64,000 nucleotides of DNA, taken from NCBI RefSeq assembly GCF_019598945.1, contig NZ_CP080598.1:3038001-3102000 (forward strand), in the 5' to 3' direction. The notes beneath the pieces are model-generated. The model searched no databases. It saw nothing but the letters and a program-made list of their open reading frames with translations, and was not told where the DNA came from. Of the stretch, positions 1-64,000 are shown in pieces. The stretch is from Sphaerospermopsis torques-reginae ITEP-024. Lineage in GTDB: Bacteria > Cyanobacteriota > Cyanobacteriia > Cyanobacteriales > Nostocaceae. Within the stretch, counting starts at the first letter, position 1. Each line of letters begins with the position of its first letter. The position numbers were made by a program, and so were the translations under genes.

Positions 1-1
1 G

Positions 2-88
2 AAAAAGCCAGACCCGCAAAAAATTCAAAATGTCATGCAAGAGGCTTTTGAAGGGGCAAAAGAACGTTTTAAGGGCATGAAAAGTTAG
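2..88 (+). CDS. C-terminal end of an unidentified protein (partial)
   Basis: An open frame enters from the left edge and ends at a TAG at 86-88, giving a lysine-rich, amphipathic tail of 28 residues that ends in KERFKGMKS. It lies 79 bases before the DUF2805 gene on the same strand. The piece is too short to name. It could equally be a chance open frame, so the call rests only on its uninterrupted, charged, helix-like composition. Confidence 0.4.
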   Translation, partial: KKPDPQKIQNVMQEAFEGAKERFKGMKS

Positions 89-167
89 GAATTTGATAGT
101 TTTATGTTTGTTAAACTTGTATAATTAAAAAAGCTGAAACATTTATTTTGACAACTCCTGTAAAAAT

Positions 168-422
168 ATGAAGTTACCTGAACTAGATCCTACAACCATA
201 GATCGCATTGTAGAAATGGCCTGGGAAGATAGAACACCTTTTGAAGCTATTGAACTTCAATTTGGCTTATCAGAAAAAGACGTAATTAGCCTGATGAGAC
301 GAGAAATGAAAGAATCTAGTTTTAAAATGTGGAGAGAAAGGGTAACTAAGCGCAAAACAAAACATTTGCATAAGCGAGATTTTGTTGCGGGTAGATTTAA
401 GTCAGATAATCAGAAAACATAA
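168..422 (+). CDS. DUF2805 / TIGR03643 family small protein
   Basis: This 84-residue basic protein opens with a helix around DRIVEMAWEDRTPFEAI, followed by a short turn and an FGLSEKDVISLMRREM helix. That layout resembles a helix-turn-helix and matches the conserved DUF2805 family of small proteins, often seen near photolyase or cryptochrome genes. The tail (RVTKRKTKHLHKR) is strongly basic, consistent with nucleic-acid binding. The start is an ATG after an A-rich leader. Function is not established; DNA binding is an inference from the helix pattern and charge. Confidence 0.75.
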   Translation: MKLPELDPTTIDRIVEMAWEDRTPFEAIELQFGLSEKDVISLMRREMKESSFKMWRERVTKRKTKHLHKRDFVAGRFKSDNQKT

Positions 423-497
423 GAGTTGAACTCTGTTAAAAAACTATCTATAAAGTCATTCTTCTGAAAGGCGATCGCTAAAACCCCATCATCAAAT

Positions 498-2348
498 ATG
501 ACACCGGATGAACTCACACAACTCATAGCTGATGGTGAAACTTTAACTGTAGAGTTTAAGAGTGATTCTGCTTGTCTGAGTGATCAAGATTTATTAGAAG
601 CACTAGTTTGTCTGGCTAATACCAGTGGTGGTACATTATTAATTGGTGTAGAAAATAATGGTCAGATCACAGGTTTACATAAAAAACATTTAAACTTTCC
701 TCCTAGTTATTTATCTGCAATGGTGGCCAATAGAACTGTACCACCATTAAGTGTAGAAACAGAAATAATTAATTTCTCAGAAATACCTATAGCAATAGTC
801 AAAGTACCTCCCGCTACACAATTAGTATCAACTAGTGATGGAAGAACCTTAAAGCGAATTTTAAATACTCAAGGACAACCTGAATGTAGACCGCTATATC
901 CCAGTGAAATCAATAGTTGGTATGCAGATAGAGGTCAGCGTGATGTATCAGCAAGATTAATGACTGGTACTACTTGGAATGATCTAGACCCATTAGAGTT
1001 TGTTCGTTTAAGAAGATTATTAACTGAATATCGAGGTGATACATCCCTGCAAGATTTAACTGATTTAGAGTTAGCAAAAGCCTTAAATTTAGTACGTGGA
1101 GATGATGCAATTCCTACTCTGGCAGGTTTATTAATTGTTGGCAAAGAAACAGTTATTAATGAACATATTCCCACCCATGAAGTAGCCTTTCAAGTTTTAC
1201 GAGGTCAAGATGTGGCGGTTAATGAATTTTATCGTTGGCCATTATTGCGTATTTTTGAAAGACTCATGGAAGCATTTAGTTTGCGAAATGAAGAACATGA
1301 ATTAACTATTGATTTATTTCGAGTTGGAGTTCCAGCTTATGACCCCCGCGCATTTCGTGAAGCTGTAAATAATGCACTTACCCATCGAGATTATAATCGC
1401 ATGGGAGCAGTTCACATTCAAATCCATGATGATTCTTTGATAATTAGAAATCCTGGGGGTTTTGTTGAAGGAATTAGATTAGATTCTTTATTAATTAGTG
1501 GACCATTACCAAGAAATCCATTACTTGCTGATATATTTAAAAGAATTGGTTTAGTAGAACGTACTGGTCGGGGTATAGGACTTATCTATTCTGGTCAATT
1601 AAGAACGGGACATCAACTACCAGATTATTCAGCAACTACTAATATAAATGTTGCCGTGCGTTTACCAGGAGGGGATGCTGATTTAGAGTTTGTGAAAATA
1701 ATATTAGCTGAGGAGAAACGACAACAACAACCGTTGAATTTAGATGAATTAATACTACTCAATTATTTATGGCAAGAAAAAGAAATCAATATTACTGAAG
1801 CAGGAAGGTTAATACAAAAAAGAGAGGATCATGCTCGTCATCTACTTGAGCAATTAATGGAAAATGGTTTAGTAGAACGTATCAAAACAGCACGACAGAG
1901 AGAGTATCATTTGAGTGCATCTGTTTATCGTCAAATGGGTCGTTCATCTGCATATATTCGTCGTAGTGGTTTTGATAACCTACAAAAAGAACAAATGATT
2001 TTAAAGTATACAAAGACTAATGGTAGAATCACACGAGGACAAACAGCAGAATTATGCCGCATCAATAATAGACAAGCAAGGCACTTACTTGAGAAACTTG
2101 CTAATCGGGGAATTTTAAAACACATGGGAATAGGAGGACGTAGCGGATATTATATTTTAAATGAAGATGAAAATATATCTACCAATTTACTAGAAAATAC
2201 TCCAGAAATTGAAAAAAATAAGCAGAAAAATAATAAAATTATATCTTCTGATATGCAAGAGAAATCTAAACAGATAAAGCAGACAAAATCTGAACATTCA
2301 AAACAGCTTGAACTTGATTTATTCCAAGATTTTGATAGTGAACCATAA
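498..2348 (+). CDS. AlbA_2/Schlafen-type, RecG-like DNA-binding transcriptional regulator
   Basis: The 616-residue protein starts with an AlbA_2 (divergent AAA-4, Schlafen-like) domain at about residues 8-130, shown by the TVEFKSD motif and GGTLLIGVENNGQITG. A GHKL-type ATPase-like segment follows, with an N-box EAVNNALTHRDY at 288-299 and NPGGF at 318-322. The region from about 400 to 560 looks like two winged helices, and the tail is lysine- and glutamine-rich. This is the usual layout of proteins annotated as RecG-like putative transcriptional regulators, which are common in defence islands. It is a single gene with an ATG start shortly after a HIP1 octamer. DNA binding is likely; the target is unknown. 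Confidence 0.8.
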   Translation: MTPDELTQLIADGETLTVEFKSDSACLSDQDLLEALVCLANTSGGTLLIGVENNGQITGLHKKHLNFPPSYLSAMVANRTVPPLSVETEIINFSEIPIAIVKVPPATQLVSTSDGRTLKRILNTQGQPECRPLYPSEINSWYADRGQRDVSARLMTGTTWNDLDPLEFVRLRRLLTEYRGDTSLQDLTDLELAKALNLVRGDDAIPTLAGLLIVGKETVINEHIPTHEVAFQVLRGQDVAVNEFYRWPLLRIFERLMEAFSLRNEEHELTIDLFRVGVPAYDPRAFREAVNNALTHRDYNRMGAVHIQIHDDSLIIRNPGGFVEGIRLDSLLISGPLPRNPLLADIFKRIGLVERTGRGIGLIYSGQLRTGHQLPDYSATTNINVAVRLPGGDADLEFVKIILAEEKRQQQPLNLDELILLNYLWQEKEINITEAGRLIQKREDHARHLLEQLMENGLVERIKTARQREYHLSASVYRQMGRSSAYIRRSGFDNLQKEQMILKYTKTNGRITRGQTAELCRINNRQARHLLEKLANRGILKHMGIGGRSGYYILNEDENISTNLLENTPEIEKNKQKNNKIISSDMQEKSKQIKQTKSEHSKQLELDLFQDFDSEP

Positions 2349-2374
2349 ATATTAATTGTCTTTCATCCTTATTC

Positions 2375-3625
2375 CTACACCCTCTCCCTCGCAGGTGGCA
2401 CAATTTTAAATTTATTCAACCCCTCATCAATATCTCTTAAAACCTGAAAATCATCCTCCGGTAAAGGATAACTATTACTATTCACTAAACCCCCACTGGG
2501 ATATTTTTCCAAAAAAGAAAATGCTTGTCTAAATTGTTGTGGTTCTGCTTTAATAGGTGCATCAAAATGACAGGGAATGATCCATTGAAAATCCCATTGT
2601 GCCACTTTATCAGCCCAATTTATTGTTTCCTGGGGTGCGCGATTTAAGATTAAACTCTGTAAAACGGGTGCAACAAATATCCGCCCATCTCCCCTTAACG
2701 CCTCATAAGACCTTTCCCAGTCTTTTCGCCATTGGAAGGGAAAAAAGCCAAAATATGTTTTTAGGCTGCGTTCTGGGGCTTTCCAGGCATCTCTAATTAC
2801 ATCTTTCCATTTGGGTACGTCTACCACACTGGGACGGAAGTAAAAAGCAAATAAAGTTATGCGTTGCCATCCTTTGCGGCGGTTTTCTACTGTATCCGCT
2901 ACGATATTGTATGCTTTATCTTTTGCGTGGTACAGCAAAGGGTAAGGATCAAGTTGAACTATTGCTGGTGGTTCTGCTGGTACTGAAACTATGGTATCTG
3001 TGAGTAAGAGGGTGTGCGATCGCCTGTGGAAAAATGCCACCTCTGCAAACTTCCCAGGACCTAAATCAATGGGTCCCAGTATGGCATAATCAAACTCATC
3101 TGCAAAAGGCGTTTTTTGACTATCTGCGGGTAATATCTGCGTGCGGTTTGATGGTAAACCCAACCAACTTAAAGGTAAATTTACGGGAAAACTCCATTGT
3201 TCTGGTGCTACAAATATCTGTGCAGTGGGAAAATATCGAGCAAAAGGTCCAACAAATACTTTATGTTCTATTCCTGATATCGTGGGCAAAATTATATACT
3301 TCACTTCCCCATGTTCTGCTACCAACTCATTTACTAACCGGATACATTCTTTTGTGGGTGCGACAGGTGCATAAACCAGCAAACCGCCATTTTCCAACTT
3401 TACTACCGTCATGCGGATGGGTACAACTACATAGAAAACCCCTTGCATCTGATCAAAGGTCCAGATAGTATCCTTAACTACTTCTTTGCGAATAGTGCGA
3501 CGTTTTCCGTAGGGATAAAGAGGAACAACAGGCCAGAACTTCCATGTATAATCCTGAGAGTTGACGTTTTCTACATTGATTGTACCTTCACCTTGAATCA
3601 CTGTGCGATCGCTCCCAATAACCAA
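2375..3625 (-). CDS. DUF4336 domain-containing protein (metallo-hydrolase-like)
   Basis: This long protein of up to 416 residues matches the cyanobacterial DUF4336 family. The WPVVPLYPYGKRRTIRKE opening, the GLLVYAPVAPT strand and the IIPCHFDAPI end are recognisable. The fold resembles a metallo-beta-lactamase scaffold, but a clear HxHxDH zinc motif is not visible, so activity is uncertain. The longest frame begins at a TTG (3625) inside a HIP1-containing stretch. No ATG precedes the conserved WPFWP-like block, so a TTG, GTG or ATT start near 3550-3625 is plausible. It converges with the AlbA_2 gene, with 26 bases between them. Confidence 0.78.
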   Translation of the reverse strand: MVIGSDRTVIQGEGTINVENVNSQDYTWKFWPVVPLYPYGKRRTIRKEVVKDTIWTFDQMQGVFYVVVPIRMTVVKLENGGLLVYAPVAPTKECIRLVNELVAEHGEVKYIILPTISGIEHKVFVGPFARYFPTAQIFVAPEQWSFPVNLPLSWLGLPSNRTQILPADSQKTPFADEFDYAILGPIDLGPGKFAEVAFFHRRSHTLLLTDTIVSVPAEPPAIVQLDPYPLLYHAKDKAYNIVADTVENRRKGWQRITLFAFYFRPSVVDVPKWKDVIRDAWKAPERSLKTYFGFFPFQWRKDWERSYEALRGDGRIFVAPVLQSLILNRAPQETINWADKVAQWDFQWIIPCHFDAPIKAEPQQFRQAFSFLEKYPSGGLVNSNSYPLPEDDFQVLRDIDEGLNKFKIVPPARERV

Positions 3626-3800
3626 TATTTTGATCTTTCCCGAATTAGGAGTTTAGCAAATTATGGAGCTAATAGACCTAAGAATTTACCTAATAATTCA
3701 ATTTTGTTATAAATCAAGGTACGATGGGAATAAATGAGTATTTCTGTTCAGAGACTATTGGGGATGTAATAACCGTTTTAAATCATACTAAATTTAAATT

Positions 3801-4676
3801 TCATATCCCAGCTTGATTTAATACTTCTATAAAATCATCAATTAAATCTAAATATTCTGCCCATTCTGCTAAATAACCATAATCTAAATTATCTGCTTGT
3901 AACTTAATTATACCTAAAACATCACGCCATTGTTTTTCTGATTTACTTCCCTTTCCCCAGCGCAACTTTTGTAAAATAGTATCTTCTGCTGAAGCTATCC
4001 AAAAATTAGGTATTCCTTCTACTTCTACTAACACTCTCCGATTCATTTGTGATGTAGCAAAAGGAGAATTATCTGTGATATAAATATCAGCATTGGCGAT
4101 AGTTTCTGTATGAGTAATATTCAACATATTACCATAACCACGTTGCACATCTTCCACCGCACCTGCTGGACAATAATATCCAGATGCTTCTAAAGTTTCT
4201 ACTAATAAATCTATTTGATTTTGATTAATTTCTATAACCAAATCTAAATCACGAGTAGAACGTGGTTCTCCATGAATAGAACTCGCAACACCACCACTGA
4301 CATAGTAAGAAATATTAATTGATGCAAATATTTGATGTAGTTCACCTGCTAAAGAAATGGAATCTTGAATCCACATATTTTCATTAATACCTTTTGGTTG
4401 AAAATCAGGAGTAAATTTTTCTCCTAAGACAGCGCGAGTAAATTGATTTCTTATTTCCTGGATAGTGAAATTTCGATGTCGTAATTTAATTCCTGCAAGA
4501 CATAGTTTTTTTAAGCCTTTTTCATGGGAAATAAACATTTCTAGGCGTTGTTTTAATGTTAGTTTTCGTAATCTTTGAAATAAATAAAAATCAGCTTCTA
4601 TGTTTGTATCTTGACCTTGAGGTTGATAATTAGATTGGGTAATTTTGGGAAAAAGCAATCTTGATTTTTCTAGCAT
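3801..4676 (-). CDS. nucleotidyltransferase-fold protein (AbiEii/type IV toxin-like)
   Basis: The 291-residue protein has a helical N-terminal part of about 110 residues. A nucleotidyltransferase core follows: YYVSGGVASSIHGEPR (G-G helix), then TRDLDLVIE, where the two aspartates fit the metal-binding DxD. DADIYITDNSPF-like and EDTILQKLRWGK segments follow, as in AbiEii/DUF6036-like families. It lies 31 bases downstream of an unknown 142-residue gene on the same strand, so the two are probably co-transcribed. An antitoxin or toxin role is possible by analogy with AbiE systems, but no AbiEi-type partner is visible. The ATG start is clear. Confidence 0.65.
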   Translation of the reverse strand: MLEKSRLLFPKITQSNYQPQGQDTNIEADFYLFQRLRKLTLKQRLEMFISHEKGLKKLCLAGIKLRHRNFTIQEIRNQFTRAVLGEKFTPDFQPKGINENMWIQDSISLAGELHQIFASINISYYVSGGVASSIHGEPRSTRDLDLVIEINQNQIDLLVETLEASGYYCPAGAVEDVQRGYGNMLNITHTETIANADIYITDNSPFATSQMNRRVLVEVEGIPNFWIASAEDTILQKLRWGKGSKSEKQWRDVLGIIKLQADNLDYGYLAEWAEYLDLIDDFIEVLNQAGI

Positions 4677-4707
4677 AGTTTAGAGGTTGGGGATATATTA
4701 CATTAAA

Positions 4708-5136
4708 TTAACTCATACTAAATGAGAATTTCAGTTTAGATATTCCACTAGAATTTAAACGTTGTGTAAGAATATTTACTACTTCAGTATAAGACATATT
4801 ATCTTTTGTCCCAAATGGAATATCTGTTTTCCATTTTCCATTTAAAGTCACACTAATTTTAGATGGTTTTAAAGTAGTTCTAGCAGAAACAAAATATTTA
4901 TCTATGTAACCTTCATTTGGTTGAAGTTCTACTTTGATAAAGTCTGACAAATATTCTTCCAGTAATAACCAAAAAGCTTTATCTGCTTGAACTTTCAAAT
5001 AAACTGCTTCGTAAGGAAAGTTATCCAAATCATTTTTTTGATTAATTAGACCTTTATTACCGTATATAATCTGAGAATAATGACCTGGTTTTCTTAAATC
5101 TCCATATAAAAAAGGTTTAATGTAAACTGTCATCAT
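4708..5136 (-). CDS. hypothetical protein, partner of nucleotidyltransferase-like gene
   Basis: I do not recognise this 142-residue protein. It begins with two adjacent ATG codons (5136 and 5133) and is rich in beta-strand-forming residues (MTVYIKPFLYGDLR, ISVTLNGKWKTDIPFG). It has no signal peptide or membrane segment. It sits immediately upstream of the nucleotidyltransferase-fold gene in a likely two-gene operon, so it may be its partner or regulator. Base composition is as AT-rich as its neighbours. Confidence 0.55.
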   Translation of the reverse strand: MMTVYIKPFLYGDLRKPGHYSQIIYGNKGLINQKNDLDNFPYEAVYLKVQADKAFWLLLEEYLSDFIKVELQPNEGYIDKYFVSARTTLKPSKISVTLNGKWKTDIPFGTKDNMSYTEVVNILTQRLNSSGISKLKFSFSMS

Positions 5137-5686
5137 TCTATCTGAATTATTATCAATATAGTTATTGTCAGTTGGTATTTTTGCTAAATATTTATTAACT
5201 TGATACTTATTTATATCAATCCCAATTTTGAAAAAATAATCGCAGCAACACTAAAAAATCTCTTAAACTCTCTTACCTTTGTGTCCTTTGCGTCCTTTGC
5301 GGTTCAATCATATCAAGCCTTGGATCATTTTTACCGTTAGATCAAAATAAATTTACACATTTGGGATGCTCCCGATTTTTATAGGATAGCTTGGAGGGTG
5401 ACGATATCAGACAATTTTTATAAAACTTCATTGATATGTATATGTAAATATATTTTAACAATTAGCATCATATTTTTGTTGAATTTATTTTGTATATATG
5501 GTAATAATATATAAAAATGATATACATAATATATTCAGAATCATGCCAGTAATGAAAATACCTTATCCTACCTACCAGAGACTTTAAGTCTTAGCTATTT
5601 CCTTTAAAGATACTCCTGTTTCATTCATAGAATGAATATAGATAGATATAGATTGCAATGACTTAGGATTTATAAGGATAAAAATT
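5137..5686. other. gene-free stretch with dispersed repeats
   Basis: No convincing gene lies here. At 5240-5310 there is a tract of TTTGCGTCC-like words (the common AAGGACGCAAAGG repeat in reverse). At 5353-5373 the word TTACACATTTGGGATGCTCCC-like repeat occurs, whose reverse complement recurs at 51602-51622. The rest (5400-5680) is very AT-rich and probably holds the promoter of the toxin-antitoxin pair. Confidence 0.5.
5353..5373 (-). repeat. copy of dispersed GGGAGCATCCCAAATGTG repeat
   Basis: These 21 bases are an exact reverse complement of 51602-51622. In both places a TTGTCTGATATC word lies nearby in the same relative orientation, so the shared element is longer than the 21-base core. 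It looks like the end of a dispersed or mobile repeat; the family is not known to me. Confidence 0.6.
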
Positions 5687-5938
5687 ATGACTACCAAGGA
5701 ATTACTACTACGAGAAATTGATTCAATGTCAGAAATACAACTTATCGAAACACTGAATATCATCCGATCAATTAAGCAAAAAGAGTCTAAATTTTTCCAT
5801 GAAAATAAGAATACAGAAGAAACAGAAAACTGGGAAAAATTTTCTTTAAATAACTTAAATAAATGTTATGCAGAAAATGAACCAGAATATACATTAGAAT
5901 CAATCAAAGAATATAACCCAGATTATGAAAGAAGGTAA
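5687..5938 (+). CDS. probable antitoxin of PemK/MazF-type pair
   Basis: This acidic 83-residue protein overlaps the start of the MazF-like toxin gene by 14 bases, the usual antitoxin-first arrangement of a type II pair. The N-terminal half is helical (ELLLREIDSMSEIQLIETLNIIRSIK). The C-terminal half is acidic and unstructured-looking (ENEPEYTLESIKEYNPDYE), as expected of an antitoxin tail that binds the toxin. No clear DNA-binding fold can be assigned. The call rests mainly on gene order and composition. Confidence 0.7.
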   Translation: MTTKELLLREIDSMSEIQLIETLNIIRSIKQKESKFFHENKNTEETENWEKFSLNNLNKCYAENEPEYTLESIKEYNPDYERR

Positions 5939-6338
5939 TATTATATTAACTCCTATTCCTCAAGCAAATGGAGAAATAAAAAACCGTCCGGCTTTAATTT
6001 TGCGAGAAATGCCAAAGTATCAAGATTTTTTGGTATGTGGAATTAGTACCCAATTAAAACAATATATTGCTGAGTTCGATGAAATAGTTTCACCTGGTGA
6101 TGGTGATGATGATTTTCAATCTAGTGGTTTAGTTAGTCCGTCTGTAATTAGATTGAGTTTCTTAACAGTTATTACTCGTAACAATATAATTGGCTCAATT
6201 GGCACAATTTCCACAGAAAGACACAAACGATTATTACATAATCTGAGTCAATATTTAATTAAATCCAGAGATGAATCTAGAAAAAATTATATCACATTGT
6301 CTGAAAAATATTCTGCACCATTTTCTTCTCAGATTTAG
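5925..6338 (+). CDS. type II toxin, PemK/MazF family
   Basis: The 137-residue protein has the PemK/MazF plan. An opening GNIILTPIPQANGEIKNRPALIL gives the beta-barrel core with the conserved K-x-RPALIL segment. SGLVSPSVIRLSFLTVI then resembles the conserved L-x-x-S-V-I-x-x region, and a final ERHKRLLHNL helix follows. Family members are sequence-specific ribonucleases that cut mRNA. Translation is coupled to the upstream antitoxin through the 14-base overlap. The last 15 residues run 47 bases into the convergent aldo/keto reductase gene, an unusual tail-to-tail overlap. Confidence 0.8.
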   Translation: MKEGNIILTPIPQANGEIKNRPALILREMPKYQDFLVCGISTQLKQYIAEFDEIVSPGDGDDDFQSSGLVSPSVIRLSFLTVITRNNIIGSIGTISTERHKRLLHNLSQYLIKSRDESRKNYITLSEKYSAPFSSQI

Positions 6339-7272
6339 CCGCAGCACTATCTAATTCTGCAACTTCAGCATCACTCAATAACCAACCCAAAGCACCTATA
6401 TTTTGTTCTGCTTGTTCTAAATTCTTCGCCCCAGGAATAGGAATTGCACCTTTACAAATACACCAGTTAATTGCAACTTGGGACATGGTTCTATTTCTCT
6501 GATTTGCTATTTCTCGCAAAGTTCCTAAAACTCCCTGAATACCTGGTAAGATTTGTTTAAATAAAAACCCTCTCACACCTTTAGGAAATTTACCATTTTC
6601 GGAAAACTTACCTGTTAATAAACCTAAAGCTAAAGGACTATAAGCAATGAGTTTAATTCCCAAATCATCACATACATCTTTTAAACCTAATTCTGTCACT
6701 GGATAGGTAGATAAAAGTGAATATTGAACCTGTAAAGTTTTAATAGGAATACCCCTTTCCTGGAATCTTTTATGTACCCATAATAATCTTTTTGTACCGT
6801 AATTAGATAATCCTACACCTTTAACTAAACCTTGTTCATATAAATCAGCTAACCCATCTAATAAACCTACTTCTTGCCAAGGTGCATAATTTGCAGTTGA
6901 CCAGTGCATCTGCACTAAATCAACGTTTTTTCCTAATCTTTTTGTAGAAGCATGACAAGCAGAAATAATTGATTTTCTCGTCCATCTCCAAGGATAAGCT
7001 GCTAATTTTGTCGCAATACAAATATTTTCTTGATTTAATCCTTGATATTCTCTGGTAAACTTACCTAAAAGTGACTCACTACGTCCATTTAATCTTCCTG
7101 TACCATAGGAGTCTCCTGTATCAAACAGGGTGACACCATTACTCACACAGAGATTAAATACCTGTTGTAATTGGTCATCCATGCTTTCATTGTATCCCCA
7201 CAGGAGTTGATTACCCCAAGCCCATGTTCCACATCCCATGCTCGGTAAGGATAATGTTTGGTTAGTTTGCAT
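6292..7272 (-). CDS. aldo/keto reductase
   Basis: This 326-residue NADPH-dependent oxidoreductase of the TIM-barrel AKR family shows the catalytic tetrad: Asp and Tyr in LFDTGDSYGTG, Lys in IATKLAAYPW and His in VQMHWS. The cofactor end is IPIPGAKNLEQAEQN. It resembles the second reductase at 47991-48935 (shared G-T-W-A-W-G-xx-L-xW opening and similar end), so the two are paralogues. The substrate is not predictable. The ATG start is followed by the strongly conserved SLPSMGCGTWAWGNQLLW opening. Confidence 0.9.
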   Translation of the reverse strand: MQTNQTLSLPSMGCGTWAWGNQLLWGYNESMDDQLQQVFNLCVSNGVTLFDTGDSYGTGRLNGRSESLLGKFTREYQGLNQENICIATKLAAYPWRWTRKSIISACHASTKRLGKNVDLVQMHWSTANYAPWQEVGLLDGLADLYEQGLVKGVGLSNYGTKRLLWVHKRFQERGIPIKTLQVQYSLLSTYPVTELGLKDVCDDLGIKLIAYSPLALGLLTGKFSENGKFPKGVRGFLFKQILPGIQGVLGTLREIANQRNRTMSQVAINWCICKGAIPIPGAKNLEQAEQNIGALGWLLSDAEVAELDSAAAKSEKKMVQNIFQTM

Positions 7273-7506
7273 ATTGCTTTCCTATAAAAATTATGATGTT
7301 AGCATTTTATTATACCTAAATTGGATTTAGGCAGCTTAAACAATAAAATACTAAATTCGTTTCTTGTCACTTGCCAAATTATTTGACCACTTGACAAATT
7401 AATGTCTACAAAAATATTAACCTCTAAACCCTTACTGTGTAAGTGTTTTGTTATTGTAACCTATCTTTAGCCAGTAAAACAATAATTGACAAAATAACTG
7501 TCCTGT
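7273..7506. other. AT-rich gap without gene
   Basis: The stretch upstream of the aldo/keto reductase holds two copies of a TTGACAAATTAAT-like word (7385 and 7540 region) and short AT-rich tracts. It probably contains the reductase promoter. No coding signal or strong hairpin is seen. Confidence 0.4.
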
Positions 7507-7806
7507 ATGAGAAATCCCTATTTTCCAAATTTTTCACTTGACAAATTAATCTCCTCCGATACTGAACTATCCGCAAGTGATAAAGAAGTATTGGAATTAA
7601 TCCAAAAACTACTTGAACCGTGGGATACCTTCGGTAAGATTCTCTAACGCAAAACCTACAGAGAAAGACAAACAGAGGTAGCAGGTAATGAGTTAACGCC
7701 CACTGGTTTGGGTACAGCGGCGGGAATTGCTGGTGCTGTTGCAACGTGGGAGAAGTTTCGTTTTAATCCCCTCCTTCCCGGCAACAAATCGCTTACTATT
7801 TTCTAG
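7507..7806 (+). pseudogene. possible gene remnant with one in-frame stop
   Basis: From the ATG at 7507 one frame reads a protein-like sequence (LSASDKEVLELIQKLLEPWDTF), hits a TAA at 7645-7647, then continues to a TAG at 7804-7806. After the stop it reads TEVAGNELTPTGLGTAAGIAG and VATWEKF. The residue mix on both sides looks like real protein, and the reverse strand reads only low-quality hydrophobic sequence. I do not recognise the family. A single CAA-to-TAA change would join the two halves. This could still be chance. Confidence 0.4.
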
Positions 7807-7936
7807 TATCATATTAACCACAATATTGGTTTTAATTCATGACATTATTTGCAAGTTTTTGATATCAATGATATAATACAATTGTGGGTGAACGTCGGCT
7901 TCATGCCGTGTGTTTAAGTGGCTTGTCTATTTAAAC

Positions 7937-8758
7937 CTAGCCCACAAACCATTTCAGTTTATCTAGTGATAGCGGGTTAGAATCAGTATACCACTCTCCA
8001 TAGTTCTTATTTCGCCGATCATCTAAATCCATAATCATCCTGTATTTTTGAGCAAGTGGAATAAAATATTTATCTTCATGGCGTTCATATAATCTTTGTA
8101 AAGCCCATAAATAGTAATCAACAACTTGCAATCCAGCATAATCTGATGGGTAAGCTGGTTTAATAATAGTTGTACTATCGGAAGAGATTTTCCATTTAGT
8201 TTCAAAATTTCTTTTTGCTTGATTTATAGCTTGTTGTAGTGCTTCTTCCCGCGCAGTTTTACCACGTCTAGCAAAAACGATATGATTAATGTTGGCTTTA
8301 TGTAATCTCTCTTTAAATAGTCGTTTTACTAGATCATCATATATATCATCTTGATTGGTCTTTTTGCTTAAAGTTTCATAAGTTTTTTGAGTAGCTACTG
8401 CTAATTCTGCTTTGTATCTGATAGCTACATACATTTTAATTTCAAAGGTTTGCATGAGTTTAAATACTTCCTTTCTGACATCTTGATGATCGTCTTTTGC
8501 ATGAAAGGTAATTGCTGTTTTGTTGGCTGAAGGTTGCATTGAAGGAATGTCTTTATAGCGCGGATCAGCACAAAGTTGTTTTCTGAGTTCTGCGAGTTCT
8601 AATGTTACTTGTTCTGGATGAAAAATTTGGGCTACACCTACCATAAAAAATTTAGATGCGCCCGGTGTTCCTACTATAATTCTGCCTTTTCTGTCAAAAA
8701 ATGTTAAGTCTCCTGCTTCGTCAACAAAGTAATGATTAGTTTTTTCTTGTTCTGTCAT
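7937..8758 (-). CDS. DUF3800 domain-containing protein
   Basis: The 273-residue protein opens with HYFVDEAGDLTFFDRKG, the conserved D-E-(A/S)-G-x strand of the DUF3800 family, which has an RNase H-like fold. A conserved aspartate follows late, in SDYAGLQVVDYYLWALQR. The family is frequent in prophages and defence islands, and its enzymatic role is unproven. It lies 143 bases downstream of the 954-residue nuclease-SSB fusion gene on the same strand, so the two may form one transcription unit. The ATG start is clear. Confidence 0.85.
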   Translation of the reverse strand: MTEQEKTNHYFVDEAGDLTFFDRKGRIIVGTPGASKFFMVGVAQIFHPEQVTLELAELRKQLCADPRYKDIPSMQPSANKTAITFHAKDDHQDVRKEVFKLMQTFEIKMYVAIRYKAELAVATQKTYETLSKKTNQDDIYDDLVKRLFKERLHKANINHIVFARRGKTAREEALQQAINQAKRNFETKWKISSDSTTIIKPAYPSDYAGLQVVDYYLWALQRLYERHEDKYFIPLAQKYRMIMDLDDRRNKNYGEWYTDSNPLSLDKLKWFVG

Positions 8759-8901
8759 GTGGTTTAGATAAGGTTACTCAAGTGATTTTTAGATAATTTT
8801 AACAAAGGTTGTAGAAAATAAAACTTTTGGTTGAATCAAGTTTTTGAATTTTCTTGATATTAAGTTGGATAGGTAGGTTGATCAGAATAAATTATTAATA
8901 T

Positions 8902-11766
8902 TCACCAATCATTAAGATTGTATTGCTGATTTCGTTTTTTATCTAATAAATATAATTGTTCTACCTGAATTACAGGTTTAGAACGATGAGCTTCTGTTTT
9001 ATCATCTATCCATGTATCAAAAATCAAAGCTCCTTGAATGGCAATTTGACTACCTTTGTGTACATCATTAGCTGCAATTTCCGCAGTCTTTCCCCAAATC
9101 CTTAAAGTAAACCAATCAGGTTCATTATCATTTTTATTACGACGGTTCACAGCTAAAGATAAATTACATCTTATTTTGCCATCTTCAAAATGTTTAACGT
9201 CTGGCTCTTGACCTGCTCTACCCACTAAATTGACGACATTCAAACCGAGAATATCTACACTTTTTTGGTTGTCTTCAGTCCTTTTCTTGTATTCAGAACA
9301 ATCTTTTTGACAGCATTTGCATTTGGGACAAATTAGATACTTACAAGTATCACTCTTACATATATTATTTTTACCAGGTTCTTCATTCCTGATAATATGA
9401 GGATATCCACATTTACCACAATAGGCTAAAATTTTTGTTTTCTCATTACTTCCTAATTTTGTTCCTTGTAATAATCCTCTACCTTGAAAATGGAATATTA
9501 CAAACTCATTTAATTTCAGATTTTCTCTGCGACTATATAAAATATTCAAAGTTTTACAAAAATTTATAATTGTTGGTGATTTTTCAGGAAAATTAGGATG
9601 TTGATCTTTAACAGGATCATATATTTTCAAAGGATGTGGATTTTCATTGTGATTTTTGTGAGTATATAAAATTTCTAAATATTTTAGAGGATCATAATCT
9701 TGATTGTTGCCACCGCTACCAATCATACTCAGAAAATGTCTGAGTATAGCTAAAAATATATGAGGTAATTTAATTCTTTGAGATTTAATAATAAGAATAC
9801 TATCAATAAATTTGCATTCCCATTCAGATAATTTTTGTCTCCAGTTATTAGGTAATTCTCTTTGAGTAGCAAGAAATAAAGGTAAAGCATTATATTGATT
9901 TTCTATTAAGTTAAATTTTTGATAGTCTTCATATTCATTATATGATGGTATTTCCTCATTAGTTAAGTTTCTAAATTCTTCGATGATATTTATTTGGTTA
10001 ACATAAAAATCGTCATCATAATCAAATAACCAGTGAGGATAATAAGGATTATCTTCTTCATGAACTTCATTAATAATATTAATACTTGCTGGAGTTTCCC
10101 CTGAAAACAATTTTTTGTTAAGTTCACTAATATATTCTTTAAGTTCCTTAATATCACTTTTATCAAAAGTTCCCAGTATCTTAATTTGCTCAGAATTGCA
10201 AATATATTGATTTTGTTTTTCTTTTTCTATAGCTTGTATAATATCATTTTTTGTGATGTTTTGATTTTGAGGTTTTTTAGCTAAATCAGCCTTGATGTTT
10301 TGTTCTAATTCTATTTTTTGTTCCTCATTCAATTTATTCGCACAGTACCATATTATATGTATATATTTCTTGGACTTCTTGGATTGATAATCATTCTGAT
10401 ATATAAGAGGGGAAAGAACTCCTATAATTTTAATATCTTGTTCACGATATTCCTTTAATTTTCTAACACAAAATGAGGAGTAAACCTTTGAACTTTGAGA
10501 TGATCTAGCATTTTTAACATCTAAATATATAGGTTGTTTTTCTTTTGTGATTCTAATATCATATTTTTTCCAATCTCCACCATCAGGATGTTCAACTTGT
10601 TTAATCGAAATATCTTCTACATCATATCCAATAGATCCATAGTAGTTTGCTACTAACTTTTCAGCACCACGAGCAGCAACCATTTGTACAAATTCATTAT
10701 CATTATTTTTGACTATCCATTTTTTAATCAATTCTTGTTCATCTTGATTTAAAGAATATAATTCTTGCCAATTACCACATATTTTATGTTCGTCAGGATA
10801 ACCAGATTCTGCAAATTTCTTAACCAGAACGAAGAATTTTTGATATCTTTTCTCTATCTTTTTATGCTTATATTTTTCTGGTGCTACATCCCATAAATAT
10901 CCTTTATATTCTAAGTTTGCTGATAGATATTCAATCTTATTCCAATAATTATCAATTAATTTTTCATCATTCTTATTCATTTTATCTATTAATTCTTCTA
11001 CAATTTCATCTTTTAATTTTTTATCCAAGTCATTAATATATTGATTAACTAACTCAGGATATTCTTGCAAGTTTCTTAAATAGTATCTCAAGTCAGTATA
11101 CTTGATGTATATAGAAGGAATTTTCTGTGCTAATTCTTGTCTAAGTTGAATACTTATACTTACAGATGTCAATAATGTTTTGTTGTCAATGATTTTTGAT
11201 TCTATTTCCTCTAATGAGAGAATATTTAGGTTTATGTGGGCAATGAGACTTTTTATGAAAATAGTAGGATTATTACTGGTTATGTAGTCACATATAGTAT
11301 TTTCATCTTCTATTTTATCAATTAATATTGCTTCACATCTATTATTATTTCTTACTCCAAATGAAACAATATCATCTAACTTTAACTGAGAATGATAATT
11401 GTTTCTAAAATCAATTAGAGAATCATCTTCACATTTAATTTTACTGTCAAAAGTATAATTTTTATTTATTTTATCAACTGTTCCAATATACCTAGATAAT
11501 TGTACATTAATGGCTTCTGACTTACCATCTTTTAACTCAAATTGAATATAAATACGTTCTCCATTTTTTTTATCTTGTTTTAGATAATCTAAAAACTGTT
11601 GGTCAATAATATTTTCCTCATGAAAATAATAACCTTGTTCATACTTTTCATACTTGGACATTTTTGAAAAACTGTCTATATCTTCAGGTCTGACAATAAA
11701 GCCATAATTTTTACCATGACTACCGAACCAATGAATAAAACTTGTATATATCTGCTTAGTTTCCAT
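8902..11766 (-). CDS. multidomain protein: cold-shock-like N-terminus, PD-(D/E)XK core, Cys cluster, SSB domain
   Basis: This 954-residue protein combines parts that seldom occur together. Residues 1-50 resemble a cold-shock motif (KNYGFIV then YYFHEENI), and about 90-150 may be a second OB-like unit. Residues 360-450 carry a DUF3883-like restriction-endonuclease core with E369, D403 (KYDIRI) and D416-V-K418 (YLDVKNAR) in PD-(D/E)XK spacing. Cysteines at 783, 786, 803, 808, 813, 816, 818, 819 and 823 look like zinc ribbons. Residues 838-942 are a single-stranded-DNA-binding OB fold (VNLVGRAGQEPDVKHF, CNLSLAVNRR, WFTLRIWGKTAEIA). I infer a nuclease that binds single-stranded nucleic acid, possibly in phage defence. 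Translation starts at an ATG. Confidence 0.8.
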   Translation of the reverse strand: METKQIYTSFIHWFGSHGKNYGFIVRPEDIDSFSKMSKYEKYEQGYYFHEENIIDQQFLDYLKQDKKNGERIYIQFELKDGKSEAINVQLSRYIGTVDKINKNYTFDSKIKCEDDSLIDFRNNYHSQLKLDDIVSFGVRNNNRCEAILIDKIEDENTICDYITSNNPTIFIKSLIAHINLNILSLEEIESKIIDNKTLLTSVSISIQLRQELAQKIPSIYIKYTDLRYYLRNLQEYPELVNQYINDLDKKLKDEIVEELIDKMNKNDEKLIDNYWNKIEYLSANLEYKGYLWDVAPEKYKHKKIEKRYQKFFVLVKKFAESGYPDEHKICGNWQELYSLNQDEQELIKKWIVKNNDNEFVQMVAARGAEKLVANYYGSIGYDVEDISIKQVEHPDGGDWKKYDIRITKEKQPIYLDVKNARSSQSSKVYSSFCVRKLKEYREQDIKIIGVLSPLIYQNDYQSKKSKKYIHIIWYCANKLNEEQKIELEQNIKADLAKKPQNQNITKNDIIQAIEKEKQNQYICNSEQIKILGTFDKSDIKELKEYISELNKKLFSGETPASINIINEVHEEDNPYYPHWLFDYDDDFYVNQINIIEEFRNLTNEEIPSYNEYEDYQKFNLIENQYNALPLFLATQRELPNNWRQKLSEWECKFIDSILIIKSQRIKLPHIFLAILRHFLSMIGSGGNNQDYDPLKYLEILYTHKNHNENPHPLKIYDPVKDQHPNFPEKSPTIINFCKTLNILYSRRENLKLNEFVIFHFQGRGLLQGTKLGSNEKTKILAYCGKCGYPHIIRNEEPGKNNICKSDTCKYLICPKCKCCQKDCSEYKKRTEDNQKSVDILGLNVVNLVGRAGQEPDVKHFEDGKIRCNLSLAVNRRNKNDNEPDWFTLRIWGKTAEIAANDVHKGSQIAIQGALIFDTWIDDKTEAHRSKPVIQVEQLYLLDKKRNQQYNLNDW

Positions 11767-12271
11767 ATTAATTAGTAGGTTGATTGTAATAGTAAGTACC
11801 TTATTAGTTTACCAAGAAGTGTATAAAATGCAGATAATAAATAATAAATTTTACTGAATTATACATTTGTACACAAAATATTAAGTTAATTAATTATAGC
11901 TATTTATTGTACTTATCATATTTTTAGCTTAACCGCCAACTGCTGATAAATAACATCTAACCACACAGGAATAACAGATTTACCTTCATCTAGGGATGCG
12001 TTAGCGAAACTTACCGTAGGTATTGCCATATCGCTATCAAACTCTACCAAAGAAAGGGAATCATCCTGAGATAACAAGAACATAAACCGCTTCCCCCTAC
12101 CGGAAATAAACAACTCCGGTTCTTGTTCCTTTTACTAATACAAATTGGTAAACATCCAGAAATTGAAACCTGGTGACAAAAACGTAAACACCTTACAACT
12201 TTCGTTTTGTCAAGGCAGACAAACAATTTGGCAAGTGACATCGTTTCTATAGGTGTTTACTTACATAAAAA
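11767..12271. other. gap holding a probable gene remnant
   Basis: The first 150 bases are AT-rich and probably hold the promoter of the 954-residue gene. The rest contains a minus-strand protein-like piece described separately, followed by the tRNA gene. No other feature is seen. Confidence 0.4.
11916..12113 (-). pseudogene. possible C-terminal remnant of an unknown gene
   Basis: A minus-strand frame reads a protein-like 65 residues (DDSLSLVEFDSDMAIPTVSF, then EGKSVIPVWLDVIYQQLAVK). The only starts are a TTG at 12113 or an ATG at 12083, and a different frame (12044-12241) is open just upstream. That pattern would fit an older, longer gene broken by a frameshift and deletion. The family is unknown to me, and a real short gene cannot be excluded. 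Confidence 0.3.
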
Positions 12272-12343
12272 AGCCAGCAGTCAGGATTGAACTGACGACC
12301 TTCCGATTACAAGTCGGATGCACTACCGCTGTGCTATGCTGGC
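12272..12343 (-). tRNA. tRNA-Thr (anticodon TGT)
   Basis: Read on the minus strand, a complete 72-nt cloverleaf folds. The acceptor stem GCCAGCA pairs with TGCTGGC, the D-arm is GCAC/GTGC, and the anticodon stem is TCCGA/TCGGA around the loop CTTGTAA. The variable loop has 5 nt, and the T-arm GTCAG/CTGAC surrounds TTCAATC. The anticodon TGT reads ACA and other ACN codons. The discriminator base is T and CCA is not encoded. It stands alone, upstream of argF on the opposite strand. Confidence 0.97.
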
Positions 12344-12619
12344 GTGTTTTGGTGTGTTGGAGCTTTTGAATCGCCCACCCCACCGACTTCTAATAATAGC
12401 ATAAACCAGAAATTTGTCTAGTAGTTTTCAGAAAAAAATTTTTTTCTGAGTTTATCCATTTAATCAATCCAAAATCCAAAATCCAAAATCTCAAATCCAA
12501 AATCGGACATCCCGTAGATCCAGGTAACAATAATTTGGTACAGTTTTAAGACTGTATACCTGTTGACGCAGTTTATTAAATACACATACACAGATAACTA
12601 TAATATACCAATCATCAGC
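12344..12619. other. gap between tRNA-Thr and argF
   Basis: This contains a short tandem of AATCCAAAATC words (about 12470-12505), a recurring intergenic repeat in this window, followed by AT-rich sequence likely to include the argF promoter. No gene is seen. Confidence 0.4.
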
Positions 12620-13543
12620 ATGGCATCATCATTAGTTGGACGAGATTTATTAGGTTTGGCGGATCTGAGTTCCACAGAACTGCAAGAACTTCTAGAAATG
12701 GCAGCTTTACTCAAGTCACAAAAGCTGACGTTACATTGTAACAAGGTTTTGGGTTTGTTGTTCTCTAAAGCTTCCACCCGCACCAGAGTTAGTTTTACTG
12801 TAGCAATGTATCAACTGGGTGGCCAGGTTATTGATCTTAACCCCAATGTCACCCAAGTGAGTCGGGGTGAACCTGTACAGGATACCGCTAGGGTGTTGGA
12901 TCGTTATTTGGATATCCTCGCTATTAGAACTTTTGCCCAGCAGGAGTTGGAAATTTTTGCTAATTATGCCAAAATTCCCGTAATTAATGCCCTCACAGAT
13001 TTAGAGCATCCTTGTCAGATTTTAGCTGATTTATTAACTATTCAAGAATGTTTTGGCTCTCTGGCAGGTTTAACTCTTACCTATGTGGGGGATGGTAATA
13101 ATGTGGCTAATTCTCTCATGTTGGGTTGTGCTTTGATGGGAATGAATGTGAGAGTAGCTTTTCCTTCAGGATATGCCCCAGATGCGGAAATTGTGGAAAA
13201 AGCTAGGGCGATCGCTGATCATAAAACTGAAGTTATTCTCACCCATGATGCCCAAGCAGCAGCTAAGGGCGCACAGGTTCTTTATACTGATGTTTGGGCA
13301 AGTATGGGACAAGAATCGGAAGCTAATAACCGTCTTCCTATCTTCCAACCTTATCAAATTTCTCAACAATTATTAAGTTTTGCCGATCCCGAAGCAATTG
13401 TTTTACACTGTCTACCCGCCCACCGTGGTGAAGAAATTACCGATGAAGTTATCGAAGGTTCTCAATCAAAAGTTTGGGATCAGGCAGAAAATAGATTACA
13501 CGCCCAAAAAGCTCTACTTGCTAGTATTTTAGAGGTTGTTTGA
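12620..13543 (+). CDS. argF: ornithine carbamoyltransferase
   Basis: This enzyme transfers the carbamoyl group from carbamoyl phosphate to ornithine to make citrulline in arginine synthesis. The carbamoyl-phosphate site SKASTRTRVSF, the HPCQILADLLT motif and the ornithine-side HCLPAHRGEEI motif are all present. I chose the ATG at 12620 (MASSLVGRDLL, 307 residues) because it gives the family's usual length and N-terminus. A TTG at 12563 would add 19 unrelated residues. It is a single gene with no neighbouring arginine genes, and is followed by two strong hairpin repeats. Confidence 0.97.
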   Translation: MASSLVGRDLLGLADLSSTELQELLEMAALLKSQKLTLHCNKVLGLLFSKASTRTRVSFTVAMYQLGGQVIDLNPNVTQVSRGEPVQDTARVLDRYLDILAIRTFAQQELEIFANYAKIPVINALTDLEHPCQILADLLTIQECFGSLAGLTLTYVGDGNNVANSLMLGCALMGMNVRVAFPSGYAPDAEIVEKARAIADHKTEVILTHDAQAAAKGAQVLYTDVWASMGQESEANNRLPIFQPYQISQQLLSFADPEAIVLHCLPAHRGEEITDEVIEGSQSKVWDQAENRLHAQKALLASILEVV

Positions 13544-13578
13544 AAACTTTTTAATGTATAAATAAACCCCTCTCCAAA

Positions 13579-13601
13579 CCTCTCCCCGACGCGGGGAGAG
13601 G
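13579..13601. repeat. 9-bp GC-rich hairpin after argF
   Basis: CCTCTCCCC at 13579-13587 pairs perfectly with GGGGAGAGG at 13593-13601 around a 5-base loop. A second hairpin follows, with CCCCC and TTCCCT pairing to AGGGAA and GGGGG. No T-run follows, so this is more likely a widespread cyanobacterial repeat than a classic terminator, though it could also stop transcription. Confidence 0.6.
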
Positions 13602-13975
13602 CTTTGAAACCCCCATTCCCTTGTAGGGAAGGGGGGAAGGGGGGTTAGGTTTCTAGAGATTATCGGTTTCATCTAATACTTTTCAAACACCCTCTTAGGG
13701 GCAAAGTGAAGAATAGGTGACAGGTGACAGGTGACAGTAAAAAGGCAAAAGGCAAGAGGCAAAAGGCAAGAGTTTATTCTTCCCAATTACCAATTACCAA
13801 TTACCAATTACCAATTACCAATTACCAATCACCTCTTCCCCAATTTAATGAAAAATTTGACAAATAAAACTTTATTTAATTAAAATTACTGATTAATGGT
13901 CGTCGGCACTTAATAAAGGTATTGATTAATTGTTGAGAAATATTTAAATCAATCTTGTTAAGGGAAGATTTTTGT

Positions 13976-13989
13976 AGTACAAATGCTCT
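13976..13989 (+). promoter_or_regulatory. LexA-box-like site upstream of lexA
   Basis: AGTACAAATGCTCT fits the reported cyanobacterial LexA consensus RGTAC-N3-DGTWC-B at all but one informative position (C in place of T in the GTWC half). It lies 33 bases before the lexA ATG, where an autoregulatory operator would sit. The match is by eye; binding is inferred. Confidence 0.5.
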
Positions 13990-14021
13990 AGGAACATTTG
14001 TAATTACTTCCCGATAAAACA

Positions 14022-14633
14022 ATGGAAAAACTAACAGCAGTCCAACAAGAATTGTATGAATGGTTGGTAGAATATATCCGTATTAATCAGTATTCGCCAT
14101 CTATTCGCCAAATGATGCAAGCGATGAATCTCAAGTCACCCGCACCTATTCAAAGTCGTTTGGAACATTTACGCAATAAGGGATACATTGACTGGAATGA
14201 AGGGAAAGCGCGAACAATTAGAATTTTGCGGCCAACTAAGCAAGGTGTACCCATTTTAGGAACTATCGCTGCTGGTGGTTTAATTGAACCTTTTACCGAT
14301 GCGGTGGAACATGAGTATTTAGACTTGGCTAATTTATCTTTACCTCCCCGCAGCTATGCTTTGCGGGTAACGGGTGATAGTATGATTGAAGATTTAATTG
14401 CCGATGGTGATGTGGTGTTTTTGCATCCCGTACTCGAACCCAATCAGTTAAAAAATGGTACGATTGTTGCCGCTAGGGTGGAAGGATACGGTACTACTTT
14501 AAAACGTTTTTATCTGGAAGAAGAGACTGTCACTCTCAAACCTGCTAACCCGAAATATCAACCTATCGAAGTACCCGCTATGCAAGTACAGGTTCAGGGT
14601 TCTTTGGTGGGTGTGTGGCGGAATTATAATTAA
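14022..14633 (+). CDS. lexA: LexA repressor / S24-family autoprotease
   Basis: This 203-residue regulator has an N-terminal winged helix (QYSPSIRQMMQAMNLKSPAPIQSRLEHLRNKG) and a C-terminal S24 peptidase-like domain. The scissile region is ILGTIAAGG, the nucleophile serine lies in VTGDSMIED, and the general-base lysine lies in GTTLKRF. The bond cleaved would be Ala-Gly. In cyanobacteria LexA is tied to DNA damage and also to carbon and redox genes. It is monocistronic, followed by AGGTGAC repeats, and the ATG start gives the usual length. Confidence 0.95.
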   Translation: MEKLTAVQQELYEWLVEYIRINQYSPSIRQMMQAMNLKSPAPIQSRLEHLRNKGYIDWNEGKARTIRILRPTKQGVPILGTIAAGGLIEPFTDAVEHEYLDLANLSLPPRSYALRVTGDSMIEDLIADGDVVFLHPVLEPNQLKNGTIVAARVEGYGTTLKRFYLEEETVTLKPANPKYQPIEVPAMQVQVQGSLVGVWRNYN

Positions 14634-14848
14634 GGTGACAGTGAACAGGTGACAGGTGACAGATGGAAGAGAGAAGAGGAAAAAGATAAATAAAATTCCT
14701 CTGTACTCTCACTTGTAGCGTCACTTGTCAGCTACTATCTTGTTGATTGTCACTTATAAATTACCTAAATTACCGTCCGTCTTGTTGACTTTAATTAGTC
14801 AACTACTATCTTCTTTACTGTCACCTGTCACCTGTCAACTGTCACCTC

Positions 14849-16336
14849 ATGTATTTAACGCGATCGCCAATACAGAAACAAAAACCTCCTGCTTTCTCTC
14901 TCAAGTTACCTTTTGTCAGGGAAAATCAGGGTAGTTATCATGTTCAGTCGTCTTTACCAGGATGTCCAAAAATGCCTGTATCTCTGCATTTGCGGGGATA
15001 TCAGCATCAAGCTATTACTAGCTGGTTTGCTAATAATGGTCGAGGGACTTTAAAAATGGCTACTGGTAGTGGGAAAACGATTACTGCTTTGGCGATCGCC
15101 TGTGAATTGTATAAACAGATAAGTTTACAAGTCTTGTTGGTGGTGTGTCCTTACCGTCATTTGGTTAGTCAATGGGGTAGAGAATGTGAGAAATTTAACT
15201 TACAACCGATTTTGGCTTTCGAGAATTTACGCACTTGGCAAAGTCAACTTTCAATGCAATTATATAATCTGCGTTCCGGTTCTCAAAATTTCGTCACTGT
15301 CATCACCACTAACTCGACTTTAATTAGTGAGGGGTTGCAATCTCAACTTAAATATTTTCCACCTAAAACTTTAATTATTGGTGATGAAGCGCATAATTTA
15401 GGCGCACCCAGGTTAGAAGAAAGTTTACCTCGGAATATTGGGTTACGTCTCGCTTTGTCTGCTACCCCAGAAAGATATTTTGATGATGGGGGTACGGAGT
15501 CTTTATTTGATTATTTTGGTTCTGTTTTACAACCAGAGTTTAGTTTACAGGATGCTATTAATCAAGGGGCTTTAGTCCATTATTTATATTATCCTGTTCT
15601 AGTGGAATTAACGGAATTTGAAAGTATTAATTATTTGAAGTTGACTAAGAGAATAGGGCGATCGCTACAATACAGAGAACGAGAAGAAGGGGATATCGAC
15701 GATTTTGAAGATATTGAAGATATTAAATCTTTATTAATTAAACGTTCTAGGTTAGTAGGTGCAGCAGAAAATAAATTAACTGCTTTAAAAGAATTAATGT
15801 TAAATCGTTTAGATACGAGTCATACATTATTTTATTGCAGCGATGGTTCACAGGAAAGTACACACCGTTCATCTCTGCGTCAACTCAAGGAAGTAGCGAG
15901 AATTTTAGGAGGAGAGTTAGGTTATAAAGTCAGCACCTACACCGCACAGACATCTTTACAAGAACGGGAAATTTTAAGAGAACAATTTGAAAGCGGAAAA
16001 TTACAGGGTTTAGTTGCTATTCGTTGTTTAGATGAAGGTGTGGATATTCCCGCTATTCAAACTGCGGTGATTTTATCAAGTTCTGGGAATCCCCGTCAAT
16101 TTATCCAGCGTCGTGGTAGGGTTTTACGTCCCCATCCTGGGAAGGAGAGAGCGACGATTTTTGATATGATTGTTTTACCTCCTGATTTGGATCGAGAAGC
16201 GATAGAAGTAGAACGCAATTTGTTAAGAAAAGAGTTAAGAAGGTTTGTCGAATTTGCTGATTTAGCTGATAATGCAGGAGAAGCAAGGATGCAATTATTG
16301 AATTTGCAAAAGCGTTACGGTTTATTGGATATATAG
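14849..16336 (+). CDS. DEAD/DEAH helicase, DNA phosphorothioation system restriction protein
   Basis: This superfamily 2 helicase has motif I MATGSGKT, motif II GDEAHN, motif III SATPER and motif VI QRRGRVLR in order across 495 residues. The sequence closely resembles the cyanobacterial proteins named DNA phosphorothioation system restriction protein. It is the first gene of the Dnd island and likely acts in restricting unmodified DNA, since dndF-dndH are absent here. The start is uncertain. The ATG at 14849 follows a TGTCACC repeat, and an ATG at 14972 (MPVSLHLRGYQ) would suffice for the helicase fold. I kept the longer form because SLPGCPKMPVSL looks like genuine protein. Confidence 0.85.
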   Translation: MYLTRSPIQKQKPPAFSLKLPFVRENQGSYHVQSSLPGCPKMPVSLHLRGYQHQAITSWFANNGRGTLKMATGSGKTITALAIACELYKQISLQVLLVVCPYRHLVSQWGRECEKFNLQPILAFENLRTWQSQLSMQLYNLRSGSQNFVTVITTNSTLISEGLQSQLKYFPPKTLIIGDEAHNLGAPRLEESLPRNIGLRLALSATPERYFDDGGTESLFDYFGSVLQPEFSLQDAINQGALVHYLYYPVLVELTEFESINYLKLTKRIGRSLQYREREEGDIDDFEDIEDIKSLLIKRSRLVGAAENKLTALKELMLNRLDTSHTLFYCSDGSQESTHRSSLRQLKEVARILGGELGYKVSTYTAQTSLQEREILREQFESGKLQGLVAIRCLDEGVDIPAIQTAVILSSSGNPRQFIQRRGRVLRPHPGKERATIFDMIVLPPDLDREAIEVERNLLRKELRRFVEFADLADNAGEARMQLLNLQKRYGLLDI

Positions 16337-16864
16337 GGGAATTGGTAATTGGTAATGGGTAATTGGTAATGGGTAATTGGTAATTGGTAAAACGAACCGC
16401 AGAGACGCAGAGGACACAGAGAAAATTCTATCTGTTGTATTATAGATTTATTCCTTTATTTTTCCCTCTTGGGGGGGCGAAAATTGATAGTTGAAGGGTT
16501 GACTCGGCGCTGGGGGCGCGGTATTATTCTAATATAATGGAGTGGTGCTAAAATTTTTAGAGCAAGCTACATCCCATTATTAGAGCTTGTAGATATAATT
16601 CTACCAGGAATAAATAAAAAAAGCAACCCTTTCCAGCCCCAAAATCATAAATTTTTTCTCGATATTTTGCAAACATGAAGGATAAAATTCAATATGATTT
16701 AACTGCAAAGGACGCAAAGGACACAAAGGTAAGAAAAGGTAAGAAAAGGTAAGTATGAAGATAGATCCCCGACTTCTCTAAAAGAGTCGGGGATCTGGAG
16801 TGGTTGTAATGATGCTGACAAAAGTGGTTAAAATAGATGGAAAAGTCTATTTTTACAAACCCTT
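16337..16864. other. gap with ATTGGTAA repeats and a hairpin
   Basis: Heptamer repeats of the AATTGGT type (16338-16390) are followed by an AACCGCAGAGACGCAGAGG word and unique AT-rich sequence. AAGGACGCAAAGG words come next (16706-16750), and then a 12-bp hairpin (16763-16796). No gene is seen. The promoter of the 62-residue gene should lie in the last 70 bases. Confidence 0.55.
16763..16796. repeat. palindromic repeat AGATCCCCGACT...AGTCGGGGATCT
   Basis: A 12-bp perfect stem (16763-16774 with 16785-16796) surrounds a 10-base loop. A related element with the same CTCGACTTCTT...AAGAGTCGAG layout occurs at 55371-55404. It belongs to a dispersed family of imperfect palindromes. Confidence 0.7.
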
Positions 16865-17053
16865 ATGTCCACAGAATCAAATATTGAAGATGTCCAAGCA
16901 CCAATTAATACTGCACCACCGGAAGTAAAACAGATAATAGAGAAAGTTTGTAGGTTAGAAAAATCGAGACTTGCACGGAAAAGCAAAGGTGCAATTAATG
17001 ATGATATTTTAGGAATAATCAAAGAAGCAGTTAAAGAAGTGGTGCAGGAATGA
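16865..17053 (+). CDS. small Dnd-island protein overlapping the SMC-like ATPase
   Basis: This 62-residue protein has an acidic N-terminal half, then a helical part (VKQIIEKVCRLEKSRLARK) and a short second helix (ILGIIKEAVKEVV). Its stop overlaps the start of the next gene as ATGA, so translation is coupled. I do not recognise the family. The tight coupling suggests a small regulator or subunit of the following ATPase. Confidence 0.7.
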   Translation: MSTESNIEDVQAPINTAPPEVKQIIEKVCRLEKSRLARKSKGAINDDILGIIKEAVKEVVQE

Positions 17054-19119
17054 AACTAACATCTATTAAACTTTGTAATTTTCGCTCTTTTTATGGACAG
17101 ACTCCAGAAATTACCATTGCAACTGGAGATATGAAAAATACTACAATTATTCATGGGAATAATGGAGCAGGTAAAACCAGTTTATTAAATGCGTTTACCT
17201 GGGTGTTATATGAAAAATTTACTGCTGCTTTTGCTGCGACAGAACAGTTAGTAAATAAAAGAGCGATCGCCGAAGCAGAAAATGAACAACCTGTAGAATG
17301 TTGGGTAGAAGTTGGTTGGGAACATGAAGGAAACCGATACAGAGCAAAACGCACCTGTCGAGTATATAAAAATCCTACCACAATTGAACCAACAAAAACT
17401 AAATTAACAATTCAAACCGTAGGAGATGATGGTAAATGGTATTTTCCCATTGAACAAGCAGAGGAAATTATCAATAATATATTACCAGCAAGTTTACATC
17501 AATATTTCTTTTTTGATGGAGAAAGAATAGAAGAAATAGTTCGTTCTGACAAAAAAGCAGAAATAGCAGAAGCAACGGAAACATTTTTAGGAGTCAAAGT
17601 CATTGACTTAGCAATTAAACATTTAAAAGAAGCAAAGAAAACCCTAGATAATGAACTTGCTGCTATTGGTGATGCAGAAACCAAACAATTATTGAAAAAA
17701 CAAAATCAGCTAGAACAGGAAATAGAAAGAATCAACAAAAGACAGACAGAAATAAAAAAAGAATTAGAAAATCAACAGACATTTAAAAAAGATGTCAGCA
17801 GTCGGTTAATAGAACTCAGTGCAGTGCGAGAATTACAAGAAAGACGAGAAAGTTTAGAAACTCAAAAACGTAGTAGTTATGAAGAATTGAAAAAAACTAA
17901 AGAAGCACTGAAAAAGATTATTTCCAAACAAGCGTATACAGTATTATTAGGACAAACAACCGCCAATTTTCGGGAAATTATCAGTGAATTAAAACAAAAA
18001 GGAGAATTAAAATCAGGAATTTCTAAAGAATTTGTTGCAGAACTAATTCAAACAGGAAGATGTATTTGTGGAGCAGAATTAAAAGAAGGTGGAAATGGAC
18101 ACTTTCACGTTAAATCACTTTTGAAAAAAACCGGATCTTCCTCTGTAGAAGAAACAGCAATTAGAATGGGAGCGCAAGTTGATGATATTGATAAACAAGC
18201 GGATAATTTTTGGGAGAATGTTAACAGAGAACAAACAAGAATTAGTCAGATCAAAACCTCACTTTCCCAAATAGAAGGGGAGTTAGATAATATTGAAGAA
18301 ATTTTGCGGAAAGATCCCAATGAAGATATTAGCGGTTTACAAAAACGGTTAGATGGAATAGAAGCGAAAATTGATGAATTAAACAGAGAACAAGGTGCAA
18401 ACCAACAAGAAATTTCTCACATTAAAACAGAAGTTGATGTATTAGTCAAACAAATTGCTAAACAAAAACAAAATGAAGGAAGACAGATTTTAGCACAGCG
18501 TCGCATTATTGCAACTCAAGACGCAATTGAAAGATTAATGGAGGTGAAAAGTAGACAAGAAAAACAATTTAGATTACAATTAGAAAAGCGAGTGCAGGAA
18601 ATATTTGCAGAAATTTCTGTGACTCCTTATATTCCCAAAATTACCGAAAAATATGAACTGACTTTAGTTGAGAATACCACAGGAATAGAAGCACCGGTAG
18701 CAGCATCCACAGGAGAAAATCAAATTCTTAGTTTGTCTTTTATTGCGAGTATTATTGATAAAGTGCGGGAGTGGAGTGAGAAGAAAAAAATTATGATGGT
18801 CCCTGATAGTAGCACTTTTCCTATTGTCATGGATTCACCTTTTGGAAGTTTAGACGCTAACTCTCGTCGTCACATTGCACAAACTATTCCTAAATTAGCA
18901 AATCAGTTAGTTGTTTTGGTGACGAAAACGCAATGGAGGGTAGAAGTTGAGGAGGAAATTATTGATAGAATTGGTAAGGAATATGTGTTAACTTATTATT
19001 CTTCTAAACCTGACTGTGAACAGGATTTTATGGAGGTGAATGGGGAGAAATATTATCTGATTCGTCAAAGTCCTAGTGGTTTTGAGTATACTGAAATTAT
19101 GGAGGTGGAAAGGGGTTAA
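17050..19119 (+). CDS. SMC-like AAA ATPase with CxC hook, DndD-related
   Basis: The 689-residue protein has the Rad50/SMC plan. The Walker A motif is GNNGAGKTS (36-44), and YFFFDGERIEEI follows near 152-163. A long coiled coil (190-500) is interrupted by a CIC hook-like motif at 338-340. The ABC-type signature is STGENQILSL (553-562) and Walker B is PIVMDSPFGSLD (591-602). It resembles DndD but is clearly different from the dndD gene at 26443. I infer a DNA-handling ATPase acting with the upstream helicase and small protein in phosphorothioation-linked restriction. It starts with an ATG inside the preceding stop. Confidence 0.82.
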   Translation: MKLTSIKLCNFRSFYGQTPEITIATGDMKNTTIIHGNNGAGKTSLLNAFTWVLYEKFTAAFAATEQLVNKRAIAEAENEQPVECWVEVGWEHEGNRYRAKRTCRVYKNPTTIEPTKTKLTIQTVGDDGKWYFPIEQAEEIINNILPASLHQYFFFDGERIEEIVRSDKKAEIAEATETFLGVKVIDLAIKHLKEAKKTLDNELAAIGDAETKQLLKKQNQLEQEIERINKRQTEIKKELENQQTFKKDVSSRLIELSAVRELQERRESLETQKRSSYEELKKTKEALKKIISKQAYTVLLGQTTANFREIISELKQKGELKSGISKEFVAELIQTGRCICGAELKEGGNGHFHVKSLLKKTGSSSVEETAIRMGAQVDDIDKQADNFWENVNREQTRISQIKTSLSQIEGELDNIEEILRKDPNEDISGLQKRLDGIEAKIDELNREQGANQQEISHIKTEVDVLVKQIAKQKQNEGRQILAQRRIIATQDAIERLMEVKSRQEKQFRLQLEKRVQEIFAEISVTPYIPKITEKYELTLVENTTGIEAPVAASTGENQILSLSFIASIIDKVREWSEKKKIMMVPDSSTFPIVMDSPFGSLDANSRRHIAQTIPKLANQLVVLVTKTQWRVEVEEEIIDRIGKEYVLTYYSSKPDCEQDFMEVNGEKYYLIRQSPSGFEYTEIMEVERG

Positions 19120-19249
19120 TTTTTCTCACGCAGAGTCGCAGAGTCGCAGAGAGAAACCGAAAAATTTATCTGCGTTTATCTGTGTTCATCTGCGTTCTAT
19201 TTTTTATCTCACGCAAAGACGCAAAGGGAAGAACGCAAAGGAGAAAAAA

Positions 19250-19849
19250 ATGGTTGCTGTTTCTGATAGATTTTATATGACTCCCCAAGAGTTTTTAGAG
19301 TGGGAAGTATCACAAGAAATTAAACATGAATATCTGAATGGTGAAGTTATTGCAATGACTGGAGGTACTATTCCTCATGCTGGTATTACTTTAAATTTAG
19401 CTTCAGCTTTGAAAAGTCATTTACGGGGGAGTAAGTGTACTGCTTTGATGTCAGATGCAAAGGTGGGAGTTTCTGAAAATGGACCTTTTTTCTATCCTGA
19501 TGTGGTGGTGAGTTGTCATCCTCAAGATAAACAAGCGATTAAATTTTTGCAATTTCCTTGTTTAATTATTGAGGTGCTTTCTCCGGGTACGGAAGCTTAT
19601 GATCGGGGTAAAAAATTTGAAAAATATCGCAATTTTTCTAGTTTACAGGAATATGTTTTGATTGATTCTCAAAACATCGGTTTAGAATGTTTTCGGTTAA
19701 ATGATCGGGGTTTTTGGGAATTACATCCTTTTGTTGAAGGTGATGAGGTAGTTTTCACAAGTGTTGATTTTCGTTTTCCTTTGTCTTTGGTTTATGAAGA
19801 TGTGGTTTTGGTGGGAGAAAATGAGGAGTTTAAGGATCAAGCAGGTTAA
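19250..19849 (+). CDS. Uma2 family endonuclease
   Basis: This 199-residue member of the cyanobacterial Uma2 (DUF820) family has a PD-(D/E)XK-like fold. Marks are MTPQEFLEWE, KHEYLNGEVIAMTGG, the FYPDVVVSC strand with its aspartate, LIIEVLSPGTEAYDRGKKFEKYR and LQEYVLIDS. The ATG at 19250 follows a good GGAG ribosome site. An open frame further upstream reads through CGCAGAG and CGCAAAG repeats and is not real coding. Uma2 genes are highly multiplied in cyanobacteria and their role is unknown. This copy sits inside the Dnd island. Confidence 0.9.
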   Translation: MVAVSDRFYMTPQEFLEWEVSQEIKHEYLNGEVIAMTGGTIPHAGITLNLASALKSHLRGSKCTALMSDAKVGVSENGPFFYPDVVVSCHPQDKQAIKFLQFPCLIIEVLSPGTEAYDRGKKFEKYRNFSSLQEYVLIDSQNIGLECFRLNDRGFWELHPFVEGDEVVFTSVDFRFPLSLVYEDVVLVGENEEFKDQAG

Positions 19850-20005
19850 TTTTTGATGACAAATATTATCTGCGTCTATCTGTGTTCATCTGCGTTTTAT
19901 TTTTATCTCACGCAAAGACGCAAAGACGCAAAGGGAAGAACGCAAAGGTTTGATTTTAGTTAGTACAATTTGTTGTAGGATATTGGGAGTTGAGATTTTA
20001 AGATT

Positions 20006-20479
20006 ATGGCGGAATCTGGTAGAATTAGGGTGGCTAAGGATAAGGCTGATTTGGTGAAGTCTTTAATTTCTTCTGATGGGGGAAATGGTCCTTTTCAAAC
20101 TTTTGCTGATGTGATTGTTTTTGCTGCTGCTTTGGGTGTTAAGTATAAGAAGCGTGTTCCTTTTGAGGAGGTTTCTAAACGTGAACCTGTACCCATTAGG
20201 ATAGAAACATTTATGTCAATGGGATATGATGTTGTTATTAAATTACTTGGAATAACAGAAACTCAAAATATTCAAATTTTATCACCTAGTGATGAGGAAT
20301 TTGAAAAACAACGTAATGAAATTTTTGAAGAATACGCTAATGGTGGTTTAGAAGTTTTACAAGAACACCTCAGAGGTGCTATTGATTATACAGACCAAAT
20401 TTTATTATTTTTAATATCTGATAAAGACAAGAAAAACGAAGATGACGGAGAATTTGATTTAAGAAAATTCCTAAGTTAG
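20006..20479 (+). CDS. DNA phosphorothioation-associated protein 4
   Basis: The 157-residue protein matches the small Dnd-associated family 4. It opens with RIRVAKDKADLVKSLI, and QTFADVIVFAAALGVKYKKRVPF is its most conserved stretch. The C-terminal half is acidic. Its biochemical job is not known, but the family is found only with dnd clusters. It precedes the SBD-HNH nuclease gene on the same strand with a 40-base gap that carries the palindrome at 20508. Confidence 0.85.
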   Translation: MAESGRIRVAKDKADLVKSLISSDGGNGPFQTFADVIVFAAALGVKYKKRVPFEEVSKREPVPIRIETFMSMGYDVVIKLLGITETQNIQILSPSDEEFEKQRNEIFEEYANGGLEVLQEHLRGAIDYTDQILLFLISDKDKKNEDDGEFDLRKFLS

Positions 20480-20507
20480 AAATTTGCATTTTAATTACAC
20501 TTAACCA

Positions 20508-20519
20508 GTTTTTAAAAAC
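20508..20519. promoter_or_regulatory. palindrome GTTTTTAAAAAC directly before the SBD-HNH gene
   Basis: A perfect 12-bp palindrome ends one base before the ATG of the nuclease gene. The same 12 bases recur at 23343-23354 in the dndB-dndC gap. Sharing of an exact palindrome by two promoter regions of one island suggests a common operator. Confidence 0.5.
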
Positions 20520-21443
20520 ATGAACACTTTATCATTATACTGCCAAAAGTTATCTAATCTCAATGTAAACAACAATAAAAAACGTGGTATTGCTTTACAT
20601 AAACCAATCTTAATTTTATCAGTTATAGATTTAATTAGCAGAGATATTATTGCAAAAAATGAAATTACAGTTTCAGATGAATTAATTGAAACCTTTGACA
20701 AATATTGGCAGATAATAGGATCACATTCTTACACAGGAGGTTTACATTATCCTTTCTTTCATTTACAAAGTGAAGGTTTTTGGCATTTAGAATTTAAACC
20801 TGATTTTAATGGACTGCAACCAAAGACAACCAACAAATTTAAAAAAGCTGTAGAATATGCTTATTTAGATAATGAATTATTTGAGTTTTTACAAAATGAC
20901 ATTACCAGAAAAGAATTACTAGATGCACTAATAGGAGCATTTTTTCCTGATCAAGATAACCAAATAGATAGCATTTTACAAATTAATCAAAATTTTGAAG
21001 ATGAAATTATAATACCTGAGTCTGCTGAAAACATTCCTAAATATAGATTACAAAAAACAATTATTAGAAATGCCTTTTTCAGAAAAGCGGTAGTTTCTGT
21101 ATATAGTTGTCAATGTGCTTTTTGTGGGTTAATGGTTAATAAAAATTTTAGTCAAAATATAGTAGATGGCGCACATATAAAACCATTTTCCCAATTTTAT
21201 GACAGTAGAATACATAACGGTATTGCCCTATGTAAAAATCATCATTGGGCATTTGATAGAGGTTGGTTTGGTGTTGATGAACAATACAAAATTATCGTTA
21301 GTCAAAACTTAGAAGAAATATCTCCCCATGCTAAACCAATAAAAGATTTTCATGGGGAAAAACTCATATTACCTAAAATAGAGAAATACTTTCCAGATAT
21401 TGAAGCTTTACAATGGCATCGTCACAATATTTTTCAATCATAA
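20520..21443 (+). CDS. phosphorothioated-DNA-binding HNH restriction endonuclease (SBD-HNH type)
   Basis: The 307-residue protein has an N-terminal part with the KKRGIALHKPILILSVIDLI segment typical of sulfur-binding domains that grip phosphorothioate DNA. A C-terminal HNH nuclease follows, with CQCAFCG, DGAHIKPFSQF and NGIALCKNHHWAFDRG. Family members (ScoMcrA-like) cut near phosphorothioates. In a host that makes the modification, such an enzyme must be kept in check or must spare the host pattern. It starts at an ATG immediately after the 20508 palindrome. Confidence 0.85.
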   Translation: MNTLSLYCQKLSNLNVNNNKKRGIALHKPILILSVIDLISRDIIAKNEITVSDELIETFDKYWQIIGSHSYTGGLHYPFFHLQSEGFWHLEFKPDFNGLQPKTTNKFKKAVEYAYLDNELFEFLQNDITRKELLDALIGAFFPDQDNQIDSILQINQNFEDEIIIPESAENIPKYRLQKTIIRNAFFRKAVVSVYSCQCAFCGLMVNKNFSQNIVDGAHIKPFSQFYDSRIHNGIALCKNHHWAFDRGWFGVDEQYKIIVSQNLEEISPHAKPIKDFHGEKLILPKIEKYFPDIEALQWHRHNIFQS

Positions 21444-21470
21444 ATATTACATTATAAATATTACATTAAA

Positions 21471-21642
21471 GCCAGGGAATAAATTCCCTGTCTCAAAGCT
21501 AAAGTCGGTTAAAACCGACTATTTAATCTTTATATATTCTGTTTTATGAATAAAAATTGATTGTATTTTGAGTTAATTAAATATCAAAATACAGTACGTT
21601 TTAACGTACTTTTGCTATTAGCCCGGAAATTAATTTCCGGGC
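21471..21642. repeat. inverted pair of two-hairpin REP-like units
   Basis: Four perfect hairpins occur in mirror order. 21473-21490 is centred on GGGAAT/ATTCCC, 21503-21520 is AGTCGGTT/AACCGACT, 21593-21610 is AGTACGTT/AACGTACT, and 21621-21642 is GCCCGGAAAT/ATTTCCGGGC. The right half in reverse complement has the same order as the left half, and it shares the TAATAGCAAAAGT linker with the unit at 26251-26300. Confidence 0.75.
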
Positions 21643-21674
21643 GGGTATGTCACCAAACAAGTAAATATTTTTAA

Positions 21675-23270
21675 CTATAAAACTGCTGGTAAACCTACAT
21701 CTTGCTGATCAACCAACTTACCATCAAAACCAATAGTATTATCTTCCATTGTTCTAGCATCAGCTAAAGCTTTACGCAGTTGTGCAACCTCCATCTGATC
21801 TTTCATTCCCCCCAAAATATAAACTAACAACTTCACCGCTAACTCCTTTCCTGCAACCTGAACCCGCTTTTTATTCGGATCATATAAAACCCCATACCAT
21901 ACAGAATGGGGAAACTCCATTTCACTAAAACCACCTTGACGATCAAACTTTCTTAACTTCTTAAAAATAGTTTCTAAAGACAAACCTTTTTTAAAAACCA
22001 AAATTCCCAAAGCTTGCGCTAAAGCAACTTGAGCAACAGGACGAAATAAAATATTACCCTCACCACCACCTTTTTCAAAACTAAACCGTCGCAAAACTGG
22101 TGTATCTTCGTGATCTAAAATTTTATAACTGGGAAGACTCGCTAAATAATCAAATAATTCTGTAAAATCTGCAATTCCTTCCTGTAATTCCTCATCATCT
22201 GGACGCATGGAAATTAACCCTTTTTCTAAAGGTTGCCAATGGGGGAATTTTTGCCCTAAATATTTAGTAGACATATCCTGTAAAGCTTGCAGCGTAGTCA
22301 ATACAGTAGAATTTTTTGCTACTGTAGCACTATTCCAATTAATACGCGGTTTGCGGTTTTCTTTGTCTGCTAAAAGTGGATGTGTCACCGCAATTTTTCG
22401 GGCTACAATAGCAAAACCATCATCTTCATTTAACTGGGTTAATTGACCTTTTGTTAAAGGTGCAGCCATTAAATTTACATGAACAAAAATAGACCTAACT
22501 CGCTGTTTTGCTTCTGTATAAGTTTCTCCAACATTCACCGCGCAAATAAACTCAATGCCGATTTTTTCCTGTGGTAAATTTTGCAAATAATCAGCATCAA
22601 TTTGAGAACTATCTATTAATTCATCAAGAGTAATATAACTATCATTAGGAGTTTTATCTTTTTTAAATCTTCTCAATTTTCCGGTTTTTAGTAATTCTAA
22701 TAAACCTTGAACTCCCATTAATCTATGCTGACCATCTAAAGCATAAATACTAACATCTTCTTCCGCTACATTTAACAAACCAACAGTACCATTTTTATCT
22801 AAAGGAATAAAATTAGTGGTAGCTTTTTTAGCACGTCCTTCACTATCCCATTCATCCGCTTTTGCATTATCAACCCAAGGTTGATTAATTACAACCAATA
22901 CCGGGGGAAACTTATGATTTTTCCGCGCTGCTAAATATTGTACTAATGGTGCTTGACGTGACCAGTCTAACGGTCGTTGTTGAACTTCATCAATACTATC
23001 AGCATCAATTTCAATATTCTCTGTTTCTGAATTGTACTTATTTTGCAATATTGGTAATGTAGAAGCAAATTTAACTCTATTTGCAAACCATTCTAATGTC
23101 ACAGAACCTACATAGGCTGCAACATCACCCATTTTAGTTTGTTGTACTAGAATTTGGTCTTTTTTACCAAGTAACTGATCTAGTAATACAGATAACACCT
23201 GATGATTTTCAGTTAAGCTTTCTGGATACTGTTGAGAAATATTACGGTTGTTTTCTGGTATGCTGTCCAT
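21675..23270 (-). CDS. dndB: DNA sulfur modification protein DndB
   Basis: DndB belongs to the DGQHR-domain family; the YALDGQHRLMGVQGL motif lies at about residues 176-190. In other bacteria DndB represses the dnd operon and shapes where phosphorothioates are placed. The protein is about 531 residues from the ATG at 23270 (MDSIPENNRN); an upstream TTG would add seven residues. It is transcribed away from dndC across a 192-base gap that holds two TTTTTAAAAA palindromes, fitting a divergent, self-regulated pair. Confidence 0.93.
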   Translation of the reverse strand: MDSIPENNRNISQQYPESLTENHQVLSVLLDQLLGKKDQILVQQTKMGDVAAYVGSVTLEWFANRVKFASTLPILQNKYNSETENIEIDADSIDEVQQRPLDWSRQAPLVQYLAARKNHKFPPVLVVINQPWVDNAKADEWDSEGRAKKATTNFIPLDKNGTVGLLNVAEEDVSIYALDGQHRLMGVQGLLELLKTGKLRRFKKDKTPNDSYITLDELIDSSQIDADYLQNLPQEKIGIEFICAVNVGETYTEAKQRVRSIFVHVNLMAAPLTKGQLTQLNEDDGFAIVARKIAVTHPLLADKENRKPRINWNSATVAKNSTVLTTLQALQDMSTKYLGQKFPHWQPLEKGLISMRPDDEELQEGIADFTELFDYLASLPSYKILDHEDTPVLRRFSFEKGGGEGNILFRPVAQVALAQALGILVFKKGLSLETIFKKLRKFDRQGGFSEMEFPHSVWYGVLYDPNKKRVQVAGKELAVKLLVYILGGMKDQMEVAQLRKALADARTMEDNTIGFDGKLVDQQDVGLPAVL

Positions 23271-23277
23271 GAAGTCA

Positions 23278-23289
23278 ATTTTTAAAAAC
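23278..23289. promoter_or_regulatory. near-copy of the GTTTTTAAAAAC palindrome before dndB
   Basis: ATTTTTAAAAAC differs from the repeated palindrome at one end base only and lies just upstream of the dndB ATG. It may be a second operator half of the 23343 site, 54 bases apart centre to centre. Confidence 0.35.
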
Positions 23290-23340
23290 AAAAGTTAAGG
23301 TTACTAGCTTATTTTGTCAAAATAGTAGATACTATAATTG

Positions 23341-23356
23341 TAGTTTTTAAAAACTA
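23341..23356. promoter_or_regulatory. 16-bp palindrome TAGTTTTTAAAAACTA in the dndB-dndC gap
   Basis: This is a perfect palindrome in the divergent promoter region, 107 bases before dndC and 71 before dndB. Its 12-base core equals the site before the SBD-HNH gene at 20508-20519. DndB is the obvious candidate to bind it, by analogy with DndB repressors elsewhere. Confidence 0.5.
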
Positions 23357-23462
23357 AATTAAAAAACAAATGTAACTAATCTTAGTATAAATAATTGCTT
23401 TGATTGCATATACTTAAACATACAAAATCAGGCTGCATCTATATATTTACGGGTAAAGAGTC

Positions 23463-25082
23463 ATGACTATCGCACAAACACCAGACAGTAAAACTCCGCA
23501 AAATCGCACTGTAGCGGAATTAGTAGACTATATTCAAGTTCTCACCACAGAAATTCAGGAATTATATTGTTTGGATGCGATACCTTGGGTTGTGGGTTAT
23601 TCCGGGGGAAAAGACAGTACAGCAACTTTACAACTCATTTGGAATGCTATTTCTGGACTTCCACCAGAAAAAAGAACTAAAACTATTCATGTTATTACCA
23701 CAGATACGGGTGTAGAAAATCCTTATGTTTCTGCTTGGGTACGTAATTCATTAAAACAAATGGAAATTGCTGCCCAAGAACAAAAAATGCCAATGACACC
23801 ACATTTATTACAACCAGAAACCAAACAAACCTACTGGGCGGGTTTAATTGGTAAAGGATATCCCGCACCTCGTCATACATTTCGCTGGTGTACTGGAAGA
23901 TTAAAAATTGATCCTTCTAACCGTTTTATTCGTGATGTGGTTAGAGGTAGTGGTGAAACAATTGTTGTATTAGGAACTCGCAAAACTGAAAGTACAAATC
24001 GTGCTTTAATTATGACAAAGAGAGAAGAAGGAAGAGTCAGAGATAGGCTTTCTCCTCATCCTAGTCTCATTAATTCTTTGTTATATACACCTATAGAAGA
24101 TTGGCGTAATGATGAAGTTTGGCTATATTTAATGCAGTGGGAAAATCCTTGGGGATATAGCAATAAAGATTTATTTAATATGTATAGAGAATCAACAGCA
24201 GATAATGAATGTCCTTTAGTTATTGATACATCTACTCCTAGTTGTGGAAATTCTCGTTTTGGTTGCTGGGTTTGTACCTTGGTTAGCAGTGACAAATCTT
24301 TAAACGCGATGATTCAAAATGATGAAGAAAAAGAATGGATGCAACCAATAGTTGATTTCCGTAGAGAATTAGATATTGAAAACGATAGAGAAAAAAGAGA
24401 TTTTCGACGGATATGGGGAGAAGTGCAATTATTTGAACGGAACAGAAACGGTGAAACATCAATTGAACCCATACCCGGACCCTATACAAAATATTGGCGA
24501 GAATATTGGTTAAGAAAATTATTAACCGCCCAAACTGAAATGAGAAAGAACGCCCCGGAAAATATGCGGGATATCACCTTAATATCTATGGAAGAACTCA
24601 GCGAAATTCGCCGTATCTGGTTAGAAGAAAAACACGAATTTGATGATAGTTTACCCCGAATCTATCAAGAAGTGACAGGAGAAAAATTTACAGATCCCCG
24701 TCCTGGTGCTGATTATAGCCTACTAGGTAGCGATGAATGGGAAGTATTAGAAGAAATTTGTGAAGGTGACGCAATGCAATTAGAATTGATGGCGAAATTA
24801 TTAGATACAGAAAGACAATTTAAGAAAAAAACGCGCCGAGTAGGAATTTTTGATAGTTTAGAAAAATGCTTTGAAACCAGTTCCCGTTCCCAGCAAGATG
24901 CTATTGATTATGCCCATTTAAAGCGTGATTTAAGAGAAGCTGCACTTAAAGGAGATGTGTCAACAATTCGCGCAGCATTTAAACAGTTAAATATTGGAGA
25001 AACAGCAGAAATAGAGGAGAAAGAAGAACCGAATAAACCCAAAAATTTTGCGAGTATGAAATTTAAGAAAGATAAATCATGA
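23463..25082 (+). CDS. dndC: DNA phosphorothioation sulfurtransferase DndC
   Basis: This PAPS-reductase/ATP-pyrophosphatase family protein has the P-loop YSGGKDST at residues 46-53. It has cysteines at 143, 250, 261, 268 and 271 (CGNSRFGCWVC), suited to the 4Fe-4S cluster of DndC. It activates the DNA backbone and takes part in replacing a non-bridging oxygen by sulfur. The length of 539 residues is within the family range and the ATG start is well supported. It is followed by CTAAAAT heptamer repeats and an Rpn-type gene before dndD, so the core operon is interrupted. Confidence 0.95.
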   Translation: MTIAQTPDSKTPQNRTVAELVDYIQVLTTEIQELYCLDAIPWVVGYSGGKDSTATLQLIWNAISGLPPEKRTKTIHVITTDTGVENPYVSAWVRNSLKQMEIAAQEQKMPMTPHLLQPETKQTYWAGLIGKGYPAPRHTFRWCTGRLKIDPSNRFIRDVVRGSGETIVVLGTRKTESTNRALIMTKREEGRVRDRLSPHPSLINSLLYTPIEDWRNDEVWLYLMQWENPWGYSNKDLFNMYRESTADNECPLVIDTSTPSCGNSRFGCWVCTLVSSDKSLNAMIQNDEEKEWMQPIVDFRRELDIENDREKRDFRRIWGEVQLFERNRNGETSIEPIPGPYTKYWREYWLRKLLTAQTEMRKNAPENMRDITLISMEELSEIRRIWLEEKHEFDDSLPRIYQEVTGEKFTDPRPGADYSLLGSDEWEVLEEICEGDAMQLELMAKLLDTERQFKKKTRRVGIFDSLEKCFETSSRSQQDAIDYAHLKRDLREAALKGDVSTIRAAFKQLNIGETAEIEEKEEPNKPKNFASMKFKKDKS

Positions 25083-25101
25083 AAATAATGTAATCAAGTT
25101 A

Positions 25102-25141
25102 AATCCAAAATCTAAAATCTAAAATCTAAAATCTAAAATCA
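25102..25141. repeat. AAATCTA heptamer repeat between dndC and the Rpn-type gene
   Basis: About five tandem copies of a 7-bp AATCTAA-type unit fill the short gap. The same kind of word appears at many gene boundaries in this window. Confidence 0.6.
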
Positions 25142-25142
25142 A

Positions 25143-26216
25143 ATGACTCGTTTTATCCATGATCAATTTGCTAAACAATATCTCACAGAACTATTTACAC
25201 CTTATGGTAAAGTAGAGACAAGTAAAGATATTACCTCAGAAGTCAGACAAATTGATATATTATTTACACCATCATCACCATCCCCAGAAAATATAGAAAC
25301 CTTGGGAATATTAGGGAGAATGGGAACTTATGCAAACTCAGTAGTAATTGAACCATTCCGTAATGCGGTAAGTGAAAGTGAAATTCGTAGTTGTATGGGT
25401 AAATTATTTGATATCCATGCAGAAATAGAAAGACAAGGAAAAAGGAATAATACAAAAACAAACAACCAGGAATTACCTTTTTTATGGATATTAACACCCA
25501 CTGCATCAGAAGAACTCTTATCAGGTTGTAATGCAACTCAAGATTTAGAAAACTGGGGACCAGGGGTTTATTTTACCGGAAAAGTATTCAAAACTGGAAT
25601 TATTGTCATTCATCAATTACCCAGTACACCAGAAACTTTGTTTTTAAGGATATTAGGGAGGGGAAAAGTCCAAAGACAAGCAGTGGAAGAGTTAGAAGCA
25701 CTAGCTAATAACAATCCATTCTTAGAAAATGTTATAAAATTAGTAAATGACCTAATTGCTATTTTATCAGCCCGCCAACAAAAAGAGAAAGATATTGATC
25801 AAGATGATCAGGAGTTGATTATGAAATTATCAGAAATGTATGAACAACTATTAGCAGAACTGAAAGAACAAAAACGACAAGAAGGTCGTCAAGAAGGTAT
25901 TGAAGAAGGTCGTCGAGAAGGTTTAGAACAGGGTTTAGAACAGGGTTTAGAACAAGGTCGAGAACAAGGTCGAGAACAGGGTTTAGAACAAGGTTTAGAA
26001 CAAGGTTTAGAACAAGGTTTAGAACAAGGTCGAGAACAAGGTGAAAAAAGAGAAAGACGTGCAATGGTAGAAAGTATTTTACAAGTACGTTTTGGAGAAG
26101 TTGATGCTGAATTAGCTAAAATTGTGGATCAAGTAGTTAATATATCCAGAGAAGAGTTTACGCCTTTACTGTTACAGTTGTCTCGGGAGGAGTTATTAGC
26201 TAGGTTTAGAAATTAG
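25143..26216 (+). CDS. Rpn/DUF4351-type putative PD-(D/E)XK nuclease with EQG repeats
   Basis: The 357-residue protein has the nuclease-like N-terminus of cyanobacterial Rpn (recombination-promoting nuclease/putative transposase) relatives: FIHDQFAKQYLTELFTPYG, then VRQIDILFTP with the conserved aspartate. A run of 4-residue units EQGL or EQGR (12-bp DNA repeat, 25926-26045) follows, then a DUF4351-like tail (QVRFGEVDAELAKIVDQV). It lies between dndC and dndD but is not a known Dnd component. I consider it an insertion into the cluster. Confidence 0.75.
   Translation: MTRFIHDQFAKQYLTELFTPYGKVETSKDITSEVRQIDILFTPSSPSPENIETLGILGRMGTYANSVVIEPFRNAVSESEIRSCMGKLFDIHAEIERQGKRNNTKTNNQELPFLWILTPTASEELLSGCNATQDLENWGPGVYFTGKVFKTGIIVIHQLPSTPETLFLRILGRGKVQRQAVEELEALANNNPFLENVIKLVNDLIAILSARQQKEKDIDQDDQELIMKLSEMYEQLLAELKEQKRQEGRQEGIEEGRREGLEQGLEQGLEQGREQGREQGLEQGLEQGLEQGLEQGREQGEKRERRAMVESILQVRFGEVDAELAKIVDQVVNISREEFTPLLLQLSREELLARFRN
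25926..26045 (+). repeat. 12-bp tandem repeat coding for EQG(L/R)
   Basis: About ten in-frame 12-bp units of the GGTTTAGAACAA or GGTCGAGAACAA kind encode a charged helical linker. Copy number in such arrays usually varies between strains. Confidence 0.85.
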
Positions 26217-26250
26217 CACTCATGTCAACTTAAAGTAAAACCGATAACCC

Positions 26251-26300
26251 GACTGGGAATGAATTCCCAGTCTAATAGCAAAAGTCATCTAAAGATGACT
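26251..26300 (+). repeat. two-hairpin REP-like unit
   Basis: A 22-base hairpin (26251-26272, GACTGGGAAT/ATTCCCAGTC) is followed by the linker TAATAGCAAA and an 18-base hairpin (26283-26300, AGTCATCT/AGATGACT). Order and linker match the units at 21471-21642. It separates the Rpn-type gene from dndD. Confidence 0.75.
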
Positions 26301-26442
26301 AAAAATACCTGTAAATTTATCTTTCTTCCTTTGCGCCTTTGCTCCTTCGCGCCTACCCTGCGGGATCTCCTGACGGAGATTGCGCGAAACCTAAATCAAG
26401 ATGTGCCTCATTTACCTTTAATCAAAAAAAGTAAACATAAAA

Positions 26443-28428
26443 ATGATCTTCCTAGAACTCGTCCTGCAAAATTTCGGTCCCTATGCTGGTAGACAAGTCA
26501 TCAACCTTGACCCCAGAATTGATCAAGAAAATATTCGCCCCATCATCCTATTAGGTGGTATGAATGGAGGGGGAAAAACCACGTTAATGGATGCTATTCG
26601 CCTCGCATTATATGGATCACGCGCTCAATGTTCCACCAGAGGAAATTTGAGTTATAATGATTTTTTAACTCAATGTGTTAATAGTCAAGCTGACCCCATT
26701 AATAAAACCCGAATTGAATTAGTTTTTGAACACATTGAAGACGATAAACCTGTTAAATATCGGATAGTCAGAACTTGGGAAAAAAATCCCAAAGATGGTA
26801 AAGACTCATTAGGAATTTTAGGTGATGATGAAACCTGGCCGCAATCATTAGCTAATATTTGGGATGAATATATAGAAAATATTTTACCTTTAGGTATTTC
26901 TAATTTATTTTTATTTGATGGTGAACAAGTTAAAGAACTTGCAGAACAAGAAACACCACCTGCTGTAGTTGTAGATGCTATTAATGGACTTTTAGGGTTA
27001 GAATTAGCTGATAAATTAGCAGTAGATTTAGAAATATTAGTCAATCGTAAGAAAAAGGAAACTGCTGATAAACAAGATTTAGCTAAATTAGAAGAATTAG
27101 AAAATCGTTTAGCAGAACAATTACAAGAGCAACAAAATAAAGACAAAGAATTAAAAAAATTAGAAACTGAATTAAAAGATTTAAAAATTCAATATGATGA
27201 AGCATTAAATAAATATATCGTTGAAGGTGGAAAACTCGCTGCTGAACGGAGTCAACTAGACACCCAAAAAGAAACGCAAATTAAAAATACCGAAAATGTC
27301 CGTCAAGAGTTATGTGAATTAGCGGCAGATGTGCTACCATTAGCGTTAATTCCTAATTTATTATCCCAAATTCAAACCCAAGGGGAAAAGGAATTAAAAT
27401 TTCAACAAATGCAATTAGCTAAAGATGTTTTAATTGCTAGAGATCAACGTTTGTTAAACTTGCTAAATCAGTTAAATCTAGAATTAGAGAAAATTAATAG
27501 TATTCAAAATTTCTTAGTTGAAGATATTGATAAATTATATGCTGTTAATTCATCTACAAAAACGACTTGGTTAAATGCGGATGAAGAAAGTTTAACTTTG
27601 TTAGATAATGTGGTTTATCGTTTACAAATTGCTGAAAAGACAGCTAATACTAAATTATTAGAATTGCAAAATTACGAAGAACAAATATTAACTATAGACA
27701 GACAAATTCAAACAGCAGCAGCACCGGAAGCGTATACAGAATTACAACAAGCTAGAGAAAAAGCAGAAACAGAATGGAATAAAGCTAATACTAATGTAGA
27801 GTTTTTAAAACGTCATTTGTTAGAATTACAAGCAACAATTGAGCAAACCAGGAAAGAACTGAATAATTATACTAGCGATAGCTTGAAATATCAAAGTACA
27901 GAACATTTAATTAATGCAGCAACTAAAGTACAAGCTACCTTAAAGATATTTAGAGAAAAATTAACATTAAGGAAATTGAATAAATTAGAAGAAGAAGTAA
28001 AAAACTGTTTTTTGTATTTATTACATAAATCAGACTTAGTTCATAGAATCGCCATTGATGCCCAAACATTTAGCATAGCATTATATGATTTAAAAGGAAA
28101 ACCAGTACCGAAAAATCGCCTCTCAGCAGGAGAAAAACAACTATTAGCGATCGCCTTCCTTTGGGGTTTAGCAAAAGTATCAGGAAAACGTTTACCCGTT
28201 GCTATAGACACACCATTAGGAAGACTCGACTCATCCCACAGAAACAACCTAGTAGAAAGATACTTTCCCGCAGCAAGTCATCAAGTAATCTTACTTTCCA
28301 CCGACACCGAAATAGCCAAAAAAGAAGTCGAACTACTAAGAGAAAACGAAGCGATCGCCCGTGAATACCTCTTACAATATAACTCCGGCAAAAGAGAAAC
28401 CACAATAAAAGACGGTTATTTTTGGTAA
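26443..28428 (+). CDS. dndD: DNA sulfur modification protein DndD (SMC-like ATPase)
   Basis: The 661-residue ATPase of the Dnd modification complex shows Walker A GGMNGGGKTT (38-47), then LFLFDGEQVKELAEQE and a long coiled coil. An RLSAGEKQLLAIAFLWGL signature and Walker B PVAIDTPLGRLDSSHR follow near the C-terminus. DndD supplies ATPase or nicking activity that opens DNA for sulfur insertion with DndC and DndE. It starts with an ATG after a spacer containing a REP-like unit. It lacks the CxC hook seen in the SMC-like protein at 17050. Confidence 0.94.
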   Translation: MIFLELVLQNFGPYAGRQVINLDPRIDQENIRPIILLGGMNGGGKTTLMDAIRLALYGSRAQCSTRGNLSYNDFLTQCVNSQADPINKTRIELVFEHIEDDKPVKYRIVRTWEKNPKDGKDSLGILGDDETWPQSLANIWDEYIENILPLGISNLFLFDGEQVKELAEQETPPAVVVDAINGLLGLELADKLAVDLEILVNRKKKETADKQDLAKLEELENRLAEQLQEQQNKDKELKKLETELKDLKIQYDEALNKYIVEGGKLAAERSQLDTQKETQIKNTENVRQELCELAADVLPLALIPNLLSQIQTQGEKELKFQQMQLAKDVLIARDQRLLNLLNQLNLELEKINSIQNFLVEDIDKLYAVNSSTKTTWLNADEESLTLLDNVVYRLQIAEKTANTKLLELQNYEEQILTIDRQIQTAAAPEAYTELQQAREKAETEWNKANTNVEFLKRHLLELQATIEQTRKELNNYTSDSLKYQSTEHLINAATKVQATLKIFREKLTLRKLNKLEEEVKNCFLYLLHKSDLVHRIAIDAQTFSIALYDLKGKPVPKNRLSAGEKQLLAIAFLWGLAKVSGKRLPVAIDTPLGRLDSSHRNNLVERYFPAASHQVILLSTDTEIAKKEVELLRENEAIAREYLLQYNSGKRETTIKDGYFW

Positions 28429-28470
28429 ATAGTTTGGTAAAATCATCAATATCATCCTCGAAAAATCATC

Positions 28471-28743
28471 ATGATCTCACTACCAGCCTTAGAGAAAATA
28501 CCTAAAAACTTACCCATAGAAGGTGCTATCACCATAGAAATACAAGAAGGAACACCAATATTTCGTGCCTCCATCAGCGTACAAAATCATATTGAAAACT
28601 TACTAACAAAGCAACAAAATACAGAACTCACACCAGAAGAAGAACAAGAACTAGATAGTTACGAAGAAATAGATGATTATTTAAGTCTTTTAAATCGTTT
28701 AGTGCGTAACATTGCTCAAAACAAAAATACTATAAATATGTAA
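28471..28743 (+). CDS. small acidic protein paired with HNH gene
   Basis: This 90-residue protein has a strand-rich start (GAITIEIQEGTPIFRASISVQ) and an acidic helical end (TPEEEQELDSYEEIDDYLSLLNRL). I recognise it as a conserved cyanobacterial protein that commonly precedes HNH endonuclease genes of the type found next. It might serve as an immunity or accessory protein for that nuclease; this is inference from gene pairing. The ATG start is clear. Confidence 0.7.
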   Translation: MISLPALEKIPKNLPIEGAITIEIQEGTPIFRASISVQNHIENLLTKQQNTELTPEEEQELDSYEEIDDYLSLLNRLVRNIAQNKNTINM

Positions 28744-28759
28744 CAAATATCTAAAAATA

Positions 28760-29204
28760 GTGAATAAAAAAATTAGTGATGCAATTCAGCAAAAAGTACG
28801 TCAAAGAGCATTAGAACTATGTGAATATTGCCACGCATCAGAAAAATGGCAGTATGTATTATTCACAGTAGATCATGTAATTCCCTTGAGTAAAAATGGT
28901 CAAGATACAATAGATAACTTAGCCTTAGCCTGTTTTCATTGTAACCGCAAAAAATCCAATAATACAACAGCAATAGACCCAGAAACTGGTAACGAAGTTG
29001 AATTATTCAATCCTAGAAAAAACAAATGGAGTGAACATTTTATTTGGTCGAAAGATGGACTAAAAATAATTAATAGGGATAACACCCACAGGAAAAGCAA
29101 CAATAGCAAAACTAGACCTAAACAGAGACAGAATCATCAATATTCGTGCTGCCGATAAAACAATTAACCGCCATCCACCCCCAGAAGATCCCATTTCTTC
29201 ATAA
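28760..29204 (+). pseudogene. HNH endonuclease, frameshifted near its end
   Basis: A GTG start opens an HNH nuclease with CEYCHASEKWQY, TVDHVIPLSKNG, NLALACFHCNRKKSN and a WSEHFIWS block. In frame it ends early at 29158 with basic, non-family residues. In the +1 frame from about 29075 the expected family ending is readable (GITPTGKATIAKLDLNRDRI, INIRAADKTINRHPPPEDPI), with its stop at 29202-29204. One extra base near 29068-29082 explains this. The HNH core is intact, so the product may still be active. Confidence 0.75.
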
Positions 29205-29290
29205 AAATTTAGCCAGCCAAATTTTACCCTCTTTCTTCCTTCTTACCTTCGTGTCCTTTGCGCCCTTCGTGGTTTATTAATAAAAAAAAT

Positions 29291-29689
29291 ATGGAATCAC
29301 CAATAGAACGTATTAGACTATCCCAAACAGCCAAAGATCAACTACTAAAACTCAAACGTAACACAAAAATAGAACAATGGAACATCCTATGTAGATGGGC
29401 GTTTTGTCGTTCCCTAGCAGAAACCGCCACCCCATCACCCGTACCCATACCCCAAGATAGCAACGTAGAACTAACCTGGAAAGTATTTGGGGGAGAAATG
29501 GCCGATATATTGCTATTAGCATTAAAACAACGTTGTCACAACGACGGTTTAGACACCGACAAAGAAACCCTCATCACCCAATTTCGTTTACACTTACATC
29601 GGGGTATAGGATACTTAGCAGGAGATCCAAATATTAAGAGAATTGAAGATTTAATAGAAATGGCAACAAAGAAAGTAAAATCCTCCTGA
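29291..29689 (+). CDS. dndE: DNA sulfur modification protein DndE
   Basis: The 132-residue protein matches DndE: it opens with ERIRLSQTAKDQLLKLKRNT, a small helical fold that binds nicked DNA, and ends in FRLHLHRGIGYLAGDP. DndE works with DndC and DndD in phosphorothioation. I chose the ATG at 29291; an earlier in-frame start at 29258 would add an unrelated 11 residues from a repeat-like leader. It is the last gene of the Dnd island and is separated from dndD by the HNH pair. Confidence 0.92.
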   Translation: MESPIERIRLSQTAKDQLLKLKRNTKIEQWNILCRWAFCRSLAETATPSPVPIPQDSNVELTWKVFGGEMADILLLALKQRCHNDGLDTDKETLITQFRLHLHRGIGYLAGDPNIKRIEDLIEMATKKVKSS

Positions 29690-29781
29690 GTTACCCCAAG
29701 ACAGAAGTTAATTAATTTTAACTTCTAAAGTATTATCTTTTCCCTTTATTCTGTCACCTGTCACCTGTCACCTAAAAAATA

Positions 29782-31296
29782 ATGAAAGAAATTCAAGCAC
29801 TAAAACAGGCAATTCAAAGCCGAAAAATGTCAGGTTTGCTATTATTAGGCTTTGCTTCTGGTTTACCATTATTCCTAACAACTCGCACCTTGCAACTATG
29901 GATGAAAGATGCCGAAGTTGACGTTGCTAAGATCACATTATTTGGATTAGTTAGTTTACCATACTCCTTAAAATTTATCTGGTCGCCTCTAATTGATAGA
30001 TTTTCTCCCCCATTTTTAGGAGGAAGAAGAGGTTGGTTATTTTTAACGCAAATTGGGTTAGTCATAGCTATCTTAGCAATGGCATTACAACAACCAACCC
30101 AGAATACCCAAATATTAATGACATTAGCAATTACATCATTTATAATTGCTTTTTTAAGTGCCACTCAAGATATTGCTGGTGACGCTTATCGCACAGAAAT
30201 TTTAAACCCCTTAGAATTTGAAACCGGCGCATCATTGTGGGTTTTAGGTTATCGTATAGCCCTATTTATAGCCTTTTCCCTAGCCGCATGGTTAGCCGGA
30301 TTTCTGTCATGGAACATAGTTTATTTACTCATGGCAGGATTTATGGGCATAGGTTTAATTACCACATTTTTTGTAGCATCAGAACCGCAAATAGAAAATA
30401 GTGAACTATCTAGAAATAACACCTCTTTAAAAATCAAAGATATTATATTTCTCTTAGTAATTATTACTATTATTACGAGCTTGGTCGGTGGTGTAATATC
30501 AGAAACTATCCCATTAAAAGTCTTCTATTGGATATTAGGCGGACTACTCATAACTTGGATTAGTGCATCAATTATATTGCCTAAACCTCCACTAAATGAA
30601 CAACAAGAAAATATCACACCCCACACATTACAAGAAGCAGTAATTTTACCATTACAAATCTTCTTAGAAAAATTCGGCATCACCAAAGCACTGATAATTC
30701 TGATATTTATCATTCTCTATAAACTTGGTGACTCCTTAGTGGGAATTACAGCTAACTTATTCGCTAAAGAGATTAAATTTGATAACCAAGAACTGGCAAC
30801 AGTTTATATTATTGGTTTAGTTGCCACTACCGTAGGAGTCATCTTAGGCGGGATAATAATGTCCAGAATCGGCATCAATCGCGCCCTTTGGATATTCGGT
30901 GTACTGCAATTACTCAGCAACTTAGGTTATTATGCACTAGCTATCACCGGCAAAGACTATTCTATGTTAGCGATCGCCATCATGATAGAAAACACCACCG
31001 CCGGATTAGTTACAGTGGCCACCGTAGCCTATTTAATGAGTCTATGTAGCCACAACTTCACCACCACACAATTTGCTCTCTTTTCTAGCCTCATGGCACT
31101 AAGTCGAGACGTACTTTCAGCACCCGCAGGAGATTGGGCAAAAGCCACCGGCTGGCCTTCATTCTTCCTCCTATCAATGGTAGCTGCCCTCCCTGGATTG
31201 CTACTACTCCCCCTAGTTGCCCCCTGGAACTCACAAGCAGTACCATTAAGCAGACCAGGACTTGAAGAAGAAGAGGATTTATGGGAAACCAAGTAG
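29782..31296 (+). CDS. AmpG-like permease, MFS transporter
   Basis: The 504-residue membrane protein has about 12-14 hydrophobic segments and the AmpG/PAT family opening LLLGFASGLPLFLTTRTLQLWMKD, followed by SLPYSLKFIWSPLIDRF and the TQDIAGDAYRTE motif. AmpG proteins import muropeptides for cell-wall recycling; the substrate in cyanobacteria is not proven. It follows TGTCACC repeats, starts at an ATG and overlaps the next gene by 16 bases. Confidence 0.88.
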   Translation: MKEIQALKQAIQSRKMSGLLLLGFASGLPLFLTTRTLQLWMKDAEVDVAKITLFGLVSLPYSLKFIWSPLIDRFSPPFLGGRRGWLFLTQIGLVIAILAMALQQPTQNTQILMTLAITSFIIAFLSATQDIAGDAYRTEILNPLEFETGASLWVLGYRIALFIAFSLAAWLAGFLSWNIVYLLMAGFMGIGLITTFFVASEPQIENSELSRNNTSLKIKDIIFLLVIITIITSLVGGVISETIPLKVFYWILGGLLITWISASIILPKPPLNEQQENITPHTLQEAVILPLQIFLEKFGITKALIILIFIILYKLGDSLVGITANLFAKEIKFDNQELATVYIIGLVATTVGVILGGIIMSRIGINRALWIFGVLQLLSNLGYYALAITGKDYSMLAIAIMIENTTAGLVTVATVAYLMSLCSHNFTTTQFALFSSLMALSRDVLSAPAGDWAKATGWPSFFLLSMVAALPGLLLLPLVAPWNSQAVPLSRPGLEEEEDLWETK

Positions 31297-31682
31297 TAAT
31301 TCTTGTCGGTACATTTGTCCTCGTTATTACAGGTTTATTACTGGGCTACGTACTCTCACAATTAGTTTTAGGATATCTGGCCTTTAGCCTCCTCACCCTC
31401 CTGGGAACAATCAGCCTAGTCTTAATTTTTGGTACACTGTACTACGTTTTATTCTGGCAACTAAAAAGAGAACAGTTACAACCCTCCACTCCCAGCCTAC
31501 CTAATCAAGTAGACGAAGAAATCACAGGTAACTACCTCAAAAACCGACTCATTGCCAGATTATCCGGTGACGTAGCCGCAGCCGAAAGATTAATTGAGCA
31601 AGCCAAACAAAATTATCCCGGAATGCCAGAAAATTGGTATTGTGAACGAGTTCTGGATGATTTGGATCGGGATGAACGTTAA
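31281..31682 (+). CDS. small membrane protein downstream of AmpG-like gene
   Basis: The 133-residue protein has two hydrophobic segments in its first 60 residues (VVILVGTFVLVITGLLLGYV and LLTLLGTISLVLIFGTLYYV). A soluble helical C-terminal part follows (RLIARLSGDVAAAERLIEQA). The start overlaps the permease gene by 16 bases, so the two are translationally coupled. I do not recognise a defined function. Confidence 0.75.
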   Translation: MGNQVVILVGTFVLVITGLLLGYVLSQLVLGYLAFSLLTLLGTISLVLIFGTLYYVLFWQLKREQLQPSTPSLPNQVDEEITGNYLKNRLIARLSGDVAAAERLIEQAKQNYPGMPENWYCERVLDDLDRDER

Positions 31683-31782
31683 CCTTTAGTTTTTCCTGCC
31701 TCTAAACTCGCTAAAATAAATTAAGAAAAATTTACATTAACTGGTTTTGCCACCAGTTACCCCATTATTTACAATCCCGAAT

Positions 31783-31926
31783 ATGGCTTTTTTTCGTCAA
31801 TACATCGCCCCCCTACTCGTAGTTCTAGTATTTTTGATTGCCCTAGTCGCAGTCAGCGCCCGGATTTTTCTACCCTCCGACATGGCCGCACCCGCACCCA
31901 TTGGAGTGATAGTTAGTAATTTGTAA
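31783..31926 (+). CDS. single-span small membrane protein (47 aa)
   Basis: A short frame, ATG at 31783 to TAA at 31924-31926, encodes MAFFRQYIAPLLVVLVFLIA and continues with one membrane span and a proline-rich tail. Size and layout resemble small subunits of photosynthetic or NDH complexes, but I cannot assign it to one. The reading frame is clean and distinct from nearby repeat sequence, and it begins 100 bases after the preceding gene. Confidence 0.65.
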   Translation: MAFFRQYIAPLLVVLVFLIALVAVSARIFLPSDMAAPAPIGVIVSNL

Positions 31927-31933
31927 AGAAGGG

Positions 31934-31966
31934 AACAGGTGACAGGTGACAGGTGACAGGTGACAG
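31934..31966. repeat. AGGTGAC heptamer array
   Basis: About four to five tandem copies of a 7-bp unit lie right after the small membrane protein gene, followed by TTTTAGA and AATCCAA-type words to 32048. Confidence 0.8.
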
Positions 31967-32060
31967 TGAAGAAAACTTGAGATTTTAGATTTTAGATTAG
32001 ATTGGAGATGCTCAAAACAATCCAAAATCCAAAATCCAAAATCCAAAATTGAATCGCCCC

Positions 32061-32603
32061 ATGCCCAATTTTGACTTTCCCGTGGACGGCTATTCTATTC
32101 GCCGAGGTTCTACCGTAGATAAAGCACTCTTGGTTAAGTTTATCCAGCGCACTTACCAAGAACTCTTTTCTAATCAAGATTTTTCTCATCTCGCCCGTAC
32201 AGTGGAACAATATTTCTCTACTGATACACCTTTATGGTGGGTATATGAAACTCAGGGAACAGGTAACAGGGAACAGGGAACAGGGAATAGTGAAGAAATT
32301 ACCCAGTCACCAGTCCCCAGTCCCCAGTCACCAATCCCCACAGCCTGTCTTTGGGCTGGTAACGCCATAGATCAAGTTACAGGCGATCGCCATGCTCACA
32401 TATTCTTACTTTATGTTGTCCCTTCCCATCGTCGTCGGGGGATAGCTAAGGCATTAATGCAGCATATAGAAAACTGGGCAAAACAAAGGGGCGATCGCCA
32501 AATCGGACTCCAAGTATTTACCTCCAACACCCCCGCCCTCAACCTTTATCAAAATCTTGGTTATCAAACCCAATCCCTCTGGATGATAAAATTCATTAGG
32601 TAA
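32061..32603 (+). CDS. GNAT family N-acetyltransferase with repeat-derived insert
   Basis: The acetyl-CoA binding motif A is visible as LYVVPSHRRRGIAKALMQHI, with the following ENWAKQ helix and the C-terminal TSNTPALNLYQNLGYQ. Between the first strand block and motif A lies an odd stretch rich in Q, G, T, N, P and S (about residues 65-95). It is encoded by GGAACAG and CCAGTCC heptamer repeats at 32252-32340. The insert stays in frame. The ATG at 32061 is preferred over an upstream TTG. The substrate is unknown. Confidence 0.85.
   Translation: MPNFDFPVDGYSIRRGSTVDKALLVKFIQRTYQELFSNQDFSHLARTVEQYFSTDTPLWWVYETQGTGNREQGTGNSEEITQSPVPSPQSPIPTACLWAGNAIDQVTGDRHAHIFLLYVVPSHRRRGIAKALMQHIENWAKQRGDRQIGLQVFTSNTPALNLYQNLGYQTQSLWMIKFIR
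32252..32340. repeat. heptamer repeats inside the GNAT gene
   Basis: GGAACAG and CAGTCCC-type units, the same as those found between genes elsewhere in the window, occur within the coding frame and add roughly 30 residues of low complexity. Confidence 0.75.
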
Positions 32604-32693
32604 TGGGTAATTGGTAATTGGTAAAAATGTTTCCTCCTGCCTCCTGCCCCCTGCCTCCTGCCTCCTATATAATTACTTTTTAAAAAAAATATT

Positions 32694-33452
32694 ATGTACG
32701 ACGAAGACGATATAAACCTACTTGATAACGAAGCTGATTTAGAAAGCCCCCTCGACAAAATAGAACCCATTACCCCTGAATCAGAAATAGTCAAACCTGA
32801 TCCAGAGGCAATGCTGGCACTCCTGGAAGATCCTCAATCCCAGCAACGAATGTTAGCCGCCCGTGCATTTTGTGATATTCAGGATGAACGAGCCATACCC
32901 CATCTGATCCGCTTGTTAACTGATTCTTGTCCTTTAGTCAGAGTTAGTTCCGCTTATGCTTTGGGGCGCAATCCCAGTCCTGAAGCCGTTGAACCCTTAA
33001 TTAATCAACTTAACCGCGATTTTAATGGCTATGTCAGAAAAGGTGTAGTTTGGGCTTTAGGCAACTGCCGCGATCGCCGTTCCTTAAACCCCCTCATAGA
33101 TGCCCTCAGAACCGACATTTCCGCAGTCCGTCTCTGGTCTGCCAGCGCCCTCGCTCAAATGGCAACCCTTGGTTATGAAGTAGTTATTGGCGCAATACCT
33201 CCCTTAATTGAAGCCCTTGTTCAAGACCCCATACCCGCAGTCCGTAGTAATTCCGCTTGGGCAATCGGTCAACTGTGTAAAGAATTACCTTCTAATGTGG
33301 TCTACGCCACAGCTATAGACGCATTAATTCAAGCCTTTGCTGAAGACAAGGATCTGGGTGTCAGAGAAGATGCTAAAGCCTCACTTCTAGGAGTCGGTGA
33401 TCCCCGTGGTTTGCAATTAATCGAAACCCTAGAACAAGAAGGATGGTTCTAG
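32694..33452 (+). CDS. HEAT-repeat protein
   Basis: The 252-residue protein has an acidic N-terminal segment of about 35 residues. Five or six HEAT-like helical repeats of about 30 residues follow (AARAFCDIQDERAIPHLIRL, VRVSSAYALGRNPSPEAVEPLI, VRKGVVWALGNCRDRRSLNPLI, VRSNSAWAIGQL). Such proteins are scaffolds; cyanobacterial relatives include phycobilin lyase-like proteins, but no lyase role is proven here. The ATG start is clear and the gene is followed by ATTGATA repeats. Confidence 0.85.
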   Translation: MYDEDDINLLDNEADLESPLDKIEPITPESEIVKPDPEAMLALLEDPQSQQRMLAARAFCDIQDERAIPHLIRLLTDSCPLVRVSSAYALGRNPSPEAVEPLINQLNRDFNGYVRKGVVWALGNCRDRRSLNPLIDALRTDISAVRLWSASALAQMATLGYEVVIGAIPPLIEALVQDPIPAVRSNSAWAIGQLCKELPSNVVYATAIDALIQAFAEDKDLGVREDAKASLLGVGDPRGLQLIETLEQEGWF

Positions 33453-33500
33453 GTAATTGATAATTGATAATTGATAATTGATAATTGACAATTGACAATT
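33453..33500. repeat. AATTGATA heptamer array
   Basis: Tandem 7-bp units (TTGATAA, TTGACAA) fill the gap between the HEAT-repeat gene and ung. AATCCAA words follow and run into the 3' end of ung. Confidence 0.75.
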
Positions 33501-33532
33501 TTAGATTGGAGTTCAGAAAAACAATCCAAAAT

Positions 33533-34231
33533 CTAAAATCCAAAATCCAAAATCGGCAACTCCCAATCAATCTCAGGTTTACCCCAACCCCTTAAAGCTG
33601 AATTAATAGCTGAAAAAGGTTTACTACCAAAAAAGCCATTACGTGCGGAAAGGGGTGAAGGATGGGCAGATTTAATGACTAAATGTCGGCTGGTATCAAT
33701 TAATTTCAGCTTCTTTTGTGCATAGCCACCCCACAACACAAAAACCACTGGATCGGATTTTTCATTAACCTTTTCAATCACCGCATCAGTGAAAATTTCC
33801 CACCCTTGATTTTTATGGGAATTTGGTGTGTGCGCCCTCACTGTTAACACTGCATTTAACATCAAAATACCTTGTTTAGCCCAATTCACCAAATAACCAT
33901 GATTGGGAATATCACAACCCACATCTGCTTTTAATTCTTTGAAAATATTTACCAGTGATGGTGGTGGTTTAATCCCCGGTTTCACAGAAAAACATAAACC
34001 ATGAGCTTGGGTTTCATCATGGTAAGGATCTTGTCCCAATAACAAAACATTTACCTCTTCATAAGACGTTAATTCAAAAGCTGAAAAAACATCTTCTTCC
34101 CTGGGATAAATATTATAAGATTGTCTTTCTTCAATTAAAAACTCTTGCAGTTTATTAAAATAAGGTTTCTCTAATTCTTCCGCTAAAATTGATTTCCAAG
34201 AATTAGGCAATTTCACATTTTTCTCTATCAA
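33533..34231 (-). CDS. ung: uracil-DNA glycosylase
   Basis: Base excision repair enzyme removing uracil from DNA. The catalytic water-activating motif VLLLGQDPYHDETQAHGLCFSV and the HPSPLSARNGFFGSKPF loop are intact. The final residues (LPILDFGF) come from an AATCCAAAAT repeat that provides the stop, so the natural end was probably a little earlier. The longest frame starts with TTG at 34231; a GTG at 34216 (MVKLPNSW) fits other Ung N-termini and is equally likely. No ATG is available nearby. Confidence 0.95.
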   Translation of the reverse strand: MIEKNVKLPNSWKSILAEELEKPYFNKLQEFLIEERQSYNIYPREEDVFSAFELTSYEEVNVLLLGQDPYHDETQAHGLCFSVKPGIKPPPSLVNIFKELKADVGCDIPNHGYLVNWAKQGILMLNAVLTVRAHTPNSHKNQGWEIFTDAVIEKVNEKSDPVVFVLWGGYAQKKLKLIDTSRHLVIKSAHPSPLSARNGFFGSKPFSAINSALRGWGKPEIDWELPILDFGF

Positions 34232-34297
34232 TTATCTTCACCTCACCTCATAATTCGTAATTAGAACAACTCTTCCCAGTCACCAATCACCAATCAC

Positions 34298-34672
34298 CTA
34301 TTCTTCAGGACGTTCTATATCATCTTCCCCTAAATATTCACCATTTTGAATTTCTAGAATTACTAAAGGAATAGAACCAGGATTTTCTACCTTATGCAAA
34401 GTTGCAGCAGGTACATAAGTTGACTGGTTACTATTTAACAATATTTCCTTATCACCACAAGTTACCTTGGCCACACCAGAAACTACAACCCAATGTTCAT
34501 GACGATGATAATGGATTTGTGGTTTAATACCGTGTCTAGGTTTAATTTCCACCCGACTAATTCGATAATTTTCCCCCTCTTCTATGACTTCCACATGACC
34601 CCAGTAACGTTCCCCTGAATGAGAAGAACATTTTTCAATATTGGACTTTATCTCATTCTCATGCTGACTCAT
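34298..34672 (-). CDS. cupin protein, mannose-6-phosphate isomerase type II-like
   Basis: The 124-residue single-cupin protein has the metal site HYHRHEHW and the second cupin motif YVPAATLHKVENPG. It resembles the C-terminal domain of bifunctional mannose-1-phosphate guanylyltransferase/phosphomannose isomerase (type II). The opening SGERYWGHVEVIEEGENYRI is typical. Alone it could interconvert sugar phosphates or serve a sensing role. I chose the ATG at 34672; a TTG at 34711 adds 13 residues. Confidence 0.85.
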   Translation of the reverse strand: MSQHENEIKSNIEKCSSHSGERYWGHVEVIEEGENYRISRVEIKPRHGIKPQIHYHRHEHWVVVSGVAKVTCGDKEILLNSNQSTYVPAATLHKVENPGSIPLVILEIQNGEYLGEDDIERPEE

Positions 34673-34885
34673 AACTGATTTACCACCTGGTTTAATTGTT
34701 ATATCTGACAAAAGTTGTTATCTTTTTGTACCACATTCTGATTGATCGCTTTGTTTCTTTATCTGCGCCTTTATGTGAGATATGGGAATGTAGTTCATTT
34801 ACCTAAAAATCACCATTAAATTTATATTACATATCGATATTTTCTAGATAGATAAAGTTTTATTATAGAACACAAATTGTTAAAA

Positions 34886-35344
34886 TTATAGTGATGACAA
34901 GTAGACAAGTAATGGATTTATAATGGCGATCGCACAATTTGCAGCAGGATTTACCCCTTGTGTAGTTGATAATTTTAAATAACTATTGACTAAAGTTTTT
35001 AACCAAGCAGGATCTATCCATTTCTTTAAAACCATCGCTTGTACTGGCGTTAATTTCTCTACATTTGGCAAAAACAAAACCTGTTGTTTACCTACATCTT
35101 CTAGATTGTTAATATTAGCTAGAGGAATTACACAATATTTTACACCTACAGCCTGTAAGCGTTTATTAATCCCTGTCCATTCTTCGACATTTTCCTCGCT
35201 TTGAATTATGTTGAATACCCCTGTTTGTGTGGAAGCATTTACAGGTAAAATACCCCCAATGCTAAACATTAAAAAATTCAACTTTAAACAAAATAATCCC
35301 CTGATGGGAAATGGAAATTTAAGATTTTTATGGCTTTTATTCAT
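34886..35344 (-). CDS. secreted hypothetical protein, probably truncated
   Basis: The protein begins with a signal-peptide-like stretch (LFCLKLNFLMFSIGGILPVNA). A domain with VEEWTGINKRLQAVGVKYCV and QQVLFLPNVEKLTPVQAMVL follows, resembling the N-terminal part of larger cyanobacterial secreted proteins. Soon after KKWID the sequence changes to a short unrelated-looking end. An internal deletion joining the start of a longer gene to its distal part would explain this. The ATG at 35344 is preferred over a TTG at 35374. Confidence 0.5.
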   Translation of the reverse strand: MNKSHKNLKFPFPIRGLFCLKLNFLMFSIGGILPVNASTQTGVFNIIQSEENVEEWTGINKRLQAVGVKYCVIPLANINNLEDVGKQQVLFLPNVEKLTPVQAMVLKKWIDPAWLKTLVNSYLKLSTTQGVNPAANCAIAIINPLLVYLSSL

Positions 35345-35385
35345 TGCTAATAATTGGTGATGTAATACTGACAACTAACCACTAA

Positions 35386-35420
35386 TAACTGATAACTGAT
35401 AACTGATAACTGATAACTGT
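35386..35420. repeat. TAACTGA heptamer array
   Basis: About five tandem TAACTGA units lie between the truncated secreted gene and the end of the radical-SAM gene. Confidence 0.8.
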
Positions 35421-36746
35421 CTACTGACAACAAGTATTAATTAAATCCTCAACTCCCGCAACTGGGAATATGCTGATATTCAACTGATGCGATACTTCTT
35501 CTACTGTCATATCATCTAAAAATATTAACTCACCATGTTTGAGCATGACACTGGGTAATAAAATACCATCTCCTAAATCTTGTCCTTTTAAGTGGTACAG
35601 TAAATCATGTCCGGTTAATAATCCGGTAACACTGATATTTTGCCCCCAATAATCACTATATAAAGCACGCATTTTTACATCCAAACCTTCTACATTATTT
35701 AACTGTTTAACCAGTGGTTTAAATGCCGTTTCTACTGCGTTACCTACCACCCAAGTTAATTTTTTTTCAGGAAAGATTTTTGCTGGTAATAATTCGTTAG
35801 CTGCATGGGTAAATTGTTTAATAAATAAGCGAATAGAACCCACACCATTATCTAGTTGTGGATATTCTTCATATTCCGCTTCACTTGGTAATTCTTCACC
35901 AGCAATTAAAAACCATTCATCCGCTAACCAAGCTACATTAGAACCATATTTTTGTTTAAATTCTTGGCACAGTAATTTCACTTGAGATATCACTTCTTTG
36001 GCTTTTTCTCTTGTTACAGGTACTAGTTCATCTTCTTGAGGACGAAATCGGGTTAAACCAACGGGAACAACTGCTACTGATGCTACTGCTGGTATTTCTC
36101 CTGTATGAAATGATGTCAAATCTCTTAATGTTTTTTCTAGATGTTCACCATCATTGATTCCTGGACAAACTACTACTTGAGCATGAATTTGTAAACGTCT
36201 TTCTTGAAACCATTTGAGTTGTTGTAAAATCTGTCCTGCACGGGGATTTTTTAATAGTCTAGTTCTCACTTCTGGTTCTGTCGCATGAACAGAAACATAT
36301 AAGGGAGATAATCGCATTTGTTCAATTCGTTGCCATTCTTTTTCTGGTAAATTCGTTAAGGTTAAATAAGAACCATACAAGAAACTCAACCGATAATCAT
36401 CATCTTTTAAATACAAACTGGAACGTTTACCAGGTGGTTGTTGATCAATAAAGCAAAATGGACAACGGTTATTACATTGAATTAAATTATCAAATAATGC
36501 CGTTGCAAATTCTAATCCTAAATCATCATCATAATCTTTTTCAATTTCAATTTGATGAGTTTTACCGCGAGCATCTAATACTTCTAGTTCTAAAAATTCA
36601 TCTGCACACAAAAATTGATAATCAATTAAATCACGGGGTTTTATCCCATTAATAGCCACAATCGCATCACCAGCTTCAAAGCCAATTTCAGCAGCGATGG
36701 ATTCGGGTAGCACCTTGGTAATTTTTGCAGGTTGAATGGTAGACAT
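35421..36746 (-). CDS. TIGR03279-type protein: PDZ plus radical SAM
   Basis: This FeS protein, conserved in cyanobacteria and related to DUF512 proteins, has a PDZ-like N-terminus (ITKVLPESIAAEIGFEAGDA). A radical-SAM cluster motif CNNRCPFCFIDQQPPG and DDDYRLSFLYGSYLTLTNL follow, with a C-terminal DUF512 part. Its reaction is unknown. The ATG at 36746 gives about 441 residues. The open frame runs 19 residues further upstream only because GGCAAAA repeats lack stops. It precedes uppP in opposite sense to psbU-region genes. Confidence 0.9.
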   Translation of the reverse strand: MSTIQPAKITKVLPESIAAEIGFEAGDAIVAINGIKPRDLIDYQFLCADEFLELEVLDARGKTHQIEIEKDYDDDLGLEFATALFDNLIQCNNRCPFCFIDQQPPGKRSSLYLKDDDYRLSFLYGSYLTLTNLPEKEWQRIEQMRLSPLYVSVHATEPEVRTRLLKNPRAGQILQQLKWFQERRLQIHAQVVVCPGINDGEHLEKTLRDLTSFHTGEIPAVASVAVVPVGLTRFRPQEDELVPVTREKAKEVISQVKLLCQEFKQKYGSNVAWLADEWFLIAGEELPSEAEYEEYPQLDNGVGSIRLFIKQFTHAANELLPAKIFPEKKLTWVVGNAVETAFKPLVKQLNNVEGLDVKMRALYSDYWGQNISVTGLLTGHDLLYHLKGQDLGDGILLPSVMLKHGELIFLDDMTVEEVSHQLNISIFPVAGVEDLINTCCQ

Positions 36747-36774
36747 AATATTAGGGAATAGGGAATAGTGAATA

Positions 36775-36820
36775 GAAGGCAAAAGGCAAAAGGCAAAAGG
36801 CAAAAGGCAAAAGGCAAAAG
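36775..36820. repeat. GGCAAAA heptamer array
   Basis: Six or more tandem units lie immediately upstream of the radical-SAM gene and read as an artificial N-terminal extension. Confidence 0.8.
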
Positions 36821-36863
36821 TTAATATTCTCTCCCTGACTCCTGACTCCTGACTTCTTAAAAA

Positions 36864-37784
36864 TTATCCTTGCCAACCGTTGGCGATCGCTAATAAAATA
36901 GCACAACCAAAGGCTAATCTATACCAAACAAACACAAATGTATTTTTTGTCTGTAAGTACCTAATCAAAAATGCAATTGATAAATAAGAAAAAATAAAGG
37001 TGGAAACAATTCCTATAACTAATAATAAAACTATATTATCTGGTAATTGCCCTTCCTGAAACAACTTAAAAATTTTCAAACTTTTATATAAGGTAGCTAT
37101 CGTCAAAGTAGGAAACCCTAACAAAAATGAAAACTTCGCTGCTGTATCACGTTCTAATCCTAAAAATAAGGATGTAGTTAAGGTTGAACCAGAACGAGAA
37201 ACCCCAGGGATTAAAGCTAGAGTTTGTCCTAATCCTACCAAAATACCATCCCGAATTTGTAAGGAATCAAAACCACGCTTGCGAGTGCCAATTTTTTCTG
37301 CTAACCCCAATAAAATCGCCATGATGACTGACATTATAGCAATGATTAATGCACTTTCAGGTAAAATATCTTTTAACAGAAAACCAAAAATTAATGCCGG
37401 CATTGTTCCTACAGCAATACCCACCAATATTTTCCATTCTTCTCGTTGCCAATCTTGATCTTGAAATGCGGCAATTGCACCTGTAACAATACTAGAAATT
37501 TGTGACCAAAAATATAATAATATCGCTATCACACTACCAAATTGAATCGCATCCACAAAATCTTTAGCACCTAGTTCTTTCCAAGCAAATACTTTGGTGA
37601 CTATTAACAAATGTGCTGTACTACTAATCGGTAAAAACTCTGTAATACCTTGCACAATACCTAAAATAAAAGCTTGCAACCATTCCGGGGTAACTTGTTT
37701 TGTATTTTCTGCTACGGCCAGCAAATGGGATGATAGTTGGGATGATAGTAAATATATACTACTTGCTTCTAAAATTGTTGTCAT
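36864..37784 (-). CDS. uppP: undecaprenyl-diphosphatase
   Basis: The integral membrane phosphatase (BacA/UppP) recycles undecaprenyl pyrophosphate for peptidoglycan and glycan synthesis. The motifs GITEFLPISSTAHLLI and IPGVSRSGSTLTTSLFLGL are present among about eight hydrophobic segments. The ATG at 37784 (MTTILEAS) is preferred over a TTG 15 bases earlier. It has a somewhat long N-terminus before the first core helix. It is likely co-oriented with the upstream repeat-rich gap that carries its promoter. Confidence 0.95.
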   Translation of the reverse strand: MTTILEASSIYLLSSQLSSHLLAVAENTKQVTPEWLQAFILGIVQGITEFLPISSTAHLLIVTKVFAWKELGAKDFVDAIQFGSVIAILLYFWSQISSIVTGAIAAFQDQDWQREEWKILVGIAVGTMPALIFGFLLKDILPESALIIAIMSVIMAILLGLAEKIGTRKRGFDSLQIRDGILVGLGQTLALIPGVSRSGSTLTTSLFLGLERDTAAKFSFLLGFPTLTIATLYKSLKIFKLFQEGQLPDNIVLLLVIGIVSTFIFSYLSIAFLIRYLQTKNTFVFVWYRLAFGCAILLAIANGWQG

Positions 37785-38130
37785 TAACCAGACTCCCAAA
37801 ATGGATGCGTAATTTTAACAAATTATCCAACCTGATCCGCTATTGTCATCAGTTTTTCCGGGCAAGATTTTTTGGTGACTGGTGACTAGTGACTGGTGAC
37901 TGGTGACTGGTGACTGGGAAGAAAATTTTAGATTTTAGATTTTAGATTTTAGATTGGAATTGACAAAAATAATCCAAAATCCAAAATCCAAAATCCAAAA
38001 TTGTATCGCCAATTACCAATTACCAATTACCCATGCCCTGGAATTTATTGTATAATTAAAATGCCCCTGGGGGGGATTTTAGAGTGTGATATTGTAGAAA
38101 AGTAAAGTTTAGTAACAAATATTAAAAACC
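37785..38130. other. uppP-DUF3120 divergent gap with repeats
   Basis: TGACTGG heptamers (37873-37918) are followed by TTTTAGA units (37925-37955), AATCCAA units (37972-38000) and ATTACCA units (38010-38033). The last 90 bases are unique and contain a G-run (CCCTGGGGGGG) and likely the DUF3120 promoter. Confidence 0.6.
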
Positions 38131-38910
38131 TTGATTAATAATACGTTGTCATCCTACACTACTGCGACTTCCTCGATTGAGACAGATTTGTATACCGCTG
38201 ACACCAAGCCCAGAGGTATCCAAGAATTAGAGTCTACTCTTTCCTTGTCGCCTTCTCTACCAACGGCGATCGCAATTAACCAAATTTGGTTAGTATTTGC
38301 AGCGGCGGTGTTTTTGGTATCTGTACCAGTATTTATAGAAGCGCCCTTAGTGCGATCGCTACCCAGTCTCAGTTTAGTCATCACAGGATTTTGGATTTGG
38401 CTGAGTTTAAAATTAATGTCCCGACAGCAAACCTATCTGTGGGGCGATTTACTCTTAGGATTTAGCCTCAGTTGGTTAACAGGAGCGATTTACTGGGGTT
38501 GGTTACGTTGGGAACCCCTGTGGCACTTACCCATAGAATCAATCGGCCTACCCTTTGCTATTTGGTGTTTGCGGAAAAACTGGGGTAAAGTCGGTAACTG
38601 GTTTTATCTTGGTTCTCTATTTGGAACTGTATTAACAGATATATATTTCTACTTAGTAGACTTAATGCCTTTTTGGCGGCAAATTATGAGAACAGATGCC
38701 ACGGGAGCGTCACAAATCTTAAAAAATGCCTTAGCACAAGTACAAACACCTTGGGGAGAAGGCTGGGCAATTATGTTAGCCTTAGCATTGTTAACAGTGG
38801 GGCTGGTATCTTTGGGTAATAAGCAACGGCATTGGTACGCCTTTGGTGGAGCAGTTTTGAGTACAATTTTAGTAGACAGTCTGTTTTTACTAGCTGCGAT
38901 TCTGGCCTGA
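38131..38910 (+). CDS. DUF3120 family membrane protein
   Basis: The cyanobacteria-specific 259-residue membrane protein has about six hydrophobic segments (IWLVFAAAVFLVSVPVFIEA, LSLVITGFWIWLSLKLM, AIMLALALLTVGLVSLG) and the conserved YWGWLRWEPLWHLPIE and TDIYFYLVDLMPFW blocks. Function is unknown; the phylogenetic spread suggests a link with photosynthesis. The frame has no early ATG, so the TTG at 38131 is the probable start, with the first 40 residues polar and poorly conserved. Confidence 0.85.
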   Translation: MINNTLSSYTTATSSIETDLYTADTKPRGIQELESTLSLSPSLPTAIAINQIWLVFAAAVFLVSVPVFIEAPLVRSLPSLSLVITGFWIWLSLKLMSRQQTYLWGDLLLGFSLSWLTGAIYWGWLRWEPLWHLPIESIGLPFAIWCLRKNWGKVGNWFYLGSLFGTVLTDIYFYLVDLMPFWRQIMRTDATGASQILKNALAQVQTPWGEGWAIMLALALLTVGLVSLGNKQRHWYAFGGAVLSTILVDSLFLLAAILA

Positions 38911-39254
38911 AATTCTTAACCACCTAAGAGCAAAAATTAGTAACAAGTTGGTAATAAGTTTGTAACAAATTTTTACAAAGTCAAATCCCAGAAAAAACAC
39001 TAATGTGGTAATAGCGAGTAATACCCAAATTTTCAACTTCAATTACAGCTAAGTTGGGTAGTTCACTAAGCTGTATATTAGTTTTTGATGACTGCTGTGT
39101 GTTAATTCAGCTATCAGCTATTAACCAGAGCATGAAGTCAGAGGCAATCGGTAATCCATCAGCCTGAACTTCAGCAGGATGAAATAATTACCTCATAACT
39201 CGCACTTATGCCCCTAGTTAACAGCTTGTAGTTGAAAGCTTTTATTTCTGTTGG
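38911..39254. other. long psbU leader region
   Basis: There is no gene in these 344 bases. GTAACAA-like words occur near 38940-38975, and the remaining unique sequence presumably carries the psbU promoter and a long 5' leader. Confidence 0.45.
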
Positions 39255-39704
39255 ATGGAAAGAGGTAGAAAAATCGTGAAAGGATTAGTACGTTTATTAA
39301 CAGTTTTTAGTTTGTTGCTAGGTGCTTGGGGATGGTTAGGAACTAATCAAACAGCCCAAGCTGCTGGTTTTCAAAGCTTTAGTTGGCCACAAGTTCCTGT
39401 GATGGCAATTGCTCGTCAAAACAAGGCAGATCAGAAGTTAGCAACAGAATTTGGTAAAAAAATAGATTTGAATAATACCAATATTGCTGCTTTTCAACAG
39501 TATCCAGGGCTTTATCCCACCTTGGCTAAAAAAATCATCAAGAATGCGCCTTACAAGAGTGTAGAGGATGTATTGAATCTGGCAGGATTGAGCGATCGAC
39601 AAAAACAGACCCTACAAGCTAACTTAGGCAACTTTACCGTGACAGAATACGAGCCTGAGTTTAACGAAGGTGATGATCGTATTAACAACGGTATCTACAG
39701 ATAA
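39255..39704 (+). CDS. psbU: photosystem II 12 kDa extrinsic protein PsbU
   Basis: This lumenal subunit stabilises the oxygen-evolving complex of photosystem II in cyanobacteria. A signal peptide ([20 protein letters not shown], cleavage after AQA) is followed by a mature part with two helix-hairpin-helix-like units ([20 protein letters not shown] and [20 protein letters not shown]). The ATG at 39255 is given; a GTG at 39276 would start directly at the usual MKGLVRLL and may be the true start. Confidence 0.95.
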
Positions 39705-39710
39705 ACCTGA

Positions 39711-39817
39711 TTGGTGATTGGTGATTGGTGATTGGTGATTGGTGATTGGTAAAAAGTTCATTACCCATTACCCATTACCCATTACCTATTACCCATTACC
39801 CATTACCCATTACCCAC
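39711..39817. repeat. TTGGTGA and TTACCCA heptamer arrays
   Basis: Two arrays, TTGGTGA (39711-39750) and CATTACC (39761-39817), lie back to back between psbU and nadB. They keep an open frame that falsely extends nadB upstream. Confidence 0.85.
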
Positions 39818-39828
39818 CTTCCCTAACC

Positions 39829-41532
39829 TTGTCTCAAATAGATATACCTAACCAATTTGATGTATTAGTAGTCGGCGCTGGTGCTGCTGGACTATATACA
39901 GCACTTTGTCTACCAGAATCCTTAAAAGTAGGCTTAATTACTAAAGAAACTGTTACCTTATCCGCCAGTGATTGGGCGCAAGGTGGTATTGCTGCTGCCG
40001 TATCCCCAGAAGATTCACCAAAACTGCATATTCAAGACACCTTAAAAGCTGGTGCAGGTTTGTGTGATATCGAAGCCGTAGAATTTTTAGCCCAAAAAGC
40101 TCCTAGTTGTATTCAATCCTTAGTTAACTTGGGTGTAGCTTTTGATCGTCATGGAAACACCCTAGCTTTAACCTTAGAAGCTGCCCACTCCCGTCATCGG
40201 GTTCTCCACGCCGCCGACACCACAGGTAGGGAAGTAACAACTACCCTCACGGACCAAGTATTGCGTCGTCCAAATATCCAAGTGATTCAGCAAGCTTTGG
40301 CTTTGTCCTTGTGGATAGAACCAGAAACAGGTCACTGTCAAGGAATCAGCTTATTTTATCAAGGTCAAGTTACATGGATCAAAGCTGGTGCTGTAGTTTT
40401 AGCCACCGGAGGCGGTGGTCAAGTATTTGCCCAAACTACTAACCCTGCGGTGAGTACAGGTGATGGAGTGGCCATAGCATGGCGGGCGGGTGCTATTGTT
40501 CGTGATCCAGAATTTGTCCAATTTCATCCTACAGCCTTAACAAAACCAGGACGTTTTCTCATTAGTGAAGCGGTACGGGGTGAAGGAGCGCACCTTGTGG
40601 ATAACGAAGGACGACGTTTTGCTTTTGACTATGATCCAGCAGGTGAACTTGCTCCGCGAGATGTGGTAAGTAGAGCTATTTTTAGTCATCTCCAACGTAC
40701 CGCAGAGGATCTTGCTACTGCCCATGTTTGGTTAGATATGCGCCCTATTCCTGCTGATAAAATTCGGCAACGGTTTCCTAATATTATTAAAGTTTGTCAG
40801 CGTTGGGGTATTGATGTTTTTCATCAACCGATTCCTGTAGCTCCTGCTGCTCATTATTGGATGGGTGGTATTGTCGCCGATTTACAAAATCGTACTAATA
40901 TTCCCGGTTTATATGCTGTGGGAGAAACTGCTAGTACGGGAGTTCATGGTGCTAATCGTCTAGCTAGTAATTCTCTGTTGGAATGTATTGTATTTGGAGC
41001 GCAGATGGCTGATTTAAAGCTAGAAGTACCGCCAGCAGAGGTTACAGCCCAGGTTAAAGATTTGGACCCTAGTCCGTTGTTTTGTAATTTATCTGTCAGT
41101 GCGTGGGAAAATCAAAAAGCACAGTTAGAAAGTATTAGGGAAAAATTGCCGCGTTTAGTCTGGCAAAATGCTGGTATTTGTCGAGAACAATCAAGTTTAG
41201 AAAATGCGATCGCTACCATTGAATCTTGGGAGCAGGATTTTACGAGTTTGCCTTTAAGTCAATTCTTGGAAAGTTTACATCCTACAGCAACAGCCAGTTT
41301 TAACCTACCAAATATTGACCAACAATTGCGGCTTTGGGCAGAAACTCGTAATTTATTAGATGTAGCTTATTTAATTCTTAAAAGTGCCGCTTTTAGAACC
41401 GAAAGCCGGGGCGGACACTACCGCTTAGATTATCCCCAACCAGACTCTGATTGGCAAGTACACACGATGATCCAAAATCATCACTGGTGGAAATCTCAAT
41501 CCATATTACCAGCTTATCCAAAATCTAATTAG
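39829..41532 (+). CDS. nadB: L-aspartate oxidase
   Basis: This FAD enzyme oxidises L-aspartate to iminoaspartate, the first step of de novo NAD synthesis. The FAD-binding FDVLVVGAGAAGLYTAL, the SASDWAQGGIAAA active-site block, EFVQFHPTAL and GVHGANRLASNSLLE are all present. The start is most likely the TTG at 39829 (MSQIDIPNQFD, 567 residues). The reading frame continues upstream only through heptamer repeats with no stops. The C-terminal helical domain is complete. Confidence 0.94.
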   Translation: MSQIDIPNQFDVLVVGAGAAGLYTALCLPESLKVGLITKETVTLSASDWAQGGIAAAVSPEDSPKLHIQDTLKAGAGLCDIEAVEFLAQKAPSCIQSLVNLGVAFDRHGNTLALTLEAAHSRHRVLHAADTTGREVTTTLTDQVLRRPNIQVIQQALALSLWIEPETGHCQGISLFYQGQVTWIKAGAVVLATGGGGQVFAQTTNPAVSTGDGVAIAWRAGAIVRDPEFVQFHPTALTKPGRFLISEAVRGEGAHLVDNEGRRFAFDYDPAGELAPRDVVSRAIFSHLQRTAEDLATAHVWLDMRPIPADKIRQRFPNIIKVCQRWGIDVFHQPIPVAPAAHYWMGGIVADLQNRTNIPGLYAVGETASTGVHGANRLASNSLLECIVFGAQMADLKLEVPPAEVTAQVKDLDPSPLFCNLSVSAWENQKAQLESIREKLPRLVWQNAGICREQSSLENAIATIESWEQDFTSLPLSQFLESLHPTATASFNLPNIDQQLRLWAETRNLLDVAYLILKSAAFRTESRGGHYRLDYPQPDSDWQVHTMIQNHHWWKSQSILPAYPKSN

Positions 41533-41758
41533 GGTTTGCTGAATAAATCTGAAAACTTTACAGGTAAAGGGTTTTAGCTATTTTGACTTTCAAAAAGTGC
41601 AAGCTTTTCTGAGGTGGCAACTGAAAAACCTTGCACTTAATTCCTACTTAAAGAAAAAATCGTTCCTATCCAACTCTTGAAACTGTCACCTGTCACCTGT
41701 CACCTGTCACCTGTCACCTGTCACTGGTCTCTCACAGATAACTTTTTCAGCAAACCCT
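41531..41758. mobile_element. MITE-like element, copy 1
   Basis: Terminal inverted repeats AGGGTTTGCTGAA and TTCAGCAAACCCT bound 228 bases with no coding capacity. The interior shares AAAAACCTTGCACTT with copy 2 at 53690-53913 and holds a TGTCACC array. Flanks are AATT and AACT. It looks like a non-autonomous element mobilised by a transposase elsewhere. Confidence 0.75.
41684..41724. repeat. TGTCACC heptamer array within MITE copy 1
   Basis: About five to six tandem 7-bp units lie inside the element. Copy 2 carries a different heptamer (CTGACTC) in a comparable place. Confidence 0.8.
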
Positions 41759-41813
41759 AACTAAGCTTAACGCTAGAGTTAGGGAAAAATTTCAGACGAA
41801 TTATTGCGCTAGT

Positions 41814-42806
41814 TTACCGAAAATACTTAAAGTTTTGCGGTCCTGTATAACCAGTAATTTTGGCTAGTTCGTTTAAATTCTGCACACCACCATAGATTTG
41901 ACCATTAATCACCCAAGAAGGGAAACCTTGAATTTTGGCAGCTTGACACAATGCTGGCTTACCTTTAGGACTGTCTGCTGCACACTCTACAGCTATATTA
42001 TCGTTGATAATTTTATAAGCTTCTTTACCAAAGAGCAGCTTTTGTTCGTGGCAATGAGGACACCAATAAGCTACATATTCCTTAGCGCCAACTTTAACTA
42101 AATGTTCTGCTAAAGCAATTTCTGACTCTCCAGAAGTAGTGGTGATTTCCCAGCCAAATGCAGGGTTAGGGTTTTCCTTGGGAACAAAAGCGGAAATTCG
42201 CTGAGGACCATCCGCCGATCCTACAGTGCCATCGGCATTAATACCAGAATAAACTCCCAAGGTGGCAATTAGAGTCACCATACCGACAAGAATAGCGGTA
42301 AAGAAGATTTGCCCAATATCTTCCCAGTCACGACCCAAGATGGTGAGGGTAAGCATACTCAAAGCAAACAAAGCCGAAGCGATGCAGTACCAACATAGAG
42401 CTTTGAGTTCAAATGCCAGGACATACATTAAATATGCACTAAATACAGTCATGGCGATCGCTCCCATCAAGAGCAACCACCAAGTCAAAAATTCTATTTG
42501 TTTAACATTTTTGATCTTGTCTTTTTCTCCTGATTTTAATGTTAAGGGAGCTAAAGCTAATACGAACATACCCACATATCCCAGCAAACCAAACAAAGCT
42601 AAAGGCTGTCCAAAAACTGTCCCCCAAGGGCTAGAAAGGACATCAGCACAACCTTTAACGTTTTCTGGAGTAGTACAAAGAGGGCTACCTCCGGTCAGCT
42701 TTTCATAGGTGAGATAACCTGTGTTCAGGATACCAAGTCCAGCGATCGCCCCAATGATAGGACGCGACCATTTATGAATCCAAGGAGTAGAACGACGACG
42801 AATCAT
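41814..42806 (-). CDS. vitamin K epoxide reductase-thioredoxin fusion
   Basis: The 330-residue membrane protein joins a VKOR domain, with loop cysteines in GSPLCTTPENVKGCADVLSS and the quinone-side pair LCWYCIAS, to a thioredoxin-like domain with YWCPHCHEQK. It oxidises thiols in periplasmic and lumenal proteins and passes electrons to quinone. This is the cyanobacterial disulfide-forming system. Five hydrophobic segments lie between residues 17 and 190. The ATG start follows directly on a long TTGGTGA array that separates it from btpA. Confidence 0.93.
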   Translation of the reverse strand: MIRRRSTPWIHKWSRPIIGAIAGLGILNTGYLTYEKLTGGSPLCTTPENVKGCADVLSSPWGTVFGQPLALFGLLGYVGMFVLALAPLTLKSGEKDKIKNVKQIEFLTWWLLLMGAIAMTVFSAYLMYVLAFELKALCWYCIASALFALSMLTLTILGRDWEDIGQIFFTAILVGMVTLIATLGVYSGINADGTVGSADGPQRISAFVPKENPNPAFGWEITTTSGESEIALAEHLVKVGAKEYVAYWCPHCHEQKLLFGKEAYKIINDNIAVECAADSPKGKPALCQAAKIQGFPSWVINGQIYGGVQNLNELAKITGYTGPQNFKYFR

Positions 42807-42807
42807 A

Positions 42808-43001
42808 ATTGGTGATTGGTGATTGGTGATTGGTGATTGGTGATTGGTAATTGGTGATTGGTAATTGGTGATTGGTAATTGGTGATTGGTGATTGGTAAT
42901 TGGTGATTGGTGATTGGTGATTGGTAATTGGTGATTGGTGATTGGTGATTGGTGATTGGTAATTGGTGATTGGTGATTGGTAATTGGTGATTGGTGATTG
43001 G
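42808..43001. repeat. long TTGGTGA/TTGGTAA heptamer array
   Basis: About 28 tandem 7-bp units of two kinds, TTGGTGA and TTGGTAA, fill 194 bases upstream of the VKOR gene. It is the longest such array in the window and should be length-variable. Open frames across it are artefacts. Confidence 0.95.
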
Positions 43002-43012
43002 AAAACTCTTGT

Positions 43013-43045
43013 CCCATTACCCATTACCCATTACCCATTACCCAT
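43013..43045. repeat. CCCATTA heptamer array
   Basis: About five CCCATTA units run from the longer array up to the btpA stop codon. Confidence 0.8.
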
Positions 43046-43894
43046 TTACGAATGTAACTTTACTGAGGAATTTGATTTAGGTTCACTTTTAGTATTCCAA
43101 CTGCGATGAGCAGCTTCTACAAATTGACTGACGCGAATTGGATCAATGGGTTGCGAAATTTGCCCGTGACGTTTTAAAGAACTGGAAACAATCACACCAT
43201 CAGCAGCTTGCATTAGCGTACCCACATTTTCCCAATCAGCGCCGCTACCGATAAAAACTGGTGTACCAGCAGCCGCACCACTAGCTAATTCTAGATCCTC
43301 TAGGTTGGGAGGGCTGCCAGTTGCCCAACCGGATAAAATTACACCATCTGCTAAACCTCTTTCTATTGTGTCTTTTACAGCCACAGTCAGGTTAGGAGAA
43401 CTTAAAGGACGGGCGTGTTTAACCAGCACATCAGCCAAAATTTTGACATCAGAACCTAATTCTCTACGATAGCGTAGTAATTCATGTGCCTCCCCTTCAA
43501 TTAATCCTTGATCAGTGGCCATTACCCCTGTGAGGACATTAACCCGGATAAATTGGGCTTTTACACAACTGGCGATCGCCATTGCACTTTTCCCATCATT
43601 TCTTAAAACATTTAAACCCACAGGTAAAGTTACTAAATTCTGTATCCGCTGTACTACCACCGTCATAGCACTGACAACAGCGGGATCAACTTGATTTTTA
43701 GTAAAAGGAGCATCAAAAAAATTTTCTACAATTAAGCCGTCTACCCCTCCACTGGCAAGGGCTGTAGCTTCTTGTTCAGCACGGTCAATTACCGCTTTCA
43801 GGCTACCTCCCCAACGGGCTGAGGTAGGTAAGGGTAGCAGATGAACTACGCCAATAATCGGTTTGCAAGTTTTGAATAGTTGATATAAGTCCAC
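43046..43894 (-). CDS. btpA: BtpA/SgcQ family protein (photosystem I biogenesis)
   Basis: The TIM-barrel-type protein of 282 residues matches BtpA, needed in cyanobacteria for stable photosystem I complexes. Recognisable parts are PIIGVVHLLPLPTSARWGGS, GGVDGLIVENFFDAPF, IRVNVLTGVMATDQGLIEG and TPVFIGSGADWENVGTL. The likely start is GTG at 43894 (VDLYQLFKTCKPIIGV), as in relatives. The natural end may be slightly before the repeat array that supplies the stop. Confidence 0.9.
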   Translation of the reverse strand: MDLYQLFKTCKPIIGVVHLLPLPTSARWGGSLKAVIDRAEQEATALASGGVDGLIVENFFDAPFTKNQVDPAVVSAMTVVVQRIQNLVTLPVGLNVLRNDGKSAMAIASCVKAQFIRVNVLTGVMATDQGLIEGEAHELLRYRRELGSDVKILADVLVKHARPLSSPNLTVAVKDTIERGLADGVILSGWATGSPPNLEDLELASGAAAGTPVFIGSGADWENVGTLMQAADGVIVSSSLKRHGQISQPIDPIRVSQFVEAAHRSWNTKSEPKSNSSVKLHS

Positions 43895-44715
43895 GTCTTT
43901 AATTTGAAGATGGCATTGTTCAGAGTTGAAAAATTAGTATTTAGCTATCAGTAATCAACAATCAGCTAAATGATACCAATAACAAAGATTCAAAATTTTG
44001 AATTGGCTATAAATTACGCCAATACAAAAAAGCCAACTATTGCTCAAGTCCTGTCATTCTCTGTATTTCATCTCCAGACTGAAAGCTGAAAGCTGATAGC
44101 TGAAGGCTGATAGCTGATTGCTATACTGATATGCTTTGGCGTGTTATTCAGGATTAAATAAATCTCCTCATGCTGAAGATGTAAATTGTCGTTAAACCTT
44201 TCATAAGATATGTTAAGATAAAATATGGCTACAAGAGGAGTTTGCCACTCACAAGACGCAAGGCCGCTTCCCGTTGTTTAGGTTTATAGCTGTCAGCACA
44301 TTACAGCCCCAGCCTGAAAGTAGGGCAGCAATACTGCTTTATGGGCTTAGTCGCGTTAGCGATTTCCCGGAGGGTAGCGACTTCTCACCAACAGCCCTTT
44401 GGGCGGCTTCCCGATGGGTAAATTAACAACGCACACGCTGCGGTAATGTAAAATACCATTAAGCGAATCGTTAAAAAATATTAACAGTGTCTAAATTATC
44501 CCAAGACACTTATATTTACCCTGGGAAACAAAATAACAAAAACATCATAGCATAACCACTATCATGAACCATGAATAGGGTTATATCTCAATGGGAATTT
44601 GCTGATAGTGGCGAATAGTCACTGTAAAATCCTAGTTATGGTGCGGGAAAAAGCACCTAGTTAATGTTTGTAATGTTTGAAGAAAAGAGAAAAAAATTGA
44701 AGATTTTTTCAAAAT
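43895..44715. other. 821-base gap with structured GC-richer core
   Basis: This is the longest gene-free stretch. AGCTGAAAGCTGATAGCTG words occur at 44087-44120. A GC-richer block at about 44225-44425 has two CGCTTCCCG-like words (44265-44273 and near 44405-44413). It also has a hairpin AGTCGC...GCGACT (44349-44354 with 44377-44382) and a frame open for about 70 codons without a start. It may be a structured RNA or a mobile-element scar. The last 250 bases are ordinary and lead to rimO. Confidence 0.45.
44349..44382. repeat. hairpin repeat AGTCGC...GCGACT
   Basis: The arms enclose GATTTCCCGGAGGG; this layout is a common dispersed cyanobacterial palindrome. It sits in the middle of the GC-richer intergenic block. 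Confidence 0.5.
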
Positions 44716-46041
44716 ATGGGTGACAAGCCAACAATTGCGATTTCACACCTGGGCTGCGAGAAAAACCGAATAGATACAGAACATATGTTAGGGCTGTTGG
44801 TAGAAGCAGGATATGGTGTAGATACAAACGAAGAGTTAGCAGATTATGTAATAGTAAATACCTGTAGTTTTATCGAAGCTGCCAGGGAAGAATCGGTAAG
44901 AACCTTAGTAGAACTGGCAGAAGCCAATAAAAAAGTAGTGATTACTGGTTGTATGGCGCAACACTTTCAAGAACAATTATTGGAAGAGTTGCCAGAAGCA
45001 GTAGCGGTAGTTGGAACAGGAGACTATCACAAAATAGTCAATGTGATTGAGCGAGTAGAACAGGGAGAGCGAGTAAAACAAATTAGCGCCGAACCCACCT
45101 ACATAGCTGATGAAACCACACCACGCTACAGGACAACAACGGAAGGAGTAGCATACCTGAGAGTTGCCGAAGGCTGTGATTATCGTTGTGCATTTTGTAT
45201 TATTCCTTATTTAAGAGGAAACCAGCGATCGCGTACAATTGAATCAATAGTAGCCGAAGCCGAGCAACTGGCAGCGCAAGGGGTAAAAGAAATCATTCTC
45301 ATTTCCCAAATCACCACTAACTATGGATTAGATATTTACGGTAAACCAAAGTTAGCGGAACTCATTCGTGCCTTGGGGAAAGTAGATATACCTTGGGTGA
45401 GAATGCACTATGCTTATCCTACGGGACTAACCCCAGATGTAATTGCGGCAATTCAAGAAACATCTAATTTCCTACCTTATCTAGATTTGCCCTTGCAGCA
45501 TTCTCATCCAGAGATACTTCGCGCCATGAATCGTCCTTGGCAGGGTAGAGTCAACGACGGAATTATTGAGCGCATCAAAGCCGCCTTACCATCAGCAGTA
45601 ATGCGAACCACATTTATAGTTGGTTTCCCTGGAGAGACAGAGGAGCATTTTCAGCATTTACTAGAGTTTACAGAACGACACGAATTTGATCATGTTGGTG
45701 TGTTCACCTTTTCCCCAGAGGAAGGAACTCCCGCCTACGACTTACCCAATCAATTACCACAAGAATTGATGGTAGAACGTCGTGATCAAATCATGGCATT
45801 ACAACAACCTATTTCTCTCCGTAAAAATCAGGAGGAAGTCGGGAAAATCGTTGATGTCCTGATTGAGCAAGAAAACCCCGGAAGTGGAGAGTTAATTGGC
45901 CGTTCCGGCAGATTTGCCCCAGAAGTTGATGGTCAGGTCTATGTTAAAGGCGAAGCCAGACTAGGAACAATCGTACCAGTCAAAATCACCAGTGCTGATG
46001 CTTATGACCTCTATGGTGAAGTGGTGACAGGTGACAGGTGA
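44716..46041 (+). CDS. rimO: ribosomal protein S12 methylthiotransferase RimO
   Basis: This radical-SAM enzyme adds a methylthio group to an aspartate of ribosomal protein S12. The N-terminal UPF0004 domain ([17 protein letters not shown]) holds cluster cysteines, the radical-SAM motif is [15 protein letters not shown], and a TRAM-like domain closes the protein. The 441 residues fit the family. The stop lies at the first unit of an AGGTGAC array, so the final residues (TGDR) derive from the repeat. It starts with an ATG. Confidence 0.95.
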
Positions 46042-46058
46042 CAGGTGACAGGTGACTG
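46023..46058. repeat. AGGTGAC heptamer array at rimO end
   Basis: Five tandem units overlap the last codons of rimO and supply its stop codon. Confidence 0.8.
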
Positions 46059-46173
46059 GGAAAAGATCAATAACCCAATTACCAATTACCCATTACCAAT
46101 TACCCATTACCAAATTTACAAAATATACCAATTCTCTAAAATTCGGCGACTGATTAAAGTCCTCAAACCCAGA

Positions 46174-46230
46174 TTCGGTCGGACTGCCATAATTACAAAT
46201 TATGAATTACGTATCCCTAACCGGACCGAA
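46174..46230 (+). promoter_or_regulatory. nested hairpins in the leader of the DEAD-box helicase gene
   Basis: TTCGGTC (46174-46180) can pair with GACCGAA (46224-46230), enclosing a perfect inner hairpin CATAATT-ACA-AATTATG (46188-46204). The structure ends 76 bases before the helicase start. Leaders of cold-induced RNA helicase genes are often structured, so an RNA control element is possible. Confidence 0.35.
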
Positions 46231-46306
46231 GGAAATATTACGAATTGGTATTAAGTATTCGGCTTACAAGTCCAAAATTCACAATAAATAAAATCTAGGA
46301 GAATTA

Positions 46307-47869
46307 ATGAATCTTACCTTTCAAGAACTAGGCATTTCCCAAGAGCGTGTTGAACAATTAGAAAGAATTGGCTTCACCTCACCTACCAACATTCAAATGC
46401 AAGCGATTCCCCAATTGTTAGAGGGACGTGATGTGGTGGGTCAATCCCAAACAGGAACAGGCAAAACAGCAGCTTTTTCTCTGCCAATGTTGGAAAAATT
46501 GGATGTGAGCAAAAGAGCAGTACAAGCCTTAGTTTTAACACCGACTCGTGAATTGGCGATGCAGGTTCATGATGCCATTTCCCAGTTTATGGGTGATGAT
46601 GGTTTGCGTGTTTTGGCTATCTATGGTGGTCAGTCTATTGACCGACAAATGATGCAGCTAAAACGTGGTGTTCATGTAGTTGTTGGGACACCAGGACGGG
46701 TCATAGACTTGTTGGAACGTGGTAGTTTAAAACTCGACCAAGTGAAATGGTTTGTTTTAGATGAAGCTGATGAAATGTTGAGCATGGGTTTTATTGATGA
46801 TGTGATCAAAATTTTGTCCCAAGCTCCCGAAGATCGGCAAACGGCTTTATTTTCGGCAACTATGCCCCCATCTATTCGCCAGTTGGTGAATAAGTTTTTA
46901 AACTCTCCGGTGACTGTCACCGTTGAGCAACCAAAAGCTGCACCTAATAAAATCAACCAAGTAGCTTACCTCATTCCTCGACACTGGACAAAGGCTAAAG
47001 CTTTGCAGCCTATTTTGGAAATGGAAGATCCAGACACAGCTTTAATCTTTGTCCGCACCAGACGCACAGCCGCAGAATTGACCAATCAATTGCAAGCTGC
47101 TGGTCACAGTGTAGATGAATATCATGGTGATTTATCCCAACAAGCGCGGGAAAGATTATTGACTCGTTTCCGTAATGGCCAAGTACGCTGGGTGGTGGCT
47201 ACTGATATTGCGGCACGAGGTTTAGATGTGGATCTGCTTTCCCACGTGATTAACTTTGACTTGCCTGATAGTGTAGAAACCTACCTGCACCGGATTGGTA
47301 GAACTGGCCGCGCTGGTAAAGAAGGGACTGCGATTTCTTTGGTACAACCCTTTGAGCGTCGTAAACAACAGGCATTTGAACGCCATAACCGTCAAAGCTG
47401 GCAGGTGTTAACAATTCCTACGAGAGCGCAAATTGAAGCTAGACACATTCAAAAATTGAAAGATCAGGTGTCTGAAGCTTTAGCGGGTGAAAGGTTGGCT
47501 TCATTTTTGCCCATTATTAGCGAATTGACTGAAAAATATGATGCTCAGGCGATCGCAGCAGCAGCTTTACAACTGGCTTACGATCAAACCCGTCCTGCTT
47601 GGTTGCAAAATGGTGTAGATGTTCCTGATGAAGAACCTACTCCCAAACCCAAACTCAACAAACGTCGTGATGGCGATCGCTCAGAACGCAATTTTGGCGG
47701 TGACTACAACGAGCGTTCTGGAGGTAGTCGTGGCCGTTCCTGGTCTAAGTCTGACAGAAATGGCGATGAAGGAAGACCTACTCCCAAACCCAAACTACGG
47801 AAGGAACGCCAAGAACGCTATGACCGTCATGAGTCTCCTGTTTTACCAGGTAATCAAAAACAAATCTAG
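46307..47869 (+). CDS. DEAD-box ATP-dependent RNA helicase
   Basis: The 520-residue RNA helicase has all core motifs: Q-motif near TNIQMQAIPQLLEG, motif I SQTGTGKT, Ia PTRELA, II LDEADEML, III SATMP, IV LIFVRTRR and VI HRIGRTGRAG. The C-terminal tail is basic and glycine-, arginine- and serine-rich, with two copies of PTPKPKL. It resembles DeaD/CsdA and cyanobacterial Crh helicases that act in cold and redox response. AGGAG precedes the ATG start. A structured leader lies upstream. Confidence 0.95.
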   Translation: MNLTFQELGISQERVEQLERIGFTSPTNIQMQAIPQLLEGRDVVGQSQTGTGKTAAFSLPMLEKLDVSKRAVQALVLTPTRELAMQVHDAISQFMGDDGLRVLAIYGGQSIDRQMMQLKRGVHVVVGTPGRVIDLLERGSLKLDQVKWFVLDEADEMLSMGFIDDVIKILSQAPEDRQTALFSATMPPSIRQLVNKFLNSPVTVTVEQPKAAPNKINQVAYLIPRHWTKAKALQPILEMEDPDTALIFVRTRRTAAELTNQLQAAGHSVDEYHGDLSQQARERLLTRFRNGQVRWVVATDIAARGLDVDLLSHVINFDLPDSVETYLHRIGRTGRAGKEGTAISLVQPFERRKQQAFERHNRQSWQVLTIPTRAQIEARHIQKLKDQVSEALAGERLASFLPIISELTEKYDAQAIAAAALQLAYDQTRPAWLQNGVDVPDEEPTPKPKLNKRRDGDRSERNFGGDYNERSGGSRGRSWSKSDRNGDEGRPTPKPKLRKERQERYDRHESPVLPGNQKQI

Positions 47870-47918
47870 GTGATTGGTGATTGGTGATTGGTGATTGGTG
47901 ATTGGTGATTGGTGACTG
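47870..47918. repeat. TTGGTGA heptamer array
   Basis: Six or more units follow the helicase stop codon, then a CTCCCCAC-type array (47938-47975), between two convergent genes. Confidence 0.85.
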
Positions 47919-47990
47919 GGAAAATGCAAATAATTTCCCCCACCTCCCCACCTCCCCATCTCCCCATCTCCCCATCACAGTTAACAATTG

Positions 47991-48935
47991 TCAATTTTTC
48001 CAGGGTTGAGTGATTTGAGCTATTTCGTCAAACTCATCCTTGGTCATTTCCCAACCTAAAGCGCCGATGTTCTGTTTTACTTGTTCGGCGTTTTTGACTC
48101 CCGCAATGGGTATCACGTTCCCCTGGGCAATTAACCAGTTAAGGGCTACTTGGGCAGGGGTACGATCATATTTATTACCGATTTTTTCCAGTAAAGATAA
48201 TACTGGGGCAATTTTATTTAAACCATCTTGACTAAATCGCGGATCTATGCTTCTCGCTCCTGTGGGTTTATAAGAGGTGGTATATTTGCCTGTTAATAAT
48301 CCCTGAGCTAAGGGACTATAAGCTAATATTGTTACATCTAATTCACGGGCTGTCTGTAAAATCCCGTTGCTTTCAATTTGCCTTGTTAACAAAGAATAAC
48401 GCACCTGGTTCACTGCTAAAGGTATTCCTCTTGCGGACAATATTTTGTGTACATTTCTCATTTCTGAGGCAGAATAATTACTGACACCTATTGCCCCGAT
48501 TCTTCCTTTCTGTACCTCATCTGCTAAGGTGTTCATTAAAGTTTCTTGAGAAAGAAAGAATGTAAATGGCCAGTGAACTTGGTATAATTCAATTCTTTCT
48601 AATTGCAGACGTTTTAAACTTTCTGTTAACGCTTCAGATACAGATTTTCCATCCCAACGCCAAGGTAAAGGACCGAATTTAGTAGCAATTTGTACTTTTT
48701 CGGACGTTTGTTTGATGAACTTGCCTAAAAACTGTTCGGAAAGTCCTAAACCGTAAACTTCCGCAGTATCAAAGAAAGTGACACCTGCATCTACAGCAGT
48801 GGTGAAAGCTGCTTGCAGTTGTTCTTCTCCGTAATTATCCCCATAATTCCAAAATAGTTTGTCACCCCATGCCCAAGTTCCTAAACATAACGGGGGAACG
48901 GTTAAGCCGGTTTTACCTAATGCGATCGCTTCCAT
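47991..48935 (-). CDS. aldo/keto reductase
   Basis: The 314-residue TIM-barrel oxidoreductase has the AKR tetrad: Asp and Tyr in FFDTAEVYGLG, Lys in IATKFGPLPW and His in YQVHWPF. Cofactor-end residues are IPIAGVKNAEQVKQN. It is a paralogue of the reductase at 6292-7272 and shares its GTWAWG opening. The ATG start follows a HIP1 octamer inside the gene's first codons. The substrate is unknown. Confidence 0.92.
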   Translation of the reverse strand: MEAIALGKTGLTVPPLCLGTWAWGDKLFWNYGDNYGEEQLQAAFTTAVDAGVTFFDTAEVYGLGLSEQFLGKFIKQTSEKVQIATKFGPLPWRWDGKSVSEALTESLKRLQLERIELYQVHWPFTFFLSQETLMNTLADEVQKGRIGAIGVSNYSASEMRNVHKILSARGIPLAVNQVRYSLLTRQIESNGILQTARELDVTILAYSPLAQGLLTGKYTTSYKPTGARSIDPRFSQDGLNKIAPVLSLLEKIGNKYDRTPAQVALNWLIAQGNVIPIAGVKNAEQVKQNIGALGWEMTKDEFDEIAQITQPWKN

Positions 48936-49189
48936 TTTGCTAAAATAGATTATATTTACATTTCTTTACAGTTTTAGTTTAACGTTTTCTTTTAACCTGG
49001 GAAGTGAAGCGGTGACGCATAGGTCATAAGAGAATGAACCGCAAAGGACGCAAAGGACGCGAAGTTAAGAGGGTTTAAGAGATATTTTGGGTAAGTCCTG
49101 AAAAATTTGCTCGTTTGCATCATTTATGCTGTCTGACGCACCCTACAATATAGATGATTAAATTCTGTGAACAATAGAAGCAAGTAGTT

Positions 49190-50617
49190 ATGGCAGGTGA
49201 TATGTTCGATACTCCCCAAGACTCCCTAACCGTACCCAAGGTCAACATACCGACTATGTTTAGGCTAGGGTTTTTTCAGATGGGGTTGAGTATGATGTCT
49301 ATTTTGACTCTGGGGGTACTCAACCGAGTCATGATTCAAGAAATCGCCATTCCGGCGACAATAGTGGCTATAGTGTTAGCTATACCTGCTTTTGTATCTC
49401 CAACGCGGATTTTATTTGGACAGATATCTGATGCTAAACCGTTGTTAGGTTATCATCGTACAGCTTATGTGTGGATCGGCGCAGCAATATTTGCGATCGC
49501 CGCTTTTTTAGCAGTACAAGTAATTTGGCAGTTAAATGCTATCAGTGGTGATAGTTGGGTGTGGACAACTCAAGCGATCGCTTGGACAGGAGTTTTAGGT
49601 TTAGTTTTTGCGATTTATGGTTTAGCAATTTGTGTTAGTGGTACTGCATTTGCCGCATTATTAGTAGATATTTCCCAAGAAGATAACCGTTCCCAAGTCG
49701 TTGGTATTGTCTGGTCAATGCTAATGGTAGGTATTATTGTGGGAGCAATTGTTAGTTCTAGTTTATTAAAACAATTGGATGGAAATGCACCTTTAGAAAC
49801 TTTACAATCTGCCATTAATAGATTATTTCTAATTGTTCCCAGTGTAGTATTTCTTTTCTCTATCATTGCTACTGTAGGTGTAGAAAAAAAATATTCTCGT
49901 TTTTATCAACGTTCCACACCAGGAAACCGGGAAGATAGCATTAGTTTAGGTGCAGCTTGGTCAATATTAACAGCTAGTCCGCAAACAGGTTTGTTTTTTA
50001 CCTTTTTATTGGTAATGACAATTAGTTTATTCATGCAAGATCCAATTTTAGAACCTTATGCGGGTGAAGTGTTTAAAATGCCTTTGGCTGAAAGTACCAA
50101 ACTTAATGTTTTTTATGGTACGGGAATTTTAATAGCTTATGGTGTAACTGGCTTTTTCATTGTCCCACGTATAGGTAAACGCAAAACAATTAAACTAGGC
50201 TGTATTTTAGTAGCTTTTTCCGCCTTATTATTAGGATTTTCCGGGTTTTCTGGTAATGCCAACTTTTTAAAATTTGGTTTAGTAATATTTGGTTTATCTA
50301 CTGGTTTTGTCACCACTGGCGCAGTCAGTTTAATGTTAGATTTAACAGTAGCAGAAGCCGCAGGTACTTTTATCGGTGCATGGGGATTAGCACAATCTAT
50401 ATCCAGAGGAATCGCTGTAGTCATTGGTGGTACTGTTTTAGATATTGGTCGCAATTTGTTCACCAATAATTTACCATTAGCTTATGGTATGGTTTTTTGT
50501 TTGGAAGCTGTGGGAATGATTATTTCTCTATGGTTTTTAAACCGGGTGAATGTGACAGAATTTCAAACCAATACTAAACAAGCTTTAGCTTCTGTTTTAG
50601 AAAGTGATTTAGATTAG
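49190..50617 (+). CDS. PucC-family (BCD) MFS transporter
   Basis: The 475-residue membrane protein has about 12 hydrophobic segments. It has the PucC/Bch2 family opening (FRLGFFQMGLSMMSILTLGV, LNRVMIQEIAIPATIVAIVL) and the SPTRILFGQISDAKPLLGYHR loop. In phototrophs the family helps assemble chlorophyll-protein complexes or moves tetrapyrroles. It starts at an ATG, with a gap of repeat words (CGCAAAGGA) upstream and heptamer repeats downstream. Confidence 0.9.
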   Translation: MAGDMFDTPQDSLTVPKVNIPTMFRLGFFQMGLSMMSILTLGVLNRVMIQEIAIPATIVAIVLAIPAFVSPTRILFGQISDAKPLLGYHRTAYVWIGAAIFAIAAFLAVQVIWQLNAISGDSWVWTTQAIAWTGVLGLVFAIYGLAICVSGTAFAALLVDISQEDNRSQVVGIVWSMLMVGIIVGAIVSSSLLKQLDGNAPLETLQSAINRLFLIVPSVVFLFSIIATVGVEKKYSRFYQRSTPGNREDSISLGAAWSILTASPQTGLFFTFLLVMTISLFMQDPILEPYAGEVFKMPLAESTKLNVFYGTGILIAYGVTGFFIVPRIGKRKTIKLGCILVAFSALLLGFSGFSGNANFLKFGLVIFGLSTGFVTTGAVSLMLDLTVAEAAGTFIGAWGLAQSISRGIAVVIGGTVLDIGRNLFTNNLPLAYGMVFCLEAVGMIISLWFLNRVNVTEFQTNTKQALASVLESDLD

Positions 50618-50702
50618 ATTAGGTGACAGGTGACTGGTGACTGGGAGGATGAATAAACCAATGACTAATGACTAACGACTAATAACTAATAACTAATAAA
50701 AA

Positions 50703-51509
50703 ATGAATGATTTTTGGAACACAATTTTAGATTTTTCCCAAACTACTACAACGAGAGTGGGAAAACAATTAATGCAGGATTTTGGTAAAGTTCAAGCATC
50801 TCAAAAAGCTGATGGAACTTTAGTTACTCAAGCTGATAAATGGGCGGATCAAGAAATTAGAGATGCGATCGCTTCCACTTTCTCAGGTTACGGAATTTTG
50901 AGTGAAGAAAGTGATAAAACTTTTCCTGATACAGAATGGTGTTGGGTAATTGATCCTTTAGATGGAACAACAAATTTCACTAGAGGTATTCCTATTTGGG
51001 CAATTTCTCTAGGTTTACTTTATCGCGGAACACCGATTTTTGGCTATGTTCATGTACCACCATTAAATCAAACCTTTCATGGTTTTTGGGCTGGTTCATC
51101 AGGCTTACAAACGCCAACAGGAGCATTTTTAAATAACCATCCTATCCACACCAGTAAGGATGATCCAAGTGGTAATCACTTTTTTAATCTTTGTTCTCGT
51201 AGTACGGGAATTATTCAACCGGGTTTTCCCTGTAAACTGCGGATGTTAGGAGTTGCTAGTTATAATTTTTTAACTGTTGCGACTGGTGCAGTTTTAGGAG
51301 GTGTGGAAGCGACTCCTAAAGTTTGGGATATTGCAGGTGCTTGGGTAATTTTACAAGCTGCTGGTGGTTGTTGGATATCTTTAAAAAATCCACCTTTTCC
51401 ATTAATAACAGGTGTTGATTATAGTCATATCTCTTTTCCCACAATGGTTGTTAGTGATTCCAAAATTGAATCTGTGTTTACTCCTTTTCTCAAAGGTGTT
51501 AAATTGTAA
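50703..51509 (+). CDS. inositol monophosphatase family protein
   Basis: This Mg-dependent phosphatase has the family motif WVIDPLDGTTNFTRG, the upstream GILSEESDKT glutamate and the C-terminal WDIAGAWVILQAAGG. Relatives dephosphorylate inositol phosphates, fructose bisphosphate or PAP, and the exact substrate cannot be told. The 268 residues fit the family and translation starts at an ATG preceded by a TAATAAC repeat tract. Confidence 0.93.
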   Translation: MNDFWNTILDFSQTTTTRVGKQLMQDFGKVQASQKADGTLVTQADKWADQEIRDAIASTFSGYGILSEESDKTFPDTEWCWVIDPLDGTTNFTRGIPIWAISLGLLYRGTPIFGYVHVPPLNQTFHGFWAGSSGLQTPTGAFLNNHPIHTSKDDPSGNHFFNLCSRSTGIIQPGFPCKLRMLGVASYNFLTVATGAVLGGVEATPKVWDIAGAWVILQAAGGCWISLKNPPFPLITGVDYSHISFPTMVVSDSKIESVFTPFLKGVKL

Positions 51510-51840
51510 GTCAGGAGTCAGGATTCAGAATATTGGATAAATCAGTAGATTATCAATACCTGATTTTTAGTCTAAACTCCAGTTAAAAAGCTTATTGCTG
51601 AGGGAGCATCCCAAATGTGTAAGTTGATTTTTTTTGTCTGATATCAAGACATGAAATGAACTAACCACGAAGAAGCGAAGGACACGAAGGTAAGAAGAAA
51701 GAAGAGAGTTTTCAGGTACTTTTATTCTGCATTGTTGCTTTCATTAGGATGCTCCCATTGCTGATAGCTGAATGCTTAGGAAATAATGAACCGCAGAGGA
51801 CGCAGAGAAATGAAAATTTGAAATAAAAAAGGTGGGTGCT
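51510..51840. other. repeat-bearing gap before a small nuclease-like gene
   Basis: Inverted words GGGAGCATCC (51602-51611) and GGATGCTCCC (51747-51756) bound about 155 bases that include an AGCGAAGGACACGAAGG word. Repeat words of the CCGCAGAGGACGCAGAG type lie at 51790-51808. No gene is seen. Confidence 0.5.
51602..51756. repeat. dispersed element bounded by GGGAGCATCC / GGATGCTCCC
   Basis: The left end (51602-51622) is the exact reverse complement of 5353-5373. With 10-bp inverted ends and no coding capacity, it may be a small non-autonomous mobile element; the copy at 5353 seems to keep one end. Confidence 0.5.
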
Positions 51841-52458
51841 ATGGCTAAAATGAAGATTTTGCGAGAAGATCAATCTTATACTTTTCGGTCTTATTTTGAG
51901 TTACCTTATGAAGCAGATGATATTTTAGCTGAATTTAATTACTCTCTAATTAAAGCGCACCTATCTTTACCGCAAACCAATCAGGAACTTCAAGAATTAC
52001 CCGCACTCAAACAAAGAATAGAGGATATTTTACCTTTTGTTAGTTTGAGTAATGAAACTGCAAGAAGGGAAACTTTAGTATCTCCAATTTTGTTGGAGGT
52101 AATTCGCTATTGTCACTGTCAAATGCGAATTGAATACCCTCTTGCTATTAATAATCAACTCCAGGGTAATCTTGATTATCTTTTACAGTTAAATAATAAT
52201 TTTTTGGTTATCGAAGCTAAAAATGATGATTTGACTAGAGGTTTTACTCAATTAGCTGTAGAATTAATTGCAATATCTCAAATTCAGGAAAATACTATTT
52301 TATATGGTGCTGTGACTATTGGTAATGTTTGGCAATTTGGTAAACTTGATAGTAGTCAACAACAAATAACCCAAGATATTAATTTGTTTAAAATTCCTGG
52401 AGATGTAGATATTTTAGTTAGTTCAATTATCGGTATTTTACAAGGAGTAAATAACTAA
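51841..52458 (+). CDS. PD-(D/E)XK-like hypothetical nuclease
   Basis: The 205-residue protein has a late motif GNLDYLLQLNNNFLVIEAKN, matching the D...(E)xK pattern of restriction-endonuclease-fold proteins, with an earlier ETARRETLVSPILLEV helix. It is a common single-gene family in cyanobacteria with no assigned role. The ATG at 51841 follows a GGTGG ribosome site; a GTG at 51832 adds three residues. Confidence 0.7.
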   Translation: MAKMKILREDQSYTFRSYFELPYEADDILAEFNYSLIKAHLSLPQTNQELQELPALKQRIEDILPFVSLSNETARRETLVSPILLEVIRYCHCQMRIEYPLAINNQLQGNLDYLLQLNNNFLVIEAKNDDLTRGFTQLAVELIAISQIQENTILYGAVTIGNVWQFGKLDSSQQQITQDINLFKIPGDVDILVSSIIGILQGVNN

Positions 52459-52519
52459 TCACCAATTACCAATTACCAATTACCAATTACCAATTACCAA
52501 TTACCCATTACCCATTACC
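52459..52519. repeat. ATTACCA heptamer array
   Basis: About eight tandem units lie between the nuclease-like gene and the dehydrogenase gene, and directly precede the latter's start codon. Confidence 0.85.
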
Positions 52520-52524
52520 AAATT

Positions 52525-53478
52525 ATGAAAGCACTCTGGTTAGAAAACAAAGAATTACAATTAAAAACCGATCTCCCCATCCCCGAACCCCCAGAGGGAG
52601 AAGCTTTAGTAAAGGTTTTACGTGCAGGTATTTGTAATACTGATTTAGAATTAATTAGGGGTTATTATCCCTACAAAGGTATTTTAGGTCATGAGTTTGT
52701 AGGAGTTGTTGAACAAGGTTCAGAACATTTAATTAATAAAAGAGTTGTGGGAGAAATAAACGCTGCTTGTGGTTATTGTCGGTTTTGTTTGCAAGGAGTA
52801 CCTATCCATTGTGAAAATCGCACGGTTTTAGGTATTGTGAATAGAAATGGTGCGTTTGCTGAATATTTGTGTTTACCTGAAAAAAATCTGCATCTTGTCC
52901 CTAATAATGTTTCTACAGATGCGGCAACTTTCACTGAACCTATTGCAGCAGCTTTAGAAATTCAAGAACAAGTAAAAATCACTCCCAATGAAAAAGTTTT
53001 AGTTGTAGGAGATGGAAAATTAGGACAATTAATAGCGCAAACTTTAGCGTTAACTGGTTGTGATTTATTAGTAGTAGGAAGACACAAAGATAAGTTACAA
53101 AATTTGGAAAATCGAGGAATCAAAACTGGTTTAGCTGATGATATTAAAGATAGAAGTTTTGATATTTCTGTAGATTGTACAGGAAATCCAGACGGTTTTG
53201 CTACTGCACTTCGCGCTTTACGTCCTAGAGGTACGTTAGTTTTAAAAAGTACCTACGCTGGTAATTTAAGTGTGGATATGTCTTCATTAGTGGTAGATGA
53301 AATCACCCTGATAGGTTCTCGTTGTGGTCCCTTTTCTCCTGCTTTGGAATTATTAGCAAAAAATCAGATAGATGTTACACCTTTAATTCAATATCATTAT
53401 CCCTTGAGTGAAGGTTTAGCTGCTTTTGCAAAAGCACAAACTAAAGGAGTTTTAAAGGTGTTATTAGAGATGAATTAG
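52525..53478 (+). CDS. zinc-dependent alcohol dehydrogenase-like protein (MDR family)
   Basis: The 317-residue medium-chain dehydrogenase/reductase has the catalytic zinc region ICNTDLELIRGYYPYKGILGHEF. The four structural-zinc cysteines are in CGYCRFCLQGVPIHC, and the nucleotide site is VLVVGDGKLGQLIAQ. The 317 residues are slightly short for the family. The substrate is unknown. The ATG start follows closely on a repeat array, so the promoter may lie within or before the repeats. Confidence 0.92.
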   Translation: MKALWLENKELQLKTDLPIPEPPEGEALVKVLRAGICNTDLELIRGYYPYKGILGHEFVGVVEQGSEHLINKRVVGEINAACGYCRFCLQGVPIHCENRTVLGIVNRNGAFAEYLCLPEKNLHLVPNNVSTDAATFTEPIAAALEIQEQVKITPNEKVLVVGDGKLGQLIAQTLALTGCDLLVVGRHKDKLQNLENRGIKTGLADDIKDRSFDISVDCTGNPDGFATALRALRPRGTLVLKSTYAGNLSVDMSSLVVDEITLIGSRCGPFSPALELLAKNQIDVTPLIQYHYPLSEGLAAFAKAQTKGVLKVLLEMN

Positions 53479-53689
53479 TTGATAATTGATAATTGACAAT
53501 TGATAATTGAGAATTATTTTATTCTAGTTTTAAATCGTCAATTATCCAATGTTAATTTTCCATTGTTGAAGGAAAATTTCACATTGATTCTGCACCTTTG
53601 GTAACTAAACGTTTAAATAAAGCAGCAGACCAACGAGTTTCTTTTAACCTTCTTTCCGCATAATTATCACCCCAATTATCATTTTAATT

Positions 53690-53913
<224 letters not shown>

Positions 53914-54048
53914 AATTAGCCTTTACTGTCTGGTTGTAATTTATCTGGTTGCAATTTAACCGACAAAGTTGAGGAAGTCGTAAAAATGGCAAAAATTGTG
54001 ACAAATATTTTTAGTGTATCTGAGGAAAATACAGCACTTTCCATCTAC

Positions 54049-54117
54049 ATGAGGTACACTATGGGCGGGCAAGATGCCCACCCCACAAGAGTTTTATCAT
54101 TAATATCTGTACCTCAT
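54049..54117. repeat. 69-base element with ATGAGGTAC / GTACCTCAT ends
   Basis: Nine-base perfect inverted ends surround GGGCGGGCAAGATGCCCACC, a very common cyanobacterial intergenic word. It has no coding capacity and may be a small dispersed element. Confidence 0.55.
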
Positions 54118-54161
54118 AATAACGGAAACTGGTGTAAACTGCTGATTATTTAATTGATTAT

Positions 54162-54455
54162 TTAATATTTTTCACAATCAAAATTTTTATGGGGTTGATG
54201 ATCTTTACAACCTATTGCTTCTTCTGTATTCGCAATATAAGGATTTACAGTACATTTAAGACGATAATTATTAGTAAAAAATTGGCAGTTATGACAGGGT
54301 ATTTGGTGCATTGTTTTGGCTGTTTTTACAGTTTCTTTTGTCGCTGTCCATAAATTCAACAACATCATAATTATGGTAGTCCAAGCGACGACGAAACAAA
54401 TGGGAATTAAAAATGGTTGTATTCCATGAATGAGAAAAGATACAAAATTTAACAT
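54162..54455 (-). CDS. conserved cyanobacterial small membrane protein with Cys motif
   Basis: From the ATG at 54455 the protein has 97 residues. A double hydrophobic segment (LIHGIQPFLIPICFVVAW, IIMMLLNLW) is followed by a soluble part with IPCHNCQFFTNNYRLKCTVN and a later GCKD. The four cysteines could bind a metal or form disulfides. The family is conserved in cyanobacteria but has no known role. An upstream open frame to 54518 is not supported by the conserved start. Confidence 0.75.
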   Translation of the reverse strand: MLNFVSFLIHGIQPFLIPICFVVAWTTIIMMLLNLWTATKETVKTAKTMHQIPCHNCQFFTNNYRLKCTVNPYIANTEEAIGCKDHQPHKNFDCEKY

Positions 54456-54605
54456 GGCAATAGTCAATACAAGTGAGGAGTTAGAAATTAATATAACTCC
54501 TAACTCCTCATTGATCACGTCTAGCTAAAGATATATTACAAAGTGTAAATTTAGTAAGCGTGTCATAATGTATGATATAGATTAAAATTGTAATTCTATT
54601 TTTTA

Positions 54606-55325
54606 TTACAAATGGCAATATTCTTGACCCCAACTTAAACTATTAAAATTTGAATTAATATCTTCAACACATTGAAAGAAATCAACTTCTTTGCTTGGCA
54701 AAATTCCAATAGTATACAATTCACCGCTATTACTTCTGCCAAATGTAATTGCGCTAATGGAAGGACATTTTTTAATTATTCTACGAGATATTGTTCTTAT
54801 TAATTGAGGTGAATTGAAAATTGAATCAACAGAACTTCCAGACATAGATATTAAATAATAATAGGGTCTATTTTGTGGTGATGTTCCATAAGTATCTTTT
54901 GCTTTTTTTAGCTCAATGCTCAAAAATAAATCTCGTTGATCTTGTAAGTCTTTCATGGAGTTAAATACTACATCTTCACAGCTACTTTCATCGCTGTTTT
55001 CTGTTATTTCTGGTTGCAATGCAGGTGTTAGTGTATCGAAAGATTCTACACCTGAACCCGTATTTATAGGAGTAAGAGGTACAACTGGAATTGGGATCGA
55101 ATTATAATTAGGAATATTATATTTAATTGATGGCGTAGGTGGTAACGGCGTTATCAACGGATCGTAATAAATACTTCTAGACCTCGGATTACTTCTATAG
55201 TGTGGTCTAACGTATGTGCCGTTTCTACGGTAATATCCACGAACATATCCAGCATAAGATGGAAACTCAATTAAACTTGAGAAAATGGAGCTTAGTGCTA
55301 ATATAAATAGAATTCTACGTAACAT
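54606..55325 (-). CDS. secreted hypothetical protein
   Basis: The 239-residue protein starts with a signal peptide (RRILFILALSSIFSSLIEFP, then SYAG). An Arg- and Tyr-rich segment (YVRGYYRRNGTYVRPHYRSN) of the kind seen in cell-surface proteins follows, then a proline-rich linker. A C-terminal domain contains a cysteine pair (SSCEDVVF and FFQCVEDI). It was not recognised beyond this. It begins with an ATG and stands alone. Confidence 0.65.
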   Translation of the reverse strand: MLRRILFILALSSIFSSLIEFPSYAGYVRGYYRRNGTYVRPHYRSNPRSRSIYYDPLITPLPPTPSIKYNIPNYNSIPIPVVPLTPINTGSGVESFDTLTPALQPEITENSDESSCEDVVFNSMKDLQDQRDLFLSIELKKAKDTYGTSPQNRPYYYLISMSGSSVDSIFNSPQLIRTISRRIIKKCPSISAITFGRSNSGELYTIGILPSKEVDFFQCVEDINSNFNSLSWGQEYCHL

Positions 55326-55370
55326 TTGTTTTTCTTAGATTAGTTTTTCAATGGGGCATTTTTTCCAACA

Positions 55371-55404
55371 TATCCTCGACTTCTTCTTTGAAGAGTCGAG
55401 GATA
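55371..55404. repeat. palindromic repeat TATCCTCGACT...AGTCGAGGATA
   Basis: An 11-bp perfect stem (55371-55381 with 55394-55404) lies between chlG and the secreted gene, of the same layout as the element at 16763-16796. It could also act as a terminator for chlG. Confidence 0.65.
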
Positions 55405-55420
55405 TCTACTGAAATAACTG

Positions 55421-56455
55421 TTAAATTCCTGCGTGTCCTAATGCTAAACCTGTGACTAACATTCCGAATACTAGAAAAGGTTGGGCGCTGGCTTGGTATT
55501 TTACATCATTTGCTATAGGATCACGTAAAAAATACATATCCTGAAAAGTGATTTGGGGAATGATTAATAATACCAAAATTGCGGCGTACAAGTTCTCATG
55601 AATGCTGACGAGATAACCTGCAACTAAACCTTGAAATAAGTCAATCATGACTACACAAATTAAGGCGGCAGTTTGGACACCAAACATGACTGGTAGGGAT
55701 TTTAAACCTAATTGGCGATCGCCTTCTACACTTTTGAAATCATTAACAACAGCAATTCCCAAACCTGCCAAACTATAAAATAAGGTGAGAACTACAATTG
55801 TCCAATTTAACTCACCAAATAAAGCATGACCCGCCCACCAAGGTAATGCAATATAACTTGCACCTAAAGCATAATTTCCTAACCAACCATTTTGTTTTAA
55901 TTTTAATGGTGGTGCTGAATAAATGTAGGCAATAAAAGAACCAAAAACCGACAATCCTAAAATATTAGGAAATGGATGACCTGCCCATAAATCTAAAGTG
56001 TAGGCTACACCATATCCTAATAATAGTAAAAGCACAAATTGGGTAACTACTTGCTTTTCAGAAATTGCCCCTGAAGGAATAGGTCGGTAAGGTTCATTAA
56101 TTGCGTCAATTTCCCGATCATAATAATCATTAATGGTTTGGGTATAACCAGTTAACAATGGTCCAGAAAGCAACATACACAAAGCTGCTTTTAAGACATT
56201 TTCTAAACTCCAGGTATAATTCCCTGAAGATGCTGCACCACAAACTACACCCCAAATTAAAGGAATCCAGGTGATAGGTTTCATCAACTGTAAACGAATT
56301 TTCCAGATTGATGTTTCTCCTGGTGCTGCACCTTTCATTCCCAGAAGTTGGCGAGTTTTCGCACTACGATCTTCTGTATTTGTAGCTTCCTGATTTACAG
56401 ATTCTACAACTTCAGTTGGTTGAGGATTTTGATTTATGGGAGTTGATTCAGACAT
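55421..56455 (-). CDS. chlG: chlorophyll synthase
   Basis: This UbiA-family membrane prenyltransferase esterifies chlorophyllide with phytyl or geranylgeranyl pyrophosphate as the last step of chlorophyll a synthesis. The first Asp-rich site is NDYYDREIDAINEPYRPIPSG and the second is DFKSVEGDRQLGLKSLPVMFG. Eight or nine hydrophobic segments are visible. An extra polar N-terminus of about 45 residues precedes the first segment. It starts at an ATG, with heptamer repeats between it and the ArsA-like gene on the same strand. Confidence 0.96.
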   Translation of the reverse strand: MSESTPINQNPQPTEVVESVNQEATNTEDRSAKTRQLLGMKGAAPGETSIWKIRLQLMKPITWIPLIWGVVCGAASSGNYTWSLENVLKAALCMLLSGPLLTGYTQTINDYYDREIDAINEPYRPIPSGAISEKQVVTQFVLLLLLGYGVAYTLDLWAGHPFPNILGLSVFGSFIAYIYSAPPLKLKQNGWLGNYALGASYIALPWWAGHALFGELNWTIVVLTLFYSLAGLGIAVVNDFKSVEGDRQLGLKSLPVMFGVQTAALICVVMIDLFQGLVAGYLVSIHENLYAAILVLLIIPQITFQDMYFLRDPIANDVKYQASAQPFLVFGMLVTGLALGHAGI

Positions 56456-56495
56456 AATAATCTAATGGGTAATTGGTGATTGGTGATTGGTAAAC

Positions 56496-56585
56496 AAGGG
56501 AACAGGGAACAGGGAACAGGGAACAGGGATTTTTTCACTATTTCCTGATTTCCTACTGTCACCTGTCACCTGTCACCTGTCACCT
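56496..56585. repeat. GGAACAG and TGTCACC heptamer arrays
   Basis: GGGAACA units (56496-56529) and CTGTCAC units (56556-56585) fill the chlG to ArsA-like gap. Confidence 0.8.
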
Positions 56586-56592
56586 CTAAAAC

Positions 56593-57693
56593 CTAAAAAG
56601 AAATTATCAAATAACTATTTTGAAACTTTGCCCCGGTAACAGGTTTACCACTGAGGGCAGGGGGTAAGAAGATATTACGGCGATGATCTCCGGCTTCTAT
56701 TGTGACTTCTGGACCAGATTGAGTGAGTTTGACTTGTTTTTTGTCAAAACCTGGTAAAAATAGCCGTACTTGGCGATTATGTACGTCTATTTCTATGGGT
56801 TTGGGTGCTTGTAATGCTTGTTCGACAAAGTTAGGTAAAGCATCTATCAAAAGTTGCCATTCACCCTTAGATACATCAGGAACAGTGCTGATAGGTAGGG
56901 GCGAAAATTCTGCTGATAGATTGGTATTTTGATCAGCAGACACTAAAATTGCGCCACCAATAGTTAAACCAATTTGTTGGGCAGTACCCCAAAGATAACG
57001 GGAACTAGCCACATCTATGGGATCTGGAGTTGTGATTAAAAATGCGGCAACTCGCTGAGGATCAGCTAAAGCTGCTTTACCTTGATCGAGAAAATTATTA
57101 ACTTGGTTAGTGGGTAGGGAGAAGTTATCAGCCGTCCAGTTAACATTAAATAAACTGGTAATCAGGGGTTGAATGAGGGGTGATTCAGAAATTGCTTTAC
57201 CTAAATCGGAGTTAACAAACAATTGTCTAAATCTTCGCACGTACCAGCTAAGAGATTCGGGCATTCCCAACATCCGCAAGGTGGCAGCGTCTCCAGCACC
57301 ATCATAGATAATCGCGTCATATTTGCCACTGGCATCATATTCACGAATCGCATTGAGGGCGAGGGCGTTATCCATGCCTGGCAATACTACCAGTTCTTGT
57401 CCATAGACCTCTTTTAAAATCGGTGTACGGAGATATTGCGCTTCTAGTTTTTTTACTTCTTCCCAGTTGCGTTCTAGCAGTACAGATGCTTGAAACTGTA
57501 CTGCTTGCAAGTTGGGAGCGATTTCTTGGGGGTCAGGAGAGAGAGTAGTTTCCAGTAAAATTGGCAACGTTGGTTCTGCTAATCCTGCTAAAAGTACCCG
57601 TTTGCCTTGGCTTGCCAATAGCTTGGCTGCGGCGATCGCTATTTTGCTTCGAGCGATGCCGTTTTTGCCTAAAAATGTCAGTATCAAGGCCAT
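56593..57693 (-). CDS. ArsA/Get3-like protein with C-terminal HSP20-like domain, altered P-loop
   Basis: The 366-residue protein has the ArsA/Get3 fold followed by a C-terminal small-heat-shock-like domain (about 300-366; RQVRLFLPGFDKKQVKLTQS). The P-loop reads LGKNGIARSKIAIAAA (residues 8-23), where relatives have GKGG(V/T)G(K/R)T. The second glycine and the K/T pair are not conserved, so ATP use may be altered. The later YDAIIYDGAGDAATLRML resembles switch II. It is located upstream of chlG on the same strand. Its function in cyanobacteria is unknown. Confidence 0.85.
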   Translation of the reverse strand: MALILTFLGKNGIARSKIAIAAAKLLASQGKRVLLAGLAEPTLPILLETTLSPDPQEIAPNLQAVQFQASVLLERNWEEVKKLEAQYLRTPILKEVYGQELVVLPGMDNALALNAIREYDASGKYDAIIYDGAGDAATLRMLGMPESLSWYVRRFRQLFVNSDLGKAISESPLIQPLITSLFNVNWTADNFSLPTNQVNNFLDQGKAALADPQRVAAFLITTPDPIDVASSRYLWGTAQQIGLTIGGAILVSADQNTNLSAEFSPLPISTVPDVSKGEWQLLIDALPNFVEQALQAPKPIEIDVHNRQVRLFLPGFDKKQVKLTQSGPEVTIEAGDHRRNIFLPPALSGKPVTGAKFQNSYLIISF

Positions 57694-57762
57694 TACGTGA
57701 TTTCCAATTACCGCCTATTTGTTCAACTCCAACTTAGCACTTAAATAAAACAGCTAATCTAC

Positions 57763-57954
57763 CTATATGGCTTTAATTTCATCCTCAAAGAACCAAGTGG
57801 AGGTATTGTCATCAAATTTGACTACAACACCAATACCAGCACCATCTGTAACTTTGTAACCTTCTATCACACCTACTTTACCTAGTTTTTGAGCGATAGG
57901 AGCAGATACGCGATCGCGCAAACGAACTACTTTAACCTTTTGTCCGATTTCCAT
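57763..57954 (-). CDS. petP: PetP-type protein (DUF2862)
   Basis: The 63-residue SH3-like protein matches DUF2862/PetP, a small cytoplasmic-side subunit of the cyanobacterial cytochrome b6f complex. Visible are MEIGQKVKVVRLRDRVS, GKVGVIEGYKVTDG and GVVVKFDDNTSTWFFEDEI. It contains a HIP1-type site in its first codons. The ATG start is clear and it stands alone between the ArsA-like and Rpn-type genes. Confidence 0.88.
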   Translation of the reverse strand: MEIGQKVKVVRLRDRVSAPIAQKLGKVGVIEGYKVTDGAGIGVVVKFDDNTSTWFFEDEIKAI

Positions 57955-58182
57955 GTCTAGTTAGAATCCAATAATCCAAATCTCAGTGTACCGGAATCTG
58001 GGACTTAGTTTGCAGTTAAGCTTTCAGAAATGTTGCTTTAATATTTATCTAATTTAACAATTAGATATGTTTAAATATGCTTTTTTATGTTAATTTTTAT
58101 TTGAATGTGTAAAATTACAATCTACATTAGATAAATAATAAAATGAGTGACAATAAAGTGATAATAAAATTAATCAATTTCC

Positions 58183-58971
58183 GTGAAAACAGACACCATT
58201 TTTTATAGCTTATTCCAAGAATTTCCTAGTATTTTCTTTGAATTAATTAACAAATCTCCGACAGAAGCAGTTGCTTATGAATTTACATCCCGTGAAGTTA
58301 AACAACTAGCTTTTCGCTTGGATGGATTATTTTTACCAACTACCAAAGATGCTAAAAAGCCATTTTATTTAGTAGAGGTGCAATTTCAACCAGATGAAGA
58401 TTTATATTATCGTCTGTTTGCCGAACTTTGGCTCTACTTAAAACAATATAAACCGTCTCATCCTTGGCAAGTGGTAATTATTTATCCCAATCGTACCATA
58501 GAAAGAGAACAGCCTATACAATTTGGCGAAATCTTGCTATTAGATCGAGTTAAACGCCTTTATTTAGATGAGTTGGGAGAGAGTTCTTTAGGGGTAGGAG
58601 TTGTTAAACTGGTAATAGAACCAGAAGCAAACGCACCAGAATTAGCAAAACAGTTAATTGCCCAAGCCAACCAACAAATTAATGATACAACCAGCAAACG
58701 GGATCTGATCAAACTAATTGAGACAATTATCGTCTATAAATTACCCCAAAAAAGCCGCGAGGAGATAGAAGCCATGTTAGGTTTAAGTGATTTAAAACAA
58801 ACCAGAGTTTATCAAGAAGCATTAGCAGAAGGTAAAGAGGAAGGAATAACAGAAGCAACCAGGAAATTAGCTTTAAAATTATTAAGAATTGGCATGAGTT
58901 TAGAGCAAATTTCCGAAGTTACAGAATTATCTTTAGCACAGATTAAAGATTTACAAAAAGAAATTTCATAA
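58183..58971 (+). CDS. DUF2887/Rpn family putative nuclease
   Basis: The 262-residue cyanobacterial DUF2887 (Rpn-like) protein opens with FYSLFQEFPSIFFELINKSP, followed by RLDGLFLP and the PFYLVEVQFQPDED strand carrying the PD-(D/E)XK-type Glu and Gln. The tail has an EGKEEGITEATRKLALKLL helix. The family is linked with recombination-promoting nucleases or transposase remnants; activity is unproven. The GTG at 58183 is the likely start. It heads a run of nuclease-like genes. Confidence 0.85.
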   Translation: MKTDTIFYSLFQEFPSIFFELINKSPTEAVAYEFTSREVKQLAFRLDGLFLPTTKDAKKPFYLVEVQFQPDEDLYYRLFAELWLYLKQYKPSHPWQVVIIYPNRTIEREQPIQFGEILLLDRVKRLYLDELGESSLGVGVVKLVIEPEANAPELAKQLIAQANQQINDTTSKRDLIKLIETIIVYKLPQKSREEIEAMLGLSDLKQTRVYQEALAEGKEEGITEATRKLALKLLRIGMSLEQISEVTELSLAQIKDLQKEIS

Positions 58972-59058
58972 AAGGAAATTTCCTGGTTTTACTGCTTACT
59001 AAACAATTAAGTTTCTGAGGGTGTATTCAATGAATACGCCCCGATAAGGTAATAAAAA

Positions 59059-59814
59059 ATGTATCCAAATCATCCACCTTCCCCCAAAGAAACCATGCCG
59101 ACAATGTATGATTTACCTAGTGAATTAATAGGAGAATCAGGTTTGCCGGACGAATTTCATTGTATACAAGCAGATTTATTAACACAAACTTGTCAACCAG
59201 CTAATTATCAAACCTCAGAAATTTTCCTAGCTAGTGACTTAAATCTATATTATGATCCACGTCATCCTAGTTGGTATAAACGTCCTGATTGGTTTATGGT
59301 ATTAGGAGTACCAAAAGCCGAACAACAGGAAGATTTACGTTTAAGTTATGTAGTTTGGCAAGAAGGTATTGATCCGTTTTTGGTAGTAGAATTACTCTCA
59401 CCAGGAACAGAACAAGAAGACTTAGGACAAACCCTTAGAGAAATAAATAAACCGCCCACAAAATGGGAAGTATATCAAAACATTTTGCGTATCCCTTACT
59501 ATGTGATTTATGATAGGTATGAAAATAATTTCCGTAGTTTTAAACTCAATGGTACTCGATATGAACCTGTCGATTTATCAGATAACCGTTTTTGGTTAGA
59601 AGAAATAGAAATGGGTTTGGGTTTATGGCAAGGAACTTATCAAAATACAGAGGGTTTATGGTTACGTTGGTATAACAATAATGGCTGGTTGCCAACATTA
59701 GCCGAAAAAGCAGAAAATGAACGTCAACGGGCTGAAAGTGAACGTTTAAGGGCAGATAAACTAGCAGCAAAATTGCGTGATTTAGGAATAGATCCTGATA
59801 GTTTAGTAAATTAG
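59059..59814 (+). CDS. Uma2 family endonuclease
   Basis: The 251-residue Uma2 protein has conserved strands RPDWFMVLGVPKAEQQEDL and LVVELLSPGTEQEDLGQTL, and a C-terminal coiled-coil ending in AAKLRDLGIDPDSL. That tail is shared by the next three Uma2 proteins (LGIxPDxL). It is the first of four in this run. The ATG at 59059 is used; a later ATG at 59095 would also serve. Its role is unknown. Confidence 0.88.
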   Translation: MYPNHPPSPKETMPTMYDLPSELIGESGLPDEFHCIQADLLTQTCQPANYQTSEIFLASDLNLYYDPRHPSWYKRPDWFMVLGVPKAEQQEDLRLSYVVWQEGIDPFLVVELLSPGTEQEDLGQTLREINKPPTKWEVYQNILRIPYYVIYDRYENNFRSFKLNGTRYEPVDLSDNRFWLEEIEMGLGLWQGTYQNTEGLWLRWYNNNGWLPTLAEKAENERQRAESERLRADKLAAKLRDLGIDPDSLVN

Positions 59815-59823
59815 GAAAAAACT

Positions 59824-60474
59824 ATGACTACAACTGTAAAATTAACAGATTTCAAGATTGAATATCCTAGTAGTGATGGTGAACCAGTGGCAGAAACTTA
59901 TATACATCTCTATGCAATTTTAACAACTTTAGAAGTTCTCAAACAATACCTTACAGGTAGACAAGCAACGGTACTGGCAAATCAATTTTTATATTATGCC
60001 CAAGGTTTTCCCAAATTAAGAATAGCACCAGATGTCATGGTTATTTTTGATGTGCCTCCTGGTGGTAGAGATAATTATAAAATTTGGGAAGAAGAACAAG
60101 TTCCTCAAGTAGTTTTTGAAATGACAAGTGCAGGAACTCAAAAACAAGATCAAGAATACAAGAAATTATTGTATGAACAATTAGGAATTTTAGAATATTG
60201 GTTATTTGATCCCAAGGGAGAATGGATAAATCAAAAATTACAAGGTTATCGTTTACAGGATGAGATTTATCAACCCATTACAGATAATTTATGTCAACCT
60301 TTGGGATTAAGTCTAGAAGTAGAAGGAGAACTTTTAAGATTTTACCGTTTAAATACAGGGGATAAATTACTGATACCAACAGAACTTGCTGAACAGGCAG
60401 AAAATGAACGTAAACGGGCAGATAAATTAGCAGAAAAATTGCGCTCTTTGGGAATAGATCCTGATACCTTATAA
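59824..60474 (+). CDS. Uma2 family endonuclease
   Basis: The 216-residue Uma2 protein follows nine bases after the previous one, so the pair is probably co-transcribed. It has LRIAPDVMVIFDVPPGGRDN, then VVFEMTSAGTQKQDQEYKKL (E and Q core), LEYWLFDPKG, and the tail EKLRSLGIDPDTL. It starts at an ATG. Confidence 0.88.
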   Translation: MTTTVKLTDFKIEYPSSDGEPVAETYIHLYAILTTLEVLKQYLTGRQATVLANQFLYYAQGFPKLRIAPDVMVIFDVPPGGRDNYKIWEEEQVPQVVFEMTSAGTQKQDQEYKKLLYEQLGILEYWLFDPKGEWINQKLQGYRLQDEIYQPITDNLCQPLGLSLEVEGELLRFYRLNTGDKLLIPTELAEQAENERKRADKLAEKLRSLGIDPDTL

Positions 60475-60509
60475 TCAACGAACAATACCAAATTATCAAC
60501 CTAAAATCT

Positions 60510-61235
60510 ATGGCTTTAACCGCACAAGAAATAGAAGCATTAATGCCAGATTGCACCGAACTACTTAGCGATGAACCAGAAATGGAAAGTTCCTTACACT
60601 ATACACAACTATTAATATTAGTCACTTGTTTAGAATGGTTGTGGAGAGATAGAGAAGATTTTTTCATTGGTGCAAATCTCACCATTTACTATAGCCGACA
60701 ACAGTTAAAAAATCGAGACTTTAGAGGACCCGACTTTTTTCTTGTAAAAAATACTGAAAAACGTCCTCGCGCTTCCTGGGTAATATGGGAAGAAAACGGC
60801 AAATATCCCAATTTAATCATTGAATTACTTTCTGATTCTACAGCCAAAGTAGACAAGGGTTTGAAAAAACAGTTATATGCAAATCAATTTCACACACCTG
60901 AATATTTTTGGTTTTCACCTACGACATTAGAATTAGTTGGTTGGCGATTAGCAGGAAGTGAATATGAAAAAATCAAACCTTCTGAAAATGGCTGGTATTG
61001 GAGTCAAGAATTAGGATTGTATTTAGGAATTTGGGAAAATAAATTGAGGTATTTTAGCGTTGAAGGAAAATTAATACCCACACCTGAAGAGGCAAATTTA
61101 GAAGAAATTAGAAAAGCTGAAATTGCTACTCAACAGGCTGAATCTGAACGTAAACGTGCTGATGAAGCTGAGAATAAAGCCGCTATTTTAGCTCAAAAGC
61201 TCAGAGAATTGGGTATTGAACCTGATAGGTTATAA
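60510..61235 (+). CDS. Uma2 family endonuclease, near-duplicate of the gene at 62321
   Basis: The 241-residue Uma2 protein has an N-terminal half almost identical to that of the gene at 62321 (shared MALTAQEIEALMPDCTELLS, and LKNRDFRGPDFFLVK; core LIIELLSDSTAKVDKGLKKQ). It ends in a coiled coil and the tail LRELGIEPDRL. It lies 35 bases after the preceding Uma2 gene. It starts at an ATG after a TAAAATCT word that also precedes the duplicate. Confidence 0.9.
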   Translation: MALTAQEIEALMPDCTELLSDEPEMESSLHYTQLLILVTCLEWLWRDREDFFIGANLTIYYSRQQLKNRDFRGPDFFLVKNTEKRPRASWVIWEENGKYPNLIIELLSDSTAKVDKGLKKQLYANQFHTPEYFWFSPTTLELVGWRLAGSEYEKIKPSENGWYWSQELGLYLGIWENKLRYFSVEGKLIPTPEEANLEEIRKAEIATQQAESERKRADEAENKAAILAQKLRELGIEPDRL

Positions 61236-61379
61236 ATGAATCATGAGGAGCGGTGAAATTTCACTGCTCTGAAAAATAACCACAATAAATATCTGGTTGG
61301 TAATTAATTTACAAACGAATGCTGAAAATAAGATACAATGCTGGAATATCTTGGCTTTAGCCTGTGGTGGTAGTGGAGA

Positions 61380-62186
61380 ATGACCCTTTCTGTCAAAGAC
61401 AATTTAACTAAATTGCAAGTGCAGCGTTATTATGAATTACTGCACGTTTTAGTAGTACGTACTCTCAAAGTGCGTTATCGGGGTTCTATTTTAGGGGTTT
61501 ATTGGTCTTTATTAAATCCCTTAATCATGACAGGGCTTTACACTGCAATTTTTGGAGCTACTTTTGCATCTTATTATGATAACTCAATCCTTAATTATGT
61601 ATTAGCAGCGTTTACAGGATTGGTGGTAATAAATTTTTTCTCAGCTTCCACATCCCAAGCTTTAGCAAGTGTGGTAGGTAATGGAGCATTATTAAATAAG
61701 ATTAGGCTGCCTCTCAGTGTTTTCCCGGTGTCAATGGTAGCAGCAAATATCTTTCAATTTTCCGTGGGGGCATTTCCATTACTGGCATTAATGACTTTAT
61801 TTAATGCCAAGAGTGTGGTAAATGTATTAGCATTAGTCTTTCCGTTTCTGGCATTAGTATTAGTTTCCACTGGTATTGGATTTTTGGTAAGTGCTTTATA
61901 TGTATTTTTTCGAGATTTACCTTACTTTTATGAGTTAATTACATTTGTAATTTGGATCAGTAGTCCAGTATTTTATCCCGCAGCGATTGTACCACCTCAA
62001 GTTAAGCCATTTCTCAGTTTAAATCCCTTGTCGCCTATAATTGAGAGTTTACGTCAGATTACCTTATCAGGTGCAGCACCAGATTTAGGGTTAATATGGG
62101 GGGCGTTACTGGGTGGGATAATTATTTTATCTTTAGGATGGATTTGTTTTCATTTGTGGCGACATCAGTTTATGGATTTATTGTAG
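61380..62186 (+). CDS. ABC-2 polysaccharide export permease
   Basis: The 268-residue membrane protein has six hydrophobic segments of the Wzm/TagG type. The opening RYYELLHVLVVRTLKVRYRG and the segment SILGVYWSLLNPLIMTGLYT are typical, and the end is WICFHLWRHQFMDLL. It exports an O-antigen- or teichoic-acid-like glycan with a partner ATPase. No ATPase gene is seen next to it; the following gene is a Uma2 copy, then a methyltransferase. The partner may lie beyond the right edge. Confidence 0.9.
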   Translation: MTLSVKDNLTKLQVQRYYELLHVLVVRTLKVRYRGSILGVYWSLLNPLIMTGLYTAIFGATFASYYDNSILNYVLAAFTGLVVINFFSASTSQALASVVGNGALLNKIRLPLSVFPVSMVAANIFQFSVGAFPLLALMTLFNAKSVVNVLALVFPFLALVLVSTGIGFLVSALYVFFRDLPYFYELITFVIWISSPVFYPAAIVPPQVKPFLSLNPLSPIIESLRQITLSGAAPDLGLIWGALLGGIIILSLGWICFHLWRHQFMDLL

Positions 62187-62320
62187 ATAGAGTTGTTTTA
62201 ATTTATGGCGATATCAGTTTATTGATTTGGTTTAATATAGCTATTATTTAATAATTGCACAAATTAGATAGTGATAGTTTATAATTAGCTTAAAGATAGC
62301 AATTTATCCTAATAAAATCT

Positions 62321-63130
62321 ATGGCTTTAACCGCACAAGAAATAGAAGCATTAATGCCAGATTGCACCGAACTTCTCAGCGACGAACCAGAAATGGAAAG
62401 CTCATTACACTATACACAATTATTAATATTAGTCACTTGTTTAGAATGGTTATGGCGTGATAGAGAAGATTTCTTTATTGGTGCAAATCTTAGCGTTTAC
62501 TATAGCCGACAACAGTTAAAAAATAGAGACTTTAGAGGACCAGACTTTTTTCTAGTCAAGGATACAGAAAAACGTCCGCGTATGTCTTGGGTAATATGGG
62601 AAGAGGATGGTAAATATCCCAATGTGATCATTGAATTACTTTCCGATTCTACCGCGAAAGTAGATAAGGGATTGAAAAAACAGTTGTATCAAAATCAATT
62701 CCGCACTCCTGAGTATTTTTGGTTTTCCCCAAATACCTTAGAATTATTAGGATGGCGATTAACAAACAGTGAATATAAAGCTATTCCACCATCAGAAAAT
62801 GACTGGTATTGGAGTCAGGAATTAGGTTTATACTTAGGGGTTTGGGAAGATAAGTTAAGATATTTTACTGTTGAAGGAAAATTAGTTCCTACACCAGAAG
62901 AAGCTAACTTAGAAGAAATTAGAAAAGCTGAAATTGCCCTCCAAAGGGCAGAAATTGAAGAACAAAAAGCTGAAGCTGAACGTCGAAAAGCTGAATTTGA
63001 ACGTCAAAAAGCTGAATTTGAACGCCAAAAAGCCGAACTTGAACGTCAACGTGCTGATGCAGCAGAGAATAAAGCAGCTATTTTAGCTCAAAAATTGAGA
63101 GAATTAGGGATTGAACCTGATACTTTGTAA
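62321..63130 (+). CDS. Uma2 family endonuclease, near-duplicate of the gene at 60510
   Basis: This 269-residue Uma2 protein matches the 60510 gene over its first 195 or so residues. It then carries a longer coiled-coil tail built of repeated AEFERQKAE-type units (62940-63060) before the shared LRELGIEPDTL end. The duplication brackets the ABC permease gene. It starts at an ATG preceded by the shared TAAAATCT word. Confidence 0.9.
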   Translation: MALTAQEIEALMPDCTELLSDEPEMESSLHYTQLLILVTCLEWLWRDREDFFIGANLSVYYSRQQLKNRDFRGPDFFLVKDTEKRPRMSWVIWEEDGKYPNVIIELLSDSTAKVDKGLKKQLYQNQFRTPEYFWFSPNTLELLGWRLTNSEYKAIPPSENDWYWSQELGLYLGVWEDKLRYFTVEGKLVPTPEEANLEEIRKAEIALQRAEIEEQKAEAERRKAEFERQKAEFERQKAELERQRADAAENKAAILAQKLRELGIEPDTL

Positions 63131-63183
63131 ATAGATACGTTATTGAGTGGTATAATTGTTTTGTCTTTCATTATTCTATGTAA

Positions 63184-64000
63184 ATGTTTTCTAATCCATT
63201 AGTCTGGATGCCACTGGCTGAAGAAATATCACCTTTTCTTAAATACTGCTATGGTATTGTTCTTAATGCTGGTTCTGGGCAAAGAAGCATTAAATTAGGT
63301 GAAAAAGATTTAAATATTGATATTACAGACTACAATAAACCTGATATTATTGCTGATTTACATCAGATCCCTTTACTTGATGAATCAGTAGATACGATAG
63401 TTTCTATTGCTGTACTGGAACATACACGCTATCCTTGGCAGATTGCTAAAGAATTTTATAGAGTTCTCAGACCAATGGGTTATGGAGTTATCGCTGTTCC
63501 TTTTTTACAACCACAGCATGATTTTCCTGGAGATTATATTCGCTTCACTGAAAATGGATTAATAGAAATATTCAAATATGGAGGTTTTGAAATCATTGAA
63601 ACTACTCATGTCCATCATTTCGGTCAAACTTTAGCCTGGTTACTCTGGGAATATTTACAGTTTAATCCACCAAAAAAAATTACTTGGTGCTTTTGGCAAA
63701 ACCTAATTCGTCAACTTTCATTAGGAAATTTGCTCAAAGGAGATAGTCCCAATACTCACAATACTCACTATATTGTAGTTCGCAAACTTGGTGAGCATAG
63801 TATCAAATCTCACTATATTCAATCTCTGGCACAAAAAGATAAGAAAGATTGGTTTTTCCCACTTTTGGCTTGTCCTGTAACCAAGCAACCTCTGTATTTA
63901 AAAGAAAATTCATTAGTTTCTGAAGATGGTAAATTTATCTATGGATTTCAGGAAAATATTCCCTATTTAGAAGCATCACAAAATTTGATTTACCCTTCTC
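63184..64000 (+). CDS. SAM-dependent methyltransferase with Trm112-like segment (partial)
   Basis: An open frame from the ATG at 63184 runs off the right edge (at least 272 residues). The class I methyltransferase shows GIVLNAGSGQRSIKLGE (motif I), NIDITDYNKPDIIADL and an HTRYPWQIAKEFYRVLRPMG block (motif IV-V). A later LACPVTKQPLYLKEN...FIYGFQENIPYL resembles the Trm112-like/Zn-ribbon tail found on glycan-cluster methyltransferases. It neighbours an export permease, so it may modify an exported polysaccharide. That is inference. Confidence 0.8.
   Translation, partial: MFSNPLVWMPLAEEISPFLKYCYGIVLNAGSGQRSIKLGEKDLNIDITDYNKPDIIADLHQIPLLDESVDTIVSIAVLEHTRYPWQIAKEFYRVLRPMGYGVIAVPFLQPQHDFPGDYIRFTENGLIEIFKYGGFEIIETTHVHHFGQTLAWLLWEYLQFNPPKKITWCFWQNLIRQLSLGNLLKGDSPNTHNTHYIVVRKLGEHSIKSHYIQSLAQKDKKDWFFPLLACPVTKQPLYLKENSLVSEDGKFIYGFQENIPYLEASQNLIYPS

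Follow-up and report, generated by a model that had tools for sequence, protein, structure and literature searches.

A putative nucleic-acid-sensing nuclease carried as cargo in a decayed type V-K CAST transposon

Introduction

Defence genes are abundant in the cargo of Tn7-like elements, according to the accessible portion of PMC8649781. AbpAB is known to be triggered by single-stranded DNA (ssDNA) bound by single-stranded DNA-binding protein (SSB) (PMC10732053), and retron Eco8 by phage SSB (PMC13158370), in each case as described in the accessible portion of the paper. Here we analyze a gene of Sphaerospermopsis torques-reginae ITEP-024 in which an SSB domain and a putative nuclease share one polypeptide. 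Coordinates refer to the window, by which we mean the whole 64,000-nt stretch of DNA analyzed.

Results

One ORF joins cold-shock-like folds, a putative nuclease and an SSB tail

An earlier note on this DNA had proposed a 954-residue ORF at 8902-11766, leaving its strand unnamed. The ORF is borne out and is encoded on the minus strand, the plus strand read in frame over the same interval carrying 65 stops. Its parts are as follows:

8902..11766, minus strand: ORF for a CSD-CSD-helical-nuclease-cysteine cluster-SSB protein of 954 aa (ORF listing, conservation, predicted structure)
11491..11766, minus strand: cold-shock fold 1, residues 1-92 (AlphaFold model against 4qqb: Z 8.8, rmsd 2.5, 68 aligned)
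11308..11496, minus strand: cold-shock fold 2, residues 91-153, the match spanning 91-152 (AlphaFold model against 5jx4: Z 9.4, rmsd 2.1, 61 aligned)
10717..11307, minus strand: helical arm, residues 154-350 (predicted structure and family comparison)
10003..10695, minus strand: putative PD-(D/E)XK nuclease, residues 358-588, with E369, D403 and D416-x-K418 (invariant residues and model fold)
9298..9420, minus strand: zinc-cluster-like region, residues 783-823, with 8 invariant Cys (alignment; metal binding assumed, model confidence low)
8914..9246, minus strand: SSB OB-fold tail, residues 841-951 (PF00436, TIGR00621, phrog_44, SSB tree)

Since the window protein gives no Pfam CSD match at E 1 and its homologue L024 stays short of the threshold (E 2.5e-5, scoring 24.5 bits where 27 are needed), we call the N-terminus "CSD-like", by its predicted fold. 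Sibling proteins with the same N-terminus do exceed the cut-off of 27 (29.3 bits for L130 and 39.6 for L125), and Foldseek with the whole model gave just two matches at E 0.001 or below, both to cold-shock folds. The near-cut-off homologue, the two siblings and the AlphaFold model together bear out the cold-shock-like start suggested earlier, in place of a direct Pfam match. The second cold-shock fold and the helical arm had been missed; in some relatives, e.g. L023, the arm occurs in tandem repeats.

The nuclease region of the model resembles I-Ssp6803I (2ost; Z 8.1, rmsd 2.9, 110 aligned) and Hjc (1gef; Z 8.0, rmsd 2.6, 100 aligned), and a model of residues 340-836 alone recovers both (Z 6.0 and 5.9), followed by other PD-(D/E)XK nucleases; these Z values are middling, and it is their agreement with the invariant residues described below that carries the putative PD-(D/E)XK assignment. 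The nine clustered cysteines already counted in the note lie between residues 783 and 823, with C818 alone outside the invariant set. Model confidence is low in the cysteine region and the SSB tail, and patchy in residues 422-572. The SSB OB fold claimed for the C-terminal end is clear: PF00436 matches residues 843-940 with E 8.8e-20 and 71.2 bits (cut-off 26). NCBIfam and PHROGs gave no match to the 954-aa protein beyond SSB. A few stray library matches look spurious, namely Erf4 in the window protein (17.3 bits against 29.3), COX_ARM within the tandem repeats of L023 (24.5 against 23) and Cas6d in L045 (E 0.007).

The nuclease core is conserved in three phyla

We aligned the core of 29 family members, comprising the window copy, 20 of the 21 other members of a first set and eight further loci. 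L042, which nearly duplicates L045 of the same isolate, was left out, as were the Synechocystis B12 plasmid copy L022, which is broken into five fragments, and other copies that are broken or partial, such as those of G426, G435, G402, G434, G643, G664 and G633. Because three pairs of rows are identical (L031/L102, L032/L097 and L036/L095), 26 core sequences are distinct; each pair probably represents one genome that both collections contain. A single genome contributes both L027 and L028.

E369, D403, D416 and K418 are identical in 29/29 rows, window included, as are eight of the nine cysteines. The nuclease signature first read from the window copy is thus kept by every aligned homologue. 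The members belong to Cyanobacteriota, Campylobacterota and Pseudomonadota, and the expectation that the parts recur together holds across these phyla for the catalytic residues and the cysteines; it fails for the SSB tail, as described below.

Family matches are patchy: they occur in 16 of 217 family-level genomes and in 29 of 388 order-level genomes, broken and partial copies counted, and the one other genome of the host genus has no copy of the nuclease gene. Scanning genome contigs with the single protein gave 0 loci and with the alignment 17 loci, while no relative was found in the viral contigs searched. The GC content of the nuclease gene is below that of its flanks in 22/22 loci. It is fair to regard the family as real, spread over three phyla and absent from the curated libraries searched, apart from SSB, weak CSD matches and weak, spurious-looking ones; as far as libraries go, the earlier word "undescribed" is therefore fair too. 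A literature search found no account of the family or of the SSB fusion, which is weak evidence of absence as most subscription papers fall outside its coverage.

The SSB tail is found in the window copy alone

Only one of the 29 aligned members, the window copy, carries the SSB tail. Judged by the refuting condition set in the earlier note, the fusion is, as far as seen, specific to this strain; the full domain order that the earlier note sought in homologues is not shared by them, and a conserved pairing of SSB with nuclease was rejected. In the SSB tree the branch leading to the tail is long, 1.11 where the median is 0.15, and the tail falls outside the Nostocaceae clade (support 98/97) that includes the host's own SSB, to which it is 55% identical. 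It is therefore no fresh copy of the host gene, and a recent copy of host ssb was rejected as its source. The end branch of the window copy in the nuclease core is 1.25, marking a divergent core, and with these two long branches the window gene may be partially decayed.

Presence in a single member and high divergence are also what an accidental read-through joining would leave, in a family that works without the tail and with a tail that has no role and is decaying here. We consider this nearly, though not quite, an even possibility. Counting against it, the tail spans the whole SSB OB fold, is free of stops and still scores 71 bits on Pfam SSB, and its position outside the host's clade argues against fresh capture of the host copy.

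The gene lies in a dead type V-K CAST

The nuclease gene sits in a 4,876-bp insertion that is missing from the same-genus genome G386, where window 5791-7364 and 12240-13535 abut (L086 6510/6509). Its sole ORFs of at least 100 aa are the nuclease gene and, on the same strand and 143 bp downstream, a DUF3800 gene. We annotated it as follows:

7365..12240, strand not assigned: remains of a type V-K CAST, 4,876 bp, with the nuclease gene as cargo (empty site, ends, gene remnants)
7357..7364, plus strand: TCGTTTCT, 8-nt target copy at the right-end side (one copy only in the L086 empty site)
7365..7385, plus strand: right-end terminal inverted repeat TGTCACTTGCCAAATTATTTG (21 nt, 95% inverted repeat)
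7687..7790, plus strand: TniQ remnant (71% over 28 aa at 7687-7770; query TniQ PF06527)
7937..8758, minus strand: DUF3800 gene, 273 aa, second cargo gene (PF12686 1.1e-8; PADLOC DUF3800_VII 6.7e-21)
11925..12131, minus strand: remnant of CvkR, the MerR-type CAST regulator (78% over 69 columns; query MerR_1 PF13411)
12132..12206, plus strand: Cas12k N-terminal remnant, with a stop (72% over 25 aa; query Cas12k NF038191, 962.6 bits)
12220..12240, minus strand: left-end terminal inverted repeat; tRNA-Thr lies 31 bp away (inverted repeat, tRNA position)
12241..12248, plus strand: TCGTTTCT, second 8-nt target copy (duplication comparison)
12272..12343, minus strand: tRNA-Thr(TGT), reading toward the element (tRNA position)

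In an ungapped alignment, the right end is identical at 119/139 positions to the right end of the G101 V-K CAST, one end of which also matches the window inverted repeat at 20/21 nt. Intact cas12k, tnsB, tnsC and tniQ are absent from the element, which retains fragments of TniQ, CvkR and Cas12k only; the TniQ fragment includes an extra 7-aa piece at 7770-7790 in another frame, with an E value of just 1.1 on its own. Based on the ends, the position beside the tRNA and the three remnants, we conclude that the element is a dead type V-K CAST, a relic and not a working transposon, and tRNA-Thr(TGT) is likely its attachment site. While tniQ, cvkR and cas12k are wrecked, the nuclease ORF in the same element is uninterrupted. 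The status of the gene as decayed-CAST cargo had escaped the earlier note.

The target duplication is at odds with the V-K assignment: the 8-nt TCGTTTCT is present in place of the 5-bp duplication expected of type V-K CAST. The G101 element has no target duplication at its ends. In a search for an anchor spacer that would fit the tRNA region, the element and the 180 bp outside its left end were found to share no exact word of 11 nt or longer. An IS21-like or hAT-like origin, suggested by the 8-nt duplication, was dropped since the right end aligns to a V-K CAST and Cas12k, CvkR and TniQ remnants are present.

When the CAST proteins of L092 were compared with 168 sequences, matches fell in the window region, at the CAST places of G101 and G426 and in one short piece of L163. 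In this set, CAST proteins are found at the locus of no other family member, and CAST cargo was rejected as a family rule. The same result makes it very improbable that the nuclease serves the CAST itself, in target choice or end processing, and not the host, which its position inside a CAST might otherwise suggest.

Neighbourhoods include defence operons and one retron-like operon

Consistent with the earlier placing of the gene among defence-type genes, a Dnd/Pbe-like cluster occupies 14849-25082, separated from it by two genes, one argF-like and one LexA-like (named by eye from the ORFs). An Hma set is not found among the 10 window proteins scanned. Among the relatives, L025 is flanked by HmaA and HmaB within a complete HmaABC operon, and L041 lies next to DruE of Druantia. 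Of the 21 neighbourhoods listed, where only some neighbours were library-scanned, most showed no obvious defence gene; a conserved partner gene was not seen either, DUF3800 being unrepeated there. The same N-terminus also heads proteins that end in DarT (L130 and L131), next to a macro-domain or ADP-ribosylglycohydrolase gene, and the cold-shock and helical part therefore looks like an interchangeable sensor.

The ordinary-looking genes around many relatives, the SSB domain and the presence of Hjc Holliday-junction resolvases among the closest folds (Z 8.0 and 5.9) could all be read as signs of a DNA repair or recombination nuclease with no defence role. We find this rather unlikely given the patchy distribution, the AT-rich gene in 22/22 loci and the single members found in CAST, Hma, Druantia and retron-like settings.

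One relative, L132 (G366), occupies third place in a reverse transcriptase (RT) operon that also has a retron-like RNA. We set the closing inverted repeat found upstream of the RTs against 60 shuffled sequences at each locus. At L132 and L152, 0/60 reach it; at other RT loci up to 16/60 do so, and two loci have no such repeat, so that on its own it is convincing at a few RT loci only. The window has no RT; PF00078 gives two matches in the host genome, both outside it, and one of them is of the L132 type, split by a stop. Within four ORFs of the RT, 0/16 other RT loci have a nuclease-family match. G185 has a broken family copy about 11 kb from its RT. In G324 an accessory homologue alone precedes the nuclease gene, near a contig end, and a related RT lies on another contig. 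Among the family loci the L132-type RT occurs in L132 only, and a retron was rejected as family rule.

The window protein might still be the effector half of a retron-like system, needing an RT/msDNA complex from elsewhere in the genome. The L132 operon and the host's two RT matches point that way, as does the cargo partner of the nuclease, whose PADLOC model DUF3800_VII we take to belong to a retron type. With no RT in the window, the host's L132-type RT interrupted and no family match near the 16 other RTs save the distant broken copy in G185, we judge such a dependence quite unlikely.

Discussion

Our preferred reading, held with about even confidence, is that the gene encodes a putative self-contained nucleic-acid-sensing nuclease that would act as an anti-phage effector, CAST-borne cargo kept after the transposon died. 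A type V-K CAST would have brought the gene in by horizontal transfer. Its cold-shock domains may bind single-stranded RNA or DNA formed in infection, the helical arm may relay binding to the nuclease, and the nuclease would then cut DNA or RNA, ending the growth of the phage or of the cell. The earlier suggestion that the protein could detect single-stranded nucleic acid and cut it is plausible. In the window copy the SSB tail might add another hold, specific to DNA, by which the enzyme may collect on the ssDNA of phage replication forks with no need for a partner (for example an RT/msDNA complex). Altogether, the earlier reading stands for the parts, their recurrence and the location of some relatives in defence operons, and does not stand for the SSB tail as a recurring part.

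More tentatively, and at rather less than even confidence, the family may belong to an undescribed modular cyanobacterial defence superfamily, in which a tandem cold-shock and helical-arm sensor is joined to interchangeable effectors (PD-(D/E)XK with cysteine cluster, DarT ADP-ribosyltransferase, cysteine-rich forms). Its members would act by themselves, fill the exchangeable third position in a retron family, occur within Hma or ride as CAST cargo, and the window copy would be a one-protein ssDNA alarm whose own SSB bypasses the in-trans SSB sensing of other systems. If these readings are right, a multi-phylum sensor-nuclease family missing from the curated libraries searched would be named, one sensor module would serve chemically different toxic effectors, and the locus would offer a concrete case of CAST cargo outliving its transposon. 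The fusion also raises a testable question: is SSB-coated ssDNA alone sufficient to activate a defence nuclease?

Comparison with known systems

The element resembles type V-K CAST, as described in the accessible portion of PMC9938897, in its end sequences (right end 119/139 nt), in the tRNA directed toward its left end and in the order cas12k-cvkR-cargo-tniQ; it differs in its destroyed transposition genes, its 8-nt in place of 5-nt duplication and in that no anchor spacer was found. CoCoNuT CnuC nucleases, going by the accessible part of PMC11090510, likewise mix CSD-like OB folds, a PD-(D/E)xK nuclease and a zinc ribbon, some with HEAT-like helices, and are predicted to act on RNA. The window system is, in contrast, a single protein with another domain order; it gives no Pfam match at E 1 to the DUF2357 McrC domain or a McrB-type GTPase, DUF3800 being the one neighbour scanned with Pfam.

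Retrons with cold-shock effectors (NF038236 retron Se72, PADLOC CSD_V) show weak CSD similarity to family members (E 0.0001 to 0.09), and one family relative shares its operon with an RT and a retron-like RNA, but the window has no RT and its effector is a large nuclease and not a lone CSD. The DarT toxins L130 and L131 share the cold-shock and helical N-terminus by profile (L129 more weakly, by a genome-level match only), whereas their C-terminus is a DarT ADP-ribosyltransferase and an antitoxin-like gene lies alongside. Hma and Druantia each have one relative, inside HmaABC (L025) and beside DruE (L041), while the window gene is seen with neither and the family is no named component of either in PADLOC. 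Finally, AbpAB and retron Eco8 are nuclease defences triggered by SSB/ssDNA complexes (accessible portions of PMC10732053 and PMC13158370); as far as those portions describe it, SSB is there a phage trigger acting in trans, whereas here it is part of the nuclease.

Domain architecture of the window protein

The earlier note had described a single multi-domain ORF with a cold-shock-like start, a nuclease signature and an SSB tail. We confirm that observation and add that the ORF lies on the minus strand.

8902-11766, minus strand: ORF of the window protein, 954 residues
Residues 1-92 and 91-152: two cold-shock folds
Between cold-shock folds and nuclease: helical arm
Residues 358-588: putative PD-(D/E)XK nuclease
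Residues 783, 786, 803, 808, 813, 816, 819 and 823: cysteine cluster
Residues 843-940: SSB domain (Pfam PF00436, E 8.8e-20)

SSB was the sole domain clearly recognised in the window protein by Pfam, NCBIfam and PHROGs, and PADLOC gave no match. An AlphaFold2 model from a 17-row alignment (mean pLDDT 71.6) reached good confidence at residues 1-420 and 530-550 and through most of 580-720; it was patchy across 422-572 and of low confidence in the cysteine region and the SSB tail, the latter covered by one alignment row only. Structure comparison of the model gave best Z values of 8.8 and 9.4 for the two cold-shock folds. Residues 358-588 resemble I-Ssp6803I and Hjc (Z 8.1 and 8.0, respectively) as well as the SPARDA nuclease (Z 7.8), and a separate model of residues 340-836 returned the same PD-(D/E)XK neighbours at lower Z (6.0, 5.9). 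These values are middling, and the probable PD-(D/E)XK assignment is carried by their agreement with the invariant residues: E369, D385, D403, D416, K418, N419 and R421, like the eight cysteines, do not vary in 22 aligned members (window included) or in an enlarged alignment of 29 rows (26 distinct). The helical arm of one relative, L023, consists of tandem repeats; copy number differs among relatives, with ~135-140 aa per copy (L023:6403-9873 versus the window gene).

A rare family and a tail seen once

Scanning genome contigs with a seven-row alignment of the first relatives yielded 17 loci, mainly in Cyanobacteriota, with others in Pseudomonas massiliensis, Sulfurimonas, Sulfuricurvum and a Campylobacterales bacterium. 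The family is rare and patchy: of the 217 genomes from the host's family, 16 have any match, counting broken and N-terminal-only ones, as do 29 of 388 from its order. The gene is richer in A+T than its flanks in all 22 loci compared, a usual sign of horizontal movement.

The tail is a complete SSB attached beyond the last invariant cysteine, and among the 29 aligned rows only the window protein has room for it. In a tree it falls outside the Nostocaceae SSB clade (support 98/97), which includes the host SSB, and on a long branch (1.11 versus a median of 0.15); the host genome (one 5.25-Mb contig) encodes its own SSB elsewhere. The joining is therefore neither a feature common to the family, since its other aligned members have no room for a tail, nor a fresh copy of host ssb, given the tree position and branch length. 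The earlier proposal of an SSB-nuclease fusion as a candidate undescribed defence system stands in part: interest lies in the family and its setting, and the fusion, seen in one strain, is of possible value.

Profile searches also recovered proteins sharing the N-terminus alone. Two end in DarT, L130 (PF14487, 4.4e-43; macro-domain gene adjacent) and L131 (5.5e-17; ADP-ribosylglycohydrolase gene adjacent); a third DarT protein, L129 (2.1e-13), was matched in the genome search only. In other sharers the C-terminal end is cysteine-rich and gives weak zinc-ribbon matches. One N-terminus joined to chemically different toxic ends is what would be expected of a sensor or targeting module. The DarT fusions span L130:5455-7455, L131:6993-10047 and L129:219-3756; the L129 neighbour was judged ADP-ribosylglycohydrolase-type by likeness to that of L131.

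Genomic settings and retron-like loci

Many family members stand alone among ordinary-looking genes. One sits between HmaA and HmaB in a full Hma operon (L025), another adjoins DruE (2297 bits; L041), a third has a PADLOC Orf5/HEC-06 protein as the second gene downstream (L031), and a broken copy on a Synechocystis B12 plasmid has genes annotated as DUF3883 and DUF1156 nearby.

In genome G366 the family gene is third, after a reverse transcriptase (RT; PF00078, 5.7e-23; its best PADLOC score, 467 bits, is with models of RT-type defence proteins) and a 244-aa protein. Upstream of this RT, an RNA of 136 nt is closed by an 11-nt repeat. A 32-nt core motif of this RNA (at most 6 mismatches) precedes 12 of 17 such RTs, the G366 operon (L132) among them. 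Compared with 60 shuffles per locus, the closing repeat outdid every one at just 2 of these 17 loci. A relative of the 244-aa or a 297-aa accessory protein occurs in 8 of the 16 other loci; six of the 16 carry, further down, a ~684-690-aa protein whose start looks P-loop-like by eye. The effector slot therefore looks swappable. L132:5946-10461 and L152-L167 make up a cyanobacterial retron-like family with a ~370-aa RT, upstream RNA motif and variable further gene; the host's copy (L161:9040-10131, G000:C1) is interrupted by a stop, and a second host RT match lies at G000:C1:4880910-4881551. Since both host RT genes are outside the window, the window nuclease may have an RT partner in trans.

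The gene lies in a CAST relic

7365-12240: insert, exactly missing from the same-genus genome G386
7357-7364 and 12241-12248: 8-nt target duplication, single copy in the empty site

The argF-like protein of G386 is 97% identical to that of the window. The insert ends form a 21-nt inverted repeat (95%), and its only ORFs of at least 100 aa are DUF3800 and the nuclease. A search of four genomes with the end pattern (at most 3 mismatches) found five such ends, against one match for the backward control. Four of these have a tRNA gene at a distance of 7-31 bp, and the fifth is the window insert's far end; one borders a better-preserved V-K CAST in G101, encoding Cas12k (962.6 bits), TniQ, a MerR-type regulator and a TnsB-like fragment. 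With these proteins as queries, the window insert revealed remnants of TniQ (71% over 28 aa), the regulator (78% over 69 columns) and the Cas12k start (72% over 25 aa, containing a stop), the last being the only match to G101 Cas12k in the host genome. The right ends of the two elements align without gaps and agree at 119 of 139 positions. Order and orientation agree with the V-K plan as given in PMC9938897 (tRNA, left end, cas12k, divergent cvkR, cargo, tniQ, right end). We conclude that the window insert is a relic of a V-K CAST. Against the V-K match stand the loss of tnsB and tnsC, a search of the insert for an anchor spacer that found none, and a target duplication of 8 nt, where 5 bp is described for Tn7 relatives (PMC11406308) and expected for V-K CAST.

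The G101 element (L092:6595-17326) lies at tRNA-Pro, its cargo a 1060-aa PglX/MAD2-like protein with matches below cut-off. In the window, 14849-25082 holds a Dnd/Pbe-like cluster (PbeA-like helicase, PbeC/DndD, HNH, DndC); the G386 alignment ends at 16344, and the rest of the cluster is apparently absent at that G386 locus. A second unmatched stretch, 4701-5790, holds a 142-aa ORF where G386 has 140 nt, so this region appears to be a hot spot for insertions.

Proposed role and known systems

The likeliest role of the window protein is that of a defence effector. The cold-shock domains would bind single-stranded RNA or DNA and the helical arm would act as a lever; the nuclease is the predicted toxic output, and the SSB tail is predicted to give added DNA grip. 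SSB-bound ssDNA can signal infection, as described for AbpAB (PMC10732053) and retron Eco8 (PMC13158370). Among published proteins, the most similar combination of parts is found in CnuC of the CoCoNuTs, which, as described in PMC11090510, combines a CSD, PD-(D/E)xK and a zinc ribbon; the window protein differs from CoCoNuT in lacking DUF2357 and the GTPase.
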